Shown here: piece by piece, positions 1 through 64,000 of the stretch | Layout of the letters: each line of letters begins with the position of its first letter | How positions within the stretch are numbered: the stretch's first letter is position 1 | The notes under the pieces: generated by a model | The model's database searches: none | Told to the model about the DNA's origin: nothing | The model's input: the letters and a program-made list of their open reading frames with translations, nothing else | Translations under genes and position numbers: made by a program | From: an uncultured bacterium | GTDB taxonomy: Bacteria > Desulfobacterota > Desulfobaccia > Desulfobaccales > 0-14-0-80-60-11 | Direction: 5' to 3' | Assembly: GCA_937943575.1 (NCBI GenBank) | Contig: CALEAV010000019.1 | Location: forward strand, 1 to 64,000 | DNA: 64,000 nt

Positions 1-2
1 AG

Positions 3-644
3 ATGACTCTCTGTCCCCGTTGTCAGATGCCGAATCCCGAAGGCCACGGGGTCTGTCAGACCTGCGGCGCCTCCCTGAGCGGCGCCGGGCCGGAAACTGA
101 GGCCCCCCTGGCGGCCCGCGCCGCGGTTCGGTCCCGCCTCCTCCCTTTGGCGGGGGTGGCGGCGGGCCTCGCCGTGCTGGTCTGGCTGGCGTATTCCCAG
201 GGCTACCTGTCCTTTTTTGCCCCGCCTCCGCCTCCTTCGGCGCCGCCCGCCCCGCCAGCCGGGCCCAGCGCCCCGGCGGCGCCCGCACCTTCCCTCCCGG
301 AACAGGTGCAGGCCCTCTTTAATACCCTCAGGGAGGCCCAGCTCAAAAAGGACCTCACCCTGTTTCTGAGCTGCTATTCCCCTTCCTTCCCGGGCCTGGC
401 GGAGAAACGCCAGCAGACCCAGAAGGCCTGGGAGGACTACACCTTCACCAACATGTTTTATTTCCTGGATGAAGTGACGCCCCAGGGACCCGACCAGGCC
501 AAAGTGCGGGTCACCTGGGAACTGCAGGCCCAGCCCCGGGGCGAGGGGGAGACCCTCACCGCCACCCAGGTCTTTCAGGTGGAGCTCAGGCGGGAGGGGG
601 GCGCCTGGAAGATCGCCGGCCTCCGGGAAATGCCCGCTTTGTAG
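3..644 (+). CDS. zinc-ribbon membrane protein with NTF2-like C-terminal domain
   Basis: Protein of 213 residues. The N-terminus is a zinc ribbon with two CxxC knuckles (CPRC near residue 4 and CQTCG near 18), which fits a true N-terminal start although any ribosome site lies outside the window. A hydrophobic helix follows at about residues 46-70, then a low-complexity proline/alanine linker to about residue 100. The C-terminal 110 residues (aromatic-rich, alternating strands, ending in an EMPAL-like tail) resemble SnoaL/NTF2-like folds often found in membrane-anchored zinc-ribbon proteins. No catalytic residues can be named. The cellular role is unknown; a signal-sensing or scaffold role at the membrane is inference. 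It is separated from the hdr operon by more than 700 bases and is probably not part of it. Confidence 0.7.
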   Translation: MTLCPRCQMPNPEGHGVCQTCGASLSGAGPETEAPLAARAAVRSRLLPLAGVAAGLAVLVWLAYSQGYLSFFAPPPPPSAPPAPPAGPSAPAAPAPSLPEQVQALFNTLREAQLKKDLTLFLSCYSPSFPGLAEKRQQTQKAWEDYTFTNMFYFLDEVTPQGPDQAKVRVTWELQAQPRGEGETLTATQVFQVELRREGGAWKIAGLREMPAL

Positions 645-1190
645 CGGGCGGAGGGTCTGCATCGCCCCTGCCGGCCTCCCCGGTGAGGTTCGCCTCCCCC
701 TTCTGCGGCCCATGGGCCTCAGGTCCCGCCGGCGGACAACCGGAGCCGCCGACAAAGGCGCGGTGGGAGGGTCAGGGCGGCACTCCCTTGCCCAGGACTC
801 CCCCTGCCACAAACGGAGCGCCGAAAAAGAGCAGGGAGCCAGGAAGCCAATATGATCATCGTTTTCCGGCCTGGCATCCCGGTCTTCCGGCTGCTCAGGC
901 GGCAGGGACCGGCCCGGGAAGGGGCCTGCAGGGGCCCTGCTTTTTGCCCGGGCTCACCGGGGCTTCCGGAAAAAACGCTGTAAGCACATGGCCGGCGAGC
1001 CATGCGGCGATCGCCGGGGCTCCGGGACCGGCGCCGCATCCATAGGGAGTGAAGGAAGGGCCCCTGCCTTTTGGACCCTGTCCGGCCCCCCACCCCTTTT
1101 GTCTCGGCCTCTCCCCACCGCCCCTGACGGATTTTCCCCTTCCGGTCTGTCGTTTTTTCCAACAAAACAATTTTAAATGAATCCAATAGG
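645..1190. other. non-coding stretch before the hdr operon
   Basis: Roughly 550 bases with no credible gene on either strand; open frames here are rich in Gly, Pro and Arg and lack ribosome sites. No clear terminator for the preceding gene was seen. GC falls sharply after about 1160, where the regulatory region of the hdr operon begins. Confidence 0.6.
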
Positions 1191-1228
1191 TTAAGCCGAT
1201 TGAGGCATTTATGTCGGCTAATCCGACA
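1191..1228 (+). promoter_or_regulatory. candidate upstream activator site of the hdr sigma-54 promoter
   Basis: Position 1212-1228 is a perfect inverted repeat, TGTCGG-ctaat-CCGACA. A related half site (TTAAGCCGA) lies at 1191-1199. The repeat is centred about 108 bases before the predicted transcription start (about 1328), the usual distance for an NtrC-family enhancer site. The binding protein is not shown by the sequence; the NtrC-type regulator at 14083-15492 is the nearest candidate. Confidence 0.5.
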
Positions 1229-1273
1229 CTTCCCGGAGGGGGAGGGAGCGAGGTCGTATAAAAATAGAAGGAA

Positions 1274-1286
1274 AAACAAATACTTA
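1274..1286 (+). promoter_or_regulatory. IHF-like site between enhancer and sigma-54 promoter
   Basis: AAACAAATACTTA matches the IHF consensus WATCAANNNNTTR with one mismatch. It lies in an AT-rich stretch (about 1258-1295) between the palindrome and the -24/-12 element, where DNA bending is expected at sigma-54 promoters. The match is short and could be chance. Confidence 0.35.
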
Positions 1287-1300
1287 TTTATCAGGAAGGG

Positions 1301-1317
1301 TTGGCACAGGCCTTGCC
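1301..1317 (+). promoter_or_regulatory. sigma-54 (-24/-12) promoter of the hdr-met operon
   Basis: TTGGCACAGGCCTTGCC is an exact match to the sigma-54 core TGGCAC-N5-TTGC (TGGCAC at 1302-1307, TTGC at 1313-1316). The predicted start of transcription is near 1328. This places the GTG at 1324 outside the transcript and favours the ATG at 1390 as the start of hdrC. RpoN promoters need an NtrC-type activator ATPase; two such regulators are encoded in this window. Confidence 0.8.
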
Positions 1318-1389
1318 TTACAGGTGGACAGCCCCGGCAAGCCCACCGGCTGCCGGCGGCCGCTGCTCACCTTCGTATCGGGGGCCCGG

Positions 1390-1974
1390 ATGATGGACAG
1401 GCTGACCACTGGGGAGCTGATCCCCGCCACCGCCTTGCCGGCGCGCCTGTTGGCGCATTTCAGTGTCCCTCCCTCCGTCTGCTACCAATGCAGGAAATGC
1501 TCGGCCGGCTGTCCGCTGACCTTCGCCATGGACCTCCTGCCGGATACGGTCATCCGGCTGGCCTTGCTGGGCCAGGAGGAGACCCTGCTCCGCTGCCGGA
1601 CGATTTGGGTGTGCGCCTCCTGCGTCACCTGCACCACCCGTTGCCCCAACGGCATTGACATCGCCGGGGTGATGGACTGGCTGAAAGAAGAGGCCCTGCG
1701 CCGGGGGGTGGAGGGGCCCCAGCCCGAGGTGGCCACCTTCCACCGCTACTTCCTGGACAGCATCCGCAAAGGCGGCGGCCGCCTGTCGGAGACCGCCCTG
1801 ATGCAGCGCTACACCCTGTTTCAGCTGCGACGGCGCCCCAATCTCAAGGAGCTGCTGCGCCAGCTCAAGCTGGGCTGGGAACTCTTCCGGCGGCGGCGCC
1901 TGCGCCTCTTTGGGCCCCCGGCCCTCAAGGGGCGCCAGGAGATCCGGGCCATCTTTCAGAAAGCGGGGGCATGA
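1390..1974 (+). CDS. hdrC: heterodisulfide reductase subunit C-like iron-sulfur protein
   Basis: About 194 residues. Two clusters of cysteines typical of HdrC are visible near the N-terminus: CYQCRKCSAGCP and CVTCTTRCP, each binding one [4Fe-4S] cluster. In Hdr complexes HdrC carries electrons between HdrA and HdrB in the cytoplasm. A GTG at 1324 would add 22 residues, but it lies upstream of the predicted sigma-54 transcription start, so the first of two adjacent ATGs at 1390 is preferred; the ribosome site there is weak. The C-terminal third is basic and helical. First gene of the operon; hdrB follows after 6 bases. There is no CoM-CoB heterodisulfide in such bacteria, so the natural acceptor is unknown. 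Confidence 0.88.
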   Translation: MMDRLTTGELIPATALPARLLAHFSVPPSVCYQCRKCSAGCPLTFAMDLLPDTVIRLALLGQEETLLRCRTIWVCASCVTCTTRCPNGIDIAGVMDWLKEEALRRGVEGPQPEVATFHRYFLDSIRKGGGRLSETALMQRYTLFQLRRRPNLKELLRQLKLGWELFRRRRLRLFGPPALKGRQEIRAIFQKAGA

Positions 1975-1980
1975 GAAACC

Positions 1981-2817
1981 ATGCAAGTGAGCTACTATCC
2001 CGGCTGTTCCCTGGAGGGCACCGCAGCCGATTACGCCGCCTCCATCGCGGCGGTGGCCCCCCTGGTGGGGGTGGAGCTGGTGGAGCTGGAGGACTGGAAC
2101 TGCTGCGGCGCCAGCGCCGCCCACAGCATCAACCACGAGCTGGCGGTGGCCCTGCCGGGGCGCAACCTGGCCCTGGCCCGGCAGCGGGGGCTGGATGTGG
2201 TGGTCCCCTGCGCCCTGTGCTTCAACCGCCTCAAGGCCGCCGAGAAGGAAGAAGCGCAGGGCGGGCGGGAGGCCGCCCGGAGGGTGAAGATCTGGGACCT
2301 GCTGGACTTCCTCACCCAGGAGACCTTCCTCACCCAGGTCTCCCGGCGGCTGGCCAAGCCCCTGACGGGCCTGAAGGCGGTGGCCTTTTACGGCTGCCTC
2401 TCGGCCCGGCCCCCCCAGATCACCGACAAGCAGGACTGGGAAAACCCCACCGCCATGGACCGGCTGCTGGAGGCCCTGGGCGCCGAGGCCCTGGACTGGT
2501 CCTACAAGACGGACTGCTGCGGCGCCGGGTTGGCGGTGGCCCGGCCGGACATCATCGACACTCTGGTGGGCCGCCTCTACGAGCGGGCCCTGGCCGCCGG
2601 GGCCGAGTGTTTTGTGGTCTCCTGCCAGATGTGCCAGGCCAACCTGGACCTGACCCAGAGCCGCATCTCGGAGAAGGCCGGCAAGCGCTACTATCTGCCG
2701 GTCCTCTATTTCACGGAGCTTCTGGGGCTGGCGCTGGGGCACCCGGAGGCGGCGGGCTGGCTTGCCCGCCACCTGGTGGACCCCCGGCCGTTGCTCACGG
2801 CCAAGGGGCTGTGGTGA
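1981..2817 (+). CDS. hdrB: heterodisulfide reductase subunit B-like protein (two CCG domains)
   Basis: 278 residues, the normal length for HdrB. Two cysteine-rich CCG domains are complete: first PGC at residue 9, NCCGA near 42 and PCALC near 78; second YGC, DCCGAG and SCQMC in the C-terminal half. In methanogen HdrB these residues bind two non-cubane [4Fe-4S] clusters that cleave heterodisulfide. Here HdrB is the likely output site of the complex, passing electrons to a disulfide or thiol substrate or simply to a partner protein. The gene starts 6 bases after hdrC and is followed by hdrA, giving the order hdrC-hdrB-hdrA. Confidence 0.9.
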   Translation: MQVSYYPGCSLEGTAADYAASIAAVAPLVGVELVELEDWNCCGASAAHSINHELAVALPGRNLALARQRGLDVVVPCALCFNRLKAAEKEEAQGGREAARRVKIWDLLDFLTQETFLTQVSRRLAKPLTGLKAVAFYGCLSARPPQITDKQDWENPTAMDRLLEALGAEALDWSYKTDCCGAGLAVARPDIIDTLVGRLYERALAAGAECFVVSCQMCQANLDLTQSRISEKAGKRYYLPVLYFTELLGLALGHPEAAGWLARHLVDPRPLLTAKGLW

Positions 2818-2851
2818 TGGCCTTTCACCTTCGCACACGGACGGGAAGCGT

Positions 2852-5800
2852 ATGACTGCCTCCAACGGAAAAGTGGGCGCCATCGCCGTGGTGGGCGGCG
2901 GCATCGCCGGCATGCAGGCGGCCCTGGACGCCGCCAACGCCGGCTACAAGGTGTATCTGGTGGAGCGGGACATCTCCATCGGCGGGGTCATGGCCCAGCT
3001 GGACAAGACCTTCCCCACCAACGACTGCTCCACCTGCCTCATCTCCCCCAAACTCATCGAGGTGGCCCGGCATCCGGACATCGAGATCATCACCCAGGCC
3101 CAGGTGGCGGGCATCGAGGGCGAGGCGGGGAACTTCCGGCTGACCCTGAATCTGGAGCCCCGCTACATCGACCGGGCCAAGTGCAACGCCTGCGGGGCCT
3201 GCGCCGAGGCCTGCCCGGTGAGCCTGCCCAGCACCTTTGACGAAGGCCTGGGCACCCGGCCGGCGGCCTATCGCCATTTCCCCCAGGCCATCCCCGCCAC
3301 CTACGCCATCAAAAAGCTGGACCGGGCCCCCTGTGTCCGGGCCTGTCCCGCCAACCTGAGCGCCCAGGGCTATGTCCAGCTTATCAAGGTGGGGAAATAT
3401 GCCGAGGCCCTGGCCCTCATCATGGACCGGCTGCCCCTGCCCGGCACCATCGGCCGCATCTGCCCCCACCCCTGCGAAGACCAGTGCCGCCGGGGCGAGC
3501 TGGACGAGCCCGTGGCCATCTGTGCCCTGAAGCGCTTTGCCGCCGACCTGGCGGACTGGCAGAGCCTGCCGGTGCCGGAGATCACCCCCCGGCCGGAGAG
3601 GGTGGCGGTGGTGGGCTCCGGGCCCTCGGGCTTAAGCTGCGCCTATCACCTGGCCCGCCGGGGCTATAAGGTAACGGTCTTTGAGGCCCAAAGCGAGATC
3701 GGCGGCTGGCTGCGCTACGGCATCCCCGAATACCGCCTGCCCCGGGAGGTGCTGGACCGGGAGGTGGACTACATCCGCCGCCTGGGGGTGGAATTCAGGG
3801 TCAACACCCCCATCGGCCCGGGCCTGACGGTGAATGACCTCCTCACCCGGGAGGGCTTTCAGGCCGTCTACCTGGGGGTGGGGGCCCAGGATTCCCTGCG
3901 CCTGCCGGTCCCCGGGGCCGAAGCTCAGGGGGTGCTGTGGGGGGTGGAGTATCTCAAGGAGTCCGCCGCCGGCCGGCCCCAGGACTTCCGGGGCCGCCGG
4001 GTGACGGTCATCGGCGGGGGCAACGTGGCCATGGACGTGGCCCGCACCGCCCGCCGTCAGGGCGGCCAGGTCACCATTATCTGCCTGGAGACCAGAGACG
4101 AGATGCCCGCCTCGCCCTGGGAGGTGGCCGAAGCGGAGCAGGAGGGCATCAGGATCCTGCACCGCTTAGGCGTCAAGGAGATTGTGGCCCCCCAGGGCCG
4201 GGTCAGCGGCCTGGTGCTCAAGGCGGTGGAGCGGGTCTTCGATGAGCAGGGCCGCTTCGCCCCCACCTACCGGGAGGAGGAGACCACCCGCCGGGAGACC
4301 GACGTGGTCATCCTGGCCATCGGCCAGAAGACCAACCTGAGCTTCCTCACCGAGGCGGACGGCATCCGGCTCACCCCCCGGGGCCTCATCGAGGCGGACC
4401 CGGAGACCCTGGCCACCAGCCGGGCAGGGGTCTTCGCCGGCGGCGATGTCACCACCGGCCCTTTCATCGCCATCGCCGCGGTGGCCGCCGGCCGGGAGGC
4501 GGCGGAGTCCATTGACCGCTACCTCTCCGGCCGGGACCTGAGGGAAGACCGGGAGTTTCCCTTGCGGCCCCTCCCCAAGGGCGAAGGCAACTGGGCCCCC
4601 CTGCCGCCCAAATCGGCCCGCAAACCCCGGGCCCGCATGCCGGAGCTGCCCCTGGCCGAGTGGACCAAAGGCTTTACGGAAATCAACCTGGGCTTCAGCG
4701 AGGAGCAGGCCAGAAGCGAGGCGGAGCGCTGCATCAACTGCGGCGTGTGCTCCGAGTGTCTCCAGTGCGTGGCCGCCTGCCAGGCCGGGGCCATTGACCA
4801 CCGCATGCAGCCCGCCCACCGGGAGCTGGAAGTGGGGGCCCTCATCCTGGCCCCGGGCTTCCGGCCCTTCGAAGCGGACCAGAAGGCGGAATACGGCTTC
4901 GGCCGCTACCCCAACGTGGTCACCTCCCTGCAGTTTGAGCGCCTGCTCTCCGCCACCGGCCCCACCGGCGGGCATGTGGTGCGGCCCAGCGACCACCAGG
5001 CCCCCCGCAAAGTGGCCTGGATCCAGTGCGTGGGCTCCCGGGACGCCTCCCTGGGCCGGGAATATTGCTCATATGTGTGCTGCATGTATGCCACCAAGCA
5101 GGCCATCATCGCCAAGGAGCACGATCCCAACATCGAGCCCACCATCTTCTATATCGACATGCGGGCCCAGGGAAAGGGCTTTGACCGCTATTACGAGCGG
5201 GCCAGAGCCTCCCACGGGGTGCGCTATGTCCGGAGCATGATCTCCCGGGTGGCCCAGGACCCCACCACCCGCAACCTGGAGCTCACCTACGTGAGCGAAG
5301 ACAATCAGGTAGTCACCGAGACCTTCGACCTGGTGGTCCTGTCCGTGGGCCTCAATCCCCACCCGGCAGCCCGGGAGCTGGCCGCCACCCTCGGAATCGA
5401 CACCGACCGCTACGGTTACGCCATAAGCCCGCCCCTGCAGATGATTTCCACCACCCGGGAGGGCATCTACACCTGCGGCGTCTTCCAGGCTCCCAAGGAC
5501 ATCCCCGAGACCGTGGGCCAGGCCTCCGCCGCCGCCGGCGCCGCCGCGGCGCTTCTGGCCGACGCCCGGGGCACCCTGGTCACCAAGGAGGAATATCCCC
5601 CCGAGCGGGACATCCTGGCCGAGGAGCCCCGCATCGGCGTCTTCGTCTGCCACTGCGGCATCAACATCGCCGGGGTGGTGGATGTGGCGGCGGTGGCGGA
5701 CTACGCCCGTACCCTGCCCCAGGTGGTCTATGCCGACCACTTCACCTTCACCTGCTCCACCGACTCTCTGGACCGCATGCGCCAGGTGATCGAGGAACAG

Positions 5801-7324
5801 GGCCTCAACCGGGTGGTGGTGGCCTCCTGCAGCCCCCGGACGCACGAGCCCCTGTTCCAGGAAAACCTGCGCAAGGCGGGCTTAAACAAATACCTCTTTG
5901 AGATGGCCAATATCCGGGACCAGGATTCCTGGGTGCACCAGGGCGAGCCCGCCCTGGCCACCGAGAAGGCCAAGGAGCTGGTGCGCATGTCCGTGGCCCG
6001 GGCGGCGCTCCTCAAACCCGTGGGCGACCTCCTCTTCCCGGTGACCCAGAAGGCCCTGGTGGTGGGCGGCGAGCTGGCGGCGCTGCAGGCCGCCCTCACC
6101 ATCGCCGAGGCCGGCTACCCGGTGTATCTCACCGAGCCCGGGGAAAAATTGGGGGCCAGCCTGGCCCGGCGCCAGCACCAGACCCTGGAGGGCCACGCCA
6201 TTCAGCCCTTCATCGCCGGGATGGTGAAAAAGGTGGAGGAGCACCCCCTCATCGAGTGGCTGCCCTTCACCCGCCTTCTGGACGTGAAGGGCCACATGGG
6301 CAGGTTCAAAAGCACCGCCGAAGCCGGCCGCTTCCGCCGGGAGCTGGAGTACGGGGCGGTGGTGGTGGCCACCGGGGCCCAGGAATACCGGCCCACGGAA
6401 TACCTCTACGGCCAGCATGACCGGGTCCTCACCCAGCTGGAGCTGGAGGAGCTCCTGGCGGAAAACCCCCGGGCGCTGCCCGCCGGGGCGACGGTGGTGA
6501 TGATCCAGTGCGTGGGCTCCCGGGAGCCGGAGCGCAACTACTGCAGCCGGATATGCTGCGGCGAGGCGGTGAAAAACGCCCTCCGGATCAAGGAGCTTGA
6601 CCCCACGGCCCAGGTCTTTGTCCTCTATCGGGACATCCGCACCTACGGCCTGAAGGAGCTCTCCTACCGCCGGGCCCGGGAAGCGGGGGTGCAGTTTGTG
6701 CGCTTTGAGCCGGACCGCCGCCCCGAGGTCACCCCGGGGGGCCGGGGCCTGACGGTCACGGTCTTTGACCAGTCCCTGAAGCTGCCCCTGAAACTGGCGG
6801 CCGACTACCTGGTGCTCTCCGCAGGCCTGCGGCCGCACCCGGCCAGCGCCGAGGTGGCCCGGGTCTTCAAGCTGCCGGTGGACGCCGACGGCTTCCTCAT
6901 GGAGGCGCACCTGAAGCTGAGGCCCCTGGATTTTGCCTCCGCCGGCATCTTCCTGTGCGGTCTGGCCCACGGCCCCAAGACCCTGGAGGAGAGCTTGGCC
7001 CAGGCCATGGGCGCTGCGGCCCGGGCCCTGGGGGTGCTCTCCCGGGCGGAGATGTATGTGGCCGGCGCGGTGGCCCAGGTGGACCCGTTAAAGTGCGTCG
7101 CCTGCCTCACCTGCATGCGCACCTGCCCCTTCGGGGTGCCGCAGATGGATGAGAGCGAGGGGGTGGTGCGCATCGACGCCGCCTCCTGCCAGGGCTGCGG
7201 CAACTGCGCCAGCGCCTGCCCCCGCAAGGCCATCGAAGTGAAACACCATCTGGACGAGCAGTTCATCGCCAAGATCCTGGCCGTGAGCGACACCTGGCCG
7301 GCGATGGGCGCCGAGGCGAGGTAG
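2852..7324 (+). CDS. hdrA: giant HdrA flavoprotein with inserted GltD-like NAD(P)H module and duplicated HdrA lobe
   Basis: 1490 residues from ATG 2852 (the frame is open further upstream but overlaps hdrB). Order of modules: HdrA FAD motif VGGGIAG at about 14-20 and FeS motif CNACGACAEACP from residue 111; a GltD/NfnB-like part from about 150 (CVRACP, CPHPCEDQC), with FAD motif VVGSGPSG at about 250, NAD(P)H motif VIGGGNVAMD at about 383 and GGDVTTGP at about 530; a return to HdrA with CINCGVCSECLQC at about 627 and the IQCVGSRD/CCMYATKQA region near 720. A second HdrA lobe follows: VCHCG at about 930, VVGGELAAL near 1066 and IQCVGSRE near 1216. The chain ends with two ferredoxin-type motifs at about 1413 and 1445. 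HdrA is the bifurcating hub of Hdr complexes; the insertion suggests direct NAD(P)H use. Typical HdrA is about 650 residues, so this is more than double. Confidence 0.9.
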   Translation: MTASNGKVGAIAVVGGGIAGMQAALDAANAGYKVYLVERDISIGGVMAQLDKTFPTNDCSTCLISPKLIEVARHPDIEIITQAQVAGIEGEAGNFRLTLNLEPRYIDRAKCNACGACAEACPVSLPSTFDEGLGTRPAAYRHFPQAIPATYAIKKLDRAPCVRACPANLSAQGYVQLIKVGKYAEALALIMDRLPLPGTIGRICPHPCEDQCRRGELDEPVAICALKRFAADLADWQSLPVPEITPRPERVAVVGSGPSGLSCAYHLARRGYKVTVFEAQSEIGGWLRYGIPEYRLPREVLDREVDYIRRLGVEFRVNTPIGPGLTVNDLLTREGFQAVYLGVGAQDSLRLPVPGAEAQGVLWGVEYLKESAAGRPQDFRGRRVTVIGGGNVAMDVARTARRQGGQVTIICLETRDEMPASPWEVAEAEQEGIRILHRLGVKEIVAPQGRVSGLVLKAVERVFDEQGRFAPTYREEETTRRETDVVILAIGQKTNLSFLTEADGIRLTPRGLIEADPETLATSRAGVFAGGDVTTGPFIAIAAVAAGREAAESIDRYLSGRDLREDREFPLRPLPKGEGNWAPLPPKSARKPRARMPELPLAEWTKGFTEINLGFSEEQARSEAERCINCGVCSECLQCVAACQAGAIDHRMQPAHRELEVGALILAPGFRPFEADQKAEYGFGRYPNVVTSLQFERLLSATGPTGGHVVRPSDHQAPRKVAWIQCVGSRDASLGREYCSYVCCMYATKQAIIAKEHDPNIEPTIFYIDMRAQGKGFDRYYERARASHGVRYVRSMISRVAQDPTTRNLELTYVSEDNQVVTETFDLVVLSVGLNPHPAARELAATLGIDTDRYGYAISPPLQMISTTREGIYTCGVFQAPKDIPETVGQASAAAGAAAALLADARGTLVTKEEYPPERDILAEEPRIGVFVCHCGINIAGVVDVAAVADYARTLPQVVYADHFTFTCSTDSLDRMRQVIEEQGLNRVVVASCSPRTHEPLFQENLRKAGLNKYLFEMANIRDQDSWVHQGEPALATEKAKELVRMSVARAALLKPVGDLLFPVTQKALVVGGELAALQAALTIAEAGYPVYLTEPGEKLGASLARRQHQTLEGHAIQPFIAGMVKKVEEHPLIEWLPFTRLLDVKGHMGRFKSTAEAGRFRRELEYGAVVVATGAQEYRPTEYLYGQHDRVLTQLELEELLAENPRALPAGATVVMIQCVGSREPERNYCSRICCGEAVKNALRIKELDPTAQVFVLYRDIRTYGLKELSYRRAREAGVQFVRFEPDRRPEVTPGGRGLTVTVFDQSLKLPLKLAADYLVLSAGLRPHPASAEVARVFKLPVDADGFLMEAHLKLRPLDFASAGIFLCGLAHGPKTLEESLAQAMGAAARALGVLSRAEMYVAGAVAQVDPLKCVACLTCMRTCPFGVPQMDESEGVVRIDAASCQGCGNCASACPRKAIEVKHHLDEQFIAKILAVSDTWPAMGAEAR

Positions 7325-7328
7325 CCCC

Positions 7329-7826
7329 ATGGAAGCCTCCAAAGTGATCTCCGCCGCTCCGGAAGCGGAATTTGTCCCCAAAATCCTGGCGTTAGTGTGC
7401 ACCTACTGCACCTACACCGCCGCGGACATGGCCGGCTCGGCCCGCATGCAGTACCCGCCCACCGTGCGCATCGTCAAATATCTGTGCACCGGCCGCATCG
7501 ACATCCTCCACATCCTCAAGGCCTTCGAGGCGGGGGCGGATGCGGTGATGGTGAGCGGCTGCGAAGCCGGGAGCTGCCACTTCCTGGAGGGGAACCTGCG
7601 GGCCCGGGAACGGGTGGAATATGCCAAAAAGCTCATTGCGGAAGTGGGCCTCGAACCCGAGCGCCTGGAGATGTTTGAGGTGGCGGCCTCCGACGCCCCC
7701 AAGTGGGTCCAGGTGGTGCGGGAGATGACGGAGAGGGTGGAAAAGTTGGGTCCCAGCCCGCTGCACCGGGTGGGCGCAAGCTTCGCCCAGGTGGAAGCGG
7801 CAGTTCAACGGGTGGTGGCACAATGA
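7329..7826 (+). CDS. mvhD: MvhD/FlpD-type [2Fe-2S] electron-transfer subunit
   Basis: 165 residues. MvhD-family cysteines are present: CTYC near residue 24 followed by TAADMAG, CTGRID near 54, and GCEAGSC near 80. In methanogen Mvh-Hdr and in bacterial Hdr complexes MvhD relays electrons between a partner oxidoreductase and HdrA. The ribosome site GAGGTAG overlaps the hdrA stop codon. The stop overlaps the start of metV (ATGA at 7823-7826), so translation is probably coupled. Its place between hdrA and metVF fits a bridge between the MTHF reductase module and HdrABC. Confidence 0.9.
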   Translation: MEASKVISAAPEAEFVPKILALVCTYCTYTAADMAGSARMQYPPTVRIVKYLCTGRIDILHILKAFEAGADAVMVSGCEAGSCHFLEGNLRARERVEYAKKLIAEVGLEPERLEMFEVAASDAPKWVQVVREMTERVEKLGPSPLHRVGASFAQVEAAVQRVVAQ

Positions 7827-8503
7827 TCATCGCAGAGCGCAAGCCTTTTAGAGAGATCCAGGACATGGTGGCCCCCTACGGCAACGTCCTCATCGCCGGC
7901 TGCGGCACCTGCGTGGCCGTCTGCCTGGCTGGGGGCGAAAAGGAAGTGGGGCTGTTGGCGGCCCAGCTGAAACTGGCCCGCAACCTGGCGGGGCAGACCG
8001 GCCGCCTGGGCGAGATCACCGTGGAGCGCCAGTGCGACCGGGAGTTCATCGAGCCCCTCAGGGAGGTGGCGACCGACTATGAGGCGGTCATCTCCACCGC
8101 CTGCGGCGCCGGGGTGCAGTTTCTGGCCGCCCTGCTCCAGGACAAGCCCGTCTTTCCGGCCCTCAACACCACCTTCATCGGGGTGAACGAGGCCGCCGGC
8201 CACTACACCGAGCGCTGCCGCTCCTGCCACCAGTGCTATCTGGGGATCACCGGGGGCATCTGCCCGGTGACCATGTGCACCAAGGGTCTGCTCAACGGCC
8301 CCTGCGGCGGCCCCATCGGGGGGAAGTGCGAAGTGGACCCGGCGCGGGACTGCGCCTGGTGTCAGATCTATGAGCGCCTGGAAAGCCAGGGGCGCCTTCA
8401 GCAGATCGAGGCCATTTTGCCGCTCCACCCCCACAGCCGCACCACCAGCCCGGGAACGGTGATTCACCCTGCCTATTTAAGGAGATACGCCGCCCATGAG
8501 TAA
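7823..8503 (+). CDS. metV: MetV, cysteine-rich partner of methylene-THF reductase
   Basis: 226 residues from ATG 7823, chosen because it forms an ATGA overlap with mvhD; the frame is open upstream inside mvhD. Cysteine-rich blocks are visible: CGTCVAVC near residue 30, then CRSCHQC, CPVTMC, GPCGG and CAWCQIYE in the second half, as in the MTHFR C-terminal zinc/FeS family. In acetogens MetV is required with MetF for methylene-THF reductase activity and carries FeS clusters. The 3' end overlaps metF by 8 bases, and the metF ribosome site GGAG lies at 8481-8484. Confidence 0.88.
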   Translation: MIIAERKPFREIQDMVAPYGNVLIAGCGTCVAVCLAGGEKEVGLLAAQLKLARNLAGQTGRLGEITVERQCDREFIEPLREVATDYEAVISTACGAGVQFLAALLQDKPVFPALNTTFIGVNEAAGHYTERCRSCHQCYLGITGGICPVTMCTKGLLNGPCGGPIGGKCEVDPARDCAWCQIYERLESQGRLQQIEAILPLHPHSRTTSPGTVIHPAYLRRYAAHE

Positions 8504-9380
8504 GCTTGAGGACGCCCTGAGCGCCGGGGGGTTTCCCCTGGTGGTGGAAGTGAAGCCGCCCAAAGGGGTGGAAGTGGCCAAGATGCTGGCCCCGGTGACG
8601 GGCCTGAACGGCCAGGTGACGGCCTTCGGGGTGCCGGACAACGAGCACGCCAAGATGCGCCTCTCCGCCCTGGCTGCCGCCCGGCTGGTGAAGGAGGCCG
8701 GGGGCGAGCCCTTGATGCTCCTCACCTGCCGGGATCGCAACCGCCTGGCCCTGGAGAGCGACCTCTTGGGCGCCGCCGCCCTGGGAGTGGAAAATATCCT
8801 GGTGCTGAGCGGCGATTACGTCCATCAGGGGGACCACCCGGACGCCAAGCCGGTCTATGACGCCGACTCGGTGCAGCTTTTGATGGTGGCCCGGGAGCTC
8901 ATGGCCGGCCGGGACAGCGCCGGCCACGCCCTGAGCGGCGCGCCCCGGTTCTTCCTGGGGGCGGTGGTCATCCCCGAGGCCCAGCCCCTGGGGCCCCAGC
9001 GGCTGAAATTCCGGAAAAAACTGGAGGCCGGGGCTGATTTCTTTGTCACCGCACCGATCTTTGACCTGGAGAAATACCGGGCCTTCCGGAAAGAGGCGGT
9101 GCCCGAGGGGGTAAAGATCCTGGCCTGCCTCAAGGTGCCCTCCGCCGACGAGGTGGAAAAGGCCGCCCGGGGCGAGCTCCGGAAAGTGTATTCCCTGCCG
9201 CCGGCGGTGATTCAGGAACTCTCCGGGGGGGACCCCGAGGAGGTGCTGGCCAAGGGCGCGGCTGTGGCCGGGCGCCTGGCCAGGAAGCTCCGGGAGGAGA
9301 AGCTGGCCGACGGCATCTATCTCAAGGCCAAGGGCCGGCCGGATCTGGCGGCGGCATTCCTTAAGGCCGCCGGGTTCTGA
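8496..9380 (+). CDS. metF: 5,10-methylenetetrahydrofolate reductase
   Basis: 294 residues, a TIM-barrel FAD enzyme of the MTHFR family. Near the N-terminus it has VVEVKPPKG; later TCRDRNR and ILVLSGDYV are the usual folate/FAD-site strands, and AGADFFVTAP is the C-terminal barrel signature. It interconverts methylene-THF and methyl-THF in the methyl branch of the Wood-Ljungdahl pathway. In a sulfate reducer that oxidises acetate it would run in the oxidative direction; in an autotroph it would run reductively. It overlaps metV and closes the hdrCBA-mvhD-metVF block, the gene set known from the Moorella thermoacetica MetVF-HdrCBA-MvhD complex. Confidence 0.92.
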   Translation: MSKLEDALSAGGFPLVVEVKPPKGVEVAKMLAPVTGLNGQVTAFGVPDNEHAKMRLSALAAARLVKEAGGEPLMLLTCRDRNRLALESDLLGAAALGVENILVLSGDYVHQGDHPDAKPVYDADSVQLLMVARELMAGRDSAGHALSGAPRFFLGAVVIPEAQPLGPQRLKFRKKLEAGADFFVTAPIFDLEKYRAFRKEAVPEGVKILACLKVPSADEVEKAARGELRKVYSLPPAVIQELSGGDPEEVLAKGAAVAGRLARKLREEKLADGIYLKAKGRPDLAAAFLKAAGF

Positions 9381-9385
9381 CAACC

Positions 9386-9406
9386 GGGTCCGACCCCCTT
9401 GGACCC
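9386..9406 (+). repeat. small hairpin between metF and the HdrA-like gene
   Basis: GGGTCC at 9386-9391 pairs with GGACCC at 9401-9406 around a 9-base loop. No U-run follows, so it is more likely an mRNA processing or stability element than a terminator. The 81-base gap holding it is the only sizeable break in the operon. Confidence 0.4.
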
Positions 9407-9461
9407 CTGACCGGGGCGCTGGCCCGTCGGGACTGCGCCCGCAGATGATACGGATCGGATT

Positions 9462-10706
9462 ATGAAAGCGCACGTTCAGCATCCGGTGGTGGTTTTGGGC
9501 GGCGGCATTGCCGGCCTCACCGCCGCCCTGGAGCTCAACCGGGCCGGAGTGCCGGTGGTCCTGGTGGAGAAGAGCCCCTTTTTCGGCGGGCGGGCGGCCA
9601 GCTTTGTCTGCAAGGCCACGGACAGTTGCCAGAAATGTGGCGCCTGCCGGGTGGAGCAGGCCCTGAGGGAGCTCTTCGAGACGCCGGAGATCCGCTGCCT
9701 CCCCCATACCCAGGTGACGGCCGGCCGCCCGGTGGAGGGCGGCTTTCAGCTGACCCTGGTCAGCCGGCCCCAGGCGGTGGACCCGGGCCTTTGCACCGAC
9801 TGCGGCCTCTGCCTCGAGGAGTGTCCGGCCCCCGGGGCCATCCTGACCACGGTCTCCGCCGAAAATCACCCGCGGTTCGCCGTGGAGCCGGAAAAGTGCC
9901 TCCACTACCGGGACGGTTCCTGCCGGCGGTGCGAGGAAGTCTGCCCCACGGGGGCCATGGACCTCAGCCGCAGGGAAGCCACCCTGGAGCTCACCGCCGC
10001 CGGGGTGGTGGTGGCCACCGGCTATCAGCCCTCCCCGCCGCCTTCCCGCTCGGTCTTTGCCCGCGCCGGCCTGCCCCAGGTGATCACCGGCTGGGAGCTG
10101 GAGGAGACCCTGCGTCAGGGTGGGCCGCTCCTCCGGCCCTCGGACGGCCGTCTGGTGCGGCGGCTGGCCTTCATCCAGTGCGTGGGCAGCCGGGACCGGG
10201 AGCACGCCTACTGCTCCCGGGTCTGCTGCGGCTATGGCCTGAGGCTCGCCCGCCTGGTGCGCCACCGCTGGCCCGAGGTGCAGGTGAGCACATTTTACAT
10301 GGATTTGCAGAACGTGGGGCCCGACCCCCAGGAGTTCGAGGTGGCGGTGCGCCAGGAGCTGGAGCTCATCCGGGCCCTGCCCGGGGATGTGGCCACCACT
10401 ACCGACGGCAGCCTGGTCCTCCGTTTCTTTGACGACACCAGCGGCAAGGCCCTCTTTCGGGTGGTGGACCTGCTGGTGCTGGCGGTGGGGATCGCCCCAG
10501 GGCCGGACAACCCCCGGCTGGCGGAGATCCTGGGCCTGCCGATGACGGCGGACGGCTTTCTGGGCTCCGGCAACGGTGCCGTCTCCCCGCCCCCTGGCGT
10601 CTTTCTGGCTGGCACTGCCACCGGCCCCTTCAGCATCCTGGAATGCATCACCCAGGCCACCAAGGCGGCCGAACAGGTCTGCCGGTATCTGGAGGTGTCC
10701 CCATGA
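9462..10706 (+). CDS. HdrA-like (QmoA/HdrA family) FAD and iron-sulfur protein
   Basis: 414 residues, close to the length of QmoA. N-terminal FAD motif VVLGGGIAGLTAA is followed by FFGGRAASF and CQKCGACR, as in HdrA. Two FeS motifs follow near residues 110-165: CTDCGLCLEECP and CRRCEEVCP. The HdrA/Qmo signature IQCVGSRD with CSRVCCGYG lies near residue 240. The C-terminus has the usual GVFLAGTATGP FAD end. It is a cytoplasmic electron-transfer flavoprotein, probably a partner of the next gene, whose start overlaps its stop (ATGA). It lies 81 bases after metF. There is no aprAB or membrane QmoC nearby, so an HdrA-like role in this complex is favoured over a Qmo role. Confidence 0.82.
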   Translation: MKAHVQHPVVVLGGGIAGLTAALELNRAGVPVVLVEKSPFFGGRAASFVCKATDSCQKCGACRVEQALRELFETPEIRCLPHTQVTAGRPVEGGFQLTLVSRPQAVDPGLCTDCGLCLEECPAPGAILTTVSAENHPRFAVEPEKCLHYRDGSCRRCEEVCPTGAMDLSRREATLELTAAGVVVATGYQPSPPPSRSVFARAGLPQVITGWELEETLRQGGPLLRPSDGRLVRRLAFIQCVGSRDREHAYCSRVCCGYGLRLARLVRHRWPEVQVSTFYMDLQNVGPDPQEFEVAVRQELELIRALPGDVATTTDGSLVLRFFDDTSGKALFRVVDLLVLAVGIAPGPDNPRLAEILGLPMTADGFLGSGNGAVSPPPGVFLAGTATGPFSILECITQATKAAEQVCRYLEVSP

Positions 10707-13609
10707 CCCCCTTGAATCCCGAAGCCAAAGTCCACATCGTCCTCATGCACGGCCCGGAATTGGGCGGCGCCGGCCTCGATCCTAAGGAGCTGTGCCGCGG
10801 GCTGGAGGAGCTGCCCCACTGCCGGGTGCTGGCGGTGGACGCGGCCCGGCCGGAGGCGGAGCAGCGGCAGGCCATGGCGGATTTCCTGAGCACGGCGGAC
10901 CGCCAGCCGCTGGTGGTGGCCGCCCGGGAGCCGGAGCATCGGGCCGCCGCTCTCTTCCGCCTGCAGGAGGAACTGGGGCTGGCTCCCTCCCTGGTGGCGC
11001 CGGTGGACCTGAGCCCGGCCCTGGACTATCCTGAGCTGGACCTGCGCCGGGCCAAAGGGGCGGAGCTCATCCGCCAGGCCGCGGCCCAGATGAGCCTTGC
11101 CCTGCCAGTGGGCACCCAAACGGTGCCGGTGAGCCGCCAGGTGCTGGTGTGGGGGGATTCCTACGCGGCGCTGCGGACCGCCCTGGAACTGGCCCAGCGG
11201 GGCTACCCCGTGCTCCTGGCCGGCCCTGTACCGGCGCCCAGCCCCCTGGCCTTTGAGTACGCCCGGGGTACTGCCGGCGGGGAGGCCTTGACCGAGCTCA
11301 TCCGCCAGGTGCGGGAACACCCTCTGGTCAAAGCCCTGTATGAAGTCGAGCTTCTGGAGTTCCAGGGCACTGCGGGCCGGTTCGGGGTCAAGCTCCGCAC
11401 CCCTCAAGGACGGGTGGACGAAATGGTGGGCGCAGTGGTGCTGGCCCCGGAGCTGCACCGCCAGCCCGCCCTCACCTGTTATCCGGCGCCGGAGGATCCC
11501 CGCATCCTCTGCCAAAACCGGCTGGAAGCCCTCCTGTCGGACAGCCCGGAGAGCCTCCCGGGGATGACCGCCTTCCTGGTGGGTCTGGCCGGAGAGGGGC
11601 ACCCCCTGTCCCTGAAGCGGGCCCTGGCTGCCGCCCGGCGGCTGCTCTCCGCCGACAGGGAGGTCTGCCTGCTGGTGGGGAACGCCAAACTGGCCGGACC
11701 CGGCATCGAGCGGGCCTTGAGAGAGGCCCAGGAAGCGGGGCTGGTGCTCATCAAACTCAAGGACTGCCCCACCTTCCAGGTGAGCGAGGCCGGGGTGAGC
11801 CTCAGCTTCTATGAGCCTTCCCTGGGAAAGCAGGTCACCCTGCACCCGGACCTCATCGTCCTGGATGACCACTACCGGGCGGCGGCGGACAATGCCGGGC
11901 TGGCGGAAAAATTCCGGCTGGAGCCCGGCCCCCGGGGCTTCCTCCAGGATGACAACGTGCACCTGCTGCCGGTGAACACCTACCGCCGGGGCATCCTGAC
12001 GGTGGGACCGGCCCGGGGGCTTTTGGACCTGGAGGAGACTGAGGCCGACATCCAGGCTGCGGTGCTGGCCATCGAGGAGCTGCTGGGGGAGGGCTACGCA
12101 AAGGCCCCTCAGGGACGGGCACTGGTGGACCGGGGCAAATGCGTCCTGTGCCTCACCTGCTACCGGTACTGCCCCCATGGCGCCATCACCTGGGACAGCC
12201 GGGCCGTCATCGACGAACTGGCCTGTCAGGGCTGCGGTATCTGTGCCAGCCAGTGCCCCAATGACGCCATCCAGCTGCAACCCTGCCGGGATGACCAGGT
12301 GGCGGCGCAACTGACCGCCCTGGACCCGGGTCTCAGCCCCCGCATCGTGGCCTTCCTGTGCCGCAACTCCGCCTGGGAGGCCTACCAGTCCGTGGTGCGC
12401 CTCAAGGCCGGCATCCTGCCCCCGGGCTTTGCGGCGATCAAGCTCCCCTGCGCCGGCAAGGTGGACCCGGAATACCTCCTGCAGGCTTTCGCCGTCGGGG
12501 CTGACGCCGTCCTGGTGCTGGGCTGCCCCAGGGACAACTGCAAGTCCGGCCACGGCAACCACTGCGCCGAAAAATCCGTGACCCAGGTGCAGGCCATGCT
12601 GGCGGAGGCGGGCATCGATCCCGTGCGGCTCGCCTTTCAGTCCCTGGCCGCCAACGGCGTGGGGGATTTCCTGGACGCCGTGGATCATTTTCTGGCGGAG
12701 CTGGTCGCCCTGGCGCCGGCGCCGGACGAGGAGCATCCCCTGAGGCTCGCCGTGGGCACCGCCCTTACCCGGCCCATCACCCATCGGCCCCTGGCGGTGG
12801 AGATCCGGGAGCTGGCCCTGGAGATCCACCCCCGGGATGCCGAGGACCTGGGACTCAAGCCCGGCGAAACCGTGACCGTGGGCGCCCGGGAGGAGAAGCT
12901 CCAGGCCACGGTGCGGCTCAATCCCCGGGTGCGGCCGGGCACGGCCTATCTGCCCGCCTCTCTGGACCAAAGTCTGGTTCAGCGTCTGGCGGCGGAGGCG
13001 CAGGCAGCCCTGCCCCGGTTCCGGGGTCTGGCGGTTTACCTGGCCAGGATGACGGAGGAGTTCGAGGAGATCTTCGGGGTGCGGGTACCCGTCTCCCGCT
13101 ATTTCCATCAGGGGCACACCTGGGTGGCCCTGGAGGGCGGCGGCCGGGTGCGCCTGGGGCTGGACGACTTCTCCCAGAAGCTCCTGGGCCCCGGCGACGG
13201 GTTGCAGGTGCCCCTGGTGGGCGAGGAGATCCGCCGCAATCTCGCCCACCTCATCCTTTATCGTGGTAAGAACCTGGCCCCGGTGCTGGCGCCCCTCTAT
13301 GGGGTGGTGGAGAAGGTCAACCCCAGGGTGCTGAGCCGTCCCTCCCTGGTGCACGACGACCCCTACGGGGACGGCTGGATCCTGGAGGTGGCCCCCATCA
13401 GCCTGGAGCCTGACCTCGCCACGCTCATCCCCGGCGCCCAGGGAGTCTCCTGGATGGAGGAGGAGACCCTGCGCCTGATCAACCTCCTGGAGCCGGGCCT
13501 GGGCGCCACCCTCCAGGCCGGCGGTGTGCTCCTGGACGATATCTACGGGCAGTATCCGGACCTGGGGTGGGAACGGCTGGTAAAGGAATTCCTGCGCAGC
13601 GCCAAGTAA
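10703..13609 (+). CDS. five-module fusion: degenerate HdrA / 2x[4Fe-4S] / MvhD-like / molybdopterin-binding-like / GcvH-like
   Basis: 968 residues from ATG 10703, overlapping the previous stop. Residues 1-475 look like an HdrA/pyridine-nucleotide-disulfide-reductase fold, but the first Rossmann motif is replaced by VWGDSYAALRTALE. Two ferredoxin motifs follow: CVLCLTCYRYCP from C480 and CQGCGICASQCP near 510. From about 549 an MvhD-like domain has LPCAGKVDP and GCPRDNC, but the first CxxC is reduced to CRNS. Around 700-765 RDAEDLGLKPGETVTV matches the molydop-binding beta barrel of formate dehydrogenase-type enzymes. From about 795 a glycine-cleavage H-like domain runs (HQGHTWVAL, LGLDDFSQKLLGPGD, VHDDPYGDGW); K856 aligns with the lipoyl lysine of GcvH. 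An MvhD fusion suggests electron transfer; the lipoyl-type domain suggests a swinging dithiol carrier. Function is inference. Confidence 0.8.
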   Translation: MTPLNPEAKVHIVLMHGPELGGAGLDPKELCRGLEELPHCRVLAVDAARPEAEQRQAMADFLSTADRQPLVVAAREPEHRAAALFRLQEELGLAPSLVAPVDLSPALDYPELDLRRAKGAELIRQAAAQMSLALPVGTQTVPVSRQVLVWGDSYAALRTALELAQRGYPVLLAGPVPAPSPLAFEYARGTAGGEALTELIRQVREHPLVKALYEVELLEFQGTAGRFGVKLRTPQGRVDEMVGAVVLAPELHRQPALTCYPAPEDPRILCQNRLEALLSDSPESLPGMTAFLVGLAGEGHPLSLKRALAAARRLLSADREVCLLVGNAKLAGPGIERALREAQEAGLVLIKLKDCPTFQVSEAGVSLSFYEPSLGKQVTLHPDLIVLDDHYRAAADNAGLAEKFRLEPGPRGFLQDDNVHLLPVNTYRRGILTVGPARGLLDLEETEADIQAAVLAIEELLGEGYAKAPQGRALVDRGKCVLCLTCYRYCPHGAITWDSRAVIDELACQGCGICASQCPNDAIQLQPCRDDQVAAQLTALDPGLSPRIVAFLCRNSAWEAYQSVVRLKAGILPPGFAAIKLPCAGKVDPEYLLQAFAVGADAVLVLGCPRDNCKSGHGNHCAEKSVTQVQAMLAEAGIDPVRLAFQSLAANGVGDFLDAVDHFLAELVALAPAPDEEHPLRLAVGTALTRPITHRPLAVEIRELALEIHPRDAEDLGLKPGETVTVGAREEKLQATVRLNPRVRPGTAYLPASLDQSLVQRLAAEAQAALPRFRGLAVYLARMTEEFEEIFGVRVPVSRYFHQGHTWVALEGGGRVRLGLDDFSQKLLGPGDGLQVPLVGEEIRRNLAHLILYRGKNLAPVLAPLYGVVEKVNPRVLSRPSLVHDDPYGDGWILEVAPISLEPDLATLIPGAQGVSWMEEETLRLINLLEPGLGATLQAGGVLLDDIYGQYPDLGWERLVKEFLRSAK

Positions 13610-13626
13610 AGGGAGGGCAAAGGAAA

Positions 13627-13672
13627 AGAGCCTGAGGCGGCGGCAGTACCCCCACGCCGTCCCTCAGGCTCT
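13627..13672 (+). terminator. hairpin terminator of the hdr-met operon
   Basis: AGAGCCTGAGG at 13627-13637 pairs perfectly with CCTCAGGCTCT at 13662-13672, with further pairing inside (GGCGG/CCGTC). It starts 17 bases after the last stop codon. On the minus strand the stem is followed by TTTTCC, so it may also stop transcription from the convergent regulator operon. Confidence 0.8.
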
Positions 13673-14082
13673 GTCTTAGGGGGCCGAAAGCGCAGTAATG
13701 GCGGGGGGCTGGGGAGGGGCGGCCTCCTGCCGGCGATGGCGGTTGGGCGCAGGGCGAAAATTCAGCCCTGGTCCACCCCCGGCAAGTCCCCTGAACCTCT
13801 TCCCGGATTTGATGGAGGCGGTGGGAAAGCCGGCCCGGCATTTTCCCCGGGGCCCTCGCCCTCTGCCTCCCTTCCCCTGTCCTCTCCCCCCGCTCCTGTC
13901 CCCTGCCCGCCTGCGTCCGCCCGCTGCCCGGCTTCCTTCCATGATTCAGCCTGAGACTGCAGGTGTCCTGGGTCCGCAGCGCCACTGGAACGGTGACCAC
14001 GGGTTATCTTGCCGGATTCGGCTTGGCATTGATCAAGCCCTTGCCCTCAGCCCGGCTGCGTCCCCCCTGGCTCCCTTGCCCC
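13673..14082. other. non-coding gap between convergent operons with a polypyrimidine tract
   Basis: No gene recognised. Positions about 13842-13942 are almost entirely pyrimidine on the + strand (purine on the other), a simple-sequence bias rather than coding. Confidence 0.5.
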
Positions 14083-15492
14083 TCAGGCGGGAGGGCTTTG
14101 CTGGGACAGGGGGGACCGCCCTCGGGTCCGGTGGCCGAAGAGCTGGAAACGCCGCATCTTGTTGAACAGGGTGGTGCGGCTGATCCCCAGGATTTTGGCG
14201 GCCTCCTGCCGGTTCCAGTGGCAGCGCTCCAGGGTCTCCTGCAGGATATGGCGCTCGGCCAGGGCCAGGGCCTCATCTAGAGTGAGGTTCTCGGTCTGGG
14301 GCAGGGGGGACAGGGGTTTCTCCCGCAGAAAGGCCGGCAGGCTTTCGGGCACCACCCAATCCCCGCGGCTCAGGATCACCGCCTGCTCCATGACATTTTC
14401 CAGCTCCCGCACATTCCCCGGCCACGGGTGCCGCAAGAGGATCTGCAGGGCGCTTTTGGCCAGGCCCTTGACCCGGCGGCGGTGCAGCAGGTTGAAGCGT
14501 CGGATGAAATGCTCGGCCAGGGGGGCGATGTCCCCCAGGCGCTCCCTGAGGGGCGGAATGTGCAGCCCCACCACATTGACCCGGTAATAGAGGTCCTCCC
14601 GGAATTTTTTCTGGGCCACCTCCTCCTGGAGGGAGGTATTGGTGGCGCAGATGATGCGCACATCCACCTGGATGTCCGTATTGCCCCCCACCCGCTGCAG
14701 GCACTTTTCCTGCAGCACCCTCAGGAGTTTGGTCTGCAGCGAGGGGGAGGCGGTATTGATGTCATCCAGAAAGATGGTGCCCCCGTGGGCCTCCTCGAAT
14801 TTGCCCCTCTTGTCCCTGAGGGCGCCGGTGAAGGCCCCCTTCACATGGCCGAAGAGCTCGCTCTCCAGAAGGGTCTCGGAGAGGGCCCCGCAGCTGATCT
14901 TCACAAAGGGCCGGTCCTTGCGGTCGGAGTGCTCGTGGAGGTATTTCGCCAGCAGGGTCTTGCCGGTGCCGGATTCCCCGGTGATGAGCACCGTGGCCTG
15001 GGTGTCGGCGATGGTATGCACCAGCTCCAGGAGCTGGGCCATCTTGGGGTCCCGGAAGGTGATGGTGGTTTGAACATCCCAGGGTTTGAGGCGTTTTTTC
15101 AGATCGTTGAGCGACCGCAACAGCTGCCGCTGCTCCAGGGCCCGCTGGATGGTGAGCTTGAGGCGCACATCGTCGATGGGCTTGGTGACGTAATCATAGG
15201 CCCCCTGTTTGATGGCCTCCACCGCGCCCTCAATATCCCCATGCCCGGTGATGAAGATCACCGGGGCATCCGGTTCCACCCCTTTCAGTTCCTTCAGGAG
15301 CTCCATGCCGTTGAGGCCGGGCATCTGGATGTCGGAGATGATGAGGTGGAAGTGATCCCCCTTGACCTTGGTCACCGCCACCTGGCCGTCGGGAGCGGTG
15401 TCCACCGCATACCCCTCCAAAAGGAGGAGCTCCTTCAGGGAGTCGCACACCAGGGGGTCATCATCGACGACGAGGATCTTACTCTTTGCCAC
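14083..15492 (-). CDS. NtrC-family sigma-54 dependent response regulator
   Basis: 469 residues from GTG 15492, which lies 13 bases inside the kinase gene; upstream frame is kinase coding sequence. Receiver domain 5-120 with acidic pocket DDD at 10-12 and phospho-acceptor D54 (SDIQMPG). AAA+ domain with Walker A GESGTGKT at 172-179 and the sigma-54 contact loop GAFTGA at 219-224 intact; later RELENVMEQ and a Fis-type helix-turn-helix ending in ISRTTLFNKMRRF. It activates RpoN promoters when phosphorylated, probably by the adjacent kinase. The target is not shown; the sigma-54 promoter of the hdr-met operon at 1301 is the nearest one not served by another local regulator. The tail after the HTH is about 20 residues of low complexity. 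Confidence 0.92.
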   Translation of the reverse strand: MAKSKILVVDDDPLVCDSLKELLLLEGYAVDTAPDGQVAVTKVKGDHFHLIISDIQMPGLNGMELLKELKGVEPDAPVIFITGHGDIEGAVEAIKQGAYDYVTKPIDDVRLKLTIQRALEQRQLLRSLNDLKKRLKPWDVQTTITFRDPKMAQLLELVHTIADTQATVLITGESGTGKTLLAKYLHEHSDRKDRPFVKISCGALSETLLESELFGHVKGAFTGALRDKRGKFEEAHGGTIFLDDINTASPSLQTKLLRVLQEKCLQRVGGNTDIQVDVRIICATNTSLQEEVAQKKFREDLYYRVNVVGLHIPPLRERLGDIAPLAEHFIRRFNLLHRRRVKGLAKSALQILLRHPWPGNVRELENVMEQAVILSRGDWVVPESLPAFLREKPLSPLPQTENLTLDEALALAERHILQETLERCHWNRQEAAKILGISRTTLFNKMRRFQLFGHRTRGRSPLSQQSPPA

Positions 15493-17611
15493 CCTGTCCT
15501 CCCGATGACGGCTGCGGCAGGAGGATGCGCACGCAGGTGCCGGCCCCCGGCTCGCTTTCCACGATGAGGGTGCCGTGGTAGCGCTCCAGGATCTTCCGGC
15601 AGATGGGCAGTCCCAACCCCAGGCCCTCACCCCCCTCCTTGGTGGAATAAAAAGGCTGGAAAATCTGCTCCACTTCCTCCGGGCGCAGGCCCGGACCGGT
15701 GTCCTGGAAGGAGATCTCCACCCCCTGGGGGGTGAGGGAGCCCTGGATCAGGAGGCGGCCACCCTGAGGCATGGCCTGCAAGGCGTTTTTGATGAGGTTG
15801 ATGAAGACATGATAGAGGTCGCCCTCCACCGGCACCTGGCGGAGCTCCGGGGAGGGGTGGAAATCCACCTGCACCCGGTGGTCGCTGGCCTGAAACATCA
15901 TGATCTTCACCGCCTCCTGGAGGAGATTCAGGAGGTTTTCGGTGGTCCGGGGAGCTTTCAGGGGATTGGCCGAGGACAAAAGGGAGCGGATGGTGAGGGA
16001 CATCTTCTGGAGGCCTTTCAGGGCCTCGGTGAGGTAGCGCTCCACCTCCTCCGGCTGCTCCTTCTTGCGCTGGGCCAGGGAGATGTAGCGGCGGATGCCG
16101 TCTAAGGGGTTGTTCAGCTCGTGGGCCACACAGAGACTGAGCTTGCCCATGATGGCCAGATGCTCGTAGAGGTGCAGGCGCTGGCGGAGCTGTTCCACCT
16201 CGCTGACATCCTCCACCACCGCCAAGGCCGGCTGGTCTCCGGAGGTGGCCAGCGACGGCAGGAGCTTCACCCCCAGGTAGCACGGGGCCCGGCCGGGGCG
16301 GTGGCTCTTGAGGATGGGGAATTCCCGGGGTTCCCCATCCCGAAAGAGGGCCCGGAGGGCCTGGGCCACCGCCTCCTGGTCCCCGGAAGATAGCCCCAGG
16401 GAGGCTGGAAAGGAGGCCCCTGCCAGGTCCTCCCCGGGCGTTCCCGCCAGCCGGGGCAGGGTGCGGTTGGCCACCACGATCCTGAGCTCCCGGTCCACCA
16501 GGGCCAGGCCCACAGGCACCTGTTCCTGGAGCAGGGACCGTACCAGGGGGGCGGCCTCCGGCCTCGGGGCCGCCGGTTGGCGGTTCTCCAGATAGTCCGC
16601 CAGCAGCCGGGCCAGGAGCCATCCCAGGAAGACCTCCCGGGCCTGGAAGGGGGTGCCATCCCGGCGGTCGGTGAGGTTGATGACCCCCCACAGACGGGTG
16701 CCCTTCACCGGCACCAGGAGAAAACTGGAGCCGGAGTAGGAGAAGCGGCGGGAGGCCAAGCCCGGTGCCGAGGCCACGTCCTGGACCAGCAGGGGACGCT
16801 GGCTGACGGCCACCTGCCCCATGACGCCTTCGCCCAGAGGCACCACTGCCCGCCGGCGGGCCTCGGCCTTCGGTCCCCGGGCGGCCACCCCGGTGAAGAG
16901 CTGTTCCTCCGGATGATAGAGAAAGATGGAGCTGCGGCTGGCACCCAGGAGGAGTTCCGCCGCTTCCAGCACCCGCGCCGCGGCCTGGGAGAGGTCGCTT
17001 TCCTGGCGGCAGGCTTCCTTAAGGGAGGTCAGGATCTCGGCCTCCGGAGTCTCGGCCAGCAACTCCAGGCTTTGCCAGCCCAGGGCCTCGGCCCCGGCCA
17101 GGAGGATCTCCATCTCCTCCTCCAGCCGCTTCAGCCGCCGGAACTCCAACGCCCGGCTGAGGACGTGGAGGAGCATCTCCTTCTGCACCGGCTTGCTGAG
17201 GTAGTCGAAGGCCCCCAGCTTCACGGCGCTCACCGCGTCCTTGAAATTGGCAAAACCGGTGAAGACGATGACGGGGGTGTCGGGATGGTGCCGTTTGACG
17301 AATTGCACCAGCTCCAGGCCATTGACCTCGGGCATCACCATGTCGGTGAGCACCACATCATACGCCCGGGACCGGAGCTTGGCCTGGGCCTCCCGGGGGT
17401 GGGTGGCGATATCCACCAGGTAGGACCGGGAGAGCATATCCTGGACCAGCTTCGCCAAGTCGGGGTCGTCATCCACCACCAAAATCCACGGACGCTCGAT
17501 GGGCGGGGCCTGGTGGGGGCCGGAGAGGCTGGGGGCGTGGGTGCCCGACCCGGATTGCTCCTGTTCGGGGAGACCGGCTCCTGCGGCATCCTCTTCCTGG
17601 GGCATCCTCAT
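15479..17611 (-). CDS. soluble hybrid histidine kinase (REC-GAF-PAS-HisKA-HATPase)
   Basis: 710 residues from ATG 17611, which overlaps the rfbB stop (ATGA). After a 40-residue linker comes an N-terminal receiver domain (about 42-160) with WILVVDDDP and phospho-acceptor D90 in LTDMVMPE. A GAF-like domain (about 220-370) and a PAS-like domain (about 385-480) follow. The dimerisation box has VAHELNNPLDG with H497, and the ATPase domain has DTGPGLRP and GLGLGLPIC. No transmembrane helices were seen, so the signal is cytoplasmic or arrives through the receiver. It should phosphorylate the regulator encoded directly downstream, with which it overlaps by 14 bases. Placing the receiver first allows input from another kinase. 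Confidence 0.9.
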   Translation of the reverse strand: MRMPQEEDAAGAGLPEQEQSGSGTHAPSLSGPHQAPPIERPWILVVDDDPDLAKLVQDMLSRSYLVDIATHPREAQAKLRSRAYDVVLTDMVMPEVNGLELVQFVKRHHPDTPVIVFTGFANFKDAVSAVKLGAFDYLSKPVQKEMLLHVLSRALEFRRLKRLEEEMEILLAGAEALGWQSLELLAETPEAEILTSLKEACRQESDLSQAAARVLEAAELLLGASRSSIFLYHPEEQLFTGVAARGPKAEARRRAVVPLGEGVMGQVAVSQRPLLVQDVASAPGLASRRFSYSGSSFLLVPVKGTRLWGVINLTDRRDGTPFQAREVFLGWLLARLLADYLENRQPAAPRPEAAPLVRSLLQEQVPVGLALVDRELRIVVANRTLPRLAGTPGEDLAGASFPASLGLSSGDQEAVAQALRALFRDGEPREFPILKSHRPGRAPCYLGVKLLPSLATSGDQPALAVVEDVSEVEQLRQRLHLYEHLAIMGKLSLCVAHELNNPLDGIRRYISLAQRKKEQPEEVERYLTEALKGLQKMSLTIRSLLSSANPLKAPRTTENLLNLLQEAVKIMMFQASDHRVQVDFHPSPELRQVPVEGDLYHVFINLIKNALQAMPQGGRLLIQGSLTPQGVEISFQDTGPGLRPEEVEQIFQPFYSTKEGGEGLGLGLPICRKILERYHGTLIVESEPGAGTCVRILLPQPSSGGQGGKE

Positions 17612-18672
17612 CCCGCCACTCCTCCATACTGGCGTCGCAGAAATTGGCGATATTCCCCGGTGCGGACCCGCCGCAGCCACCCCGGATGGCTCAAATACCA
17701 GGCGACCGTGCGGCGCAGCCCTTCCTGCAGGGTCACCTGGGGCTGCCAGCCCAGGGTGGTGCGCGCCTTGGTTAAGTCCAGGGCATAGCGCCAGTCATGT
17801 CCCGGCCGGTCCGGCACAAAGGTGATGAGGTGGTCCCGGGGGCCCAGGTCGGGCCGCTGCCTTTCCAGCTCCGCCAGCAGCAGGCGCACCAGCTCCAGGT
17901 TGGAGATCTCCTGCTCCCCTCCCAGGTTGTAGCTCTGTCCGGGCTCTCCCCCTTCCAGGACGGCCAACAGCCCCCGGCAGTGATCCTCCACGTAGATCCA
18001 GTCCCGGACATTGCCCCCGGTGCCGTAGATGGGCACCGGCTTGCCCTCCAGCGCCTGGCAGAGGGCGAAGGGGATGAGCTTTTCGGGAAACTGGTAGGGG
18101 CCGTAGTTATTGGAGCAGTGGGTGATGAGCACCGGCAGCCCATAGGTGCGGAAATAGGCCCGGGCCAGCCAGTCGGCCCCGGCCTTGGAGGCGGAATAGG
18201 GGCTGGAGGGGGCGTAGGCCGCAATCTCCCGCACCGGCGGGTCATGGCTCCCCAGGGAGCCGAAGACCTCGTCGGTGCTGACGTGCAGAAAACGCCGCCC
18301 CCGGGCTGAGGCCTCGGGACCCCAGGCCCGGCGGGCCGCCTCCAGGAGGTTCCCGGTGCCCACCACGTTGGTGCGGACAAACACCCCAGGGTCCAGGATG
18401 GAGCGGTCCACGTGGGTCTCGGCGGCAAAATGCACCACCAGGTCGAGGTCATGGCGCCGGAAGACCTGGCTCACCGCCTCCCAGTCGGCCACATCCCCCT
18501 GGATGAAGGTATAGCCCGGATCAGCGGCCAGATCGGCCAGGTTCTCCGGGTTGCCGGCATACGTCAGGAGGTCGAAGTTGATGAGGTGCCACCGAGGCCG
18601 CTTTCGGCGCAGGAAATGCAGAAAATTGGCGCCGATGAAGCCTGCCCCTCCGGTCACGAGCACCGTGGTCAC
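17608..18672 (-). CDS. rfbB: dTDP-glucose 4,6-dehydratase
   Basis: 354 residues, standard length for RmlB/RfbB. N-terminal NAD motif TGGAGFIG, then DLLTYAGNPENL, the catalytic STDEVFGSLG and YSASKAG (Tyr/Lys pair), and SNNYGPYQFPEKLIP, all typical of this extended short-chain dehydrogenase. It converts dTDP-glucose to dTDP-4-keto-6-deoxyglucose for rhamnose or other deoxysugars of surface polysaccharides. It is first in a minus-strand operon with the kinase and NtrC-type regulator, an unusual pairing. rfbC and rfbD are 39 kb away at 56-58 kb; rfbA is not in the window. Confidence 0.93.
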   Translation of the reverse strand: MTTVLVTGGAGFIGANFLHFLRRKRPRWHLINFDLLTYAGNPENLADLAADPGYTFIQGDVADWEAVSQVFRRHDLDLVVHFAAETHVDRSILDPGVFVRTNVVGTGNLLEAARRAWGPEASARGRRFLHVSTDEVFGSLGSHDPPVREIAAYAPSSPYSASKAGADWLARAYFRTYGLPVLITHCSNNYGPYQFPEKLIPFALCQALEGKPVPIYGTGGNVRDWIYVEDHCRGLLAVLEGGEPGQSYNLGGEQEISNLELVRLLLAELERQRPDLGPRDHLITFVPDRPGHDWRYALDLTKARTTLGWQPQVTLQEGLRRTVAWYLSHPGWLRRVRTGEYRQFLRRQYGGVAG

Positions 18673-19045
18673 GCGCTCCTCCCCTCCTGCCTGTGGTCAG
18701 GCTGCCCCACCTCGGCGTTCTCCCGGCCGGGACCGCCTCCCCGCCGGGAATTCATACTCCCTTTTTCTGCTCCCGGGTTACAAATCTCCGCCAGCCTTTC
18801 CTCTCTTTAACGACATTCAGGCTGTAAACTTTAACCTGGTTGTAATCTCTTAGAGTAAGAAAGTTGCCGGTTGGTTTGCAGAACTGGGGCAGGAAAGTGT
18901 CGGGCTTTCGTCCTGGCAAGTCACGTCCACGGGACCCCCGTTAACCCCGCTATGGCCTGCCTGGGCGAGCTTTCCGGGCGGGACCGGCATCCCATCTCCC
19001 TATATACCCGTTTCCTCTCTGCCCGGCAAGGAAAAAATCCCGGGG
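18673..19045. other. intergenic region upstream of rfbB
   Basis: No gene recognised. The stretch around 18780-18890 is AT-richer than its surroundings and probably contains the rfbB promoter (minus), but no convincing -35/-10 or sigma-54 pair was found. Confidence 0.45.
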
Positions 19046-19693
19046 TCAGCCTCCCAGGATATAGCCGTAGAGGGACTGCACCAGGGGGTGGAGGTGGGGG
19101 CTGAGGATGCCCCCGGGAGTGAGGCGGTCCAGGAGGGCCAGCCCCAGGAGGGCGAAGGGGCCCAGGCGGGAGAGGATCCAGGCGGGCTGGGAGGGCAAAA
19201 GCCGCGCCAGGATTTCCCCGGCGGCCAGGGGCGGCAGCGGCAGCAGGTTGTAGACCGCCATGGTGACATTCACCCCCACCACCATCTCAAACACCAGGGG
19301 CGTCGCCCCAAACCAGCGCATCAGCGCCACCAGGCTGGCGGCGATATTGGCCAGAAGCAGGTTGGCCACCGGACCTGCGGCCCGGGCCAGCACGGTGTAG
19401 AGGAAAGGCCGGGAGAACCTGGCGGCATCAATGTCCATGGGTTTGGCCCAGCCAAAGCCCGCCACCAGAAAACAGAGGGTGCCCACGGGGTCCAGGTGCA
19501 GAAAGGCGATGTAGTGGTGGCGGTCCTTGGCGCCGAGGCGGCGGTCCCCCAGGAGGGCGGCCACCATGGCCTGGGCCTCGGCATTCACCAGCACGGCAAA
19601 CAAGATGGCCAGAATAAAGGAGATGACCGCATCCAGGGCCAGAGTGGCAGGATCCAGAAAATAGGGGACCGGCCAGGACTTATACGAGGGCAT
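19046..19693 (-). CDS. site-2-protease (M50B) homologue lacking the catalytic residues
   Basis: 215 residues with about five membrane helices. The layout follows the compact M50B/YwhC family: a first helix with the zinc motif, DPVGTL, GFGWAKPM, then RAAGPVANLLLA and NLLPLPPL. The zinc-binding HExxH is replaced by NAEAQ (in VNAEAQAMVAALLGD), and the usual NLLPIPPLDG reads NLLPLPPLAAG, so both metal-ligand histidines, the catalytic glutamate and the aspartate ligand are gone. It should be a membrane protein without protease activity, perhaps a substrate-binding or regulatory pseudoprotease. There is no strong ribosome site at the chosen ATG. The gene follows the OFA transporter on the same strand but a terminator lies between them. 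Confidence 0.8.
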   Translation of the reverse strand: MPSYKSWPVPYFLDPATLALDAVISFILAILFAVLVNAEAQAMVAALLGDRRLGAKDRHHYIAFLHLDPVGTLCFLVAGFGWAKPMDIDAARFSRPFLYTVLARAAGPVANLLLANIAASLVALMRWFGATPLVFEMVVGVNVTMAVYNLLPLPPLAAGEILARLLPSQPAWILSRLGPFALLGLALLDRLTPGGILSPHLHPLVQSLYGYILGG

Positions 19694-19722
19694 GGGCGCG
19701 TCGTCTTATGGTGCACAAACAA

Positions 19723-19750
19723 GGAGGCAGAGCCCGTGGGCCCTGCCTCC
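19723..19750 (-). terminator. intrinsic terminator after the OFA transporter gene
   Basis: GGAGGCAG-AGCCC pairs with GGGC-CCTGCCTCC across 19723-19750. Read on the minus strand the stem is followed by TTGTTTGTG. It lies about 40 bases past the transporter stop codon and separates it from the pseudoprotease gene. Confidence 0.75.
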
Positions 19751-19790
19751 CGGTGGGCGGCCCCGCCGCAGGGCGGAGCCGAAGGTCGGC

Positions 19791-21074
19791 CTACTCTTTG
19801 GCGTGCATGGGCCGCTTGGTCACCCAGCTGATGATCACGGCGATGATGAGCACCAACCCGGAGAGGTAGAAGGCATAATCAAAGGTGCCGTAAATGTCCC
19901 GGATGGTGCCGGCGATCCGGGCCATGAAGAACCCGAGACCCCAACCGATGAACACCAGGCCGTAGTTCATACCCAGGTTCTTGGGCCCGAAGAAGTCCGC
20001 GGTGAACGAGGGCATCAGAGCCAAGCCGCCGCCATACTGCCAGTACGCCACGCCCAAAGACACAAACAGCAGAATGACGTTGCCCGAGGCGATGATGAAC
20101 GGCGTGAGGAACAGGAACAGGGCGGAGACGATGCAGTTCAGGGCATAGGCGTTGGAGCGGCCGATCTTGTCGGAGTAGAGCCCGGTGCCCACCCGGCCCA
20201 GGGCGTTCACCGCGCCGCCGAAGGAGGGCAGCAGCCAGGCCATGGCCGCCACCGAGGGGTTGGCCTTGGCGGTCTCCGCCATCAGCTTGGCGGCGTTGGC
20301 GATGACCATCAGGCCCGACTGGGTGGTGCCGATGAACATGAGCACCAGGGCGTAGAACTGCCAGGTGCCGATGATCTCCGAGGGCGCCCAGTCGATGGCG
20401 GTGCCCACCGGGGCTGCCGGAGGCGCACCCGCCTTCACCGGCGGCGCCGGCGGCACATAGCCGGGCTCGGGCCACGCCAAAAGCGACCCGGCGATGATCA
20501 CCACGATGGCGAAGAAGATGCCCAGCCACACAAAGCTGTAAGTGATGCCGTTTTTGATGAGATAGTTGGCCAGAGGCGAAATGTAGAGCGCGGCGCCGCC
20601 GTAGCCGCCCACCACCAGGCCGGCAATGAGACCCCGCTTATGAGGGCCGAACCACTTCAACGCCGCCGGCGTCGGCGCGGCATAGCCGATGCCCATGCCG
20701 ATGCCGCCCAGGATGCCGAAGCCGATGATCAGACCGGCATAGCTTTTGGCCAAACCGGAGATGATGCAGCCGGCCGCCAGGAAGAGGCCGCCGGTGATGG
20801 CCCCCACCTTGGGACCGAATTTGTCCTGGATGCGGCCACCGGGAATCATGAATAAGGCGAAAACGAGAACGCAGATGGAAAAAGGCATGGAGGCCTGGGC
20901 GTTGCTGAGATAGACCCAACCCTCGTTGATGCCGGTCATGGGCTGACCGACCATTTTCTCGTTGATCAGGGCCTTGGCCCAGACGCTCCAGGCGTAAAGA
21001 ATACCCAGACACAGGTTGACCGCGGTTCCGGAAAAGGTAACCACCCACGCCTTGGCAGGGACTTTGTCCGCCAT
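19791..21074 (-). CDS. MFS transporter of the oxalate/formate antiporter (OFA) type
   Basis: 427 residues from ATG 21074, preceded by the ribosome site GAGGAGGG. About twelve membrane helices are visible. OFA-like features: GILYAWSVW in the first helix, MIPGGRIQDKFGPK in the loop between helices 2 and 3, GIGMGIGYAAPTPAALKWF, and GRVGTGLYSDKIGR in the second half. OxlT from Oxalobacter exchanges oxalate for formate; homologues in sulfate reducers and acetogens are often placed in monocarboxylate transport, and the substrate here cannot be told from sequence. It has its own promoter and terminator, so it is monocistronic. Confidence 0.85.
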   Translation of the reverse strand: MADKVPAKAWVVTFSGTAVNLCLGILYAWSVWAKALINEKMVGQPMTGINEGWVYLSNAQASMPFSICVLVFALFMIPGGRIQDKFGPKVGAITGGLFLAAGCIISGLAKSYAGLIIGFGILGGIGMGIGYAAPTPAALKWFGPHKRGLIAGLVVGGYGGAALYISPLANYLIKNGITYSFVWLGIFFAIVVIIAGSLLAWPEPGYVPPAPPVKAGAPPAAPVGTAIDWAPSEIIGTWQFYALVLMFIGTTQSGLMVIANAAKLMAETAKANPSVAAMAWLLPSFGGAVNALGRVGTGLYSDKIGRSNAYALNCIVSALFLFLTPFIIASGNVILLFVSLGVAYWQYGGGLALMPSFTADFFGPKNLGMNYGLVFIGWGLGFFMARIAGTIRDIYGTFDYAFYLSGLVLIIAVIISWVTKRPMHAKE

Positions 21075-21225
21075 GTAACCCTCCTCATTGTCTAAGGACT
21101 GAGTGCCAAAAAGCCCACACAACCATCGCCATATTTGAGCGCCAATGTTCCCCCGGCCTTGACCGGCCTCCTGTCACCTCCTTTCTGGGGGGCGGGCTTT
21201 CCTCGGAAGGGTGGTACTCCAATTC

Positions 21226-21255
21226 CATATTAGCGAAGGAAAAATTTTCCTGGCA
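21226..21255 (-). promoter_or_regulatory. sigma-70-type promoter of the OFA transporter
   Basis: On the minus strand TTGCCA (21250-21255) is followed after 18 bases by TATATT-like TAATAT (21226-21231). Transcription would start near 21219, leaving a leader of about 145 bases before ATG 21074. The region is clearly AT-richer than its flanks. Confidence 0.5.
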
Positions 21256-21321
21256 AGAGAAATTGACAGCCGGCTGCGATTTTCCTGTTCTGATTCCGAC
21301 CCTCTCTGTTTTGTTTCAGAC

Positions 21322-22602
21322 TCACCAGCATAACTCCCGAAAGGCCTGCACCGTGGCCTCCAGATCGGCTTCCTGGTGTGCCAGGGAGACAAACCAGGCC
21401 TCAAACTGGGAGGGCGGCAGATACACCCCCGCGGCCAGCATCCCCTGGAAGAAGCGCCGAAAGGCGGTCAGATCGGCCTTCTGGGCGTCCGCCAGGGAGC
21501 GCACGGGACCGGGGGTGAAAAACACCGTCAGCATGGAACCCACCCGCTGCAGGCAGAGGGGCAGCCCCTTCTCCCGGGCCGCCGCCTCCAGGCCCCCGGC
21601 CAGGTGGGCCGCCTTGGCCTCCAGGAGGTCATAGGTGCCCGGTTCCTGCAGGGCTCGCAGGGTGGCCAGCCCCGCAGCCACCGCCACCGGGTTGCCGGAA
21701 AGCGTCCCCGCCTGATAGACCGGCCCCAGCGGCGCCACCTGCTCCATCAGCTCCCGGCGGCCGCCGTAGGCCCCCACCGGCAGGCCCCCGCCGATGATCT
21801 TCCCCAGGCAGGTGAGGTCCGGAGTGACGCCATACAGAGCCTGGGCCCCGCCCCAGGCCACCCGAAAGCCGGTGATGACCTCGTCAAAGATGAGGAGGGC
21901 CCCCTCCCGGCGGGTGATCTCCCTTAAGCCCGGGAGAAATCCGGGTTCCGGGGGTACCACCCCCATATTCCCCGCCACCGGCTCCACGATGACCGCGGCA
22001 ATCTCGCCGGGGTAGCGCTCACAGGCCTGGCGCACCGCCTCCAGGTCGTTGTACGGCAGCGACAGGGTGAGCTCGGCAATGGCGGGGGGCACCCCGGGGC
22101 TGCCGGGGATGCCCTGGGTGAGCACGCCGCTGCCCGCCGCCACCAGGAAGGAATCGGCATGCCCGTGGTAGCAGCCGTCAAACTTGATCACCCGGGGCCG
22201 GCCGGTGACCGCCCGGGCCAGCCTCAGGGCGCTCATGCAGGCCTCGGTGCCGGAGCTCACCAGCCGCACCATCTCCAGGGAGGGCACCGCCTCACAGAGC
22301 AGCTCCGCCAGCTCCAGCTCCCCGGGGGTGGGGGCGCCGAAGCTCATACCCCGGGCCGCCGCCTCCTTAACCGCCGCCACCACCGCCGGGGGGGCATGGC
22401 CCAGAATCAGCGGCCCCCAGGAGGCCACGTAATCCAGATAGCGGTTGCCGTCCACGTCAATTACCCGGGCGCCTTCCCCCCGGGCGATGATCCGGGGGCT
22501 GCCGCCCACGGCGCCCCAGGCGCGGACGGGGCTGTTCACCCCTCCGGGCATGAGCTTCACGGCCGCCTCAAACAACCGGGTCGACTGATCACCATCCGAC
22601 AT
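21322..22602 (-). CDS. hemL: glutamate-1-semialdehyde 2,1-aminomutase
   Basis: 426 residues from ATG 22602, with AGGAGA six bases upstream; an in-frame ATG 27 bases earlier is less likely. Class III aminotransferase features: [11 protein letters not shown] at the N-terminus, [34 protein letters not shown] and the PLP lysine K268 in [16 protein letters not shown]. It makes 5-aminolevulinate in the C5 route to tetrapyrroles. The gene lies 87 bases downstream of ahbB on the same strand, so both likely serve heme synthesis through siroheme. Confidence 0.95.
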
Positions 22603-22689
22603 GCAGATCTCCTGTGGAATGAGCGTCACGGGGGCGGGCGCAGCCGGGGTAGGCCGAGTCCTTAAGGCCTCCGGCCCCGCCCCCCCGGG

Positions 22690-23178
22690 TCATCCCTCCG
22701 GGGCCTCTTCCCGGAAGTAGCGCATGGTGGTCTTTTTCAGCTCCTGATCGCTGAACAGAAGCTCATATCTGTCCACGCCCACCTCCCCGGCCATCAGGGC
22801 CACCAGGGCGGTGATGTCCTCGGGGGTGCGGCCGTGCACCATGCTGTAAAGGGTGTAGGGCCAGCCCGGCGCCGGCCGGCGGGCGTAGCAGTGGCTCACC
22901 TGGCGGTAGGCCGCCAGCCGCCGGCCCACCCGCTCCAGGTCCGCCGCCGGCACCTGCCAGACCACCAGGGCATTGGCGCTGAAGCCGGAGAGCTGATGCC
23001 GCAGCGTGGCCCCGAAGCGGCGGATGATGCCCCGGTCCTTCAGAGACCGGATCACCGCCAGCACTTCCGCCACCGTGGCCCCAGCCCGCTTCGCCACCGC
23101 CTCAAAGGGCTCCGGCACCACCTCCAGGTCCTGCTGCAGGGCCAAAATGACCCGCTGCTCCAGATCGCTCAGCTCCAT
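22690..23178 (-). CDS. ahbB: siroheme decarboxylase subunit, AhbB-like (Lrp/AsnC fold)
   Basis: 162 residues: an N-terminal winged helix like Lrp/AsnC regulators, followed by RRFGATLRHQ and VSHCYARRPAPGWPY-type motifs that distinguish the AhbB/NirL/NirH side of the family. AhbA-AhbB remove two acetate carboxyls from siroheme to give didecarboxysiroheme in the alternative heme pathway of sulfate reducers and archaea. Only the AhbB-type subunit is present; AhbA must lie elsewhere. Ribosome site GGAG precedes the ATG. Cotranscription with hemL is likely. Confidence 0.87.
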   Translation of the reverse strand: MELSDLEQRVILALQQDLEVVPEPFEAVAKRAGATVAEVLAVIRSLKDRGIIRRFGATLRHQLSGFSANALVVWQVPAADLERVGRRLAAYRQVSHCYARRPAPGWPYTLYSMVHGRTPEDITALVALMAGEVGVDRYELLFSDQELKKTTMRYFREEAPEG

Positions 23179-23488
23179 GCCGTGCTCCTGTTTCCCGGGA
23201 CTATAAATGATGGCGGGGAAGTTGACAAGACGGGCCCCGGACGGGGAGGGCCGGGGAGGAAGGACTTCTGCCCCATCCCGGACCCCTCACCCCCTGCATG
23301 GGAGGGGGCCAAAGGGGGAGGATGCCGAAGTGAGGGAGCCTCAGGGGTTATCAGTGGACGCGCCATAGCGGGCCGGTGGCGGAAACCTCACTGCCAAGGA
23401 GCAGGCTCAGCTCCGTGATGGCGCCTCAGACCCGGGAACTAAGAGGTTTGTCCGCCTCCCGGCTCCGGACAGGGGAGACCTTGCGGCC
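23179..23488. other. intergenic region between ahbB and the DUF192 gene
   Basis: About 310 bases without a credible gene. It includes GC-rich text near 23265-23325 (CACCCCCTGCATGGGAGGGGG) that loosely resembles the G-rich repeats described at 52-57 kb, and presumably the ahbB promoter near its left end. Confidence 0.4.
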
Positions 23489-23953
23489 TCAGGGGCGGAA
23501 CTCCACCGGGTCGCCCACCTGAATGCCATGGGCGGCGGCAAAGCCGGCGGGCACCTCCAGCACCTGGCTCACCGGCACCGGGGAGCTGAGGGTGCCGGGG
23601 AAATCCGCCGGCACCTGCGGCGTCACCCCCACCACCCGGCCGTCCTTGAGCCACAGGAAATCCAGCCCGAACCGCATGTCCCGCATGCAGAAGTGCTGCA
23701 CGTCGGCGGCGGGGAGGAGGAAGAGCATGCCGTGGCCGGGGGGCAGGGCCGGGCGGTGGCTCAAACCCAGATACAGCTTCTCCGGAGTGGAGACCACCTC
23801 GGCGGTGACGGGCACCTCCCGGATGAGCACCGTGATGACGGGATTGCCATGAGAAGATAAGGACTGCGCGCCCGCAGGCGTTGAGGCTGGCAGAAAGGCC
23901 AGCGTCAGCAGCAGGACGCAGACCCCGCGGTTCCGCAATAAAAGTGGGAACAT
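23489..23953 (-). CDS. DUF192 family secreted protein
   Basis: 154 residues from ATG 23953. Residues 1-30 form a signal peptide (hydrophobic LLLTLAFLPAS, then AGAQ). The mature part shows the DUF192 pattern: TPEKLYLGLSHRP, GMLFLLP, the block FCMRDMRFGLDFLWL and, near the end, VLEVPAGFAAAHGI followed by GDPVEF. Family members are small beta-rich periplasmic proteins of unknown biochemical function. It starts 27 bases after the stop of the upstream DUF4301 gene and is probably cotranscribed with it. Confidence 0.85.
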   Translation of the reverse strand: MFPLLLRNRGVCVLLLTLAFLPASTPAGAQSLSSHGNPVITVLIREVPVTAEVVSTPEKLYLGLSHRPALPPGHGMLFLLPAADVQHFCMRDMRFGLDFLWLKDGRVVGVTPQVPADFPGTLSSPVPVSQVLEVPAGFAAAHGIQVGDPVEFRP

Positions 23954-23979
23954 CTTCCCGCCTTCGGGCAAAACCGGCC

Positions 23980-25545
23980 TCACTCCGGCAGGTGCTCCGG
24001 CCGGAGCAGGTCCAGGGCGGTCTTCACCGGGTTGAAGGTGACGGCCGGCACTTCCACAAAGAGAGTGAGCCAGCGGGCCATGCCGCCGTTCCACAGGCCC
24101 GGCAGCTCCAGGGCCTTGAGCTCCCGGCCGTTATAGGACTTGCGGCTGATGAAGACCGCCTCCGGGTCGGCGAACCGGCTGAGCTCAAAGGGGCGGCCGT
24201 GATGGTCCCTGAGCGTCACCACCAGGTCCACCGGGTTGAAGTGGGTGGCCGCCTCCCAGACCGCCCGCTGCTTCGGGTCAGTGAGGTCCACCTGGGCCCC
24301 CTCCACAATCTGCAGGCTGGCCCGGCCGTCCGGCTCCTCCACCCAGAAGGGCGCCCCCCCGGGCTCCCCCTCATTTCTCACCACCCCGCAGACCCGGAGG
24401 GGCCGGTTCAGGGCGGCCATCAGCAGCTCACGCTGCCGGGAGGCCGGCGCCGCGGCGAAGTCCTCCGGCAACGGCGCCGCCAGCTCCTCCCGGGCCCAGG
24501 CGGCCGCCCGGCTGAGCACCCCGGGGTCGGACTCCCCCGCCTCCAGCCGCCGCAGCAGCCGGTGCAGCCGGCCCTCCAGCTCCACCAGCAGCCCCCCCAT
24601 GAGCCGCTTCCAGAGGATGGTGGGCTCCTTCAGGCGGTCCGGCACCACATTGTCGATGTTTTTGATATAGACCAGGTCGCCGCCGCAGTTCTGGAGATTG
24701 TCCAGAAGCGCCCCATGTCCCCCCGGGCGGAAGTGCAGGCGGCCGTCCTCCTCCCGGAACGGGCGGTTGTGCAGATCCACCGCCAGGGTGTCGGTGGCGT
24801 GGCTCTGATGGGAAAACTCCACCTGAAAGCGGCAGCCCAGCCGGGCCTCCCAGCGCGGCAGGACCTCCCTAGCCAAGGCGGCAAAGAGCTCCCGGTGCTC
24901 CGGCAGGATGGTGACATGCAGCCGGCACCGCCCGTGGCCATCCCGCACGTAATGGGCCGCCTCCACCAGATGTTCCTCCAGGGCGGTGCGGCACTCCCCG
25001 CCGTAGCGGTGAAATTTCAGCAGGCCCTTGGGCAGGGCGGCATAATTGAGGCCGGCGGGGGTCAGAAGGTAAAAGAGGGCGCAGTGATAGGCCCCGGAGG
25101 CCACCAGTCCCTCGGCATCCAGGCCCCGCGCCGCCAGACAGCGGGCCAGGTCCGGAAAGAAGGCAAACCGGCTCAGGGCTTGACAGAATGCCGCCACCGG
25201 CCCCTCCGGTGGCGGGCAGGCGAAGCTCTCTGCCGTCAGATGCTCCGGCGGCAGCCCCGCCAGGTAGCCCAAAGGCGCCTGAAACATGCGGCTGGCCGCC
25301 CCGGAGGCGGGGACAAATTTGAGAAAACGCCCCTTGTGCGCCGCCTCGGCCTGGAGGGCCTGATACCGGGGGTGCTCCTCGGGGTCAAGCCTGCGGATCC
25401 CGTCCCCCAAAGTGCAGGGCCGGGCCAGTCTGAGGGCCGGGCGGGGCCGGGTGAAAAAGGCGAGCTGTTCCCGCACCCGGGCCTCGGAGATCCCCAGGGC
25501 GGCCATCTGCCAGCGGTCCTGCTCGGTGAACTGCCAGCTCTCCAT
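23980..25545 (-). CDS. DUF4301 family protein (nucleotidyltransferase-like)
   Basis: 521 residues from ATG 25545; longer frames run into GC-rich non-coding DNA. The motif KFVPASGAASRMF near residue 77 resembles the glycine-rich phosphate loop of nucleotidyltransferases, and HATDTLAVDLHNRPF, FRPGGHGALLDNL and DLVYIKNIDNV in the middle are characteristic of DUF4301. The reaction is not known; uridylyl- or sugar-nucleotide transfer is only a structural suggestion. The short AT-rich stretch at 25555-25640 probably holds its promoter. Confidence 0.8.
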   Translation of the reverse strand: MESWQFTEQDRWQMAALGISEARVREQLAFFTRPRPALRLARPCTLGDGIRRLDPEEHPRYQALQAEAAHKGRFLKFVPASGAASRMFQAPLGYLAGLPPEHLTAESFACPPPEGPVAAFCQALSRFAFFPDLARCLAARGLDAEGLVASGAYHCALFYLLTPAGLNYAALPKGLLKFHRYGGECRTALEEHLVEAAHYVRDGHGRCRLHVTILPEHRELFAALAREVLPRWEARLGCRFQVEFSHQSHATDTLAVDLHNRPFREEDGRLHFRPGGHGALLDNLQNCGGDLVYIKNIDNVVPDRLKEPTILWKRLMGGLLVELEGRLHRLLRRLEAGESDPGVLSRAAAWAREELAAPLPEDFAAAPASRQRELLMAALNRPLRVCGVVRNEGEPGGAPFWVEEPDGRASLQIVEGAQVDLTDPKQRAVWEAATHFNPVDLVVTLRDHHGRPFELSRFADPEAVFISRKSYNGRELKALELPGLWNGGMARWLTLFVEVPAVTFNPVKTALDLLRPEHLPE

Positions 25546-26862
25546 ACCTGCAGAGGAAAATCGGCCTGCCGGTGAATTTTCTTCAACGGAAAAAATAACA
25601 AAATCTCCGGGGAAAAAAAATCCGTTTGGAAGGAATCGGAAAAGTCTGGAAGGGAGTCTTAAGCCCGGACCTGGGGGCGCAACCCGGCTCCGGGTCCCCG
25701 GAAAAGGGAGGCCAGCGTCAGGGCCGGGAGGACCGGCAGAGGTCAAAGGTGCGGACAACCGGGCAGGCCCCCAGGCGGAAGGGACAGCACCGCCTGTCCC
25801 TGACCCCCATGCGGGCCCCCCCTTGGGAGCTTCAGGATCCCGCCGCCCTCCCTCCCTTCGCCGGCGGGGAACGGGCCCGGCCTCGGCGGGCGGGAGATGC
25901 AGGCGCCGGCCATGCCCTGTGGTCCCGGCCCCGGCTGCACTTGCTGCTGCTCCGCAGGCCTGCCGGGGAGGCCTCGCCCCGGGAACGCCGCAGTGGGGGA
26001 GGAGGCGCCGGACATGAACGGCCCGGCTCACCTGCCCTGCGTCGGCCCTGCGGGGCTTGGCGGCGGGCGAAGGAGGGCCAGGCCTGGCGGCAGTGGACGA
26101 TAAAAGGGCCCGGGTGCGGACCTGAGGATCGGCCAAGGGGCCGGCCGGAGGCCCCCCGCCTTCTCCCCCAGCCCCGGGAAGGAGAGGCGGGGCGCAGGCC
26201 CGGGAAATGGCCGGAAACCATGGCCCCCGGGGAATCTCTTTGCCAGGGCAGGCCGATGGCACCGGGTCATCCCGGGCTCGGCAAGGCGGGGAGGGCTTGC
26301 CGGTAAATGGAAGGGCCGGCGTGTGGCCCCCGGCGGGGGCGGAAGGTGAGCAGGCAAAGCCGATGCCCCTTTCAGGATAATGCTGCCGGCCCGGGAGGAG
26401 GTGCCGGCGCCGGCGCCCGCCTGGGTCCTGCTTGAGCTTCCCGCCGCCGCCTCCTCACCCACCGCCCGCCGGCCCGCAAAGCAAGGGATGCGGGCCCCCC
26501 GATCTGCGGCCGCCCCGGCACCCTGACGGCGCCCTCGGCATTCCCCTCCGGTCAGGTGACTGCGGACGGCGCGGCCGCCGGCCGTCCTTGGCCCCGCTCT
26601 GGGTCACCTGCGGAGGGGGTGCGGTTCTTCGCCCCCTGCCCCGAGTCGGGTTTCACTGACCGCGCCGCCCCTCCCCCCAGGCCATGGCCCCCGGGGCCGA
26701 CAGGGGGCCGGCTCCGGCGGGCGGGAAACTGGCTTCCCGAAGCCCTCCGCCGGGGTCTGTCCGGTCCGCCGCCCCAACCGGGTCTCTCCGCTCTCCGCCC
26801 CCCGGGGAAGATTCCCCCTTCCCCCGTGGAAGCCCAAAAGGGAAATGAATAATTAACTTTTG
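25546..26862. other. 1.3 kb GC-rich region with no recognisable gene
   Basis: Apart from AT-rich text at about 25555-25640 (probable promoter of the DUF4301 gene) the stretch is extremely GC-rich. All open frames are overlapping, rich in Gly, Pro and Arg, and lack ribosome sites or known motifs. No tRNA, terminator or insertion-sequence end was found. Confidence 0.5.
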
Positions 26863-26938
26863 CCAGACCGCTTTCTAACAATCCTTTTTTACAGTCTGGA
26901 TATCTATATTAAAAAACTAATCTTCACCAGGAGGTCGC
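26863..26938 (+). promoter_or_regulatory. AT-rich pstS promoter region with inverted repeat
   Basis: CCAGAC (26863-26868) and GTCTGG (26894-26899) form an inverted repeat in the AT-rich stretch before pstS, followed by TATATT near 26906. The strong ribosome site AGGAGGT precedes the ATG. No clear Pho box (two CTGTCAT-like direct repeats) was seen, so PhoB control is not supported by sequence. Confidence 0.35.
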
Positions 26939-26939
26939 T

Positions 26940-27935
26940 ATGCGGTTCAAGGCCGTTTTATTGGTGACCATGCTAGCCCTCTGGGCGTTCCCCGCAGCCC
27001 TGCAGGCCCAGCAAAAGGTGGTCAAGATCGATGGCTCCAGCACGGTTTACCCAATTACGGAGGCCGTCGCCGAGGAATTCCAGAAGGCCACCCAGGGCAA
27101 GATCAAAGTCACCGTGGGTATTTCCGGGACCGGCGGCGGGTTCAAAAAATTCACCCGGGGGGAGACGGATATCTCCAATGCCTCCCGGCCCATCCTGGAG
27201 AAGGAGATGGAGGAGGCCAAGAAAAACGGCATCAGCTACCTGGAGCTGCCGGTGGCCTTCGACGCCCTCACCGTGATGGTGCATCCCTCCAACACCTGGG
27301 CCACGACCATGACGGTGGCGGAACTGAAGAAAATCTGGGAACCGGAAGCCCAGGGCAAGGTGACCAACTGGAGCCAGGTGCGGCCCGGGTTTCCCGACCG
27401 GCCTCTGACCCTGTACGGCGCCGGGGCGGACTCCGGGACCTTTGACTATTTCACCGAGGCCATCGTGGGCAAAGCCAAATCCAGCCGGGGCGACTACACC
27501 GCCAGCGAGGACGACAATGTCCTGGTGCAGGGGATTGCCAATGATCCCAATGCCCTGGGTTTCTTCGGCTATGCGTACTACGCCGAGAATACCGGCAAGC
27601 TGAAGGCCGTGGCCATTGACGCGGGCAAGGGGAAGGCGGTGCCCCCCTCCGAGGAGACGGTCATTGACGGCTCCTACTATCCCCTGTCCCGCCCCATTTT
27701 CATCTATGTGAACAAAAAGTCCCTGGAACGCCCGGAGGTCAGGGACTTTGTGGAGTTCTACCTCAAGAACGCCGCCCGGCTGGCCAAGGAGGTCAAATAT
27801 GTCCCCCTGCCGCCGGATGCCTACCAGAAGGCCATGGAACGTTTCAAGGCCGGCCGGACCGGCACCGCCTTCGGCGGCAAATCCGAGGTGGGGTTGCCGA
27901 TCCGGGAGATCTTTCAGCGGCAGTTGACGGATTAA
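26940..27935 (+). CDS. pstS: phosphate ABC transporter, periplasmic binding protein
   Basis: 331 residues. Signal peptide 1-23 (hydrophobic core [11 protein letters not shown], cleavage near LQA-QQ). The mature N-terminus [18 protein letters not shown] is the phosphate-binding loop of PstS. Further family features are [21 protein letters not shown] and the [10 protein letters not shown] loop near residue 163. It captures phosphate in the periplasm for PstCAB. First gene of pstSCAB; a strong mRNA hairpin separates it from pstC. Confidence 0.95.
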
Positions 27936-27956
27936 CCCGGCACGTCCGTCTGACGA

Positions 27957-27976
27957 GGGGGGGGCCTCGGCCCCCC
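27957..27976 (+). repeat. strong mRNA hairpin between pstS and pstC
   Basis: GGGGGGCC (27959-27966) pairs perfectly with GGCCCCCC (27969-27976). There is no U-run, so it is likely a stability or partial-stop element, as often found after binding-protein genes of ABC operons, giving more PstS than permease. Confidence 0.6.
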
Positions 27977-28006
27977 GCTCCCGCCTCCATCCTCGGAGAG
28001 GACCCC

Positions 28007-28975
28007 ATGCAGGACCAATACCTTCTGGAGAACCGGGCCGGCGATGCGCCGGTCCTCGAGACCTCCGCCGCCTCGCCTGCCCATCTCACCCGTTTGAAAA
28101 GAGTCCGCTGGCGGGAGTGGCCCATTGAGATGCTGCTTTTTGGCGCCGCCGGATTTTCGATTCTCATCAATGTGGGCATTGTGGGGACCCTGATTTATGA
28201 GTCCCTGGTGTTTTTCCGCCACGTCTCCCTGTGGGATTTTCTCACCGACCCCCTGTGGACGCCCCTCTTTGCCGACCCGCATTACGGCATTCTGCCCCTG
28301 TTGTGCGGCACGGTGATGACCAGTCTGATTGCCCTGGCGGTGGCCGTGCCCGTGGGCACCATCATTGCCCTCTATCTGAGCGAGTTCGCCTCCCCCTGGG
28401 TCAGGGAGGCCATCAAACCGGTGCTGGAGCTTCTGAGCGCAGTGCCCACGGTGGTGTTCGGCTATTTCGCCCTGCTGTTCATGACCCCCCTCCTGCAGAA
28501 ATTCATCCCCGACCTGCCGGGCTTCAACATGTTGAGCGCCGGCCTGGTCATGGGGATCATGATCATCCCGTATGTCAGCTCCCTCAGCGAGGACGCCATG
28601 CAGGCCGTGCCCATGCTCCTGCGGGAGGGGGCCTATGCCTGCGGGGCCAACAGGTTGACCACGGCTTTGCGGGTGGTGTTTCCCGCGGCGCTCTCCGGCA
28701 TCGGCGCCTCCTACATCCTGGCCATCTCCCGGGCCGTGGGGGAGACCATGATCGTGGCCGTGGCGGCCGGCATGCAGCCCAACCTGACCTGGAACCCCCT
28801 CAAGGGGGCGGCCACCGTCACCGCCTACATTGTGCAGGTGAGCCTGGGAGACCTGCCCCACGGGAGCATCGGCTATCAGACCATTTTTGCCGCCGGTCTG
28901 GCCCTCTTCCTCCTGACCCTGGTGTTCAACATCCTGGGCCACCTGCTGCGTCGCCGTTTTCGGGAGGTGTATTAG
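28007..28975 (+). CDS. pstC: phosphate ABC transporter permease PstC
   Basis: 322 residues with about six membrane helices after a 40-residue cytoplasmic N-terminus. Family features: GILPLLCGTVMTSLIA at the start of the permease domain, LLSAVPTVVFGYFAL, and REGAYACGANRLTT with AISRAVGETM forming the EAA-type loop that contacts PstB. A GGAGAGG ribosome site precedes ATG 28007. pstA starts just after the stop codon. Confidence 0.94.
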   Translation: MQDQYLLENRAGDAPVLETSAASPAHLTRLKRVRWREWPIEMLLFGAAGFSILINVGIVGTLIYESLVFFRHVSLWDFLTDPLWTPLFADPHYGILPLLCGTVMTSLIALAVAVPVGTIIALYLSEFASPWVREAIKPVLELLSAVPTVVFGYFALLFMTPLLQKFIPDLPGFNMLSAGLVMGIMIIPYVSSLSEDAMQAVPMLLREGAYACGANRLTTALRVVFPAALSGIGASYILAISRAVGETMIVAVAAGMQPNLTWNPLKGAATVTAYIVQVSLGDLPHGSIGYQTIFAAGLALFLLTLVFNILGHLLRRRFREVY

Positions 28976-28976
28976 C

Positions 28977-29885
28977 ATGCGGGAAATGGACAGCTACATC
29001 GCCCGGAGCCTCTGGCAGGACAGGATGTTTGCCTGCCTGGGGGTCTTGTGCACGGTCTTCGGGTTGGCCGCCCTCTGTGCCCTGCTGGTGAAACTCGCCC
29101 TGGATGGCGCCAGCCGCATCGACTGGCAGTTTTTCTTCTCCTACCCTTCCAGGCACGCCAGCCGGGCCGGAATCCTGTCCGCCTGGGTGGGAACCCTGGT
29201 GGTGATGTCCGTCACCTTCTGCACAGCCATCCCCCTGGGGATCGCCGCCGGCATTTACCTGGAGGAGTACGCCCGCAAAAACTGGCTCACCCATATCATT
29301 GAGGTCAATATCGCCAACCTGGCGGGGGTGCCCTCCATTATCTTCGGCCTGATGGCCCTGGGTTTGTTGGTCTACCTGCTGCATCTGGGCCAAAGCGTGC
29401 TCGCCGCCGGTCTCACCCTGGGGTTTCTGGTGCTCCCCATCGTCATCGTGGCCACCCGGGAGGCCCTGCGGGCCATTCCCACGGAGATCCGGGAAGCCTC
29501 CTATGCCCTGGGGGCCAGCAAGTGGCAGACGGTGTGGCACCACCTCCTCCCTTATGCCAGCGGCGGCATCGCCACCGGGGTGATCATCGCCATGTCCCGG
29601 GCCATCGGAGAAACCGCCCCCCTGATCACCATCGGGGCCCTGACCTTCATCGCTTTTCTGCCCCCCTCCCCCGTCAGCCCCTCCCCTCCCTTTCTCTCCC
29701 TGGATTGGCTCCACTCCGCCTTCACGGTCTTGCCCATCCAGATGTTCAACTGGGTGTCGCGGCCCCAGCAGGAGTTTCATCTCAACGCCGCGGCCACCGG
29801 CTTGGTTTTGATTGTGTTCACCCTGTCTTTGAACGCCTTGGCCATCATTATCCGTTATCGGATGCGGCGGCGGATCAAATGGTGA
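28977..29885 (+). CDS. pstA: phosphate ABC transporter permease PstA
   Basis: 302 residues with about six membrane helices. Features: [37 protein letters not shown] and the EAA-type loop [14 protein letters not shown] followed by [12 protein letters not shown]. The ribosome site GGGAGGTG lies in the 3' end of pstC; an ATG nine bases later is an alternative start. An insert of about 20 prolines and serines near residue 225 is longer than in E. coli PstA. Confidence 0.94.
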
Positions 29886-29899
29886 GGGAGGGTCGACAG

Positions 29900-30775
29900 A
29901 TGGCGGACAAGCTCTCCCGGGCGACCCTGGTGAAACCATCCTCCCGGATGGCGGCCAAGGCCCACCTCGAACCGGTGGAGAACCTGTTTATGAACCCTGA
30001 AGCCGCCCCGGCAGGCCACGTCTGCAAGGCATCGGTGAGGAATCTGAATTTCTTTTACGGCAACAACCAGGTTCTGAAATCAGTGAGCCTGGATTTTTAT
30101 CAAAACCGGGTGACCGCGCTGATCGGTCCCTCGGGGTGCGGCAAGACCACCCTGCTCCGGTGTTTCAACCGCATGCACGACCTCTACCCCCATACCCGTT
30201 ATGAGGGCGAGATCATCCTGTATCCGGATGGCATCAATATCATCCATCCGGACACCAACCCCTTGGAGATGCGGCTGCGCATCGGCATGGTGTTCCAGAA
30301 GCCCAACCCCTTCCCCAAGTCGATTTTTGAAAATGTCGCCTTCGGTCTCCGTCTGAGGGGAGTGAGGGGCAGTCTCCTGCAGGACAAAGTGGAGGCGGCG
30401 CTGAATGCCGCCGCCCTGTGGGAGGAGACCAAAGACCGTTTGCGGGAATCGGCCTACAAACTTTCCGGCGGACAGCAGCAGCGCCTGTGCATTGCCCGGG
30501 CTTTGGCCGCCGATCCTGAGATCCTCCTCTTTGATGAACCCACCTCCGCCCTGGACCCGGTGGCCACCGCCAGGATTGAGGAGCTGATCATCTCCCTGAA
30601 AAGCCGGGTGACGATCATCATCGTCACGCATAATATGCAGCAGGCCGGCCGGTTGTCAGACTTCACCGGCTTCCTTTACCTGGGAGAGCTCATTGAGTTT
30701 GACCGCACCGCCACGATGTTCACCACTCCGGCCCACCCGATGACCCAGGATTATCTCACCGGGCGTTTCGGATAA
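29900..30775 (+). CDS. pstB: phosphate ABC transporter ATP-binding protein
   Basis: 291 residues from ATG 29900 with GAGGGAGGG upstream. Walker [10 protein letters not shown], signature LSGGQQQR, Walker [14 protein letters not shown] and the switch histidine in [10 protein letters not shown] are intact. It drives phosphate uptake with PstCA. The N-terminus has about 30 residues before the ABC core, longer than usual; an internal ATG (MAAKAHLEP) is another possible start. No phoU or phoBR follows. Confidence 0.95.
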
Positions 30776-30786
30776 GCAGGGCTTGA

Positions 30787-30829
30787 GATGCCCGGCAGCC
30801 CAAGCCGCTTAGACGGTCTGCCCGGCATC
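30787..30829 (+). terminator. stem-loop after pstB
   Basis: GATGCCCGGCAG (30787-30798) pairs with CTGCCCGGCATC (30818-30829) with one mismatch, 12 bases after the pstB stop. No U-run follows, so termination is likely but not certain. Confidence 0.5.
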
Positions 30830-31261
30830 AGTGTCGCGGTCTGTCCCGCTCCCGCACCCATTGCAGGAGCTCCGGCAGGCTCCGGGGCTTTGTCTGCTGG
30901 GACGGCCCCCCCCTGTCACATCCTCCCCCCGGCCCGGGGCCTTCCCGCCCAGCCGGCCTCGCGGCAAAGCGTGCCTGAAGCAGTGGCGGCGGTGATCTGA
31001 CGGCCTGGCGGCGGCCCGGCCCTGCGCCGGGGACCGGCGGGGACGGGAGCGGACCAGGGGCTCAGGCGGCCACGGCGCCGGAGGTCAGGCCGCCGGAAAT
31101 CAGGGGGGCCATCGCCCATAAGCCCGGTTTCCGCACCCCTTTTCGGGGCCCGGCGCCACCTTCCCCCGGGGAAGGAGCTGCCGAGGTGTTCGGTATGGTG
31201 AAATAAGCCGCAGCCGGGGTGGGGAGGCCAAACCGGGCCGGGCGATTGCAAGAAAATGTTC
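30830..31261. other. non-coding gap after the pst operon
   Basis: About 430 GC-rich bases without a credible gene, RNA or repeat. Confidence 0.5.
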
Positions 31262-31290
31262 TTGATTTTAACCGGATATGCGGTTATTAA
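31262..31290 (+). promoter_or_regulatory. promoter with embedded operator palindrome before the DGC gene
   Basis: TTGATT (31262-31267) and TATTAA (31285-31290) are spaced by 17 bases. The spacer contains the perfect palindrome TAACCG-gatatg-CGGTTA (31269-31286), a position that suits a repressor. The surrounding 50 bases are AT-rich in a GC-rich setting. Confidence 0.5.
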
Positions 31291-31512
31291 AAATTGAGCA
31301 GTGGCTCTCTCTTCGGCTGCCGGGCCCCTGCAGGGGGGTGCGAGGGCACCTCAGGGCCCGGTGCAGGCTGGGGAAGCGGGACAGACCGGATAAAGGCGCG
31401 GCCGCGCCGAGGTGGTGCGCAGGCGGCCCCCCAATCGAGCAGACGCCAGGGCGCCCCGGAGCTTCGGCAAGGGAGGCCGCTGAAAATTCAGGGGAGACGG
31501 GAGGTTTGAGCT
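31291..31512 (+). other. structured leader of the DGC gene
   Basis: About 220 bases between promoter and gene with nested helices: CCGGGCCC (31320-31327) pairs with GGGCCCGG (31354-31361) and encloses GGTGC-gagg-GCACC (31337-31350); a further palindrome GGCGCGGCCGCGCC lies at 31395-31408. It does not match the riboswitch consensus sequences I checked (cobalamin, TPP, glycine). It may be a cis-regulatory RNA or simply GC-rich leader. Confidence 0.3.
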
Positions 31513-32013
31513 ATGGCGGAAGAATGCTGTGCATCCACCGTGCCGACGATGATCCTGGCCTGCGCCGGGGGCTCCTACGCCGGCCAGCTCACCAACCAGG
31601 CGGCGGTGGAACTCACCCGGGAGGGCTTCGGCAGGCTCTTCTGCCTGGCCGCCATCGGCGCCCGCCTGAGCGGCTTTGTTGACTCCGCCAAAAAGGTGCC
31701 GCAGATGGTGGTGCTTGACGGCTGTGAGGTGGCCTGCGCCAAAAAAGTCCTGGAACAGGCCGGGGTGCCCGTGCGGGGTCACCTGGTGCTCACCCAGCTG
31801 GGCATTGATAAGACCAAACCGGGGGAGGAGGATCTTGCCCGAGTGAAGGCGGCGGTGCAGTCTCTTCCCGGTACCTTCGCTTCCGGTCCCTATTGTCCCT
31901 ATCCCCCTCCGGAAACGATCAAACTGGCGCAAGTCGGGCCCCCGGATGTCATCTGCTGCGAGGTCGCTGACATTCAGGGCCAACCCATGACTTGCGCCTG
32001 TCAAAAAACCTGA
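31513..32013 (+). CDS. DGC-domain putative zinc-binding protein
   Basis: 166 residues. The DGC family is recognisable by CAGGSYAGQLTNQAA near the N-terminus, FCLAAIGARLSGFV, and the name-giving LDGCEVACAKK near residue 76. These small cytoplasmic proteins bind metal through conserved cysteines and are common beside redox or metal genes in anaerobes; no reaction is established. The C-terminal 50 residues add further cysteines (CPYPPP, CCEV, CACQK). A GGGAGG ribosome site precedes the ATG. It stands alone on a predicted repressed promoter. Confidence 0.85.
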   Translation: MAEECCASTVPTMILACAGGSYAGQLTNQAAVELTREGFGRLFCLAAIGARLSGFVDSAKKVPQMVVLDGCEVACAKKVLEQAGVPVRGHLVLTQLGIDKTKPGEEDLARVKAAVQSLPGTFASGPYCPYPPPETIKLAQVGPPDVICCEVADIQGQPMTCACQKT

Positions 32014-32139
32014 CCCCCGGCGGCTGAAAACCCCCGCTGCCCTGGGAAGGGGGGATGGGATCGGCTGCCTGTCCCGCCGACTCTGCCACCATCTGGCCAG
32101 GGAGGCCTGAATTCAGGCCGCCTGGCGGAGGGCGCTGCC

Positions 32140-32364
32140 ATGCTGAAGGAAAAAACCGTCATCACCCTTTACCCGGAGGAGATGCTGCGGCTCAACGCCA
32201 TTCTCCTGGACGAAGACCAGGCAGCGGCCCTGGAGTTCCTGGCGGAAGTCATCAAGAAGAAGGCGGACGCCGCCAGCAAGCCCCACTGCCGCCCGGTCTT
32301 TGAACTGGAACAGGGCAAGACCCCGGAATTTATCAGCCGGCGCCTTGGGTCGGAGAAATGCTGA
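32140..32364 (+). CDS. small hypothetical protein (74 aa), related to 33080-33241
   Basis: 74 residues, mostly one amphipathic helical core. The first half (TVITLYPEEMLRL, then DEDQAAALEFLAEVIKK) aligns without gaps with the 53-residue protein encoded at 33080: both share a TL start, a D-x-D turn and an AL..L.E..K helix. A GGAGG ribosome site lies about 13 bases before the ATG. No known domain was recognised; the C-terminus carries single cysteines. Function unknown. Confidence 0.6.
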   Translation: MLKEKTVITLYPEEMLRLNAILLDEDQAAALEFLAEVIKKKADAASKPHCRPVFELEQGKTPEFISRRLGSEKC

Positions 32365-33079
32365 GGACCTTCCCCCTCCTGGCCGGCGCTTTGCCGGCCC
32401 TGGCGCCCCTGAACTTTTAAGCCGCCGGCCCGGGAGGGGACGTGGCGCACCGGGAGGTCGCCCCGAATGGCCGGGGACCGGCCCGCAGGCGCCCGTTGGC
32501 TGAGGCCCGGGACTCCACCAACACGTCCGGGCGCCAGGCCGCCCGGATTGGGAGGATTACCCTGAAGGACCTCATCAGGTGCCACAACCACTTCTGCGGC
32601 GGGCTGGCGGAAGGCGCCGGCCTTCGACCGGTCCTCCGCCCCGACGGGCGTCTCGTCTCCCACACCCCGGCCTGCGGGGGGACCGGGCCCGGGCTGGGTT
32701 CGGCAGCCAGCACCTCGACCACGACTCAAAGGAAGGCGAATTCCTTGGCCCAAAAGTATCCACCGGGGAAGCGGTGGGGGCGGGCGCCCGGCCGGAGGTG
32801 TCTCCCGCCGGGGTGAGGACCCGGATGAACAAGAAGGCATCCGTCGCGGTCACCCCCGGGGACCCTGGTCTTTTCCCGGAGCTGCAATGGCAGGACGGCC
32901 GGCGCCTGGTGAGCAGGCCCCTGCCGGAGTCATTTTGGGTGGAGACGCTCAGGCATCACCCCTGGCCGGAGCCCCTCAGCAGGGACCGGGCCGAAGGCAG
33001 GGTAGCGCCGGCGAAATCGGGGGCGGTTCCGTTTTCTCTCCGGGAACCATCCGGAGACATCAACTGGGGGGCTTCCTGC
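32365..33079. other. non-coding stretch between two small genes
   Basis: About 715 bases without a convincing gene. An ATG at 32825 is in frame with the small protein at 33080 and would add 85 residues, but the added part has no recognisable motif and is absent from the related small protein. Confidence 0.45.
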
Positions 33080-33241
33080 ATGGGGAAAAATTTCGTGGTG
33101 ACGCTGACAGAGGCCCAATGGCAGCGGGTCAAGGCCGCGGTGATGGATCAGGACGCAGAGGAGGCCCTGCGCCTGTTGAGGGAGATGGTCAAACAGGTCG
33201 AGCAGCAGGAGGCCCGGGGCCTCAAGTCGCACCTGGGCTGA
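33080..33241 (+). CDS. small hypothetical protein (53 aa)
   Basis: 53 residues: a short strand (FVVTLTEAQW) followed by a long charged helix (EEALRLLREMVKQVEQQ). It aligns with the N-terminal half of the 74-residue protein at 32140. A G-rich ribosome site lies 8 bases upstream. Probably cytoplasmic; function unknown. Confidence 0.55.
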   Translation: MGKNFVVTLTEAQWQRVKAAVMDQDAEEALRLLREMVKQVEQQEARGLKSHLG

Positions 33242-33616
33242 CCGGCGCACCCCGCTCCCTTCTTTCCGGCCGGTCGGACCCTGCCTGTGAGCCCGGGCAT
33301 CCCGGCCTGGCGCCTGCCGCCGCCCTTTGAGTCCCCCGATGATCCCACCCCGCAGGGGCGCAGGGGAACTTCGTTGTCTGCCAACCCCTTCCGCCTATGA
33401 CGGATCATCCTGCAGGGGGGAAATGCACCTTTGAGACCATCCTCTCCGTTCCTGCAGCAGACTCCAGGGGTTCCGGGGAGAGATAGCTCGGGCCCCCGAC
33501 CCTCCCTTCCCATAGCGGGTGTCACGGCCCCAGTGCGTCTTTCTCCCAGACCGGAAAAACCCTCCCCGCCCACGTTGAGTCTCGGGAGACCCCGGGGGGC
33601 AGGGGCACCGCCGCCC
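33242..33616. other. intergenic region between convergent genes
   Basis: About 375 bases with no recognisable gene or strong terminator. Confidence 0.45.
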
Positions 33617-35623
33617 TCAAGGGGGAGGGAGCCGCACCCGGATGCCCCGCGGGGTCTCCCACAGCGTCCGGGAAAAGGTCCTTTCCGGGGTCAGGCAGTA
33701 GGTGCTGTAAAAGGGAAAGGCCAGCATCTCCTCCAGGAGGGCGGCGGGCACCTCGGCGGCCGCCAGGAAGGACGCCGCCACCCGGTGGGGGGACTGGGGA
33801 TGCGGCCGCACCCTGAGACTGGCCAGGCAGGTCAGCGGCTCGGCCACATCGGGGAGGGGCTCCCGCTGCCCGGGGTCTTCCCCCAGGATGATCAGGGAGG
33901 TTGACGGCAACCGGGCGCCGGGGTTTTCCCGGAGCCGGGCGCCGTAGGCGGTGAACATCCTGATGACCTCCCGGTAGCGCCCCCGGTCGGTGGCGGGCGG
34001 TATCAGCTGCAGATCCGGCTCCGCCAGCAGACGCTCCAGGGTGGGAGGGTGTTCGGCCGGCGCAAGCTTGCGGAAGACCTCAAAGTTTTTATCGATGATC
34101 ACCTCCTCCGGCTGGAAATCCAGCAGGAAGGAGAAGGTCTCGGCGGGGCCGCCGAAGTCCACCTGAAAACTCCGGCTGCCCCGGGAACCGGCGATCTCAA
34201 GCGGCAGGAGCAGGCGTTTCGGCCGGCCTTTCTGCCTCAGGGTGATCTCCACCCCAAACCCCTTCCCCACCCGGCTCAGGCGGGCCCGGTCCAGGACAAT
34301 TTCCGGCTGGCCGGTGTCCTCCACCCACTGCCGGAAAAACCAGGACAGTTTCTGCCGGGAGACCTTTTCGAAGACCTCCTGCACATCCCGCCAGGAGGCG
34401 GCGGCGTGCAGATGGGTTCGGAAGAAGAGCTGCAGGGCCTCGGAAAACGCCTCCTCGCCCACCTGCCGGCGGAGCATATGCACCACCATGGCCCCCTTGC
34501 CGTAGCCCACCATCCGGGATGGGTTGTCAAAGCGCTCCGTAAAGTCGCGTAAGGGGGCTTCCCGGCCCCGCTGCATGGCATTCTGGAACCCGGAAAGGAT
34601 GCGGCGGCGGCACTGCCACCCCTGGCCCTGCTCCTCCTGCAGGCGGTGCTCGGCGACATAAATGGCAAACCCCTCAGACCAGTTGCCCCGGTCATAATCC
34701 ACCCCCACGGCGCAGCCGAACCATTGGTGGGCGATCTCGTGTTCCAGGTCGTGGCGGTCCTGGCCGGACGGCTGCACATAGTGGCGCTCCAGGAGGATGA
34801 AAGTGGGCATGGCCTGGGTCACCCCCTGGAGATTCTCCACCAGGGCCAGCCGGCGGTAGGGATAAGGCCCCAGAAGTCTCTCATACACCGCCAGGGCTTG
34901 TTTGGTGCGTTCCAGGTGGCGGGCGGCCAAGTGGGCTTCCTCCGGGAAAAAATACGTCAACAGCTCCACCTCGTTCCAGGTGGCCCGGGAAACCACATAC
35001 CGGTCCGAGGCCGCCAAATTGATGCCGTCCCGGTCATGGAGGGGGAAGGGAAAGTCAAAGGCGAATTCCACCTGGCCGTTTGTTTGGGTGACGGTGACCC
35101 GCTCCGCTTCGGAGACGGCCTGATAGCCCGGGGGCAAGACTGCCGTCAGGCGGAAACGGCAAAACCCCTCCACCGTGGGGTACCACATGCCGGTGAGGAG
35201 GATCTCCCCCGGCCTGACGATGTTGTTGTCGGTTCTGTCGGTGTCCGTTTCGTAGATTATCCGGACCGGCCCCCGAGGGGAGACCACAATCTCCCGGCCC
35301 GGGGCCCATCGTTTGGAAAGGAGGTTCTCTCCGTCATGTTCCAGCCTGATGAGGTTCAATTCCCCCGGGTCGATGATCAGTCTGCTCCCTGGGGGCGCCA
35401 GGATGGCGGCCTGCCCCAGGATCTTCCCCCGGGAGAGGTCGAAAGACACCGTCAGGTGGTATTCCGGCGGATCGGGGGGCGGACGGAGGGCGGCCCGGCC
35501 GGAGGTCGCCCCCCCAAATAAGAGGGCCGCCAGCAGAAACCAGCCGGCCACCAGGGAAGGAAGGCCACGGCGGGGGTGCTGTCTGCCGAGGTCTCTGTTC
35601 TTTGGGGGGTGTGCCGACCCCAT
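33617..35623 (-). CDS. M1-family (gluzincin) metallopeptidase-like secreted protein
   Basis: 668 residues with an N-terminal hydrophobic segment (about 22-45) suggesting export or membrane anchoring. A beta-rich N-domain is followed by the zinc site HEIAHQW (H295, E296, H299) and E317 in NWSEGFA. The spacing HExxH-x17-E is one residue shorter than the usual x18 of M1 enzymes. The exopeptidase motif GxMEN is not conserved; the equivalent stretch reads GVTQAMPTFILLE, so classical aminopeptidase activity is doubtful. It is last in a minus-strand series, 10 bases after the small secreted protein at 35633, behind the RND pump, so an envelope role is likely. Confidence 0.8.
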   Translation of the reverse strand: MGSAHPPKNRDLGRQHPRRGLPSLVAGWFLLAALLFGGATSGRAALRPPPDPPEYHLTVSFDLSRGKILGQAAILAPPGSRLIIDPGELNLIRLEHDGENLLSKRWAPGREIVVSPRGPVRIIYETDTDRTDNNIVRPGEILLTGMWYPTVEGFCRFRLTAVLPPGYQAVSEAERVTVTQTNGQVEFAFDFPFPLHDRDGINLAASDRYVVSRATWNEVELLTYFFPEEAHLAARHLERTKQALAVYERLLGPYPYRRLALVENLQGVTQAMPTFILLERHYVQPSGQDRHDLEHEIAHQWFGCAVGVDYDRGNWSEGFAIYVAEHRLQEEQGQGWQCRRRILSGFQNAMQRGREAPLRDFTERFDNPSRMVGYGKGAMVVHMLRRQVGEEAFSEALQLFFRTHLHAAASWRDVQEVFEKVSRQKLSWFFRQWVEDTGQPEIVLDRARLSRVGKGFGVEITLRQKGRPKRLLLPLEIAGSRGSRSFQVDFGGPAETFSFLLDFQPEEVIIDKNFEVFRKLAPAEHPPTLERLLAEPDLQLIPPATDRGRYREVIRMFTAYGARLRENPGARLPSTSLIILGEDPGQREPLPDVAEPLTCLASLRVRPHPQSPHRVAASFLAAAEVPAALLEEMLAFPFYSTYCLTPERTFSRTLWETPRGIRVRLPPP

Positions 35624-35632
35624 GGTGTCCCG

Positions 35633-36097
35633 CTACCGCCTCTGCCGCCAGCCCTGGCCGGTCCACAGGGGTATGCCCTGAGCGTCCCGCAGGCGCAGCA
35701 CCTGGCCGCCTTTCCTGACCTCCCGGGCGATGACCGCCGTGCGCCCCCACACCCAGCCCCGGGAACCGCTGATCTCCACCTGATCGTGGACCTTGAGCTG
35801 GACGGCCTGTTTTTCCAGGTACCAGGAGGGCCCCAGGAGCACCGGCACGGTCTCCGCGTCGGTCTTCACCAGGAGGCGCACTCCGGAGGACATGCCCTTG
35901 CCGCCGGTGAAGCGCTCCACCTGCTGCACCTCGCCTCTCAGGGTTTCCGCCGTCTGGGGGTTGTAGATGCCGGCATAGCGGCTTCCCGGACCCCAGCCGC
36001 CCCAGGGGCCCTTCCCTTTCTGCGCCCGGACGCCGCCGGGCCACAGCAGGCACAGAGTGCCGGCCAGAATCAGGCAAAATCTCAGACCGAAGCGCAT
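35633..36097 (-). CDS. secreted beta-type protein, paralogue of 42562-43047
   Basis: 154 residues from ATG 36097 with signal peptide MRFGLRFCLILAGTLCLLW; an alternative ATG at 36133 overlaps the RND stop codon. The mature part shares a pattern with the protein at 42562-43047: Y..NP.T, GEV..VE, a V..L..T strand, L.P..Y, D.V.I.GS and a final LRdadG.P.W. This looks like a small OB-like or beta-barrel periplasmic domain; I do not recognise a named family with certainty. It follows the RND pump and precedes the M1-like peptidase. Confidence 0.7.
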   Translation of the reverse strand: MRFGLRFCLILAGTLCLLWPGGVRAQKGKGPWGGWGPGSRYAGIYNPQTAETLRGEVQQVERFTGGKGMSSGVRLLVKTDAETVPVLLGPSWYLEKQAVQLKVHDQVEISGSRGWVWGRTAVIAREVRKGGQVLRLRDAQGIPLWTGQGWRQRR

Positions 36098-36129
36098 CCC
36101 CCTGCTCTCCTTCTTCCCGGGCCCCCGGG

Positions 36130-39100
36130 TCATTTCGGCGAAACCGGGGCCGTCCCCCCGGGTTCCCCGGTGCGGGTGAACATGACATAAAGGACGGGGC
36201 AGAGAAACAGGGCCACAAAGATCCCCAGGGCCAGGCCGCCGATGGCCGAGGCGGCCATGGGCTGGAGCATCTCCCCCCCCTCCTCCAGGTTCAGGGCCAA
36301 CGGGATAAAGCCGAAAATCACCGCCAGGGCGATCATCAGCCGGGGCCGGAAGCGGATCCGGGCGGCTTCCATGACCGCCTCCAGGGCTGACAGGCGCCTC
36401 TCCCGGCGCAACTCCTCCGAGTAGGTGATGAGGAGCACCCCTTCATTCACCTTGGCGGCCACCACGATGAGCACCCCGATGATCACCGTGGCCCCCAGGG
36501 GCAGACCGGTGAGGTGGAGGGCGTAGACCATGCCCGCCAGACAGAAGGGCACGCAGGCCAGAATGACCAGGGGCAGCCGCAGGCTATTGAACTGCACCGC
36601 CAGCACCACGAAGGCGAAGAACAGCGCAAAGGCCAGGATGAAAAGCACCGACCGCTGCATGTCGGCCATCATCTGGGCCTGGCCGCCGAAGGAGATCTCA
36701 TAGCCCACCGGCAGGTTGATTGTGCCCAGGGCCTCTTTCAGTTCGCCCAGGGCCTGGCCCACGCTCACCCCGGCGGCGTCCCCCCGGACGATGACCTCCT
36801 TCACCTGATTCTCCCGGGCGATTTCCACCGGCCCCACCGCCGGGATCACCCGGGCCACGTCCTTGAGGCGCAGGTAGCCGCCCTGGGCGCAGTTCAGCAC
36901 CAGGTTTTCCACCGCCTCCTGGGAGGTGAAGTGCTCCTCGGGGATCATCACCCGGATGTTATAAAAATAATCCCCTTCCCGGTAGCGGGTGGCCACCTGG
37001 CCGCTGATGGAGGAGCGCACCGCGGCGGCCACCTCCGCCAGGGAGACCCCCAGCTCCGCGGCCCGCACCCGGTCCACCTCCACCTGGTATTCGGGTTTGG
37101 TCATGTCCATGGAGACGTAGACGTTGGTGAAATGGGCCAGCCTGGTCATGGCCTCGGAGGTCTGCCGGGCCAGGGCGAAGAGCTGATTCAGATCCTGGCC
37201 CTTGATCTTGACCTCGATATCCGCCTCCCCCAGTTTGCGGATGCCCTTCATGGGGGAGGGCATCACCATGGGGACGGCGCCGGGCATGGCCAGGGGAGCC
37301 AGGGTCTTCTTCAGCTGGGCCACATACTCCCTGGTGCTGATCTTTCTGGCATGGCGGGGCACCAACTGGATGTCGATCTGCCCCTCGTTGGCGATCTCAT
37401 AGGTGGCCAGGCCCCAGACCTTGCCCCCGGCCATGGTGAGATAGCTCTCCACCAGGGGGTCGCCCTGGAGTTTCTCCTCCACCCGGGCCAGAATCCGGTT
37501 GGTCTCCGCCAAGGCCGCCCCGGTGGGCAGCTTCACCTTGACCATGACCCGGCCGTCGTCCATGCGCGGCAGAAACTCGCTGCCGAGAAACGGAAAGAGG
37601 GAGACGGCCCCCAACAGGACCAGCGTGAAGGCCCCCAGGACCCACCGGCGATGGCGGAGGATGTGGCGGAGGGACATGATGTAGGCATCCGTCAGGGAGC
37701 TAATCCACCGGAGGAAGCGGCTCTCCCCATGGGCCCCCCTTTCCCGGCCCACGATGATGGCCGTGAGCATGGGGGTGAGGGTGACGGCCAGGGCCAGGCT
37801 CACCACGAACACCCCGGAGATCACCAGGATGAGCTCCTTAAAAAGCAGGCTGGTGAGGCCCGGGACCAGCAAAAAGGGCAGAAACAAAGCCAGGAAGGAG
37901 AGGGTGGCCGCCAGGATGGCCGGCCCCACCTCCCGGGTGCCCCGCTCCGCCAGGGAGGCCCCGTCCTCCTGGGGATGCAGACGCCGCAGCCGGGTGATGT
38001 TCTCCAACACCACGATGGAGTTGTCCAGGACCACGCCGATGGCCACCACCAGGCCGCCCAGGGAGAAGATGTTCAGGGAAAAGTCCCCCAGCTTCATCAG
38101 GGCGAAGTTGAGGATCAGGGTGATGGGCAGGGCCAGGAGGAGCACCCAGACGTGGCGCCAGCTCCCCAGGAAGAGATAAACGATGAGCATCACCAGCACC
38201 GCGGCCTCCACCGCGGCGTTGCGCACCCCGGCCAGGGCGGCGGAGACATAGTCGGCCTGGTTCTCCACCATCCCCAGCTTCACTCCCTCCGGCAGCGACG
38301 GGATGAGCTGTTGGACCCTCTGGCTCACCGCCCGGGCCACCTCCACGGTGTTGGCGTCCGCCTGCTTGAGGACGCTCAGCTTGATGGCGGGCTTGCCCCC
38401 CAGGCGGGTGATGACCCGGACTTCCTCGTGGGCGTCCTCCACCTGGGCCACGTCCTGGAGGTAGACCTTGCCCGAGCTGCCGTTGGCCAGGACCACATGG
38501 CGGATGTCCTCCAGGGAGCGGTACTCCCCCATGGTGCGGGCGATGAACTCCCGGCGGCCCACGGTCACCCGGCCGCCGAACTGTTCAATGTTCTCCTCCT
38601 GGAGCCGTTTCATCACCGCCGCCAGGGTGAGGTTGAATTTCTCCAGGGCGTTGGGGTCCAGGTGGACCCGGATCTCCCGCTTGAGGCCGCCGACGATGTC
38701 CGTGCCCGCCACCCCGGGGACCGCCTGCAACTGATACTGCAGCCAGTTTTCCGTCCAGGTGCGCAACCTGGTCAGATCCCAGGTGTCGGAACTGATGGTG
38801 AGCTGCACCACCGGCAGCTGCGAGGGGTCAGCCTTGAAGATCACCGGCGGGTCGATGTCCTTGGGGAGCTTGCGGGCCACCCGGGCCATGGCCGCCAGGG
38901 CGTCCTGGTAGGCCACGTCCACGTTGACCCCGTATTTGAAGTTGGCCAGCAGGGTGTACATCCCCTCGATGGAGGAGGACTCAAGATAGTCCAGGTTGTC
39001 CACCATGGCCATCTGCTGCTCTATGGGATCGGCGATATTGGTGCTGATCTCCTCCGGCGTGGCGCCCCGCCACCAGATATGCACCTTGATGAGGGGATAG

Positions 39101-39222
39101 GTGATATCCGGCAGGAAATTCACCGGCAACAGGACAAAACTGTAGACTCCCAGCACCACCAGGGCGAGGGTGATGACTGCGGTGGCGATGCGCCGCCTGA
39201 CGGCATAAGTGGTTATTCTCAC
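36130..39222 (-). CDS. RND efflux transporter, inner-membrane pump
   Basis: 1030 residues from GTG 39222, overlapping the adaptor stop codon. The RND layout is complete: first helix about 11-32, two large periplasmic loops, and twelve helices. The proton-relay helix 4 reads VVLDNSIVVLENI, with the second aspartate of AcrB-type pumps replaced by asparagine; helix 10 keeps the lysine (AAKVNEG). It works with the adaptor and TolC-like channel encoded just upstream. Substrate is not shown; the neighbouring ZraP-like proteins and Zra-type two-component genes suggest metal or envelope stress. Confidence 0.9.
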   Translation of the reverse strand: MRITTYAVRRRIATAVITLALVVLGVYSFVLLPVNFLPDITYPLIKVHIWWRGATPEEISTNIADPIEQQMAMVDNLDYLESSSIEGMYTLLANFKYGVNVDVAYQDALAAMARVARKLPKDIDPPVIFKADPSQLPVVQLTISSDTWDLTRLRTWTENWLQYQLQAVPGVAGTDIVGGLKREIRVHLDPNALEKFNLTLAAVMKRLQEENIEQFGGRVTVGRREFIARTMGEYRSLEDIRHVVLANGSSGKVYLQDVAQVEDAHEEVRVITRLGGKPAIKLSVLKQADANTVEVARAVSQRVQQLIPSLPEGVKLGMVENQADYVSAALAGVRNAAVEAAVLVMLIVYLFLGSWRHVWVLLLALPITLILNFALMKLGDFSLNIFSLGGLVVAIGVVLDNSIVVLENITRLRRLHPQEDGASLAERGTREVGPAILAATLSFLALFLPFLLVPGLTSLLFKELILVISGVFVVSLALAVTLTPMLTAIIVGRERGAHGESRFLRWISSLTDAYIMSLRHILRHRRWVLGAFTLVLLGAVSLFPFLGSEFLPRMDDGRVMVKVKLPTGAALAETNRILARVEEKLQGDPLVESYLTMAGGKVWGLATYEIANEGQIDIQLVPRHARKISTREYVAQLKKTLAPLAMPGAVPMVMPSPMKGIRKLGEADIEVKIKGQDLNQLFALARQTSEAMTRLAHFTNVYVSMDMTKPEYQVEVDRVRAAELGVSLAEVAAAVRSSISGQVATRYREGDYFYNIRVMIPEEHFTSQEAVENLVLNCAQGGYLRLKDVARVIPAVGPVEIARENQVKEVIVRGDAAGVSVGQALGELKEALGTINLPVGYEISFGGQAQMMADMQRSVLFILAFALFFAFVVLAVQFNSLRLPLVILACVPFCLAGMVYALHLTGLPLGATVIIGVLIVVAAKVNEGVLLITYSEELRRERRLSALEAVMEAARIRFRPRLMIALAVIFGFIPLALNLEEGGEMLQPMAASAIGGLALGIFVALFLCPVLYVMFTRTGEPGGTAPVSPK

Positions 39223-40280
39223 TGGCCCGCTCCTCCCTGCACTCTTACCTCCTGGCCGTCCTTCAGCTTCTCATTCCCGGCGGTCACCACCAGTTCCCCC
39301 GCCTGGATGCCGGAGAGAATCTGCACCCGGCCGTTCACCTCCAGGCCGGTCTGCACCAGGCGGCGCTCGGCCTTGCCGTCCCGGATGACATACGCCACCT
39401 TCTCGCCCTGGGGCGTCACCAGCACCGCATCGCCCGGGACGGTGAGCGCCTCGGTCTGGGTCTGCAGGGTCAGCTTCAGGCGGGCGAACATGCCGGGAAT
39501 CAGATCAACGGGCCTCTCCAGGGTCACCTCGGCGGTGCGGGTGCGCATGCGGGGGTCCAGGTCCGGATACACCAGGCTGACTTTGCCCGGGAAGGTCTTG
39601 TCCGGGTAGGCGTCCAGCTGCACGAGGGCCGGGGTGCCTCGGGAAACCTCGATGGAGTGGGCCTCGGGGATTGCCACGCGGATCACCAGGCTCCGGGGGT
39701 CATACATCTCCACCAGGGGGGCCCGGGGGGCCACAAAGTCACCGTCCTTCACCAGGACCTTGGACACCACCCCCTCCCAGGGGGCCTCCACGGCGTAGTC
39801 CCCGGCCAGCTCCCGGGCCTTGGCCAGCAGCGCCCGGGCCCCCTCATATCTGGCCCTGGCGGTGTCCAGCTGGGATCCGGGCAGGGCGCCGCTCTGCACC
39901 AGGATCTTCACCCGGTTGAGCTCCGCTTCCTGCTCCTTGACGGCCTCCGCCGCCGCGGTCACCTGGGCCGCGGCCGCGCCGGAGCGGCCGATGGTCACCA
40001 GGCGCTGGCCCCGCTGCACCCGGTCCCCTTCCCGCACCCGGCAATTCTGCACCGGGCCTTCCGAGGGCGAGGCCAGGCGCGCCTGGCGGGTCGGGGTCGC
40101 CGTCCCGGTGAGTTCCAGGGTGCGGGATACCAGTCCCACCTGCGCCTTGTGCACTGCCACCACGGGGGGCGCCTTCGCCCCCTCCTTGGGCCGGTCCTGG
40201 GCCGCAGCCCCGCCGGGACCCCATGGCAACAGCAGTCCGACGGCCACCACGCCGGCCAGCACCCCGTGCATCTTCTTCAT
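39219..40280 (-). CDS. RND periplasmic adaptor (membrane fusion protein)
   Basis: 353 residues with signal peptide (LAGVVAVGLLLPW, then AAAQ). Lipoyl-like half motifs flank a helical hairpin: TARQARLASPSEGPV-type strand near 65, GDRVQRGQRLVTIG near 83, and YAVEAPWEGVVSKVLVKDGD near 155, followed by beta-barrel and MP domains (VPGDAVLVTPQGEKVAYVI). It links the RND pump to the outer-membrane channel. It starts by ATGA overlap with the TolC-like gene and overlaps the RND start. Confidence 0.9.
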   Translation of the reverse strand: MKKMHGVLAGVVAVGLLLPWGPGGAAAQDRPKEGAKAPPVVAVHKAQVGLVSRTLELTGTATPTRQARLASPSEGPVQNCRVREGDRVQRGQRLVTIGRSGAAAAQVTAAAEAVKEQEAELNRVKILVQSGALPGSQLDTARARYEGARALLAKARELAGDYAVEAPWEGVVSKVLVKDGDFVAPRAPLVEMYDPRSLVIRVAIPEAHSIEVSRGTPALVQLDAYPDKTFPGKVSLVYPDLDPRMRTRTAEVTLERPVDLIPGMFARLKLTLQTQTEALTVPGDAVLVTPQGEKVAYVIRDGKAERRLVQTGLEVNGRVQILSGIQAGELVVTAGNEKLKDGQEVRVQGGAGQ

Positions 40281-41725
40281 GTCAGATTCCCCCCCACGGC
40301 CAGTTTCAGCCGGGCCACGGCGGTGCGGAAGTCCGCCAGGGCCCGGTAATAGTTGGTTTCAGTGAGCAGCAGGGCCGCCTGGGCATCCAGCACATCGGTG
40401 ATGGTGCCGGATCCCAGGTTGTATTTCAGGGTCTCGACCCGCAGGCTCTCCCGGGCCAGCTCCAGAGACTTCTCCAGGGCCTTGATGCGCTCGCTGCTGG
40501 AAGAGATGTCCAACACGGCGCTTTCCACTTCCTGGCGCACCTGCAGCTGGAGCTTGCGCAGCCGCTCCTGGGCCGCGGCCAGGATCTCCACCTCCTCCCT
40601 GACCTTGGCGGAGATGCGGCCGCCTTCGAATAGGGGCAGGGTCAGGGCCACGCCGATCTGGCCGTCCTTGTCGTAATAGGGCCCCCGATCCACCGGATGC
40701 TTGGGGTCCCGGTCATCCAGCACCCCCAGCACGCCGGAGCCCCGGTAGCCATAGGAGCCCACGGCCGTGACCGTGGGCCAATGGGCGGCCCGGGCCGCGT
40801 CCACCCTCCGGGCCTGAGCCGCCAGGCGCTCCCGGGCGGCGTTGACGTCCGGGCGCTGTTTCAGGGCGAGGGGGATCAGCCCCTCCACCTGCAATCTCAG
40901 GTCCTCATAGGAGAGCTGGCCGACGAAGTCCAGGGAGGTCTTCCCGTGGTCCAGGCCCATGAGGCTGGCCATGACCCTTTTCTGCAGTTCCAGCACATTT
41001 TCCTCCTTGGCCAGATTCTGCTCCAGGTCCGCCAGCCGCACCTCGGTGCGCAAAAGATCCACCCGGGCCGCCTTCCCCACCTCCACCATCCGGGCCATCT
41101 TGCGGCGCTGTTCCTGCATGGCCTGCAGGGAAAACTTCAGGGAGTCAATCACCTTCCCCTGGCCGAGGAGGCTGTAAAACGTGCTGGAGACATTGAACAC
41201 CAGCTCGTCTTTGGTACGGGACAGGCGGTTCTGCTCCGCCAGGCGGACCAGTTCCGCCGCCCGGATTTCATTGACGATGCGGCCGCCGGTGAACAGAGGC
41301 ATTTTCAGCACCAGGTCGCCCCGGGTGATCTGGTCGGAAAAAATCCTTCTTTCCCCCTGGTAGCGGGATTCCCGAATCGGCCGGGGATATTGGTATTGGA
41401 GGTAGTTGGCCTCGTAAGCCAGGCTCGGCCAGCGGGTCGCCTTAGCCTGGTCCACCTTGGCCTGGGAGGCGGACACCTCCCGGGTGGTGGCGGCCACTTC
41501 CGGGTTGTTGGCCAGGGCCACCTCCAGGCAGCGCTCCAGGGTGAGGGGACCCTGGGCCTCCACCTGCCTGAGCCGGGGTGGCGGCTCAGCCGGGGGCGGC
41601 AGGGTGCCGTAAGTCTTCAACTCCGGCACCGGGCCATAGGGGTCCGTGGGCTGCACGAGGGCGCAACCCGAGAGGCACATCAGAATCACTCCCATGCAGA
41701 AGCTCATCCCGCTGCTCTTGTTCAC
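40277..41725 (-). CDS. TolC-family outer-membrane efflux lipoprotein
   Basis: 482 residues from GTG 41725, chosen because GGGAGGAG lies seven bases upstream; an internal ATG at 41707 lacks such a site. The N-terminus is a lipoprotein signal with lipobox near LMCLSGC. Two repeated coiled-coil halves typical of TolC follow (for example LTLERCLEVALANNPEVAA near the start and the second copy LRLQVEGLIPLALKQRPDV). It forms the outer-membrane duct of the downstream adaptor and RND pump, with which it overlaps. Confidence 0.9.
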   Translation of the reverse strand: MNKSSGMSFCMGVILMCLSGCALVQPTDPYGPVPELKTYGTLPPPAEPPPRLRQVEAQGPLTLERCLEVALANNPEVAATTREVSASQAKVDQAKATRWPSLAYEANYLQYQYPRPIRESRYQGERRIFSDQITRGDLVLKMPLFTGGRIVNEIRAAELVRLAEQNRLSRTKDELVFNVSSTFYSLLGQGKVIDSLKFSLQAMQEQRRKMARMVEVGKAARVDLLRTEVRLADLEQNLAKEENVLELQKRVMASLMGLDHGKTSLDFVGQLSYEDLRLQVEGLIPLALKQRPDVNAARERLAAQARRVDAARAAHWPTVTAVGSYGYRGSGVLGVLDDRDPKHPVDRGPYYDKDGQIGVALTLPLFEGGRISAKVREEVEILAAAQERLRKLQLQVRQEVESAVLDISSSSERIKALEKSLELARESLRVETLKYNLGSGTITDVLDAQAALLLTETNYYRALADFRTAVARLKLAVGGNLT

Positions 41726-42086
41726 TCCTGAACTCCTCCCGGTTGGTCGAGCCGCATTCCGTGGGCGGCTTTTTTGGGCATGCACTTCCCGGCTCCGGCC
41801 CCCGGTCCCGGCCCGTGGGGAGGCCGGCTGGGCCGCCGCGGGGGCACCATCTCCCCTGCCGGCCTTTCCTGCCGGGCCCCGAGGCCTCCGTAGGCGGAGG
41901 CGAGGGACAAGGCCGACAGGGAAAGAAGCCGGGGACGCAGCCGGAGTTGCCCGTCTTTTTGCCTGCCTTCGAGGTCCTGCTCCCCCACCCCGGCGGCGGG
42001 CGGTCACCCCGTCAGGCCCCAGGGCCTGGGTCGGCGCAAAAGGGCACAGGAGCAGGCCGCTTCAGGCACATTTGCCGCCGGAGCAG
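41726..42086. other. gap between DUF4405 gene and efflux operon, with hairpin
   Basis: No gene recognised. GCCTCCG-tagg-CGGAGGC at 41884-41901 is a perfect 7-base-pair hairpin, perhaps a terminator or stability element for the upstream minus-strand genes; no U-run follows. The efflux operon may have its own promoter here, but none was clear. Confidence 0.45.
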
Positions 42087-42551
42087 TCATGGTCCCGGTG
42101 GTCCTCCCCGGTACCCCGGCGTATGCCCCCCTGCCTGGCCCAGGGCCCCATAGCCCCGCCTCGGACCGCCATCGCCTTCCTTCAGTTCGGGGCCGATGAA
42201 GAAGGGGAACAGGAGGAGGGCCGCGGCCAGCGCCGCATACACCCAGGCGATGAACGCCCGTTTCCGGGAGTCGGGCACCAGCCGGGCGAACAGCCCCGGG
42301 ATCATGTGCCAGTGCAGCACGAGGTGCAGCGCCAGCAGGGCCAGGAACAAAAACCCCAGATAAAGATGGATGGTGCCCCAGTCATGCCGGTCCAGGCCGA
42401 AGAGGAAGAGGTCCACCCTGCGGCCATAGGTGAGGGCAGCTTCACGTCCGGGAAGCAGGACATATTTCATCAGGAAACCCAGCCCGGCGATGGCCGCCAG
42501 GAAGAGAAACATCAGGGAGTCAATGACAAAGTTGAGCTTGGCTTTATCCAT
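42087..42551 (-). CDS. DUF4405-type cytochrome-b-like membrane protein
   Basis: 154 residues from ATG 42551 with three membrane helices. The central motif HDWGTIHLYLGFLF with later ALHLVLHWH gives the H-W-H...H...H spacing seen in DUF4405 proteins, which are thought to bind b-type heme between helices. Likely role: electron transfer across or within the inner membrane. It starts 10 bases after the stop of the secreted protein at 42562, so the two are probably coexpressed. Confidence 0.75.
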   Translation of the reverse strand: MDKAKLNFVIDSLMFLFLAAIAGLGFLMKYVLLPGREAALTYGRRVDLFLFGLDRHDWGTIHLYLGFLFLALLALHLVLHWHMIPGLFARLVPDSRKRAFIAWVYAALAAALLLFPFFIGPELKEGDGGPRRGYGALGQAGGHTPGYRGGPPGP

Positions 42552-42561
42552 GGAATGTGCC

Positions 42562-43047
42562 TCAGGGGGTGAGATGGACCGGGGACAGGGGAGAAACCGG
42601 GGAACGTGGGGGGTCTGGCGCATGCCACTCCTCATCCGAGGCCCAATCCGGCCGGCCGTCGGCTTCCCTGAGTTTCATGGTGCGGTCGCCCTTCACCTCC
42701 ATGGTCAGAATGTGGGGCTTTCCCAGAACCGAAATGAAGGAGCCGGTGATCGTCACCCGGTCTTTCGTGGCGAGGGCGAGGCCTTTTTCCTGCATGTACT
42801 CCCTGGGCGCCAGGATGGCGGTGACCTGTCCCTTCGGGGTGGTGAGGAGGGCATGGACGCAGTAATCCTCGCCGCTGCCGGAAAAGGCATGCTCCACCCG
42901 CACCACCTCCCCGGAGACGGCCCCGATGGTCCCGGGGTTGAACAGCGTGCTGTAATGCAGGCGCCCCCCCCTTTCCCCCCCGGCGGCGGAGAGGATGACC
43001 ATGAAGCTCATAAGCCCTGCGGCAGCCAGACATCCGGGGGTTCTCAT
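42562..43047 (-). CDS. secreted beta-type protein, paralogue of 35633-36097
   Basis: 161 residues from ATG 43047 with ribosome site GAGGAGGG and a signal peptide (AAAGLMSFMVILSA). The mature domain aligns with the protein at 35633: YSTLFNPGT, GEVVRVEHAF, LAPREYMQEKGL, DRVTITGS and LREADGRPDW. The last 16 residues are a Pro/Ser tail. Family not named with confidence. It is placed between the two DUF4405 genes. Confidence 0.7.
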   Translation of the reverse strand: MRTPGCLAAAGLMSFMVILSAAGGERGGRLHYSTLFNPGTIGAVSGEVVRVEHAFSGSGEDYCVHALLTTPKGQVTAILAPREYMQEKGLALATKDRVTITGSFISVLGKPHILTMEVKGDRTMKLREADGRPDWASDEEWHAPDPPRSPVSPLSPVHLTP

Positions 43048-43231
43048 GGCTCCCTCCTCACAAAATATGCGGATATGCGCTTTCCTGCTTCTGCGACCAT
43101 GCCCGGACACCTTCCCGGCGCTGACAGCCCGATCGGGGGGCGGGGAGGCGGCAGAGGGCCGGCCCCGGCAGTCCCGCCATGCGCAGGGGATCCGGCTCAA
43201 CGCCCCACCATTCCGCACCATGGTGAATATC

Positions 43232-43873
43232 TCAGCGTCGTGCGGCGGTCAGGAGATACCCCCGGATCCCGGGGGGGCAATGACGGGGGCTCCGTGCGGC
43301 CCGTGTGGGATACCGGGCCGGATGCCGGTATGCCGCCCGCAGCCGGGGGATTTTCCGGGGCCGGGCCTTCGTGACCGCGGCGGTTTTCCTTTCGGCCTGC
43401 CGGGGGGATGGCTGGACCGCCGGCACCGCTGCCCTGGCCTCGGGAATCCGGGCCGGGGAGGAGCCCGCAGGTTGGACCGCGGGCGGGCCGGCGGCCGGCC
43501 CTGCCACGGTCGCCCCTTCTTTCATCCCCAGCCCGGCCAGCAGGGGCAGGCAGAGAAGCAAGCCCGCCGCGCCCAGGGGCGCCAGGATTTTTCCTGTCCG
43601 GGCCTGGGGGGCGGCCTCCTCAGACGGTTTGACGTCCTGCGTGCAATGAAGAACGAGGTGCGTCACTGCCAAAGAGAGCACGAAGAGGAGGCCCGAAAAC
43701 TGCACCATCTCCCAGTGGTGCCGAGGAAGGCCCAGCCAGGTGAGGGTCGCCTCCCCGCCGGAGCCGGCCGCCGGGATGAGGACGAATGTCAGCACCAGGG
43801 CGAGGCCGGCCAGGGCCGCCAGTGACAGCAGCAGCAGCACATCCACCAGAAAAGCCACTCGCCTCAGATTCAT
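43232..43873 (-). CDS. DUF4405-like membrane protein with long basic tail
   Basis: 213 residues from ATG 43873, ribosome site GGTGGAG. Three hydrophobic helices resemble the DUF4405 protein at 42087: PRHHWEMVQFSGLLF and VTHLVLHC match its heme motif, but one histidine is replaced by glutamine (VQF versus IHL). The C-terminal 80 residues are Ala/Pro/Arg-rich and look disordered. Probably a diverged paralogue; heme binding is uncertain. Confidence 0.65.
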   Translation of the reverse strand: MNLRRVAFLVDVLLLLSLAALAGLALVLTFVLIPAAGSGGEATLTWLGLPRHHWEMVQFSGLLFVLSLAVTHLVLHCTQDVKPSEEAAPQARTGKILAPLGAAGLLLCLPLLAGLGMKEGATVAGPAAGPPAVQPAGSSPARIPEARAAVPAVQPSPRQAERKTAAVTKARPRKIPRLRAAYRHPARYPTRAARSPRHCPPGIRGYLLTAARR

Positions 43874-44121
43874 GCTCCACCCGGTGCGGGGTGCATTCGC
43901 CCCCGTCTTGCGTGGTTCCCGGCATATCCCCGGGCGCCGGCGCATCCCGCCTCCCCGGGCTGACAGCCCGGTGGCAAGGCCTCGACATGGCAGTCCGGCA
44001 AGAAAGGGAGGCAGAGAGGTTGCGGGTCAGGTCCCTCCCCCGGGGAAGATGGCCGGGCAGGCCGGGGGTCTTGGGGGGATAGGGATTCTCCCCCGGGCCT
44101 GCCCGGCGGTGAGGGGGGTGG

Positions 44122-44532
44122 TTACCAACCCCAGGCCATGCCCCATTTCCTGCCCATCCCCGGGCCGGGTCCCAGGGCCGCACCGGGGGCGACCTTGCGG
44201 GCCTCCAGCTGAAACTGCAGGCCCTTTTCCTGGAGCTTGTCCCTCAAGGCGTTCAGCTCCTTCTGCTTGGCCGCAATCTTGGCCTGGTCAGGAGGGGAGG
44301 CCTGCCAGAGGGCCGCCAGTTCGGCCCGCTTCTGGACCATCTGCCGCCTGAGGTCGGTGGTGTCGTTGTAGAATTTCTGCTTGAGGTTGAAAATCTGGGT
44401 GCTCTGCTCCGGGGTCAAGGGAGCTCCGCCCCCCCAACATCCCCGGCCCCAGGGGCCGGCCCAGGCGGAAGCGGCCAGCCCCAGGCTCAACCCCAAAACC
44501 ATGACCATGAGCCGGGTGAATGTGCTCCGCAT
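44122..44532 (-). CDS. ZraP/CpxP-like periplasmic protein (copy 1)
   Basis: 136 residues. Signal peptide to about 25 (VMVLGLSLGLAASAWA), then LTPEQSTQIFNLKQKF, a long charged helix and a Gly/Met/Trp-rich C-terminus. The LTPEQ start and the helix K/R-rich pattern match the Spy/CpxP/ZraP family of metal- and stress-responsive periplasmic chaperones. It is the third of three tandem copies downstream of the sigma-54 promoter at 45580. Confidence 0.82.
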   Translation of the reverse strand: MRSTFTRLMVMVLGLSLGLAASAWAGPWGRGCWGGGAPLTPEQSTQIFNLKQKFYNDTTDLRRQMVQKRAELAALWQASPPDQAKIAAKQKELNALRDKLQEKGLQFQLEARKVAPGAALGPGPGMGRKWGMAWGW

Positions 44533-44566
44533 GAGATGTGTCCTCCTTCATCCGGGTGCCGCAAGC

Positions 44567-44971
44567 CTACCACATCTTCCAGGGACCCCCGCCCTTGCCC
44601 CAGCCGAAATAGGCGTTGGGAGCGATTTTCCGGGCCTGGGTCTGGTATTTCACCGCAATGGCCTGAATCTTGTCCCGGAGGGCGTTGATCTCTTTCTGCT
44701 TGGCCAGGATCTGTTTTTCATCCGGGTTTTCCACCGCCCAGAGGCTGTTCAGCTCATTGCGCTTGGTGAACAGCTGCTGGCGCAAGTCCTCCGTCTCCTT
44801 GAGGAACTGCTGACGCAGGTCGTAGATTTTCTGGGCCTGCTCCGGGGTCAGGGCGGCTCCCCGTCCCATGCCCCGTTGGGCCCACGCCGGGTCGGTGGTC
44901 GCCATCCCGAAGACCAGGGCCACCGCCAGAAGCAGGAACACGACTTGCAGGTGCCGATGCCACGCCTTCAT
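44567..44971 (-). CDS. ZraP/CpxP-like periplasmic protein (copy 2)
   Basis: 134 residues, closely similar to copy 1: signal peptide, then LTPEQAQKIYDLRQQF, TKRNELNSLW, LAKQKEINALRDKIQ and a Gly/Trp-rich end. Copies 1 and 2 share the motif order LTPEQ - K/R-E-L-x-x-LW - AKQKE(L/I)NALRDK, so they derive from a tandem duplication. ZraP of E. coli binds zinc and acts as chaperone and repressor of ZraSR. Confidence 0.83.
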   Translation of the reverse strand: MKAWHRHLQVVFLLLAVALVFGMATTDPAWAQRGMGRGAALTPEQAQKIYDLRQQFLKETEDLRQQLFTKRNELNSLWAVENPDEKQILAKQKEINALRDKIQAIAVKYQTQARKIAPNAYFGWGKGGGPWKMW

Positions 44972-45078
44972 GTGCTTTTCCTCCCATCTCTCTGTGGATA
45001 TTTACCGTTGCGTTGCTTACCCGGAACTCCACGCCACCGGCCGGGGAAGGCGGGGGGCCTTGCTCCCCCCCGGGGGCG

Positions 45079-45528
45079 CTACCGGCCTCTGGCCCAGCGC
45101 CCCGGGCCGCACCACCTGCAGCCCCGCCCGGCCAGCGCCGCCGCCAGCTTCTGGCGCTGCTCCGGGGTCAGGCACGCCTGACTCTCCTGCTGGAACCGGG
45201 TGACCACCTCCTGCATACGGCTGCGCAGGGCCAGAATCTCCTGCTGCCGGGCGGCGATCCGGCTCCGGTCGGGTTGGGTGTGGGACCACAGGGCCCGAAT
45301 CTCCATCCTGGCGTTGAGCAGCCGGTCCCGGAGGGGGGTGAGCTCCGCCAGCAGGGCCTGGTGCAGGCCGGCAAGCTTCACCTTCTGCTCCTCGCTCAGG
45401 TTGAGCTCTGCAGAGAGTGCCGGGTCCTGCCACCACTCAGGCCCCAGGCTCAGGGGGCCGCTGTCAGCCTGAGGGGCCGCTGCCAGCGCCATCAGGCTGA
45501 TGATGAGAAGCACTCCCAACCTTGTCAT
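45079..45528 (-). CDS. ZraP/CpxP-like periplasmic protein (copy 3)
   Basis: 149 residues, first gene after the sigma-54 promoter (leader about 41 bases). Signal peptide VLLIISLMALAAAP, then LNLSEEQKVKLAGLHQAL, MEIRALW, ARQQEILALRSRMQ and a C-terminal LTPEQRQKLAAAL with cysteine pair CRWC. It is more diverged than copies 1 and 2 and keeps the LTPEQ repeat at its end, as in E. coli Spy/CpxP. Likely periplasmic and metal- or misfolded-protein responsive. Confidence 0.82.
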   Translation of the reverse strand: MTRLGVLLIISLMALAAAPQADSGPLSLGPEWWQDPALSAELNLSEEQKVKLAGLHQALLAELTPLRDRLLNARMEIRALWSHTQPDRSRIAARQQEILALRSRMQEVVTRFQQESQACLTPEQRQKLAAALAGRGCRWCGPGRWARGR

Positions 45529-45579
45529 GCGGTTGCTCCCCGGCGACCCACTGAGGTGCGGTTCCTTGCCCTTTTATAT

Positions 45580-45596
45580 GGCAATCTTGGTGCCAA
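45580..45596 (-). promoter_or_regulatory. sigma-54 promoter of the ZraP-like operon, also readable in the other direction
   Basis: Read on the minus strand, TTGGCACCAAGATTGCC is an exact TGGCAC-N5-TTGC element; transcription would start near 45569, about 41 bases before copy 3. Because the element is nearly palindromic, the + strand also has GG-N10-GC (TGGCAATCTTGGTGCC at 45579-45594) pointing toward the divergent genes at 45908. Confidence 0.78.
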
Positions 45597-45623
45597 CCGG
45601 GGACAACCGCTCCCGACTTGGTA

Positions 45624-45636
45624 TAACTTATTGAAA
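45624..45636 (-). promoter_or_regulatory. IHF-like site near the zra-type sigma-54 promoter
   Basis: Minus strand TTTCAATAAGTTA matches WATCAANNNNTTR with one mismatch, in an AT-rich stretch (45620-45660) between the promoter and the upstream inverted repeat. Confidence 0.35.
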
Positions 45637-45764
45637 TTATATGGTAATATTTTATGGGCGGGCCGCCGCGGCCAGGGCTGCGGCGGTGCGGTCCGGCAAT
45701 GAGTGTCGGAGGGGGAGGACCGGGAAATAGGGGGTTTATCCTGAAAAAATCAGCCCTTATGGAT

Positions 45765-45801
45765 TCGACATCCCTTTTCCCGCCCTCGACGAAAATGTCG
45801 A
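45765..45801. promoter_or_regulatory. inverted repeat, candidate enhancer for the ZraR-like regulator
   Basis: TCGACAT (45765-45771) and ATGTCGA (45795-45801) form a perfect inverted repeat with a 23-base spacer, about 200 bases upstream of the minus-strand start, suiting an NtrC-type activator site. Confidence 0.4.
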
Positions 45802-45907
45802 CCCCGGGGGAGGGCAGGAGGGCAGGGGGCGGATATTTCGGCCCCCGTCAGGGCCGCGTCGCGCCGGGAAATGGTATAAATAAGTATTCCACCCTGCCGG
45901 AGTCCTG

Positions 45908-46354
45908 ATGAAAGCATGCGCCCTCGTCGCCGGCGTGCTGGTTCTGCACCTCTGTCTGCCGGGGAGCCTGCCGGCCCAGCCCAGGGGCAGGGGGCCCGGG
46001 CCTTCACCCTGCCTCCCCCTGGAAAATTTAGGGGTCACCCCGGAGCAGGAACGGGCCCTGGCGGATATCCACCGGTCTTATCAGGACCGGCTCCAGGGCC
46101 TGCGCCGCCGGCTGCTGGCCAGGCGCCTGGAGTTCAGGGCCGCCCTGGCCAATCCCCAGGCACCGGAGGAGGCCATCAGAAGCAAGGCGGAGGAGGTGCA
46201 GCGCCTGTGGCTGCAGTGCCAGCGAACCACCACCGACTACTACCTGGCCATCAGGGCGGTCCTGACCCCGGAACAGCGACAGAAATGCTTCAGCGCCCCC
46301 CCGCCCGGTTCCCCCCGGAACCTGGACAGAGAACATGACGACCAGCGCGGATAA
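45908..46354 (+). CDS. ZraP/CpxP-like periplasmic protein (copy 4, divergent)
   Basis: 148 residues. Signal peptide LVAGVLVLHLCLPGSLPAQ, then LGVTPEQERALADIHRSY, a helix LEFRAALANPQAPEEAI and a second repeat VLTPEQRQKCF. It is the fourth and most diverged member of the family in 2.3 kb. Its 3' end overlaps the kinase gene by 20 bases, so it is cotranscribed with the two-component system and may act as a periplasmic sensor partner or feedback regulator, as ZraP does for ZraS. Confidence 0.78.
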   Translation: MKACALVAGVLVLHLCLPGSLPAQPRGRGPGPSPCLPLENLGVTPEQERALADIHRSYQDRLQGLRRRLLARRLEFRAALANPQAPEEAIRSKAEEVQRLWLQCQRTTTDYYLAIRAVLTPEQRQKCFSAPPPGSPRNLDREHDDQRG

Positions 46355-48086
46355 GGCAAAACCTGCCGAGATCAGCCGACGCCGTCTGCTCCCGCCTCTG
46401 GCCACCGCCCTGGCCTTTCTGCTCTTTGCGGCGCTTTTCTGCGCCCTGGCCCTGATGGACCTGAGCCGCATCGAGAAACTCCTCGCCGCCGTGCTGCACC
46501 ACCGGGCCCTGGCCACCATCCGGTCCATCGAGCAGGCTTCCCAGGAGAGGTACCGGCAACTGCTCCGGGGCGGCGATTTCCCGGGGACCGCCGGCTTTTT
46601 CGGCGCCGAGGAGGACCTCTCGCTCCGGGAGGCCCTGGCCCGCGCCCTCATGGATCTGGCCCGCCATCTGGACCTGCAGGATCAGGAAAAGGGGATTTCC
46701 GCTAAGGAGCTGGAAAGTATTGCTGCGGCCGAAAATCTCCAGGGCATCATCCTGGTGAATGCCGACGGCCAAGTAACCGCCCAGACCGGTAAAAGCCCCC
46801 CGAACCTCCAGGCCCTGGCGGCGCCGTTTCTTGCCGGGCGGGAAGAGGTCTCCCTCCATCTCTTCGAGCCCCTCCAGCCGTCGGCCCCGGTCCACTTCAT
46901 CGGCCTGCGCCGCCTGGACGGCAAGGGGGCGGTCTTCCTGGTTCTGGGGACGCAGGGGCTGCAATTCTGGGAATGGCGCATTGCGGTCCAGGAGACCCTC
47001 CGGGAATTTCCCTGGGGCGAGGGGCTGACCTATTTCTTCCTGGAAACCCCGCAAAACCAGCTCCTGGCCCAAGGGGGCGCCCTGCCGGAGGAGACCTTGA
47101 GACAATGCCGGCTCCTGGCCGCCATCGACGCGGCTTTGGGAGGGACCGCCGGCCGCTGCACCCTGGTGGGGGAGATGCGCATCCTGGAGGTGGCGGCCCC
47201 CTTCCAGATAAACGGCCACACCATCGGCACCGCCCGGGTGGGGCTCACGACCAGCGACACCGATGCCCTCCTGGGCGAAAACCGCCGCCATATCTTCATC
47301 TGGACCGGGGTGATGATCTTTATCGGCCTTCTGGCCATGGTGCTGCTGTTTTCCTTCCAGAACCGCTACCTTTCCCGCCTCCAGGCCATGCAGGACCGGC
47401 TGCATCAGGCCGAGCGCCTCTCTTCCCTGGGAAGGCTGGCGGCCGGGGTGGCCCATGAGATCCGCAACCCCCTCAACGCCATCAGCATTGCAGTGCAGCG
47501 CCTGAAGCGGGAGTTCCTGCCGGAAAGCCAGGCCAAGCACGGGGAATTCCAGCAGCTGACCCAGGTGGTGCGGGAGGAGATCAGCCGGCTCAACGCTATC
47601 GTCGAGGATTTCCTCAGCCTCTCCCGCAGCGGCAGGCTGGATCTCCACCCCCAGCCCGTGGGGAACCTCTTTCACAAGACCCTGTTCCTGGTCCAGGAGG
47701 AGGCCAAAGCCAGGGGGGTTCAGATCCGGGTGCAGGAGGCGGATTCCTGTCCCCCGGTGGTCATGGACCTGCCGAAGATGCAGCAGGTGCTCCTCAATCT
47801 GGTGAAAAACGCCCTGGAGTCCATCTCCGGCGAGGGCACCATCACCCTGGCCGCCGCGCCGGCGGGCAGGGACTATCTGTGCATTTCCGTGGCAGACACC
47901 GGGAAAGGCATGTCCCCCGAAGAGCAGCAGCGTATTTTTGACCCCTACTACACCACCAAGGACAAGGGCATGGGGCTCGGCCTGGCCATCGCCCACGAGA
48001 TCGTCCGGGCCCACGGCGGGGACATCAGGGTGGCCAGCCGACCGGGCCGGGGCACCACCTTTGAGATTTTCCTGCCGGCGGGCTGA
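46335..48086 (+). CDS. ZraS/HydH-like membrane histidine kinase
   Basis: 583 residues: first membrane helix about 21-43, a periplasmic sensor domain about 45-318 (containing a PAS/Cache-like segment), second helix about 321-347, then HisKA with VAHEIRNPLNAI (H374) and an HATPase domain with NLVKNALESI, DTGKGMSP and GLGLAIAHEIV. It senses an envelope or metal signal and should phosphorylate the regulator downstream. The start overlaps the ZraP-like gene by 20 bases; the ribosome site is weak, suggesting translational coupling. Confidence 0.9.
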   Translation: MTTSADKAKPAEISRRRLLPPLATALAFLLFAALFCALALMDLSRIEKLLAAVLHHRALATIRSIEQASQERYRQLLRGGDFPGTAGFFGAEEDLSLREALARALMDLARHLDLQDQEKGISAKELESIAAAENLQGIILVNADGQVTAQTGKSPPNLQALAAPFLAGREEVSLHLFEPLQPSAPVHFIGLRRLDGKGAVFLVLGTQGLQFWEWRIAVQETLREFPWGEGLTYFFLETPQNQLLAQGGALPEETLRQCRLLAAIDAALGGTAGRCTLVGEMRILEVAAPFQINGHTIGTARVGLTTSDTDALLGENRRHIFIWTGVMIFIGLLAMVLLFSFQNRYLSRLQAMQDRLHQAERLSSLGRLAAGVAHEIRNPLNAISIAVQRLKREFLPESQAKHGEFQQLTQVVREEISRLNAIVEDFLSLSRSGRLDLHPQPVGNLFHKTLFLVQEEAKARGVQIRVQEADSCPPVVMDLPKMQQVLLNLVKNALESISGEGTITLAAAPAGRDYLCISVADTGKGMSPEEQQRIFDPYYTTKDKGMGLGLAIAHEIVRAHGGDIRVASRPGRGTTFEIFLPAG

Positions 48087-48148
48087 ACGTCGGCAGGCCG
48101 GGTCAGACCGGAGGGCCCCGGCCCTTGGGTCTGGGAAGATGAGGACAG

Positions 48149-49516
48149 ATGACGGCTCTCCATATCCTGATCGTGGAAGATGAGGCCTCCCAGCGGGAGA
48201 TGCTCCGCACCTTCCTCCTCAAGGAGGGGCACCTGGTGGAGACCGCCCCCGACGGGGAGCAGGGCCTGGAGCTGCTCCGCCGCCAGGCCTTCGATCTTGT
48301 GCTCATTGATTTCAAAATGCCGGGCATGAACGGCCTGGAGTTCCTTAAGGAGGCGAAACGCCTGGACCCGGAGATCGACGCGGTCATGATCACCGCCTTC
48401 GGCACCATCGACGCGGCGGTGGCCGCCATGAAGGCCGGGGCCCGGGATTATCTCACCAAGCCCATCGACCTGGACGAGCTCCTGCTCCTCATCAGGAGAA
48501 TCGGCGAACACCGGACCCTGGTGCGGGAGAATGAACTTCTGCGCCAGGAGCTGCAGGCCAGGGAGGTGACCACTGCCGCCATCATCTACCAGAGCCCCAG
48601 GATGGCCGAGTTGATCAACCTGGCGGCCCGCATCGCCCCCAGCCAGGCCACGGTCCTCATCCAGGGGGAGACCGGCACCGGCAAGGAGCTCTTCGCCCGG
48701 CTCATCCACCAGCTGAGCCCCCGGGCCGACCGGCCCCTCATTGCCGTCAACTGCGCCGCCATCCCCGAGACCCTGCTGGAGAGCGAGCTCTTCGGCCATG
48801 AGCGGGGCGCCTTCACCGGCGCGGTGCGGCGGCGCCTGGGGCGGGTGGAGCAGGCCCACGGCGGTACCCTGTTTCTGGACGAGATCAGCGAAATTCCCCT
48901 GTCCATCCAGGTGAAACTCCTGCGCTTTCTCCAGGAGCGGGAGTTTGAGCGGGTGGGCGGGGAGCGCACCCTGAAGGCCGACGTGCGCATCATCAGCGCC
49001 ACCCATCAGGATCTGGAGGCCATGGTCCGGCAGGGCACTTTCCGGGAGGACCTCTTTTACCGCCTCAATGTGGTCACCCTGCGCCTTCCGCCCCTTCGGG
49101 AGCGCCGGGAGGACATCCCCCTGCTCGTCGAGCACTTTCTCCAGCGCTTTGCCCGGGAAAACCGCAAGGCCATTGAGGGCATCAGCCGGGAAGCCCGGGA
49201 TCTCCTGGTCAAATACGATTACCCCGGCAACGTCCGGGAACTGGAAAACATCATGGAGCGGGCCGTGGTGATCTCCCGGGGGCCTGTTCTCTCCCGGGAG
49301 GATCTGCCTTTTCAGGAAGCCCGGGCCGGGGCCGCCCCGTCGCCGCCGGCAAGCCTCCAGAAGGCCGTGGAGGACCTGGAGCGGCAGATGATTCGGGAGG
49401 CCCTGGAAAAAACCGGCTTCAACCAGACCCAGGCCGCCAGGCTCCTGGGGGTGAGTGAACGGATGCTCAGATATAAGCTCAAGAAATACGGCTTGAAAAA
49501 CGGCCTTCCTCATTAA
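48149..49516 (+). CDS. ZraR-like sigma-54 dependent response regulator
   Basis: 455 residues. Receiver with phospho-acceptor D54 (LIDFKMPG), AAA+ domain with Walker A GETGTGKE at 173-180 and GAFTGA at 220-225 intact, C-terminal RELENIMERA and a Fis-type helix-turn-helix (TQAARLLGVSERMLRYKL). A GAGGAC ribosome site lies just before the ATG. Its natural target is the sigma-54 promoter at 45580 for the ZraP-like genes, matching the zraP-zraSR arrangement of E. coli. Confidence 0.92.
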   Translation: MTALHILIVEDEASQREMLRTFLLKEGHLVETAPDGEQGLELLRRQAFDLVLIDFKMPGMNGLEFLKEAKRLDPEIDAVMITAFGTIDAAVAAMKAGARDYLTKPIDLDELLLLIRRIGEHRTLVRENELLRQELQAREVTTAAIIYQSPRMAELINLAARIAPSQATVLIQGETGTGKELFARLIHQLSPRADRPLIAVNCAAIPETLLESELFGHERGAFTGAVRRRLGRVEQAHGGTLFLDEISEIPLSIQVKLLRFLQEREFERVGGERTLKADVRIISATHQDLEAMVRQGTFREDLFYRLNVVTLRLPPLRERREDIPLLVEHFLQRFARENRKAIEGISREARDLLVKYDYPGNVRELENIMERAVVISRGPVLSREDLPFQEARAGAAPSPPASLQKAVEDLERQMIREALEKTGFNQTQAARLLGVSERMLRYKLKKYGLKNGLPH

Positions 49517-50252
49517 GGACATACAGTGCCTTTAGCAGAGACCCCCTACCCCCCTGGCTTTTCTTCCGGATGGTGCCCGAATTCCCTCTCCGACCGCCGA
49601 GGCCAAGAAGAAGCAAGCCCACACCCCCCGGCCGGGCCCCCAGGGGCCGGTGGCCGTCCGCCAGGGGCGGGCGCCATTTCCCGGGGGGGGCTTCCTTCAG
49701 GGCCACCGCGGCTGGCGCCAAGCGGGTGCCCCGGGAGGCCGCCTGGTGCCGGCCGCCGGATCCGGTCTGCCTGCACACGGGATGGCGCAGTAGTCGGCAA
49801 GCCGGGAAGGACCGCAGCGGGAGAAAGGCGGATGGCGGGCAGGGAAGGGGAGAGGACCGGGCCGTCGTCCGCTCCGAGCTCCTGGGCAGGGGAGCAGGTA
49901 TCGGGCCGGGTGAACGTTGCGTGGCAGGGAAGCCCGGGGGGCAGGGAGCTCCATCGGCCGGGAAAGGAGGGTGATGCTTCCGATCGGGATGGCGGAGGCC
50001 CCCAAGGCCGGGCCGGACCATGCCATGAACCGCCCGGCGGATCGGCGGCGGAAGGCGGGGGGGGCGGCCCTTGAGCCCAAAGGAGAGTGCAAAGAAGCGG
50101 CGCAACCATCTCCGTCCCGGCAGGCCACAGGTTCAGCCGCCGAAGCCGGCCGCTCTTCCCCCGGGGACGGAAAGCCTTGGTTTACATCTCGGCCTGAGGG
50201 TGGGGGATCCGGAAAGGGCCGGATCCCTGACGCCCCACCGGAAAGACGAAGG
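49517..50252. other. non-coding gap between ZraR-like and cspA genes
   Basis: About 735 GC-rich bases with no credible gene, terminator or repeat on either strand. Confidence 0.5.
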
Positions 50253-50282
50253 GGCGGGCCCCCCGGGATCGGGGAGCCCGCC
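50253..50282 (-). terminator. hairpin after cspA-type gene
   Basis: GGCGGGC (50253-50259) pairs with GCCCGCC (50276-50282), with inner CCCC/GGGG pairing, just downstream of the stop codon on the minus strand. The following text is pyrimidine-rich but not a U-run. Confidence 0.5.
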
Positions 50283-50288
50283 GGCGGG

Positions 50289-50492
50289 TCAGACTTTGGT
50301 GACGTTCTGGGCCTGGGGGCCCTTGGCGCCCTGGACGATCTCGAATTCCACGGTCTGGTTTTCCTGCAGGGACCGGAACCCGTTCATCTGGATGGCGCTG
50401 TGATGCACAAACACATCCGGGCCGTCCTCCCGGGAAATGAATCCGAACCCCTTGGCGTCGTTGAACCACTTGACCGTACCACGTACTCTCAT
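50289..50492 (-). CDS. cspA: cold-shock domain protein (CspA family)
   Basis: 67 residues, the whole protein being one cold-shock domain. RNA-binding motifs KGFGFI and VFVHHSAI are intact, and the start [14 protein letters not shown] is diagnostic. It binds single-stranded RNA and melts secondary structure; E. coli homologues act as transcription antiterminators. A GGAGGAT ribosome site precedes ATG 50492. The 140-base leader contains a complete intrinsic terminator between promoter and gene. Confidence 0.95.
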
Positions 50493-50554
50493 GCAACTAT
50501 CCTCCGAAATGTCAATCGCCTGCAAGAAAAGCAGACCGGTAAGGGGCAGGCCAC

Positions 50555-50588
50555 AAAAAAAATCGAAACGGCCCGCGGCCGCTTCGAT
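50555..50588 (-). terminator. intrinsic terminator inside the cspA leader (attenuator candidate)
   Basis: On the minus strand ATCGAAGCGGCC (50588-50577) pairs with GGCCGTTTCGAT (50573-50562) around loop gcg, one G-U pair in the stem, followed by a run of T (50562-50555). It lies about 63 bases before the cspA start and about 46 bases after the predicted transcription start, so cspA transcription must read through it. Confidence 0.75.
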
Positions 50589-50640
50589 CCTTGGCCAGGG
50601 AGTTTTCCCCCTGGTATCTGCGTGCCTGCCATCCACTATC

Positions 50641-50669
50641 ATCATCGGCTGCCGCCGGACAATTGTCAA
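50641..50669 (-). promoter_or_regulatory. sigma-70 promoter of cspA
   Basis: Minus strand TTGACA (50664-50669) and GATGAT (50641-50646) are spaced by 17 bases; transcription would start near 50634, giving a leader of about 142 bases, typical of cspA genes. Confidence 0.65.
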
Positions 50670-50822
50670 GGAAAATCTGCCGGCCGGCGCCAAAAAAGGA
50701 GAATTCCCCCCTTGTCCCCATCCGCCCTTTCCCTCCGCCTCCAAAAAGGGTAAGCTTTCATTGAGACCGTGGCGGAAGTGATTTTTGCCGGAGGCGCTGT
50801 GGGCTCAGCGGAGTCGCCGCTT

Positions 50823-50907
50823 GCCCCTCAACCTCCCCGCCCCCCGGAGGGGATTGGGGGTGGGGGGATGGGGGCGGCAACCGCCCCCTCAGCCCCTCCC
50901 CCCACCT
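50823..50907. repeat. G/C-rich repeat copy A (upstream of second MFP gene)
   Basis: Contains GGATTGGGGGTGGGGGG and flanking C-rich runs like the copies at 52067, 55903 and 57039; lacks the CATAT part and the TAAGGG hairpin, so it is a partial or diverged copy. Confidence 0.4.
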
Positions 50908-50915
50908 TCATCGGG

Positions 50916-52079
50916 ATGCGACCTGAAAAGACCTTGCATGTTGCCGCTTTCGCCCTCCGAAGCCGGCTCCTGGTTTCCCTGGGCCTGCTCCTTTGCCTCC
51001 TGACCCCGGGCCTCTGGGCCTGTTCCGGCTCCCGCTCCGAGGCTCCGGTGGCGCCGCCGCCGGTCCCGGTCAGCGCCGCCGTGGTGCAGCAGAAAACCGT
51101 GCCCCTGGTGCTGAAGACCATCGGCAACGTGGAGGCCTCCGCCACCGTCTCCGTCAAGGCCCTGGTGGGGGGCGAGCTCCTCAGGGTGCATTTCCGGGAG
51201 GGCCAGGAGGTGCGGGAGGGAGACCTCCTCTTCACCATCGACCCCCGGCCCCACCAGGCGGCCCTCAGGGAGGCTCAGGCCAAGCTGGCCCGGGACCAGG
51301 CCCTCCTCAAAAAGGCCCGGGATGACGCCCGGCGCTACGCCCGCCTCATCCAGGACGACCTCATCAGCCGGGAGCAGTTCGACCAGGTCACCGCCACCGC
51401 CCAGGCCCTGGAGGCCACGGTCAGGGCCGATGAGGCGGCGGTGGAGAGCGCCCGCCTGAAACTGGCCTACTGCACCATCCGCTCCCCCATCACCGGCCGC
51501 ACCGGCAGCCTCCTGGTGCACCAGGGCAACATCGTCAAAGCCGAGGATGAAAAACACGTGCTGGTGGTCATCCACCAGATTCAGCCCATTTACATCAGCT
51601 TCACCCTGCCCGAGCAGCACCTGGGCGCCATCCAGGCGGCCCAGGCCGCCGGTCCGGTGACGGTCACCGCAGTCATCCCCGGGGAAACCGACCGCCCGGT
51701 GAGCGGCCGGCTCAGCTTTGTGGATCACGCCGTGGACCAGGCCACCGGCACCCTCCGCCTCAAGGCCACCTTCCCCAACGAGGACCGGCGCCTCTGGCCC
51801 GGCCAGTTCGTGGAAGTGGCCGTCAAGCTGGCCGACGACCCTGACGCCCTGGTGGTCCCCGCCCGGGCCGTCCAAACGGGCCAGGGGGAGCAGTACGTCT
51901 ACACCATCACCGCCGGGAGCACCGTGGAATACCGGGCGGTGACCGTCAAACGCCACCTGGAGGGCGAAGCCGTCCTGGCCGGTGGCGTCAAACCCGGCGA
52001 GATGGTGGTCACCGACGGCCACCTCCGCCTCACCCCCGGAGCGCGGGTGACCGTGAAGAATTCCGGGGGAGGGGGCTAA
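50916..52079 (+). CDS. RND periplasmic adaptor lipoprotein
   Basis: 387 residues from ATG 50916 (longer frame possible from 50769 but runs through repeat DNA). N-terminal lipoprotein signal with lipobox near GLWAC. MFP features: VSVKALVGGELLRV near 70, GQEVREGDLLFTID near 90, coiled-coil hairpin 105-180 and SPITGRTGSLLVHQGN near 190, then LPEQHLGAIQAA and a C-terminal VPARAVQTG. Partner of the RND pump downstream. The stop codon TAA lies within the hairpin of repeat copy B. Confidence 0.9.
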   Translation: MRPEKTLHVAAFALRSRLLVSLGLLLCLLTPGLWACSGSRSEAPVAPPPVPVSAAVVQQKTVPLVLKTIGNVEASATVSVKALVGGELLRVHFREGQEVREGDLLFTIDPRPHQAALREAQAKLARDQALLKKARDDARRYARLIQDDLISREQFDQVTATAQALEATVRADEAAVESARLKLAYCTIRSPITGRTGSLLVHQGNIVKAEDEKHVLVVIHQIQPIYISFTLPEQHLGAIQAAQAAGPVTVTAVIPGETDRPVSGRLSFVDHAVDQATGTLRLKATFPNEDRRLWPGQFVEVAVKLADDPDALVVPARAVQTGQGEQYVYTITAGSTVEYRAVTVKRHLEGEAVLAGGVKPGEMVVTDGHLRLTPGARVTVKNSGGGG

Positions 52080-52135
52080 GGGGCACAGGCCCTTACCCCC
52101 TCCCTCACCCTCCCCCCACCCCATATCAGGGGGTG
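52067..52135. repeat. G-rich hairpin repeat copy B
   Basis: GGAGGGGGCTAAGGGG pairs with CCCTTACCCCCTCC across a CACAGG loop, followed by C-rich text ending in CCCATATC. The reverse complement matches copies C and D. It includes the MFP stop codon and lies between MFP and RND genes of one operon. Confidence 0.65.
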
Positions 52136-52203
52136 GGGAGGGGAGCGTGAGGCGAGGGCGGGGGAGCCAGGCTCTCCCGCCTCCCCTCACTCCCAGGCAG
52201 CCT

Positions 52204-55200
52204 ATGAACCTTGCAGGGCCTTTTATCCGGCGGCCGGTGATGACCACCCTGGTCATGCTGGGCCTGTTGCTCTTCGGGCTGATCTCCTATCGCTATCTGC
52301 CGGTGAGTCAGCTGCCCAACGTGGATTTTCCCACCATTTTGGTGAGCGCCCAGCTTCCCGGGGCCACGCCGGAGACCATGGCGGCGGCGGTGGCCACCCC
52401 CCTGGAGCGGGAGTTCTCCACCATCTCCGGGCTCGAGAACCTGACCTCGGTGAATGCCCACGGCTTCAGCCAGATCACCCTCACCTTCGCCCTAAGCAAG
52501 GACCTGGACGCCGCGGCCCAGGATGTGCAGGCGGCCATTTCCAAGGCGGCCCGCTTCCTGCCGCCGGAGATGCCCGCTCCGCCCACCTACTCCAAAGTGA
52601 ACCCGGCGGACCTGCCGGTGCTGTATATCGCCCTCACCTCCGCCACCCTGCCCCTCTCCACCATTCATGAGTATGCCGACACCCTCATGGCGCAGCGCAT
52701 TTCCATGGTGGAGGGGGTGGCCCAGGTGCAGGTCTTCGGCGCCCAGAAGTATGCGGTGCGCATCCAGGTGGACCCCAGGGCCCTGGCGGCCCGGGGCATC
52801 GGGCTGGACGAGGTGGCCCAGGCGGTGCAGCAGGCCAATGTCAACCTGCCCACCGGGCTCCTCTCCGGACCCCACCAGGCCTTTTCCCTGCAGGCCACCG
52901 GCCAGCTCACCCGGGCCGCGGCCTACCGGCCCCTCATCGTCGCCTACCGCCAGGGGCATCCGGTGCGCCTCCAGGACGTGGGGCAGGTGCTGGACAGCGT
53001 CGAGGAGGACAGGATCGCCAGCTGGTACAAGCAGTCCCGGGGGGTGGTCCTGGCCATCCTGCGCCAGCCGGGCACCAACACCATCGAGGTGGTCAACCGG
53101 GTGCGCCGGCTCCTTCCCACCTTCCGCAGCCAGATCCCCGGCGCAGTGGACCTGGTGCTGCTTTACGACCGCTCCGAGTCCATCCGGGAGTCCGTGCGGG
53201 ACGTCAAATTCACCCTGGTCCTGGCCGTGGCCCTGGTGATCCTGGTCATCTTTCTCTTCATCCGCAACCTTTCGGCCACGGTCATCCCCTCCCTGGCCCT
53301 GCCCCTGTCCATCATCGGCACCTTCCCGGTGATGTACCTGTTCGGCTACAGCATCGACAACCTGTCCCTCATGGCCCTCACCCTGGCAGTGGGCTTTGTG
53401 GTGGATGACGCCATCGTGGTCCTGGAAAACATCGTCCGCCACCTGGAGATGGGCAAGGGGCGCCTGCAGGCGGCCCTGGACGGCTCCCGGGAGATCGGCT
53501 TCACCATCGTCTCCATGACCCTGTCCCTGGCCGCGGCCTTCATCCCCATCCTGTTTATGGGGGGTATTCTGGGACGGCTGCTGCATGAATTTGCGGTGAC
53601 CATCATCGCCGCCATTTTGGTCTCCGGGGTGGTCTCCCTTACCCTCACCCCCATGCTCTCCAGCCGCTATCTCAAGCCCCCCAAAGAGGAGCATCACGGC
53701 CGCCTCTACGCCTTGAGCGAGCGCTTCTTTGACCTCCTGCTCCGGGGCTATGACATTACCCTGAAGGCGGTCCTGGCCCGGCCCGGGATCACCCTCCTGG
53801 CCTCCGGCGTCATCCTGGCGGTGACGGTCCACCTTTTTGTCGTGATGCCCAAGGGGTTTCTCCCCAGCGAGGACCAGGGCACCATCTTCTGCTTCACCGA
53901 AGCCGCCCAGGGCATCTCCTTTGAAGCCATGAAGGAGCGCCAGCAGGAGGTGGCCCGGGTGGTCCTCCGCCATCCGGCGGTGCGCTCCTATTTTTCCGCC
54001 ATCGGCGCCAGCCCCCACAACCCGGCGGTCAATACCGGGCGCCTGTTCATCCAGCTCAAGCCCCGCCACGAGCGGCCCCACGTGGATGAGGTGATCAGGG
54101 AGCTCCGGCCCCTTTTGGCCGGTATCCCCGGCATCACCGTCTATCCCCAGAACATGCCGCCCATCCGCATCGGCGGCACCCTCACCAAAAGCCTCTACCA
54201 GTTCACCCTCCAGGGGCCGGACATCCAGGAGCTCTACCACTACGCCGGGCTGCTGGAGGCCAGGATGAAGGCCCTGCCCGGCCTGATGGATGTCAACAGC
54301 GACCTCCTCATCAAAAACCCCCAGGTGGAGGTGGTCATCCACCGGGACAAGGCGGCGGCCCTGGGCCTCTCGGCCCATAAAATCGAGGAGGCCCTCTACA
54401 GCGCCTATGGCACCCGGCAGGTCTCCACCATCCTGGCCCCCAACAACCAGTACAAGGTCATCCTGGAGCTGCTGCCGCAGTACCAGGCCGACCCGGCGGC
54501 GTTGCCTCTGCTCTATGTCCGCAATAATACCGGCCGGCTGGTGCCCCTGAACGCCGCCGTGAGCCTGAAGCGCAGCTATGGGCCCCTGACCGTCAACCAC
54601 GCCGGTCAGCTGCCGGCGGTGACCCTGAGCTTCAACCTCAAGCCCGGGGTGGCCTTGAGCGAGGCGGTGGACGCCGTCTCCCGGCTGGCCCGGGAGACCC
54701 TGCCCGCCACCATCACCACCGGCTTCCAGGGCACCGCCCAAGCCTATCAGAGCTCCCTGAAGGGCCTGTGGCTCCTCCTCCTCATGGCCATCCTGGTGAT
54801 TTATCTCATCCTGGGCATGCTCTATGAAAGCTTCATCCACCCCCTCACCATCCTCTCGGGCCTGCCCTCCGCCGGGCTGGGGGCCCTGGTGACCCTCCTC
54901 CTCTTCCGTCACGACCTCAACATTTATGCTTTTGTAGGCATCCTCATGCTGGTGGGCATCGTCAAGAAGAACGCCATCATGATGATCGACTTCGCCCTGG
55001 AGGCCCAGCGCAGCCAGGGCCAGGCGCCCGCCGCGGCCATCTGCCAGGGGGCGCTCATCCGCTTCCGGCCCATCATGATGACCACCATGGCGGCCCTCAT
55101 GGGCGCTTTGCCCATTGCCCTGGGGTTCGGAGCCGGCGGCGAAGCCCGGCAGCCCCTGGGCCTGGCGGTGGTGGGCGGCTTGCTGTTCTCCCAGCTCATC

Positions 55201-55311
55201 ACCCTCTACCTCACCCCGGTCTTCTACCTTTACATGGAGCGGCTCAAGGCCGTGGCGGAGAGAGTGGGCGGCCGGCGCCGGGGCGGGGCGGTGGTCCCCG
55301 CCCGGGACTGA
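52204..55311 (+). CDS. RND efflux transporter (AcrB/HAE1-like)
   Basis: 1035 residues from ATG 52204. Complete RND topology: first helix about 13-31, helix 4 with GFVVDDAIVVLENI (both proton-relay aspartates present) and helix 10 with GIVKKNAIMMIDFA (relay lysine). The closest general type is the hydrophobe/amphiphile exporter family. Works with the adaptor just upstream; no TolC gene adjoins, so it must share an outer-membrane channel encoded elsewhere, possibly the one at 40277-41725. Confidence 0.93.
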   Translation: MNLAGPFIRRPVMTTLVMLGLLLFGLISYRYLPVSQLPNVDFPTILVSAQLPGATPETMAAAVATPLEREFSTISGLENLTSVNAHGFSQITLTFALSKDLDAAAQDVQAAISKAARFLPPEMPAPPTYSKVNPADLPVLYIALTSATLPLSTIHEYADTLMAQRISMVEGVAQVQVFGAQKYAVRIQVDPRALAARGIGLDEVAQAVQQANVNLPTGLLSGPHQAFSLQATGQLTRAAAYRPLIVAYRQGHPVRLQDVGQVLDSVEEDRIASWYKQSRGVVLAILRQPGTNTIEVVNRVRRLLPTFRSQIPGAVDLVLLYDRSESIRESVRDVKFTLVLAVALVILVIFLFIRNLSATVIPSLALPLSIIGTFPVMYLFGYSIDNLSLMALTLAVGFVVDDAIVVLENIVRHLEMGKGRLQAALDGSREIGFTIVSMTLSLAAAFIPILFMGGILGRLLHEFAVTIIAAILVSGVVSLTLTPMLSSRYLKPPKEEHHGRLYALSERFFDLLLRGYDITLKAVLARPGITLLASGVILAVTVHLFVVMPKGFLPSEDQGTIFCFTEAAQGISFEAMKERQQEVARVVLRHPAVRSYFSAIGASPHNPAVNTGRLFIQLKPRHERPHVDEVIRELRPLLAGIPGITVYPQNMPPIRIGGTLTKSLYQFTLQGPDIQELYHYAGLLEARMKALPGLMDVNSDLLIKNPQVEVVIHRDKAAALGLSAHKIEEALYSAYGTRQVSTILAPNNQYKVILELLPQYQADPAALPLLYVRNNTGRLVPLNAAVSLKRSYGPLTVNHAGQLPAVTLSFNLKPGVALSEAVDAVSRLARETLPATITTGFQGTAQAYQSSLKGLWLLLLMAILVIYLILGMLYESFIHPLTILSGLPSAGLGALVTLLLFRHDLNIYAFVGILMLVGIVKKNAIMMIDFALEAQRSQGQAPAAAICQGALIRFRPIMMTTMAALMGALPIALGFGAGGEARQPLGLAVVGGLLFSQLITLYLTPVFYLYMERLKAVAERVGGRRRGGAVVPARD

Positions 55312-55472
55312 GGAGGGCCGGGGAGTGTGCACCACCCCGCGGTGGGGAGTGCAGGGGATTTGGGAAGGGGGAAGGGCAGCGCCAGCATGCCGCGGCTAGC
55401 CGTGCGGCCCGCTGGGGAAGATGAGTGGATGTGGACCGGGAGAAAGGGCCCCGCCCTGGGGCCCTCCCCTAG

Positions 55473-55892
55473 CTACTCGCCGATGATTTTCACCAGCACC
55501 CGTTTGCGACGGCCGCCGTCGAATTCCCCATAAAAGATCTGCTCCCAGGGGCCGAAGTCCAGGCGGCCCCCAGTCACCGCCACCACCACCTCCCGCCCCA
55601 TGATCTGGCGCTTCAGGTGGGCGTCGGCGTTGTCCTCCCCGGTGTCGTTGTGCCGGTACTGGGACACCGGCGCATGCGGCGCCAGCCTCTCCAGCCACAC
55701 CTCGTAATCGTGGTGCAGCCCCCGCTCATCGTCGTTGATGAAGACGCTGGCGGTGATGTGCATGGCGTTCACCAGGCACAGGCCCTCCTGGATGCCGCTT
55801 TCCCGCAGGCACTCCATGACCTGGGGCGTGATGTTGATGAACGCCCGCCGCCCGGGTACATGAAACCACAATTCCTTGCGATACGATTTCAT
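55473..55892 (-). CDS. yjbQ: YjbQ family protein (UPF0047)
   Basis: 139 residues from ATG 55892 with GAGGTG just upstream; a GTG two codons earlier is possible. Family motifs: [36 protein letters not shown]-type core, [19 protein letters not shown] and a final [13 protein letters not shown]. YjbQ proteins have weak thiamine-phosphate synthase activity in E. coli; physiological role unclear. Single gene flanked by G-rich repeats. Confidence 0.9.
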
Positions 55893-55902
55893 CGGCACCT
55901 CA

Positions 55903-56105
55903 TGCCATATGGGATTTGGGGTGGGGGTGGGGGAGGGGGTAAGGGGTTTCGCCCCTTAGCCCCCTTCCCCAGGAATGCCGGGGGAGGGCCAGAGATGGCA
56001 CATCCCTGCCCTCCCCGGGACCCCCTCCCCACCCTGTATGGGATTGGGGGTGAGGGTGTGTGAGAGAGGGCAGGGGCCCCATGACCCGTGGCCCCTCTCC
56101 CCATG
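55903..56105. repeat. G-rich hairpin repeat copies C (two units)
   Basis: First unit: CATATGGGATTTGGGG and G-runs, then GGGGGTAAGGGG paired with CCCCTTAGCCCCC across loop TTTCG (about 55903-55970). Second unit from about 56020: CCCCTCCCCACCCTG, TATGGGATTGGGGGTG and a GTGTGTGAGAGAGGGCAGGGG segment that also occurs in copy E. Located between yjbQ and rfbD. Confidence 0.7.
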
Positions 56106-56120
56106 CGCAATGATCTGCGA

Positions 56121-57023
56121 CTATTGGCCCCCGCCCCCACACTCCTTCATCAATGCCGCGCCGCTGCGGCGCACGAATTCCTCCAGGTCTTCCTGCCAGG
56201 GCCGCATGACATTCAGACCCAGCTCCCTCAGGCGGCGGTTGTCCAGGATGGAGTTGGCGGGCCGCCTTGCCGGGGTGGGGTAGTCCCGGGTGGGGATGGG
56301 GACCAGGCGCGCCGGCAGCTCCAGGAGCTCAAAGAAGGTTGTCGCCAGCTCATACCAGGTGCAGTGCCCCTCGGCGCTGGCGTGAAACAGCCCCCGGGCG
56401 TCGGCTTCGATGAGCTCTTTGAGCTGCTCCGCCAGGCGTCTGGCCCAGGTGGGGGAGCCGTGCTGGTCGTCCACCACCCTGAGCGTCCGGCCGGGGTCGG
56501 CCAGAGCCAGGCGCAGCATGGTCTTGAGGAAATTGGGGCCTCCCAGCCCATAGAGCCAGGCGGTGCGGACGATGAGCCCCTCCTCCCCTAAAACGCCCCG
56601 TACCGCCTCCTCCCCGGCCAGCTTGCTGTGGCCATAGACTGAGAGCGGCCCCACCGGATCCGTCTCCCGATAAGGCAGGGGCGCCGGCCGGTCCCCGGGA
56701 AAGACATAGTCAGTGGAGATATGGAGCAGGCGCACCCCGTGGCGGGCCGCGGCCCGGGCCAGGACCTCCGGCCCGGCGGCGTTCACCCGGAAGGCCAGCT
56801 CGGGGTCGCTTTCGCAGGCATCCACCCGGGTGAAGGCGGCGGCGTTCACCAGCCACTGGGGCCGGTAGCGGGCCAGAGCCGCCTCCACCTGCCGGGGGTC
56901 GGAAATGTCCAGCTCCTCCCGCCCGAAAGCCGCCACCTCATGGGCCGGAGACAGGACCTGGACAAGCTCGCATCCCAGCAACCCCTTGGCCCCGGTGATG
57001 AGAATCCGCAGTCGTGATAGCAT
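56121..57023 (-). CDS. rfbD: dTDP-4-dehydrorhamnose reductase
   Basis: 300 residues from ATG 57023; a longer frame runs into repeat copy D. NADPH motif TGAKGLLG, then ELDISDP, VNAAAFTRVDACE, STDYVFPG and the catalytic YGHSKLAGE (Tyr/Lys). It makes dTDP-rhamnose, last step of the pathway served by rfbB and rfbC. Ribosome site is weak, possibly because the repeat was inserted close upstream. Follows rfbC on the same strand with a 200-base repeat-filled gap. Confidence 0.92.
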   Translation of the reverse strand: MLSRLRILITGAKGLLGCELVQVLSPAHEVAAFGREELDISDPRQVEAALARYRPQWLVNAAAFTRVDACESDPELAFRVNAAGPEVLARAAARHGVRLLHISTDYVFPGDRPAPLPYRETDPVGPLSVYGHSKLAGEEAVRGVLGEEGLIVRTAWLYGLGGPNFLKTMLRLALADPGRTLRVVDDQHGSPTWARRLAEQLKELIEADARGLFHASAEGHCTWYELATTFFELLELPARLVPIPTRDYPTPARRPANSILDNRRLRELGLNVMRPWQEDLEEFVRRSGAALMKECGGGGQ

Positions 57024-57038
57024 ACTAAAATTGTAGCT

Positions 57039-57115
57039 GAGGGAGGGGGTTAAGGGTCGCCGACCCTTACCCCCTCCCCCAGGCCCCCACCCCCAATCCC
57101 ATATCGGGTGGTGGG
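57039..57115. repeat. G-rich hairpin repeat copy D
   Basis: GAGGGAGGGGGTTAAGGGTCG pairs with CGACCCTTACCCCCTCCC; then C-rich text and AATCCCATATC. The reverse complement reads GATATGGGATTGGGGGTGGGGG followed by GGGGGTAAGGGTCG, nearly identical to the first unit of copy C. Confidence 0.7.
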
Positions 57116-57149
57116 GCAATCGAGGCCCAGGCCTCGATTCCCCTAATTT

Positions 57150-57225
57150 ATGGAGCGGTTGAGGGAGAGGGTGTGCGAGAGGGGGCAGGGGCCTGCGGTC
57201 CCTGGCCTCCTCTCCCCCAGGACCT
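57150..57225. repeat. G-rich repeat copy E
   Basis: GAGGGAGAGGGTGTGCGAGAG with GGGGCAGGGGCCTG and C-rich complement; matches the right half of the second unit of copy C (GTGTGTGAGAGAGGGCAGGGG). Directly downstream of rfbC on the minus strand, where it might also serve as terminator. Confidence 0.55.
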
Positions 57226-57785
57226 CACCTTCCCTGATACTCCGGCAGGTGTTCCGGGGGGATCTCCCGCAGCAGGGGGAGCTCCCGGTCCTTGTCCGAC
57301 AGGATGGCCCCGGGGACCGGCCAGGGGATGCCCAGCTCCGGGTCGTCGAAGCGCACCCCGTATTCGTCCCCCGGGGCCCAGTAGTCGGTGCATTTGTACA
57401 AAAACACGGCCCGCTCGCTCAGCACCTGGAAGCCGTGGGCGAACCCCGGGGGGATGTAGAGCTGGCGGTGGGAGCCCTCCTCCAGGATGATGCTCAGCCA
57501 CTGGCCGAAGGTGGGGGAGCCCCGGCGGAGGTCCAGGACCACGTCGAAGACCCGGCCGGCGGCCACGGTCACCAGCTTGCCCTGGGGGTGCCGGAGCTGG
57601 TAGTGCAGCCCCCGGACCACGCCGTGGAGCGACACCGAGAGGTTGTCCTGGACGAAGGCCTCCGGCACCCCGGCCTCGGCGTAGCGCCGGGCCTGGAAGG
57701 TCTCCAGGAAATACCCCCGCCGGTCCTCAAACACCCGGGGCACCAGGAGCACCACCCCCGGCAGATCCAGCCCCGTCACCTGCAT
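57225..57785 (-). CDS. rfbC: dTDP-4-dehydrorhamnose 3,5-epimerase
   Basis: 186 residues from ATG 57785, ribosome site AGGAGG six bases upstream. RmlC cupin motifs: DRRGYFLETF, VQDNLSVSLHGVVRGLHYQ, IPPGFAHGFQVLSE and the tail CTDYWAPGDEYGVRFDDP. It epimerises dTDP-4-keto-6-deoxyglucose for rhamnose. First gene of the rfbC-rfbD pair; rfbB lies 39 kb away. Upstream the minus strand has TATATAAA near 57868-57876, a possible -10 region. Confidence 0.94.
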   Translation of the reverse strand: MQVTGLDLPGVVLLVPRVFEDRRGYFLETFQARRYAEAGVPEAFVQDNLSVSLHGVVRGLHYQLRHPQGKLVTVAAGRVFDVVLDLRRGSPTFGQWLSIILEEGSHRQLYIPPGFAHGFQVLSERAVFLYKCTDYWAPGDEYGVRFDDPELGIPWPVPGAILSDKDRELPLLREIPPEHLPEYQGR

Positions 57786-57958
57786 GGCCGCCTCCTGCCC
57801 AAACGCCAGCACTGGTAACTCTGCACCAAAGCACGCAGCCTGAATGCAGCAGGCCAAAATCCTCCCTTTATATAGCAAAGGGGGGGTTCCTTGGCAATTG
57901 TGCCTGACAGATATTCTGTGGAGGTGAGTGAGGGGTTGGTAAGGGCAGTATTCTCTTT

Positions 57959-58001
57959 AAAAAACCCCCCAGATTCATCCGCCGGGGGGTGTGGGGGTTT
58001 T
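57959..58001 (-). terminator. intrinsic terminator of the tad operon
   Basis: Minus strand AAAACCCCC (58001-57993) pairs with GGGGGTTTT (57969-57961), followed by TT and an AT-rich tail (six T in all from 57964 to 57959). It lies about 80 bases after the tadG stop. Confidence 0.75.
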
Positions 58002-58079
58002 GATCGGAAATGTGGATTCGCCAGGGAATTAATTTACTCCGCCACTCATTACCTCGAAGGCCAATTGCCGGGAATCAAT

Positions 58080-59240
58080 TTATCGAGTCAATTTTGGCTC
58101 TGTCGAGATTAATCCTAGAAAGATTCCACCTCCGGGCAGGGGGGCTGCTCCTTGTTTGATTTTTATGGTGATTGTGCACTTGACTGTTTTTTTATCTTCA
58201 TTTGGATCTGGATAATTAGAATTAGCATCATATACCCGAATAATGTCGGCTAAAAATCCCCCGACCACAGTCCCGCATTGATTAAATTTAGGCTCCTTGA
58301 CGCCGGGAAACCAAACTTTAACAGGAGGGTTTACATCATAGACTCCATTGTATCCTTCAACCACTTTCATATTATTATGATAATAATCAATAAATTCTTT
58401 TATGGCTGAGCAAGCAACGCCATTTTGAAGTCCAATTTCATCACCTACCTTGACCTCAGGAGTAGGTTCTGTTCTATTAATAAGTCTTTTTATTAGAGCG
58501 GCATTGGGTGAATTCTCGGTAAGGCTTGTCCACCCCCCCCAATCGATTTGGTCTGGGGTTAAGGTAATGGTGTAATTCCCGTTTTTATCCGGATGGATCA
58601 AATCAACGTTGAGGGCAATGGGAAAGGTCCCAATCCCCGCAGTAAAGGCCCCTACCCCGCTCAGGGCGGCCACCGCCCCGGCTCTCACCGTCATGGGGTC
58701 CACGTTCATGGGCGGCCCGGAGGCCAGGGTGGTGCGAACCGGTCCCTTGTTCAGACTCCCCTCCCGCCGGATGATCACCCCGACCCCCGGCCCCACCGGT
58801 TTCCCATACAGCTTCGAAATGTCCCAGGCCGACCATTCCCCCGTAGGTGGGGTGACAGTAGTGGTGCCGGGCACCCACTCCCCTTGCTCGAAATCCCACA
58901 CACCCACCTCCACATCATTCGCGGGCAGGTCAGTCAATTTGATGAAATCGCTCATGTTTCTGTCGATGGTTTGAATGGCCTGGGTCTGTGCGTTGACAGG
59001 ATCTGGCTTTATCAAGCCCTCAGGTTCTGCGGGCAGGACATCCGGGTAAAAAGCCCGCGCCCCCCTCAGGGCGCAGGCGTCTGCGGCCTTCTGGAGTTCG
59101 CTCCTCACATTGTGCATGTGCCCCAGATCCAGGACCAGGGCCAGGATGCCGACGATGATCCCGAACACCAGCAAAATGGCGAAGAGGGGCGCCACCACCC
59201 CTTCCTGCCGTTGCCAGAACCGCCTCATTCTCGCCTTCAT
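58080..59240 (-). CDS. tadG: TadG/TadE-like Flp pilus-assembly protein
   Basis: 386 residues from ATG 59240, ribosome site AGGAGG. The N-terminus EGVVAPLFAILLVFG is the Tad-like anchor helix found in TadE/F/G and related pseudopilins; an extracytoplasmic domain follows, with von Willebrand-type helpers not recognised. The last 200 residues are encoded by DNA of clearly lower GC (from about 58600 down to the stop) with Asn/Tyr-rich protein sequence, while the first half is as GC-rich as the neighbours. It is last in the tad gene series. Exact subtype (TadE, F or G) is not certain. Confidence 0.75.
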   Translation of the reverse strand: MKARMRRFWQRQEGVVAPLFAILLVFGIIVGILALVLDLGHMHNVRSELQKAADACALRGARAFYPDVLPAEPEGLIKPDPVNAQTQAIQTIDRNMSDFIKLTDLPANDVEVGVWDFEQGEWVPGTTTVTPPTGEWSAWDISKLYGKPVGPGVGVIIRREGSLNKGPVRTTLASGPPMNVDPMTVRAGAVAALSGVGAFTAGIGTFPIALNVDLIHPDKNGNYTITLTPDQIDWGGWTSLTENSPNAALIKRLINRTEPTPEVKVGDEIGLQNGVACSAIKEFIDYYHNNMKVVEGYNGVYDVNPPVKVWFPGVKEPKFNQCGTVVGGFLADIIRVYDANSNYPDPNEDKKTVKCTITIKIKQGAAPLPGGGIFLGLISTEPKLTR

Positions 59241-59289
59241 GATCAGCCTCCTCCCTCGACCAGCACCTGGAAAAGCCTGGGGTTGTGAG

Positions 59290-60243
59290 TTACATGCCGC
59301 CCACCGAGCGGCGGGCCAGCGGCAGAAAGATCCTGATGATATGCAGCACCCCCGGACCCACGGTGACGATGAACATCACCGGCAGCATGCAGAGAATCAG
59401 GGGGAAGATGAGCTTCAGCGGCAGTTTGGCCGCCTTCTCCTCGGCCTTAAGCATGCGCTGGGTGCGGGTGAAATCCCCGTGATTGCGCAGCGCCTGGGCG
59501 ATGCTGGCCCCCAGCTTCTCCGACTGGATCATCAGCCCCACCATGGAGCGGATGCTCTGCACCCCGGTGCGCTGTCCCAGATGGTCAAAGGCCTCATCCC
59601 AAGGGATTCCGGCCCGCAGTTCCGCCGCGGTGATCTGCAGCTCCAGCCAGAATTCCGGATAGACCTCCCGGATCTCCTCCGCCACCTTGTTGAGGGCGGC
59701 GTTCAGGGCCAGGCCGGCCTCCATGCAGATGACAAACAGATCCAGGACGTCGGGCAAGGCCCGGTCCAGGGCGTTCTGCCGGGTGCGCACCCTGACGGAC
59801 AGAAGATAGTTGGGCACCAAAAACCCCAGGCCCGCCAGGGCAAAGGCCACGACCAGCGAGGGCAGGGTGAGCCGCCCTTTGATGACCAGCACCATCAGCA
59901 CCGGCAAGGGCAGGATCAGGGCCAACACAGCCTTGAGGCCATAGAAGACCGCCAGAGCCTGGGGGTGCCGGTAGCCGGCCTGGATGAGCTGCTGCCGGAT
60001 TTCAGAGAGCTTGGAGAGGTCTTTTAAGGCCCAGCTCCCGGAAGAAGCCAGAAAATCCATGACCTTCTGCTGCACCGGACCGACGGCCGCCGGGGCTTTC
60101 ATCAGCGAACCGCCCATCTCTGCGGCCGCCGCCACCTCCAGGCGGCTACGGACATGCCCCCTCCTGGCCCAAAAGGAGATCACCGCGAAGGTGATCAGAA
60201 AAGTGGCAAGAAAGGTCAGGACCCAGATCAGGAACAGTTCCAC
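59290..60243 (-). CDS. tadC: TadC, type II/IV pilus inner-membrane protein
   Basis: 317 residues from GTG 60243 with GAGGGG upstream. GspF-type domain with conserved ALPDVLDLFVICMEAGL, EEIREVYPEFWLEL and GASIAQALRNHGDF, and membrane helices at the N-terminus, near 105-150 and at the C-terminus. With TadB it forms the platform in the inner membrane for the Flp pilus motor. Follows tadB by 13 bases. Confidence 0.9.
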   Translation of the reverse strand: MELFLIWVLTFLATFLITFAVISFWARRGHVRSRLEVAAAAEMGGSLMKAPAAVGPVQQKVMDFLASSGSWALKDLSKLSEIRQQLIQAGYRHPQALAVFYGLKAVLALILPLPVLMVLVIKGRLTLPSLVVAFALAGLGFLVPNYLLSVRVRTRQNALDRALPDVLDLFVICMEAGLALNAALNKVAEEIREVYPEFWLELQITAAELRAGIPWDEAFDHLGQRTGVQSIRSMVGLMIQSEKLGASIAQALRNHGDFTRTQRMLKAEEKAAKLPLKLIFPLILCMLPVMFIVTVGPGVLHIIRIFLPLARRSVGGM

Positions 60244-60256
60244 GCTTCCCCTCGGA

Positions 60257-61249
60257 CTACACTTCCACCGCCTTCACCAGGCGGCGCATGATGATGGAGC
60301 CGGTGATGAGGAGAACAAAGGCCAAGCCCAGCATCACCCGGCCCGCCGGTTCTTTGAAGAGGGCCATCTCGTAGTCGTATTTGATGATGGTCATGCCGAT
60401 GAACACAATGATGGGAAGGACGGTGAGCACCACGGCGGAGAGGCGTCCTTCTGCAGTGAGGGAACGGATCTTGACCTTGAAATTGAGCCGGGCCCGGATG
60501 AGGTGGGCGATTTTCTCCACGATCTCCACCAGATTGCCGCCGGTGTCCGTCTGGATGAGGACGGCGGTGACGAAATACTTCAGGTCCCGGCTGTCCACCC
60601 GCTCCAGCATGTTGTTCAGGGCCTCGGTCATGCTGAGGCCGAAGCGCTGCTCTTCATAAGCGATGCGGAATTCGGTGCCCAGGGGATGATCCAGCTCCTG
60701 ACCCAGAAGCTCCGCCGCCGAGGGCAGGGTATGCCCGGCCTTGAGGGAGCGGGCCAGCATCTCCATGGCATCCGGCAGCTGCGCCTCCACCTTCTGGGCC
60801 TTCTGGACCTTTTTCTGCTTCAGCCACAGGAAGGGCAGGAAAGCCAGGGCCACCGCCAGCAGCAGGCCAAAGAGCAGGCTCCGGACAAACACCAGCCCCA
60901 GCAGCACCCCGGCGCCCGCCAGGATGGCCACCAGCCCCAGAAACTCCACCGGGCTGCGGTAGACATCCCCCTGGAGCAGCTCTTTCTGCAATCGCCGGAG
61001 TCGTTCCCGGCCCAGGAGAAACCGGAGCAGATTCAGTCCCGGGCTGGTCTGGTCCTCCAGCCGGGCCTTGACGATCTGGATCCGGCGCACGTAAGCCTGG
61101 CTGGTCTCAGATAACCGCTGGGTCACCTTGCGCCGCTGGCGCAGGGGCTGCCAGACCAAGGTATAAACCGCCGACAGGAGAAAGAGCACCGCCACAAACA
61201 GGGCGGCCAGCCCCAATGCATACCAGAGATCCCGGGCAGTGACGGCCAT
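60257..61249 (-). CDS. tadB: TadB, type II/IV pilus inner-membrane protein
   Basis: 330 residues with an N-terminal helix (ALGLAALFVAVLFLLSAVY), two central helices near 105-145 and GspF-type domain with LPDAMEMLARSLKAGHTLPS, GTEFRIAYEEQRFGLSM and VLIQTDTGGNLVEIVEKIA. Partner of TadC. ATG 61249 lies 9 bases after the tadA stop. Confidence 0.9.
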   Translation of the reverse strand: MAVTARDLWYALGLAALFVAVLFLLSAVYTLVWQPLRQRRKVTQRLSETSQAYVRRIQIVKARLEDQTSPGLNLLRFLLGRERLRRLQKELLQGDVYRSPVEFLGLVAILAGAGVLLGLVFVRSLLFGLLLAVALAFLPFLWLKQKKVQKAQKVEAQLPDAMEMLARSLKAGHTLPSAAELLGQELDHPLGTEFRIAYEEQRFGLSMTEALNNMLERVDSRDLKYFVTAVLIQTDTGGNLVEIVEKIAHLIRARLNFKVKIRSLTAEGRLSAVVLTVLPIIVFIGMTIIKYDYEMALFKEPAGRVMLGLAFVLLITGSIIMRRLVKAVEV

Positions 61250-61258
61250 AGTCCTGAT

Positions 61259-62668
61259 TTATCTCGCTTCTTTGAGAATCCGGGTCATGCCCCGGCTGCG
61301 CCCGGTCTGGGGCGGCAGGAAGATCTCCTCCCGCAGGGGGAACCCGAAGAGGCGGCAGCGTTCCGCAAAGCGGGGCCGGATCCCCGTGGCCACATACTGG
61401 CCCAGCACCGCCCCGTCCTCCGCCACCCCGTGGCGGTCGAAGACAAAGATGTCCTGCAGGCTGATGACGTCCCCCTCCATGCCGGTGATCTCCGAGAGCG
61501 ACACCACCCGCCGCACCCCGTCGCTGTGCCTGGCCAGGTGGATGATGACATCCAGGCTGGAGCTGATGAGGTTGCGCAGGGCCTTCTGGGGGATCTGATA
61601 GCCCGCCAGGTTCACCATGGTCTCCAGCCTGAGGAGCGCATCCCGGGGGCTGTTGGCGTGGATGGTGGTCATGGAGCCCTCATGGCCGGTATTCATGGCC
61701 TGAAACATGTCCATGACCTCCGGCCCCCGCACCTCGCCCACGATGATGCGGTCCGGCCGCATGCGCAGGGCGTTGCGCACCAGATCCCGCTGGGTCACCT
61801 CGCCCTTGCCCTCGATGTTGGGGGGCCGGGTCTCCAGGCGGCAGACGTTGCGCTTCTGGATCTGCAGCTCCGCCGCATCCTCCACCGTGATGATGCGCTC
61901 CCCGTCGGGGATGTAGGCCGACATGATGTTCAACAGCGTGGTCTTGCCGGTGCCGGTGCCGCCGGAGATGAGGATGTTGAGCTTGGCCTTGACGATCTTC
62001 TCCATCACCTCCGCCATCTCGGGGCTCAGGCTCCCCCGGGTGAGGATCTCCTCCATGGTGGGGCGCATCACCATGAAACGCCGGATGGACAGCAGCGGCC
62101 CGTCCAGGGCCAGAGGCGGGATCACCGCGTTCACCCGGGAGCCGTCCGGCAGGCGGGCGTCCACCATGGGCGAGGACTCGTCGATGCGCCGGCCGATGTT
62201 GCTGACGATCTTGTTGATGATGCGCATCAGGTGGGCGTTGTCCCGGAACTTGACCTCCGTGAGCTCCAGCTTGCCGAAGCGCTCGATGTAGACCTCGTTG
62301 TAGCGGTTCACCATGATGTCCGAGATGGTGTGGTCCCGCATCAGAGGCTCCAGGGGCCCCAGCCCCAGGATCTCAAACTCCAGCTCCTGGGCCAGCCGAC
62401 TGCGCTCCTCGGCGGTGAGGGGGAAGGGGTCCTCCGCCAACAGCTGCAGCACCGCCCGGCGGATCTCCGCCGCCACCAGGGAGTCCTCCAGGGTCTCCAG
62501 GGTGGCGATGTCCAGGCGTTCCACCAGGGTGCGGTGCAGCCGCCGCTTGATCTCATTCAAATGCTTCTCCCGGGTGCCATCGCTGCGGCTGGCGAGGAGA
62601 TCACCCGCCACGGGGTCTCCTGTCACCGGCGCCTTGCGCTCCTGTTTGTCCGTGGGCAGCCAACCCAT
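61259..62668 (-). CDS. tadA: TadA/CpaF secretion ATPase
   Basis: 469 residues. An N-terminal extension to about 110, then the CpaF/VirB11-type ATPase with [15 protein letters not shown], Walker [10 protein letters not shown] near 236, [21 protein letters not shown] and the [12 protein letters not shown] box. It powers assembly of Flp pili from the cytoplasm. A bacterium with these genes would make Tad pili for adhesion. It follows tadZ by 15 bases. Confidence 0.95.
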
Positions 62669-62683
62669 GGCCTCTCCTTTGTC

Positions 62684-63877
62684 TTAGGAACCAAAAAGTC
62701 GTTTGAGAATGCCGCCTTTGGACGGCTGGGCCTCCGCTGGCCGCAGGGCCTCCTCCAGTTTCCCGGCCAGCTCCTTCAGGCGCCGCCACAGCCGGGAGCG
62801 CCGGGCCACCGCGGCCAGGGGCTCCCCCTGGTTGATGGCGTCCACCAGGGCCGGGAAATCGCTGGGCAGGGTGGCGAATGGCGGCTGGCCGAAGACCTTC
62901 TCCAGGTCCTTGAGCCCCAGGGTGTAATCCCGCTCGTAGCGGTTCACCACCACCCGCACCTTGTCCATCTCCAGGTCCCAGGCCCGGTAGAGGCCCCGGA
63001 TGCGCCTTAAGTTCTGCAGGTGCGGCACGGTGAGCTCGGTGAGGAGCAGCACCTGCTCCGCCTCCTGCAGGATCCGCAGGCAATAGGAGTCCAGCCAGGT
63101 GCCGGCATCCGCCACCACCCAGGTGTAGAGCCCTTTGAGGGCCGCCAGCACCTTGGCCAGCTCTCCGGGGGCGGCAAAGACCGGGGTGTCCAGGTCGAAG
63201 TCCGGGGTGCTCAGGAGCACATCCATGCCCGCGGGGTGGTGCACCACCGTCTTTTCCACAAACAGGGGATCCAGCTTGTCGGCCGTGTGCGCCAGATCCA
63301 GGAGGGAATGGGGGCTTTTCAAATCCAGAAACTGCCCCACCTGGGGGAAGGGCCGGGCCAGGTCCACCAGAAGCACGCTGCCCTGCTGGCGCTCCGCCAG
63401 CGCCACCGCCAGGTTGACGGCCACCGTGGTCACCCCCACCCCGCCCTTGGCGCCGGTCACGGCCACCAGGTGCCCCCGGGAGCCCTGGGCCCGCTCCTTC
63501 TCCCGCTCCACCAGCACCCGGGCCGCCACCTCCTGCACCTCCTCCAGGCGCAGGGGCAGGGGCAGGAAGCTCCCCACCCGCAGTTTCATGATGCGGATGA
63601 GGAAGTCCGGGTCCCGGCTCTGGGAACAGACCAGGAATTCGGAGCGGGGGAAGCGGCTGATGAGCTCCTCCAGCCAGCCGGGCACGCCGCCGTGGCCGTT
63701 TAAGTTCACCAGCACCAGGTCCGGGGGCCGCTCCCGGTGCTGCTCCAGGAAGGTCTGGGGGTCCTTGGCCTCATGGAGGAGCTTCAGCACCGGGACCCGG
63801 GGCAGGAGCTCGGCCAGACCCGGATCCGGGGAGTCCGGACCGGTCAGGACCGACAGGGTGAGGCGGGGTGGGGCCAT
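62684..63877 (-). CDS. tadZ: TadZ/CpaE-like localisation ATPase
   Basis: 397 residues. A receiver-like N-terminal domain without the phospho-acceptor set (LVLVNLNGHGG instead of a D-pocket) is followed by a ParA/MinD-type ATPase with deviant Walker A TGAKGGVGVTT near 140 and VLLVDLARPF. TadZ places the Tad machine at the cell pole. GGAGGAGGG ribosome site about 10 bases before ATG 63877. First gene of tadZ-tadA-tadB-tadC-tadG here; cpaB/rcpC and secretin genes likely lie beyond the window. Confidence 0.88.
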   Translation of the reverse strand: MAPPRLTLSVLTGPDSPDPGLAELLPRVPVLKLLHEAKDPQTFLEQHRERPPDLVLVNLNGHGGVPGWLEELISRFPRSEFLVCSQSRDPDFLIRIMKLRVGSFLPLPLRLEEVQEVAARVLVEREKERAQGSRGHLVAVTGAKGGVGVTTVAVNLAVALAERQQGSVLLVDLARPFPQVGQFLDLKSPHSLLDLAHTADKLDPLFVEKTVVHHPAGMDVLLSTPDFDLDTPVFAAPGELAKVLAALKGLYTWVVADAGTWLDSYCLRILQEAEQVLLLTELTVPHLQNLRRIRGLYRAWDLEMDKVRVVVNRYERDYTLGLKDLEKVFGQPPFATLPSDFPALVDAINQGEPLAAVARRSRLWRRLKELAGKLEEALRPAEAQPSKGGILKRLFGS

Positions 63878-63920
63878 GCGGTGGTGCCCTCCTCCGGGGT
63901 GATGGTCTGCGGATGCCTTT

Positions 63921-63926
63921 ATTGTA
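63921..63926 (-). promoter_or_regulatory. possible -10 element before tadZ
   Basis: Minus strand TACAAT at 63926-63921, 44 bases upstream of tadZ, in a local AT-rich stretch. No good -35 was found; this is only a weak suggestion that the tad operon begins here. Confidence 0.25.
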
Positions 63927-64000
63927 GCGTATTTTCAAAACCAGCGCCGCCTGCAGGCAGCGCCGCGGCCCCGGACCACCCGGGAACCGGCCCCGGTGCC

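Follow-up and report, generated by a model that had tools for sequence, protein, structure and literature searches.

The window analysed here, a 64,000-nucleotide stretch of a contig from an uncultured bacterium of the order Desulfobaccales, carries on its forward strand six genes in the order hdrC-hdrB-hdrA-mvhD-metV-metF, as read from the positions of the open reading frames and their Pfam families. The product of hdrC (1390-1974; Fer4_17/Fer4_8) is HdrC-like, with the CxxCxxCxxxCP motif of a [4Fe-4S] cluster present twice; it matched the HdrC model TIGR03290 at 1.2e-14, which is under the cut-off, and its syntenic orthologues share 42-90% identity. The gene hdrB (1981-2817) matches the Pfam family CCG in two stretches. 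Both CCG motifs are intact in all 13 homologues that we aligned (invariant cysteines C9, C41, C42, C77, C80, C139, C179, C180, C215 and C218), and because both are complete, two non-cubane [4Fe-4S] clusters are predicted for HdrB. A long form of hdrA (2852-7324; Pyr_redox_2/Fer4/Fer4_20) follows, and then mvhD for the [2Fe-2S] subunit (7329-7826; FlpD, 2.9e-48), metV for the Fe-S/zinc subunit of methylene-THF reductase (7823-8503; PF12225, DUF5981, 3.6e-33, with invariant cysteines in the alignment) and metF for its catalytic subunit (8496-9380; MTHFR, 4.3e-21). The presence of all six genes in one cluster identifies an Hdr-type (type IV) methylene-THF reductase. Related loci repeat the six-gene order with MetF identities down to about 40%, so that the order is not due to chance. 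The sequence places the ATGA overlap of mvhD and metV at 7823-7826 and an 8-base overlap of metV and metF at 8496-8503. These overlaps indicate translational coupling, but the fixed stoichiometry that the original prediction had drawn from them does not follow.

The long HdrA, of 1490 amino acids, is a composite. Matches to methanogen HdrA of solved structure show one HdrA core made up of residues 12-155 and 625-899, and residues 157-600 (3320-4651 on the forward strand), which match GltD/NfnL-like chains, are set midway into the inserted ferredoxin domain of that core as an NAD(P)H-binding insert. A second HdrA copy follows, with its N-terminal domain at residues 921-1073 and its C-terminal ferredoxin domain at 1344-1478. 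The second Rossmann motif of the insert ends in the acidic ICLETRDEMP (4079-4108). In Rossmann folds, NADPH enzymes usually carry an arginine at the position that is acidic here, and for this reason we predict from this one motif that the insert would use NADH rather than NADPH. The acidic motif is common to the window and the Desulfobacca and Chloroflexi loci, whereas another clade has YRRSRAEM.

The hdrCBA-mvhD-metVF set named in the original prediction is thus borne out gene by gene in order, coordinates and Pfam family, but its extent is not, as the operon runs past metF into two more genes of the same run, the first of which starts after 81 bases, and the unit comprises eight genes. The first of the two (9462-10706, forward strand) lies next to metF and encodes a QmoA-like flavoprotein of the HdrA family (414 amino acids), and an ATGA overlap joins it to the second (10703-13609, forward strand), which encodes a QmoB-like protein of 968 amino acids with matches to FlpD (4.7e-27), GCV_H (2.7e-16) and Molydop_binding (1.2e-9). 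In the QmoB-like protein, an HdrA core that has degenerated is combined with two [4Fe-4S] motifs, an MvhD domain and MopB-C-like and GcvH-like domains. The tail made up of the last two domains (12773-13606) occurs in the window's genus and in the loci L015 and L017, and the locus L024 has a stand-alone GcvH-like protein upstream of hdrA. A lipoate-carrying function of this tail was rejected, since the lipoyl lysine is kept in three loci of the genus and replaced in L015, L017 and L024; the AlphaFold model of the GcvH-like tail was only moderate (pLDDT 70.6).

The pair resembles QmoAB in being tandem HdrA-family flavoproteins, the second with an MvhD-like domain. It differs in that the QmoA-like and QmoB-like proteins are only 31% and 23-24% identical, respectively, to the QmoA (aprAB-linked) and QmoB of the same genome, in that no gene for the membrane subunit QmoC was found in the eight-gene operon, and in the additional MopB-C-like and GcvH-like domains of the window's lineage. 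The pair is thus not an orthologue of QmoA/QmoB accompanied by a membrane QmoC, and we rejected its interpretation as a true Qmo paralogue on the grounds of these identities and of the missing QmoC. As the pair stands in the operon without this subunit, a link to quinone would need a further protein.

Directly after the QmoB-like gene lies a strong hairpin (13627-13672, forward strand; -36.6 kcal/mol, z -3.8) with a weak U tract, which is probably the end of the transcript. A pattern-based terminator scan gave no more matches than chance and missed this hairpin because of the loop limit of the scan, and a promoter scan found nothing. Farther along the window there are two large genes for RND-type efflux transporters, one at 36130-39222 (Pfam ACR_tran) and the other, judged by its length and start only, at 52147-55311.

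Window-type metF orthologues were present in 14 of the 29 genomes of the host's order that were searched, and a QmoA-like gene adjoins metF in every one of them; 14 of the 15 genomes without the window-type metF also lack the QmoA-like gene, and the one exception has it on a broken 3-kb contig that starts inside that gene (Fisher's test, 2e-7, with kinship ignored). For a wider comparison we used 80 loci from named genomes. As these are the 80 that scored best against a single MetV alignment, the arrangements among them are not unbiased frequencies. The nearest named genomes by MetV are Syntrophobacterales and Deltaproteobacteria MAGs, with a best identity of 93%. Among the 80 best matches, both modules occur together in the host's order, in Desulfarculus, in Desulfomonile and in other deltaproteobacterial MAGs; Chloroflexi, Planctomycetes and many Desulfobacterales have hdr-mvhD-metVF but not the pair; and in about ten loci of Desulfobacterales metVF is followed by the pair without hdrCBA. 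This last arrangement speaks for MetVF itself as the partner of the pair. A QmoA-like/QmoB-like pair was also found in a distant genome, G058, near a ferredoxin-domain protein (L141:9040-12334), where we found no metF. The pair there must serve another donor, and it is thus a more general electron module that is not specific to MetVF.

In three loci of the order, HdrC/HdrD-like genes stand just after the pair (L015 and L030, both with an in-frame TGA, and a homologue in L143), whereas in the window's genome the HdrD-like homologue stands apart from the pair, on C4. The HdrC/HdrD-like protein is a possible next electron carrier. An in-frame TGA within the motif PE(TGA)GHAY divides the HdrD-like gene into two open reading frames (L120:8765-10123 on G000:C4, L015:6788-8227 and L030:4434-5729), which would probably be read through as one selenocysteine protein. 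The mvhD genes of five relatives (L016, L017, L021, L022 and L023) also have an in-frame TGA, at the codon where the window has the cysteine of SGCEAG, suggesting that their MvhD is probably a selenoprotein. A tRNA-Sec is present in the window's own genome.

That the host reduces sulfate, as had been proposed from its desulfobacterotal setting, is confirmed: aprA and dsrA score above the curated cut-offs, and qmoABC-like genes, their order read by sequence, lie beside aprA (L009). The genome also contains the Wood-Ljungdahl genes fhs and folD together with CODH/ACS (CdhC/AcsB and AcsC), so that every gene group for which the original prediction advised a search was found, and a role of the cluster in folate biosynthesis only was rejected, because the remaining methyl branch and CODH/ACS are present. 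The order includes Desulfobacca acetoxidans, which completely oxidizes acetate by the CODH pathway and has been described as using acetate and no other tested donor (PMC3156406). Its locus L030 is orthologous to that of the window and has the same eight genes. The oxidation of acetate by the host itself, which had also been considered, is therefore supported by kinship with this species of the same order and its orthologous cluster, and goes no further than that kinship. No acetate CoA-transferase, and no AMP-forming synthetase over the cut-off, was found in the window's genome, which has several ADP-forming acyl-CoA synthetase-like proteins.

The likeness to the MetFV-HdrABC-MvhD cluster of Moorella thermoacetica, noted in the original prediction, holds in the published descriptions to which we compared the locus: the six genes have the same order (accessions listed in PMC6085437), and the Moorella HdrA is likewise a tandem HdrA interrupted by GltD (PMC9430772), published to residue 1487. 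The window differs from Moorella in the two additional HdrA-family genes after metF, in its sulfate-reducing host and in a second metVF beside fhs. Hdr-type reductases in sulfate reducers are not new either. In silico, D. acetoxidans was credited with a Met complex in 2018 (PMC6085437), and Seep-SRB1g with a metF-HdrABC in 2023 (PMC10553843), so that the six-gene core was already known, D. acetoxidans included; in the available parts of these two descriptions, unlike in the window, a Qmo-like pair is not mentioned. A fusion of HdrA to a GltD-type NADH domain (an HdrA/glutamate synthase fusion), followed by mvhD, was described in 2009 as HdrL of Desulfobacterium autotrophicum, but in the available part of that paper (PMC2702500) it is not placed in a metVF cluster. 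Among the open-licence papers covered, we found no report of a Qmo-like pair beside metF. What appears to be new here is the attachment of this pair to the known Hdr-metVF core, and the pair could be the missing electron outlet.

We consider it about an even chance that the eight-gene operon encodes a bifurcating methylene-THF reductase of the Hdr type (type IV), which has an additional arm from the HdrA family and works with NAD+ and a higher-potential acceptor. MetF and MetV would oxidize methyl-THF in acetate oxidation, or reduce methylene-THF in CO2 fixation, and the long HdrA would receive the electrons at its flavins by way of MetV and MvhD. One electron would leave through the GltD-like domain as the NAD(H) port, and the other would pass via HdrCB and/or the QmoA-like/QmoB-like pair to the higher-potential acceptor, for which menaquinone and a thiol/disulfide site on a partner resembling HdrD are candidates. 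Gene content and order, architecture, conservation and the background of Wood-Ljungdahl and sulfate-reduction genes are observed; that the subunits form a complex, the direction, the specificity for NADH, which second acceptor is used and what the pair does are inferred, and one published result counts against a complex, namely that MetVF of Sporomusa was not co-purified with Hdr-MvhD, yet pull-downs showed contacts (PMC9430772). In the oxidative direction, two methyl-THF would yield one NADH and one pair of electrons at the level of MKH2. The original prediction spoke here of confurcation from methyl-THF to two acceptors, which is the wrong word, because one donor that feeds two acceptors is bifurcation. 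With potentials of -200 mV for methylene/methyl-THF, -320 mV for NADH and -74 mV for menaquinone (PMC6895022, PMC13040438), the oxidation of methyl-THF by NAD+ alone costs 23 kJ/mol, while the split between NADH and MKH2 gives -0.6 kJ per methyl-THF, about zero at standard potentials.

True confurcation, in which a plain Moorella-type complex runs in reverse with methyl-THF and reduced ferredoxin from CODH/ACS jointly reducing NAD+, and the Qmo-like pair is separate and merely co-regulated, seems unlikely to us. It reverses the original proposal of 2014 (PMC5861303), it is near equilibrium (-1.9 kJ with ferredoxin at an assumed -450 mV), and many hdr-metVF loci do without the pair. Both coupled schemes are thus energetically feasible. 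However, ferredoxin is not the partner in Moorella, for which MQH2 was proposed as co-reductant (PMC13040438), and it was without effect in the acetate oxidizer Thermacetogenium, where methyl-THF was oxidized with viologen or AQDS and not with NAD+, and for which a link of Hdr to quinone was proposed (PMC6895022). Confurcation also leaves unexplained why the pair so strictly adjoins metF, even where hdrCBA is absent. The published data on Moorella and Thermacetogenium lean towards a quinone-level partner, and for that side the Qmo-like pair is the candidate that suggests itself.

The same NAD-independent oxidation in Thermacetogenium is consistent with a scheme that lacks bifurcation altogether, in which menaquinone or an HdrD/DsrC-type thiol receives all electrons of methyl-THF through the Hdr and Qmo-like subunits, and the GltD domain either is not used or has a regulatory role. 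The transfer from methyl-THF to menaquinone is favourable (-24 kJ/mol), and the HdrC/HdrD-like genes adjoining the pair in L015, L030 and L143 fit this scheme, but the long HdrA forms examined retain both the NAD(P)H-binding domain and the tandem HdrA, and we regard such a scheme as quite improbable.

The window set is also not the only one in the genome, where metF occurs twice more, both times together with a metV, which makes three metVF sets in all. One of the other two lies in L008 (G000:C7), the third elsewhere. In L008, metVF is divergent to fhs, and a CODH-family gene comes after this metVF; beyond fhs lie NfnA/NfnB-like genes and an HdrA-like gene, and an FrhB-like gene is also at the locus, making it a candidate for a second Hdr- or Nfn-linked methyl-branch unit. 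The fhs-linked pair and the window pair share 37% identity in MetF and 49% in MetV, and the former recurs across the family, while the window-type set is present in only about half of it. At least two sets are therefore candidates for the enzyme of the pathway, and the window set need not be the only or the main catabolic methylene-THF reductase; the fhs-linked metVF could be the main one. That the sets are specialized by direction, the window cluster being reductive (autotrophic, with H2/CO2) and the fhs-linked metVF oxidative, or vice versa, would agree with the three sets and their distribution, but we give it little weight, as the acetate-using D. acetoxidans retains the orthologous cluster. 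For a species that used only acetate among the donors tested, this favours an oxidative role, at least in D. acetoxidans itself.

Returning to the bifurcating reductase with an HdrA-family arm, its most specific form is a tentative proposal that we regard as rather unlikely: the Qmo-like pair would be the port for the second acceptor, and the eight-subunit complex would split the electrons of methyl-THF between NAD+ and menaquinone or the thiol pool of sulfite reduction, so that sulfate respiration would be linked directly to the methyl step in the oxidation of acetate. A second acceptor for the electrons of Hdr-type methylene-THF reductases has been looked for since 2014; on its identity depends how the cost of the methyl step is met in acetogens and in sulfate reducers that oxidize completely. 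The conserved pair after metVF, with or without hdrCBA, is a concrete candidate, and one that is present in the cultured D. acetoxidans.

Follow-up and report, generated by a model that had tools for sequence, protein, structure and literature searches.

The analysed stretch of DNA (the window) comprises 64,000 nucleotides from an uncultured bacterium of the Desulfobacterota and carries, at positions 19046..19693 of the minus strand, a gene whose product is, as judged from its sequence, a pseudoprotease, i.e., a descendant of a protease family (here, the site-2 proteases) from which the catalytic residues are gone. We propose that this pseudo-site-2-protease is kept in a non-catalytic role, as partner in the membrane of a monocarboxylate transporter of the OFA/SfMCT type, and give this reading a probability of roughly 55%. 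As the protein is inactive yet selected and its gene usually lies beside that of the importer, it probably helps or controls the importer rather than cutting proteins; both the physical contact and the assembly or regulatory role are suggested by this linkage. The strongest argument for a functional link is that it recurs where the lost motif, the transporter paralogue and the gene order are all different, while the strongest arguments against an obligate complex are ETF-linked pseudoprotease loci and transporters that occur without a partner.

Loss of catalytic residues under purifying selection

The open reading frame, which we designate type I, starts with ATG (its coordinates include the stop codon) and encodes a 215-aa product that contains NAEAQ and NLLPLPPLAAGE. 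Residues 37-41 read N-A-E-A-Q (codons at 19571..19585, minus strand), where M50B proteins have H-E-x-x-H, and residues 154-158 read P-P-L-A-A (19220..19234, minus strand), where M50B proteins have P-P-L-D-G. Thus neither the three metal ligands (two His, one Asp) nor the catalytic Glu is retained, with the E of NAEAQ occupying the third (x) position and not that of the catalytic Glu. A profile-profile comparison with hhalign between 25 relatives (profile A1) and five active M50B proteins (A3) paired NAEAQ with HEVAH and PPLAA with PPLDG (probability 99.9, E 1.2e-31, 189 columns), and the replacement of HExxH by NAEAQ and of the PPLDG Asp by Ala, as described in the initial annotation, is borne out by sequence and profile alignment alike. 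Because the window protein by itself scores 12.7 bits against PF02163, under the Pfam cut-off of 27.2, its link to M50B rests on this profile comparison and on its similarity (34% identity, E 5.7e-14) to an active paralogue that the genome also encodes. Peptidase_M50 is the sole Pfam entry found for the window protein at E<=10, and 19 of the 25 A1 members match PF02163 at E<=1 (best 7.9e-7). The M50B fold, which had been called well kept, does appear to be kept in terms of sequence-profile homology over the 189 columns; it is on sequence profiles that this statement rests, since AlphaFold2 models reached a mean pLDDT of 48.8 for the window protein alone and of 42.5 with alignment A2 (window, L038 and L039).

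Close relatives of the window protein were found in 25 of 28 further genomes from its genus, family or order (G001-G028); none was found in G010, G011 (84% complete, with one short weak match besides its other match) or G015 (73% complete). A relative with 38% identity is present in Desulfocicer vacuolatum DSM 3385. Across a sample of 395 genomes of the phylum, the A1 profile set 24 genomes (242-358 bits) apart from all other matches (<=121 bits); some of the lower-scoring M50 matches that were examined are inactive too (L093, of the type II described below, and L203). Type I genes are also present in 16 of the 194 genomes sampled from the order that includes G184 (G184 and G312 themselves belong to the 24), in 4 of 39 from the order that includes G232, none of the four being new, and in G618 (L188). 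The in-depth search covered one phylum, and short peptide patterns run over wider genome contigs gave 2 loci. The type I set examined amounts to 48 loci, the window's own among them, drawn from D. vacuolatum and eleven family codes; L038 and L041, which represent the same match, were counted once, L064, a fragment without the C-terminal motif, was left out of tree and alignment, and four more loci are partial (L046, L048 and L050, with the transporter cut, and L062, with the transporter end only).

HExxH is found in none of the 48 type I members, and the LDG Asp is retained in none of the 47 that were aligned. Among these 47, the first His position holds N (38 proteins), H (6), Q, T or S (1 each), the catalytic Glu position A (46) or G (1), the second His position Q throughout and the Asp position A (44) or T (3). 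The earlier statement that every metal ligand has been replaced hence holds for the window copy but does not extend to all relatives, six of which retain the first His. By comparison, H, E, H and D are all present in 22 of 22 active paralogues, a set chosen for HExxH, from which L203, without this motif, was set aside.

Selection acts on these proteins nonetheless. In three congeneric pairs, dN/dS of the type I gene was 0.145, 0.157 and 0.148, close to the values for the active paralogue in the same three genomes (0.180, 0.099 and 0.120); dN/dS for the transporter was 0.027-0.044. A tree of 82 proteins, built quickly by a short search and with some long branches, places the 22 active proteins on one side of a branch (SH-aLRT 100) and the type I proteins on another (94); the inactive proteins together make up one side of the tree. 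That the gene is a decaying duplicate of an active site-2 protease, as the loss of catalytic residues might indicate and as orthologues with an intact HExxH would have implied, was therefore rejected and is given practically no credence: no HExxH occurs in any of the 48 type I members, frames are open and share a common replacement motif in 48 loci, dN/dS is about 0.15, and type I is set apart from the active copies in the tree. The pseudoprotease is retained by purifying selection, in line with the proposal that selection preserved the protein and not its catalysis.

The active paralogue whose presence had been suggested as a check was found in the same genome (HEVAH/PPLDG; L002, contig C23 of G000), where further PF02163 matches over the cut-off lie on contigs C7, C11 and C41. 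Its presence bears on a parallel drawn in the initial annotation, namely that with iRhoms, inactive homologues of intramembrane proteases with a regulatory role (as described in parts of PMC3149277 and PMC7554728). An iRhom-like regulator would compete with or bind an active site-2 protease or its substrates, and a candidate target is available: the active sequence was confirmed in the window's own genome and in eight relatives, and the place of the HExxH-type paralogue is that of the second match in all 18 same-order type I genomes with two listed matches. However, the linkage of the type I gene is to a transporter, and the own-genome active copy lies elsewhere, adjoining a phosphoglucomutase-like gene; we regard such a regulator as very improbable. 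The parallel stands as far as the word pseudoprotease goes, the genomic partner, which that annotation did not include, being a transporter; iRhoms also differ in having the rhomboid serine-protease fold, in being eukaryotic and in having ADAM17 or EGF-type ligands as clients.

Linkage to monocarboxylate transporter genes

Directly upstream of the pseudoprotease gene, across a 97-nt gap, lies a gene for a 427-aa protein (19791..21074, minus strand) that is predicted to be an OFA/SfMCT-type monocarboxylate transporter of the MFS; it scores 364.3 bits against NCBIfam NF049980 (SfMCT, "L-lactate MFS transporter"; cut-off 320) and matches the L-lactate transporter structure PDB 6g9x (E 2.1e-45). 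An orthologous transporter gene lies directly upstream on the same strand in 37 of the 48 type I loci, with gaps of 96-331 nt in 36 of them, the 37th being L062, where only the transporter end is on the contig. Six further loci have the order transporter, acetyl-CoA synthetase (acs), pseudoprotease; ETF-type genes precede the pseudoprotease in four, and one gene is lone. Direct linkage was observed in families f1, f2, f63, f71, f116, f125 and f138 and in D. vacuolatum, an intervening acs in f70 and f135, ETF linkage in f90 and the lone gene in f149. The D. vacuolatum locus reads acs, acs-like, transporter, pseudoprotease, and the pair is kept there with none of the other seven of nine query proteins from the window neighbourhood found nearby. 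A gene for a TetR-type regulator (Pfam-confirmed in L161 only) adjoins the transporter gene in L098, L157-L159, L161, L163 and L164, in most cases upstream on the same strand, and lies downstream of it in L139.

Several observations indicate that the association is not strict. At E<=1e-120 the transporter was detected in 39 of the 395 genomes, including all 24 with a pseudoprotease; since 15 of the 39 have no type I gene, the transporter can do without it. Among the five genomes in which the type I gene is unlinked, the transporter is encoded elsewhere in four, and no match to it was obtained in G583 (89% complete). On a quick tree of 62 transporters, in which the seven type II neighbours were labelled "without", the label "with type I gene" requires 6 changes vs 18.8 when shuffled, so gain or loss of the partner occurred repeatedly; the L043 transporter groups with the partner-less ones, yet its locus has a type I gene. 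Pseudoprotease and transporter distances are correlated over 38 pairs (r 0.62, with 0 of 2000 permutations as high), a value in which species history is uncontrolled.

Alternatively, the pseudoprotease may be a membrane protein that belongs to the same metabolic programme as the transporter (acetate or fatty-acid oxidation), with which it would be co-expressed in most lineages, and that serves another partner, e.g., the ETF-quinone step. In all four loci of family f90, genes for ETF and ETF-QO precede the pseudoprotease gene (Pfam confirmed ETF alpha in L165 and, in L100, ETF beta and ETF-QO), and the transporter lies elsewhere with acs; the 15 transporter genomes without a pseudoprotease point the same way. 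We nevertheless consider another partner somewhat unlikely, as the link to the transporter is found in 43 of 48 loci and recurs, with a different paralogue and tail to tail, in the type II proteins. As a separate observation, the transporter frame of ETF-linked genomes is about 80 aa longer (511-513 aa) in L139 (G312), L174 (G523) and L175 (G546), and in L139 an insert follows the first membrane segment.

Type II comprises divergent proteins traced via G159, in which G[CS]GF[TM]R replaces HExxH and A or T replaces the Asp. Nine members were examined (L177-L185), and in seven of the nine loci the tail-to-tail neighbour is an OFA paralogue 50-54% identical to the window transporter and over the SfMCT cut-off in the one case tested (332.1 bits); the remaining two genomes (G616 and G617) carry the same paralogue elsewhere. 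Because the genes lie tail to tail, shared transcription does not explain this link. One type II example, L141, gave no Pfam M50 match at E<=0.01, so its family membership rests on 31% identity and a profile score. HExxH has been lost in yet other ways, with motifs HGEAR, GFGFQR and QGAAQ, in L186, L187 and the congeneric L194 (G209) and L203 (G185), L193 being a fragment; no transporter was found within the 1.5-kb flanks of L186, L187 and L194, and L203 likewise has no transporter as neighbour in the stretch examined. In L187 (G615), an OFA paralogue (67% to OFA2) is located approximately 2.5 kb from the gene, on the same contig (C104).

Type II also bears on the proposal that the cavity of the former active site, where E39 and Q41 lie within the membrane, serves as a binding site for a proton or a small carboxylate, which would make the protein a sensor or a part of the transport path. 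E39 (the third, x, position of the motif) and Q41 do not vary among the 47 aligned type I proteins, and active relatives differ there (V/Y/L/M/A/C and H, respectively). All nine type II proteins, by contrast, have G at the E39 position and T/M at that of Q41, so the two residues are not a common feature of all transporter-linked members, and we deem cavity binding improbable.

A conserved hairpin and a proposed mechanism

Between the two genes of the window lies a terminator-like hairpin of 13 pairs with a T-rich tail (19722..19751, minus strand), which is conserved and covarying. Terminator-like hairpins were found in 23 of 36 direct gaps vs 0.2 expected from mononucleotide shuffles. Across the 48 loci (691,559 bases), the motif RAGGYAG...CTRCCTY has 37 gene-strand matches; 36 fall in the 460 nt ahead of the pseudoprotease start, including in loci with an intervening acs, and the hairpin precedes the gene in 36 of 48 loci. 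Over 35 distinct hairpins, aligned with the motif as anchor, which favours inner pairs, 95.0% of cells pair (86.0 when shuffled) and 45 cells change on both sides (12.9 when shuffled); seven of 12 pairs show such double changes and five never vary. A covariance model added the gaps of L042, L049 and L160 (E<=0.0075) and of L054 (E 0.92), and neither motif nor model search found the hairpin in the four ETF-linked loci or in L168, L039, L166 and L167. In a control with permuted stems, the same hairpin was also matched by two permutations that overlap it (24 and 15 gap matches), and the third best gave 4. No Rfam match was found in 19000-21400.

We read the hairpin as a conserved intrinsic terminator or attenuator at which transcription would end. 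A dense genome-wide repeat was rejected, as each of 29 genomes has 0-6 copies of the strict form and 36 of the 37 gene-strand matches to the looser form lie just before the pseudoprotease gene. A leader specific to the pseudoprotease gene was weakened as a candidate both by weak model matches in type II tail-to-tail junctions (L179, L181, L184 and L185; E 0.009-0.31) and by L131, where the motif lies <=100 nt after the transporter, the single such case among 12 transporter loci that lack a type I gene. A few matches lie at neither kind of site (L133, E 0.00046; L059, E 0.0066). The L131 transporter (G006, contig C17) is a second, partner-less copy, 77% identical to that of the window, and is followed by the conserved hairpin after 57 nt.

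Site-2 proteases hold the transmembrane segments of other proteins in an intramembrane groove. If this substrate-binding groove survives in the pseudoprotease, the protein, with its zinc site gone, may still grip a transmembrane segment, most likely one of the neighbouring transporter, and this grip could assist the assembly and stability of the transporter or set its activity. The hairpin would end most transcripts after the transporter gene (or after acs), and we propose that the partner is consequently made at a lower level; a terminator-like hairpin at this position argues against a 1:1 complex produced from one transcript.

Among known proteins, the closest are small single-domain M50B site-2 proteases such as the same-genome active paralogue, with homology over 189 columns that include the HExxH and LDG regions; the window protein differs in having neither HExxH nor the LDG Asp and in its linkage to a transporter. 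According to the relevant parts of a review of bacterial site-2 proteases (S2P), HExxH and LDG occur in all S2P (PMC10202637). Pseudoproteases are known, as is one S2P pseudoprotease from plants, EGY3, a chloroplast homologue without HExxH (PMC12389704, in part); it resembles the window protein in these respects, by description and not by sequence, and differs in being a thylakoid protein for which those portions of the paper describe no transporter link. In a review of inactive metallopeptidases (PMC11266112), counts of the terms M50, site-2, S2P, EGY3 and intramembrane were zero in the text available, and no bacterial transporter-linked pseudo-S2P family appeared in the open-licence literature among the matches listed. 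A bacterial protease homologue repurposed without catalysis is MamO of magnetotactic bacteria, which differs in having a trypsin-like domain with a metal-binding role (excerpts of PMC4794232).

With regard to the transporter, sections of PMC6573034 describe the pairing of MCT1-4 with basigin or embigin, and the study of SfMCT without an ancillary protein of this type. Basigin and embigin may be likened to the window protein by analogy, as membrane partners of monocarboxylate transporters; they belong to the immunoglobulin superfamily and are unrelated to it by sequence, and a Pfam scan at E<=10 found no immunoglobulin-type domain in the window protein. We tentatively suggest, as a possibility on which we would not yet rely, that the bacterial SLC16-like monocarboxylate importers of these anaerobes have a dedicated ancillary membrane subunit derived from an intramembrane protease, with two transporter paralogues partnered by at least two lineages of the dead protease and with a dosage set by the hairpin, which would be a counterpart of MCT-basigin reached by a different route. 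If true, this would represent a simple example, accessible to genetics, of the scaffold of an intramembrane protease having become a partner of another membrane protein, as well as an unsuspected component of monocarboxylate uptake.

Cargo of the transporter

SfMCT has been characterised as an L-lactate transporter (PMC6573034, in part). For the transporter described here, acetate is the likeliest cargo, as the same transporter is repeatedly linked to acetyl-CoA synthetase, with propionate or lactate as alternatives. The acs products of L039, L098 and L161, from loci with the order transporter-acs-pseudoprotease or acs-transporter-pseudoprotease, pass acetate-CoA ligase models, and those of L137 and L139 are also over the cut-offs of such models. 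On the opposing side, the window's own genome has no acs over a curated cut-off and two weaker matches. In family f10 (L136-L138), an acetate-CoA ligase gene (checked for L137) immediately precedes transporter orthologues that have no pseudoprotease, an adjacency that supports acetate as cargo independently of the pseudoprotease. Less favourable to acetate, finally, is the second synthetase of L166, in the D. vacuolatum-like group: its best scores were with models of propionate-CoA ligase, although they stayed under the cut-offs of these models, and it narrowly passed one cut-off for acetate-CoA ligase.
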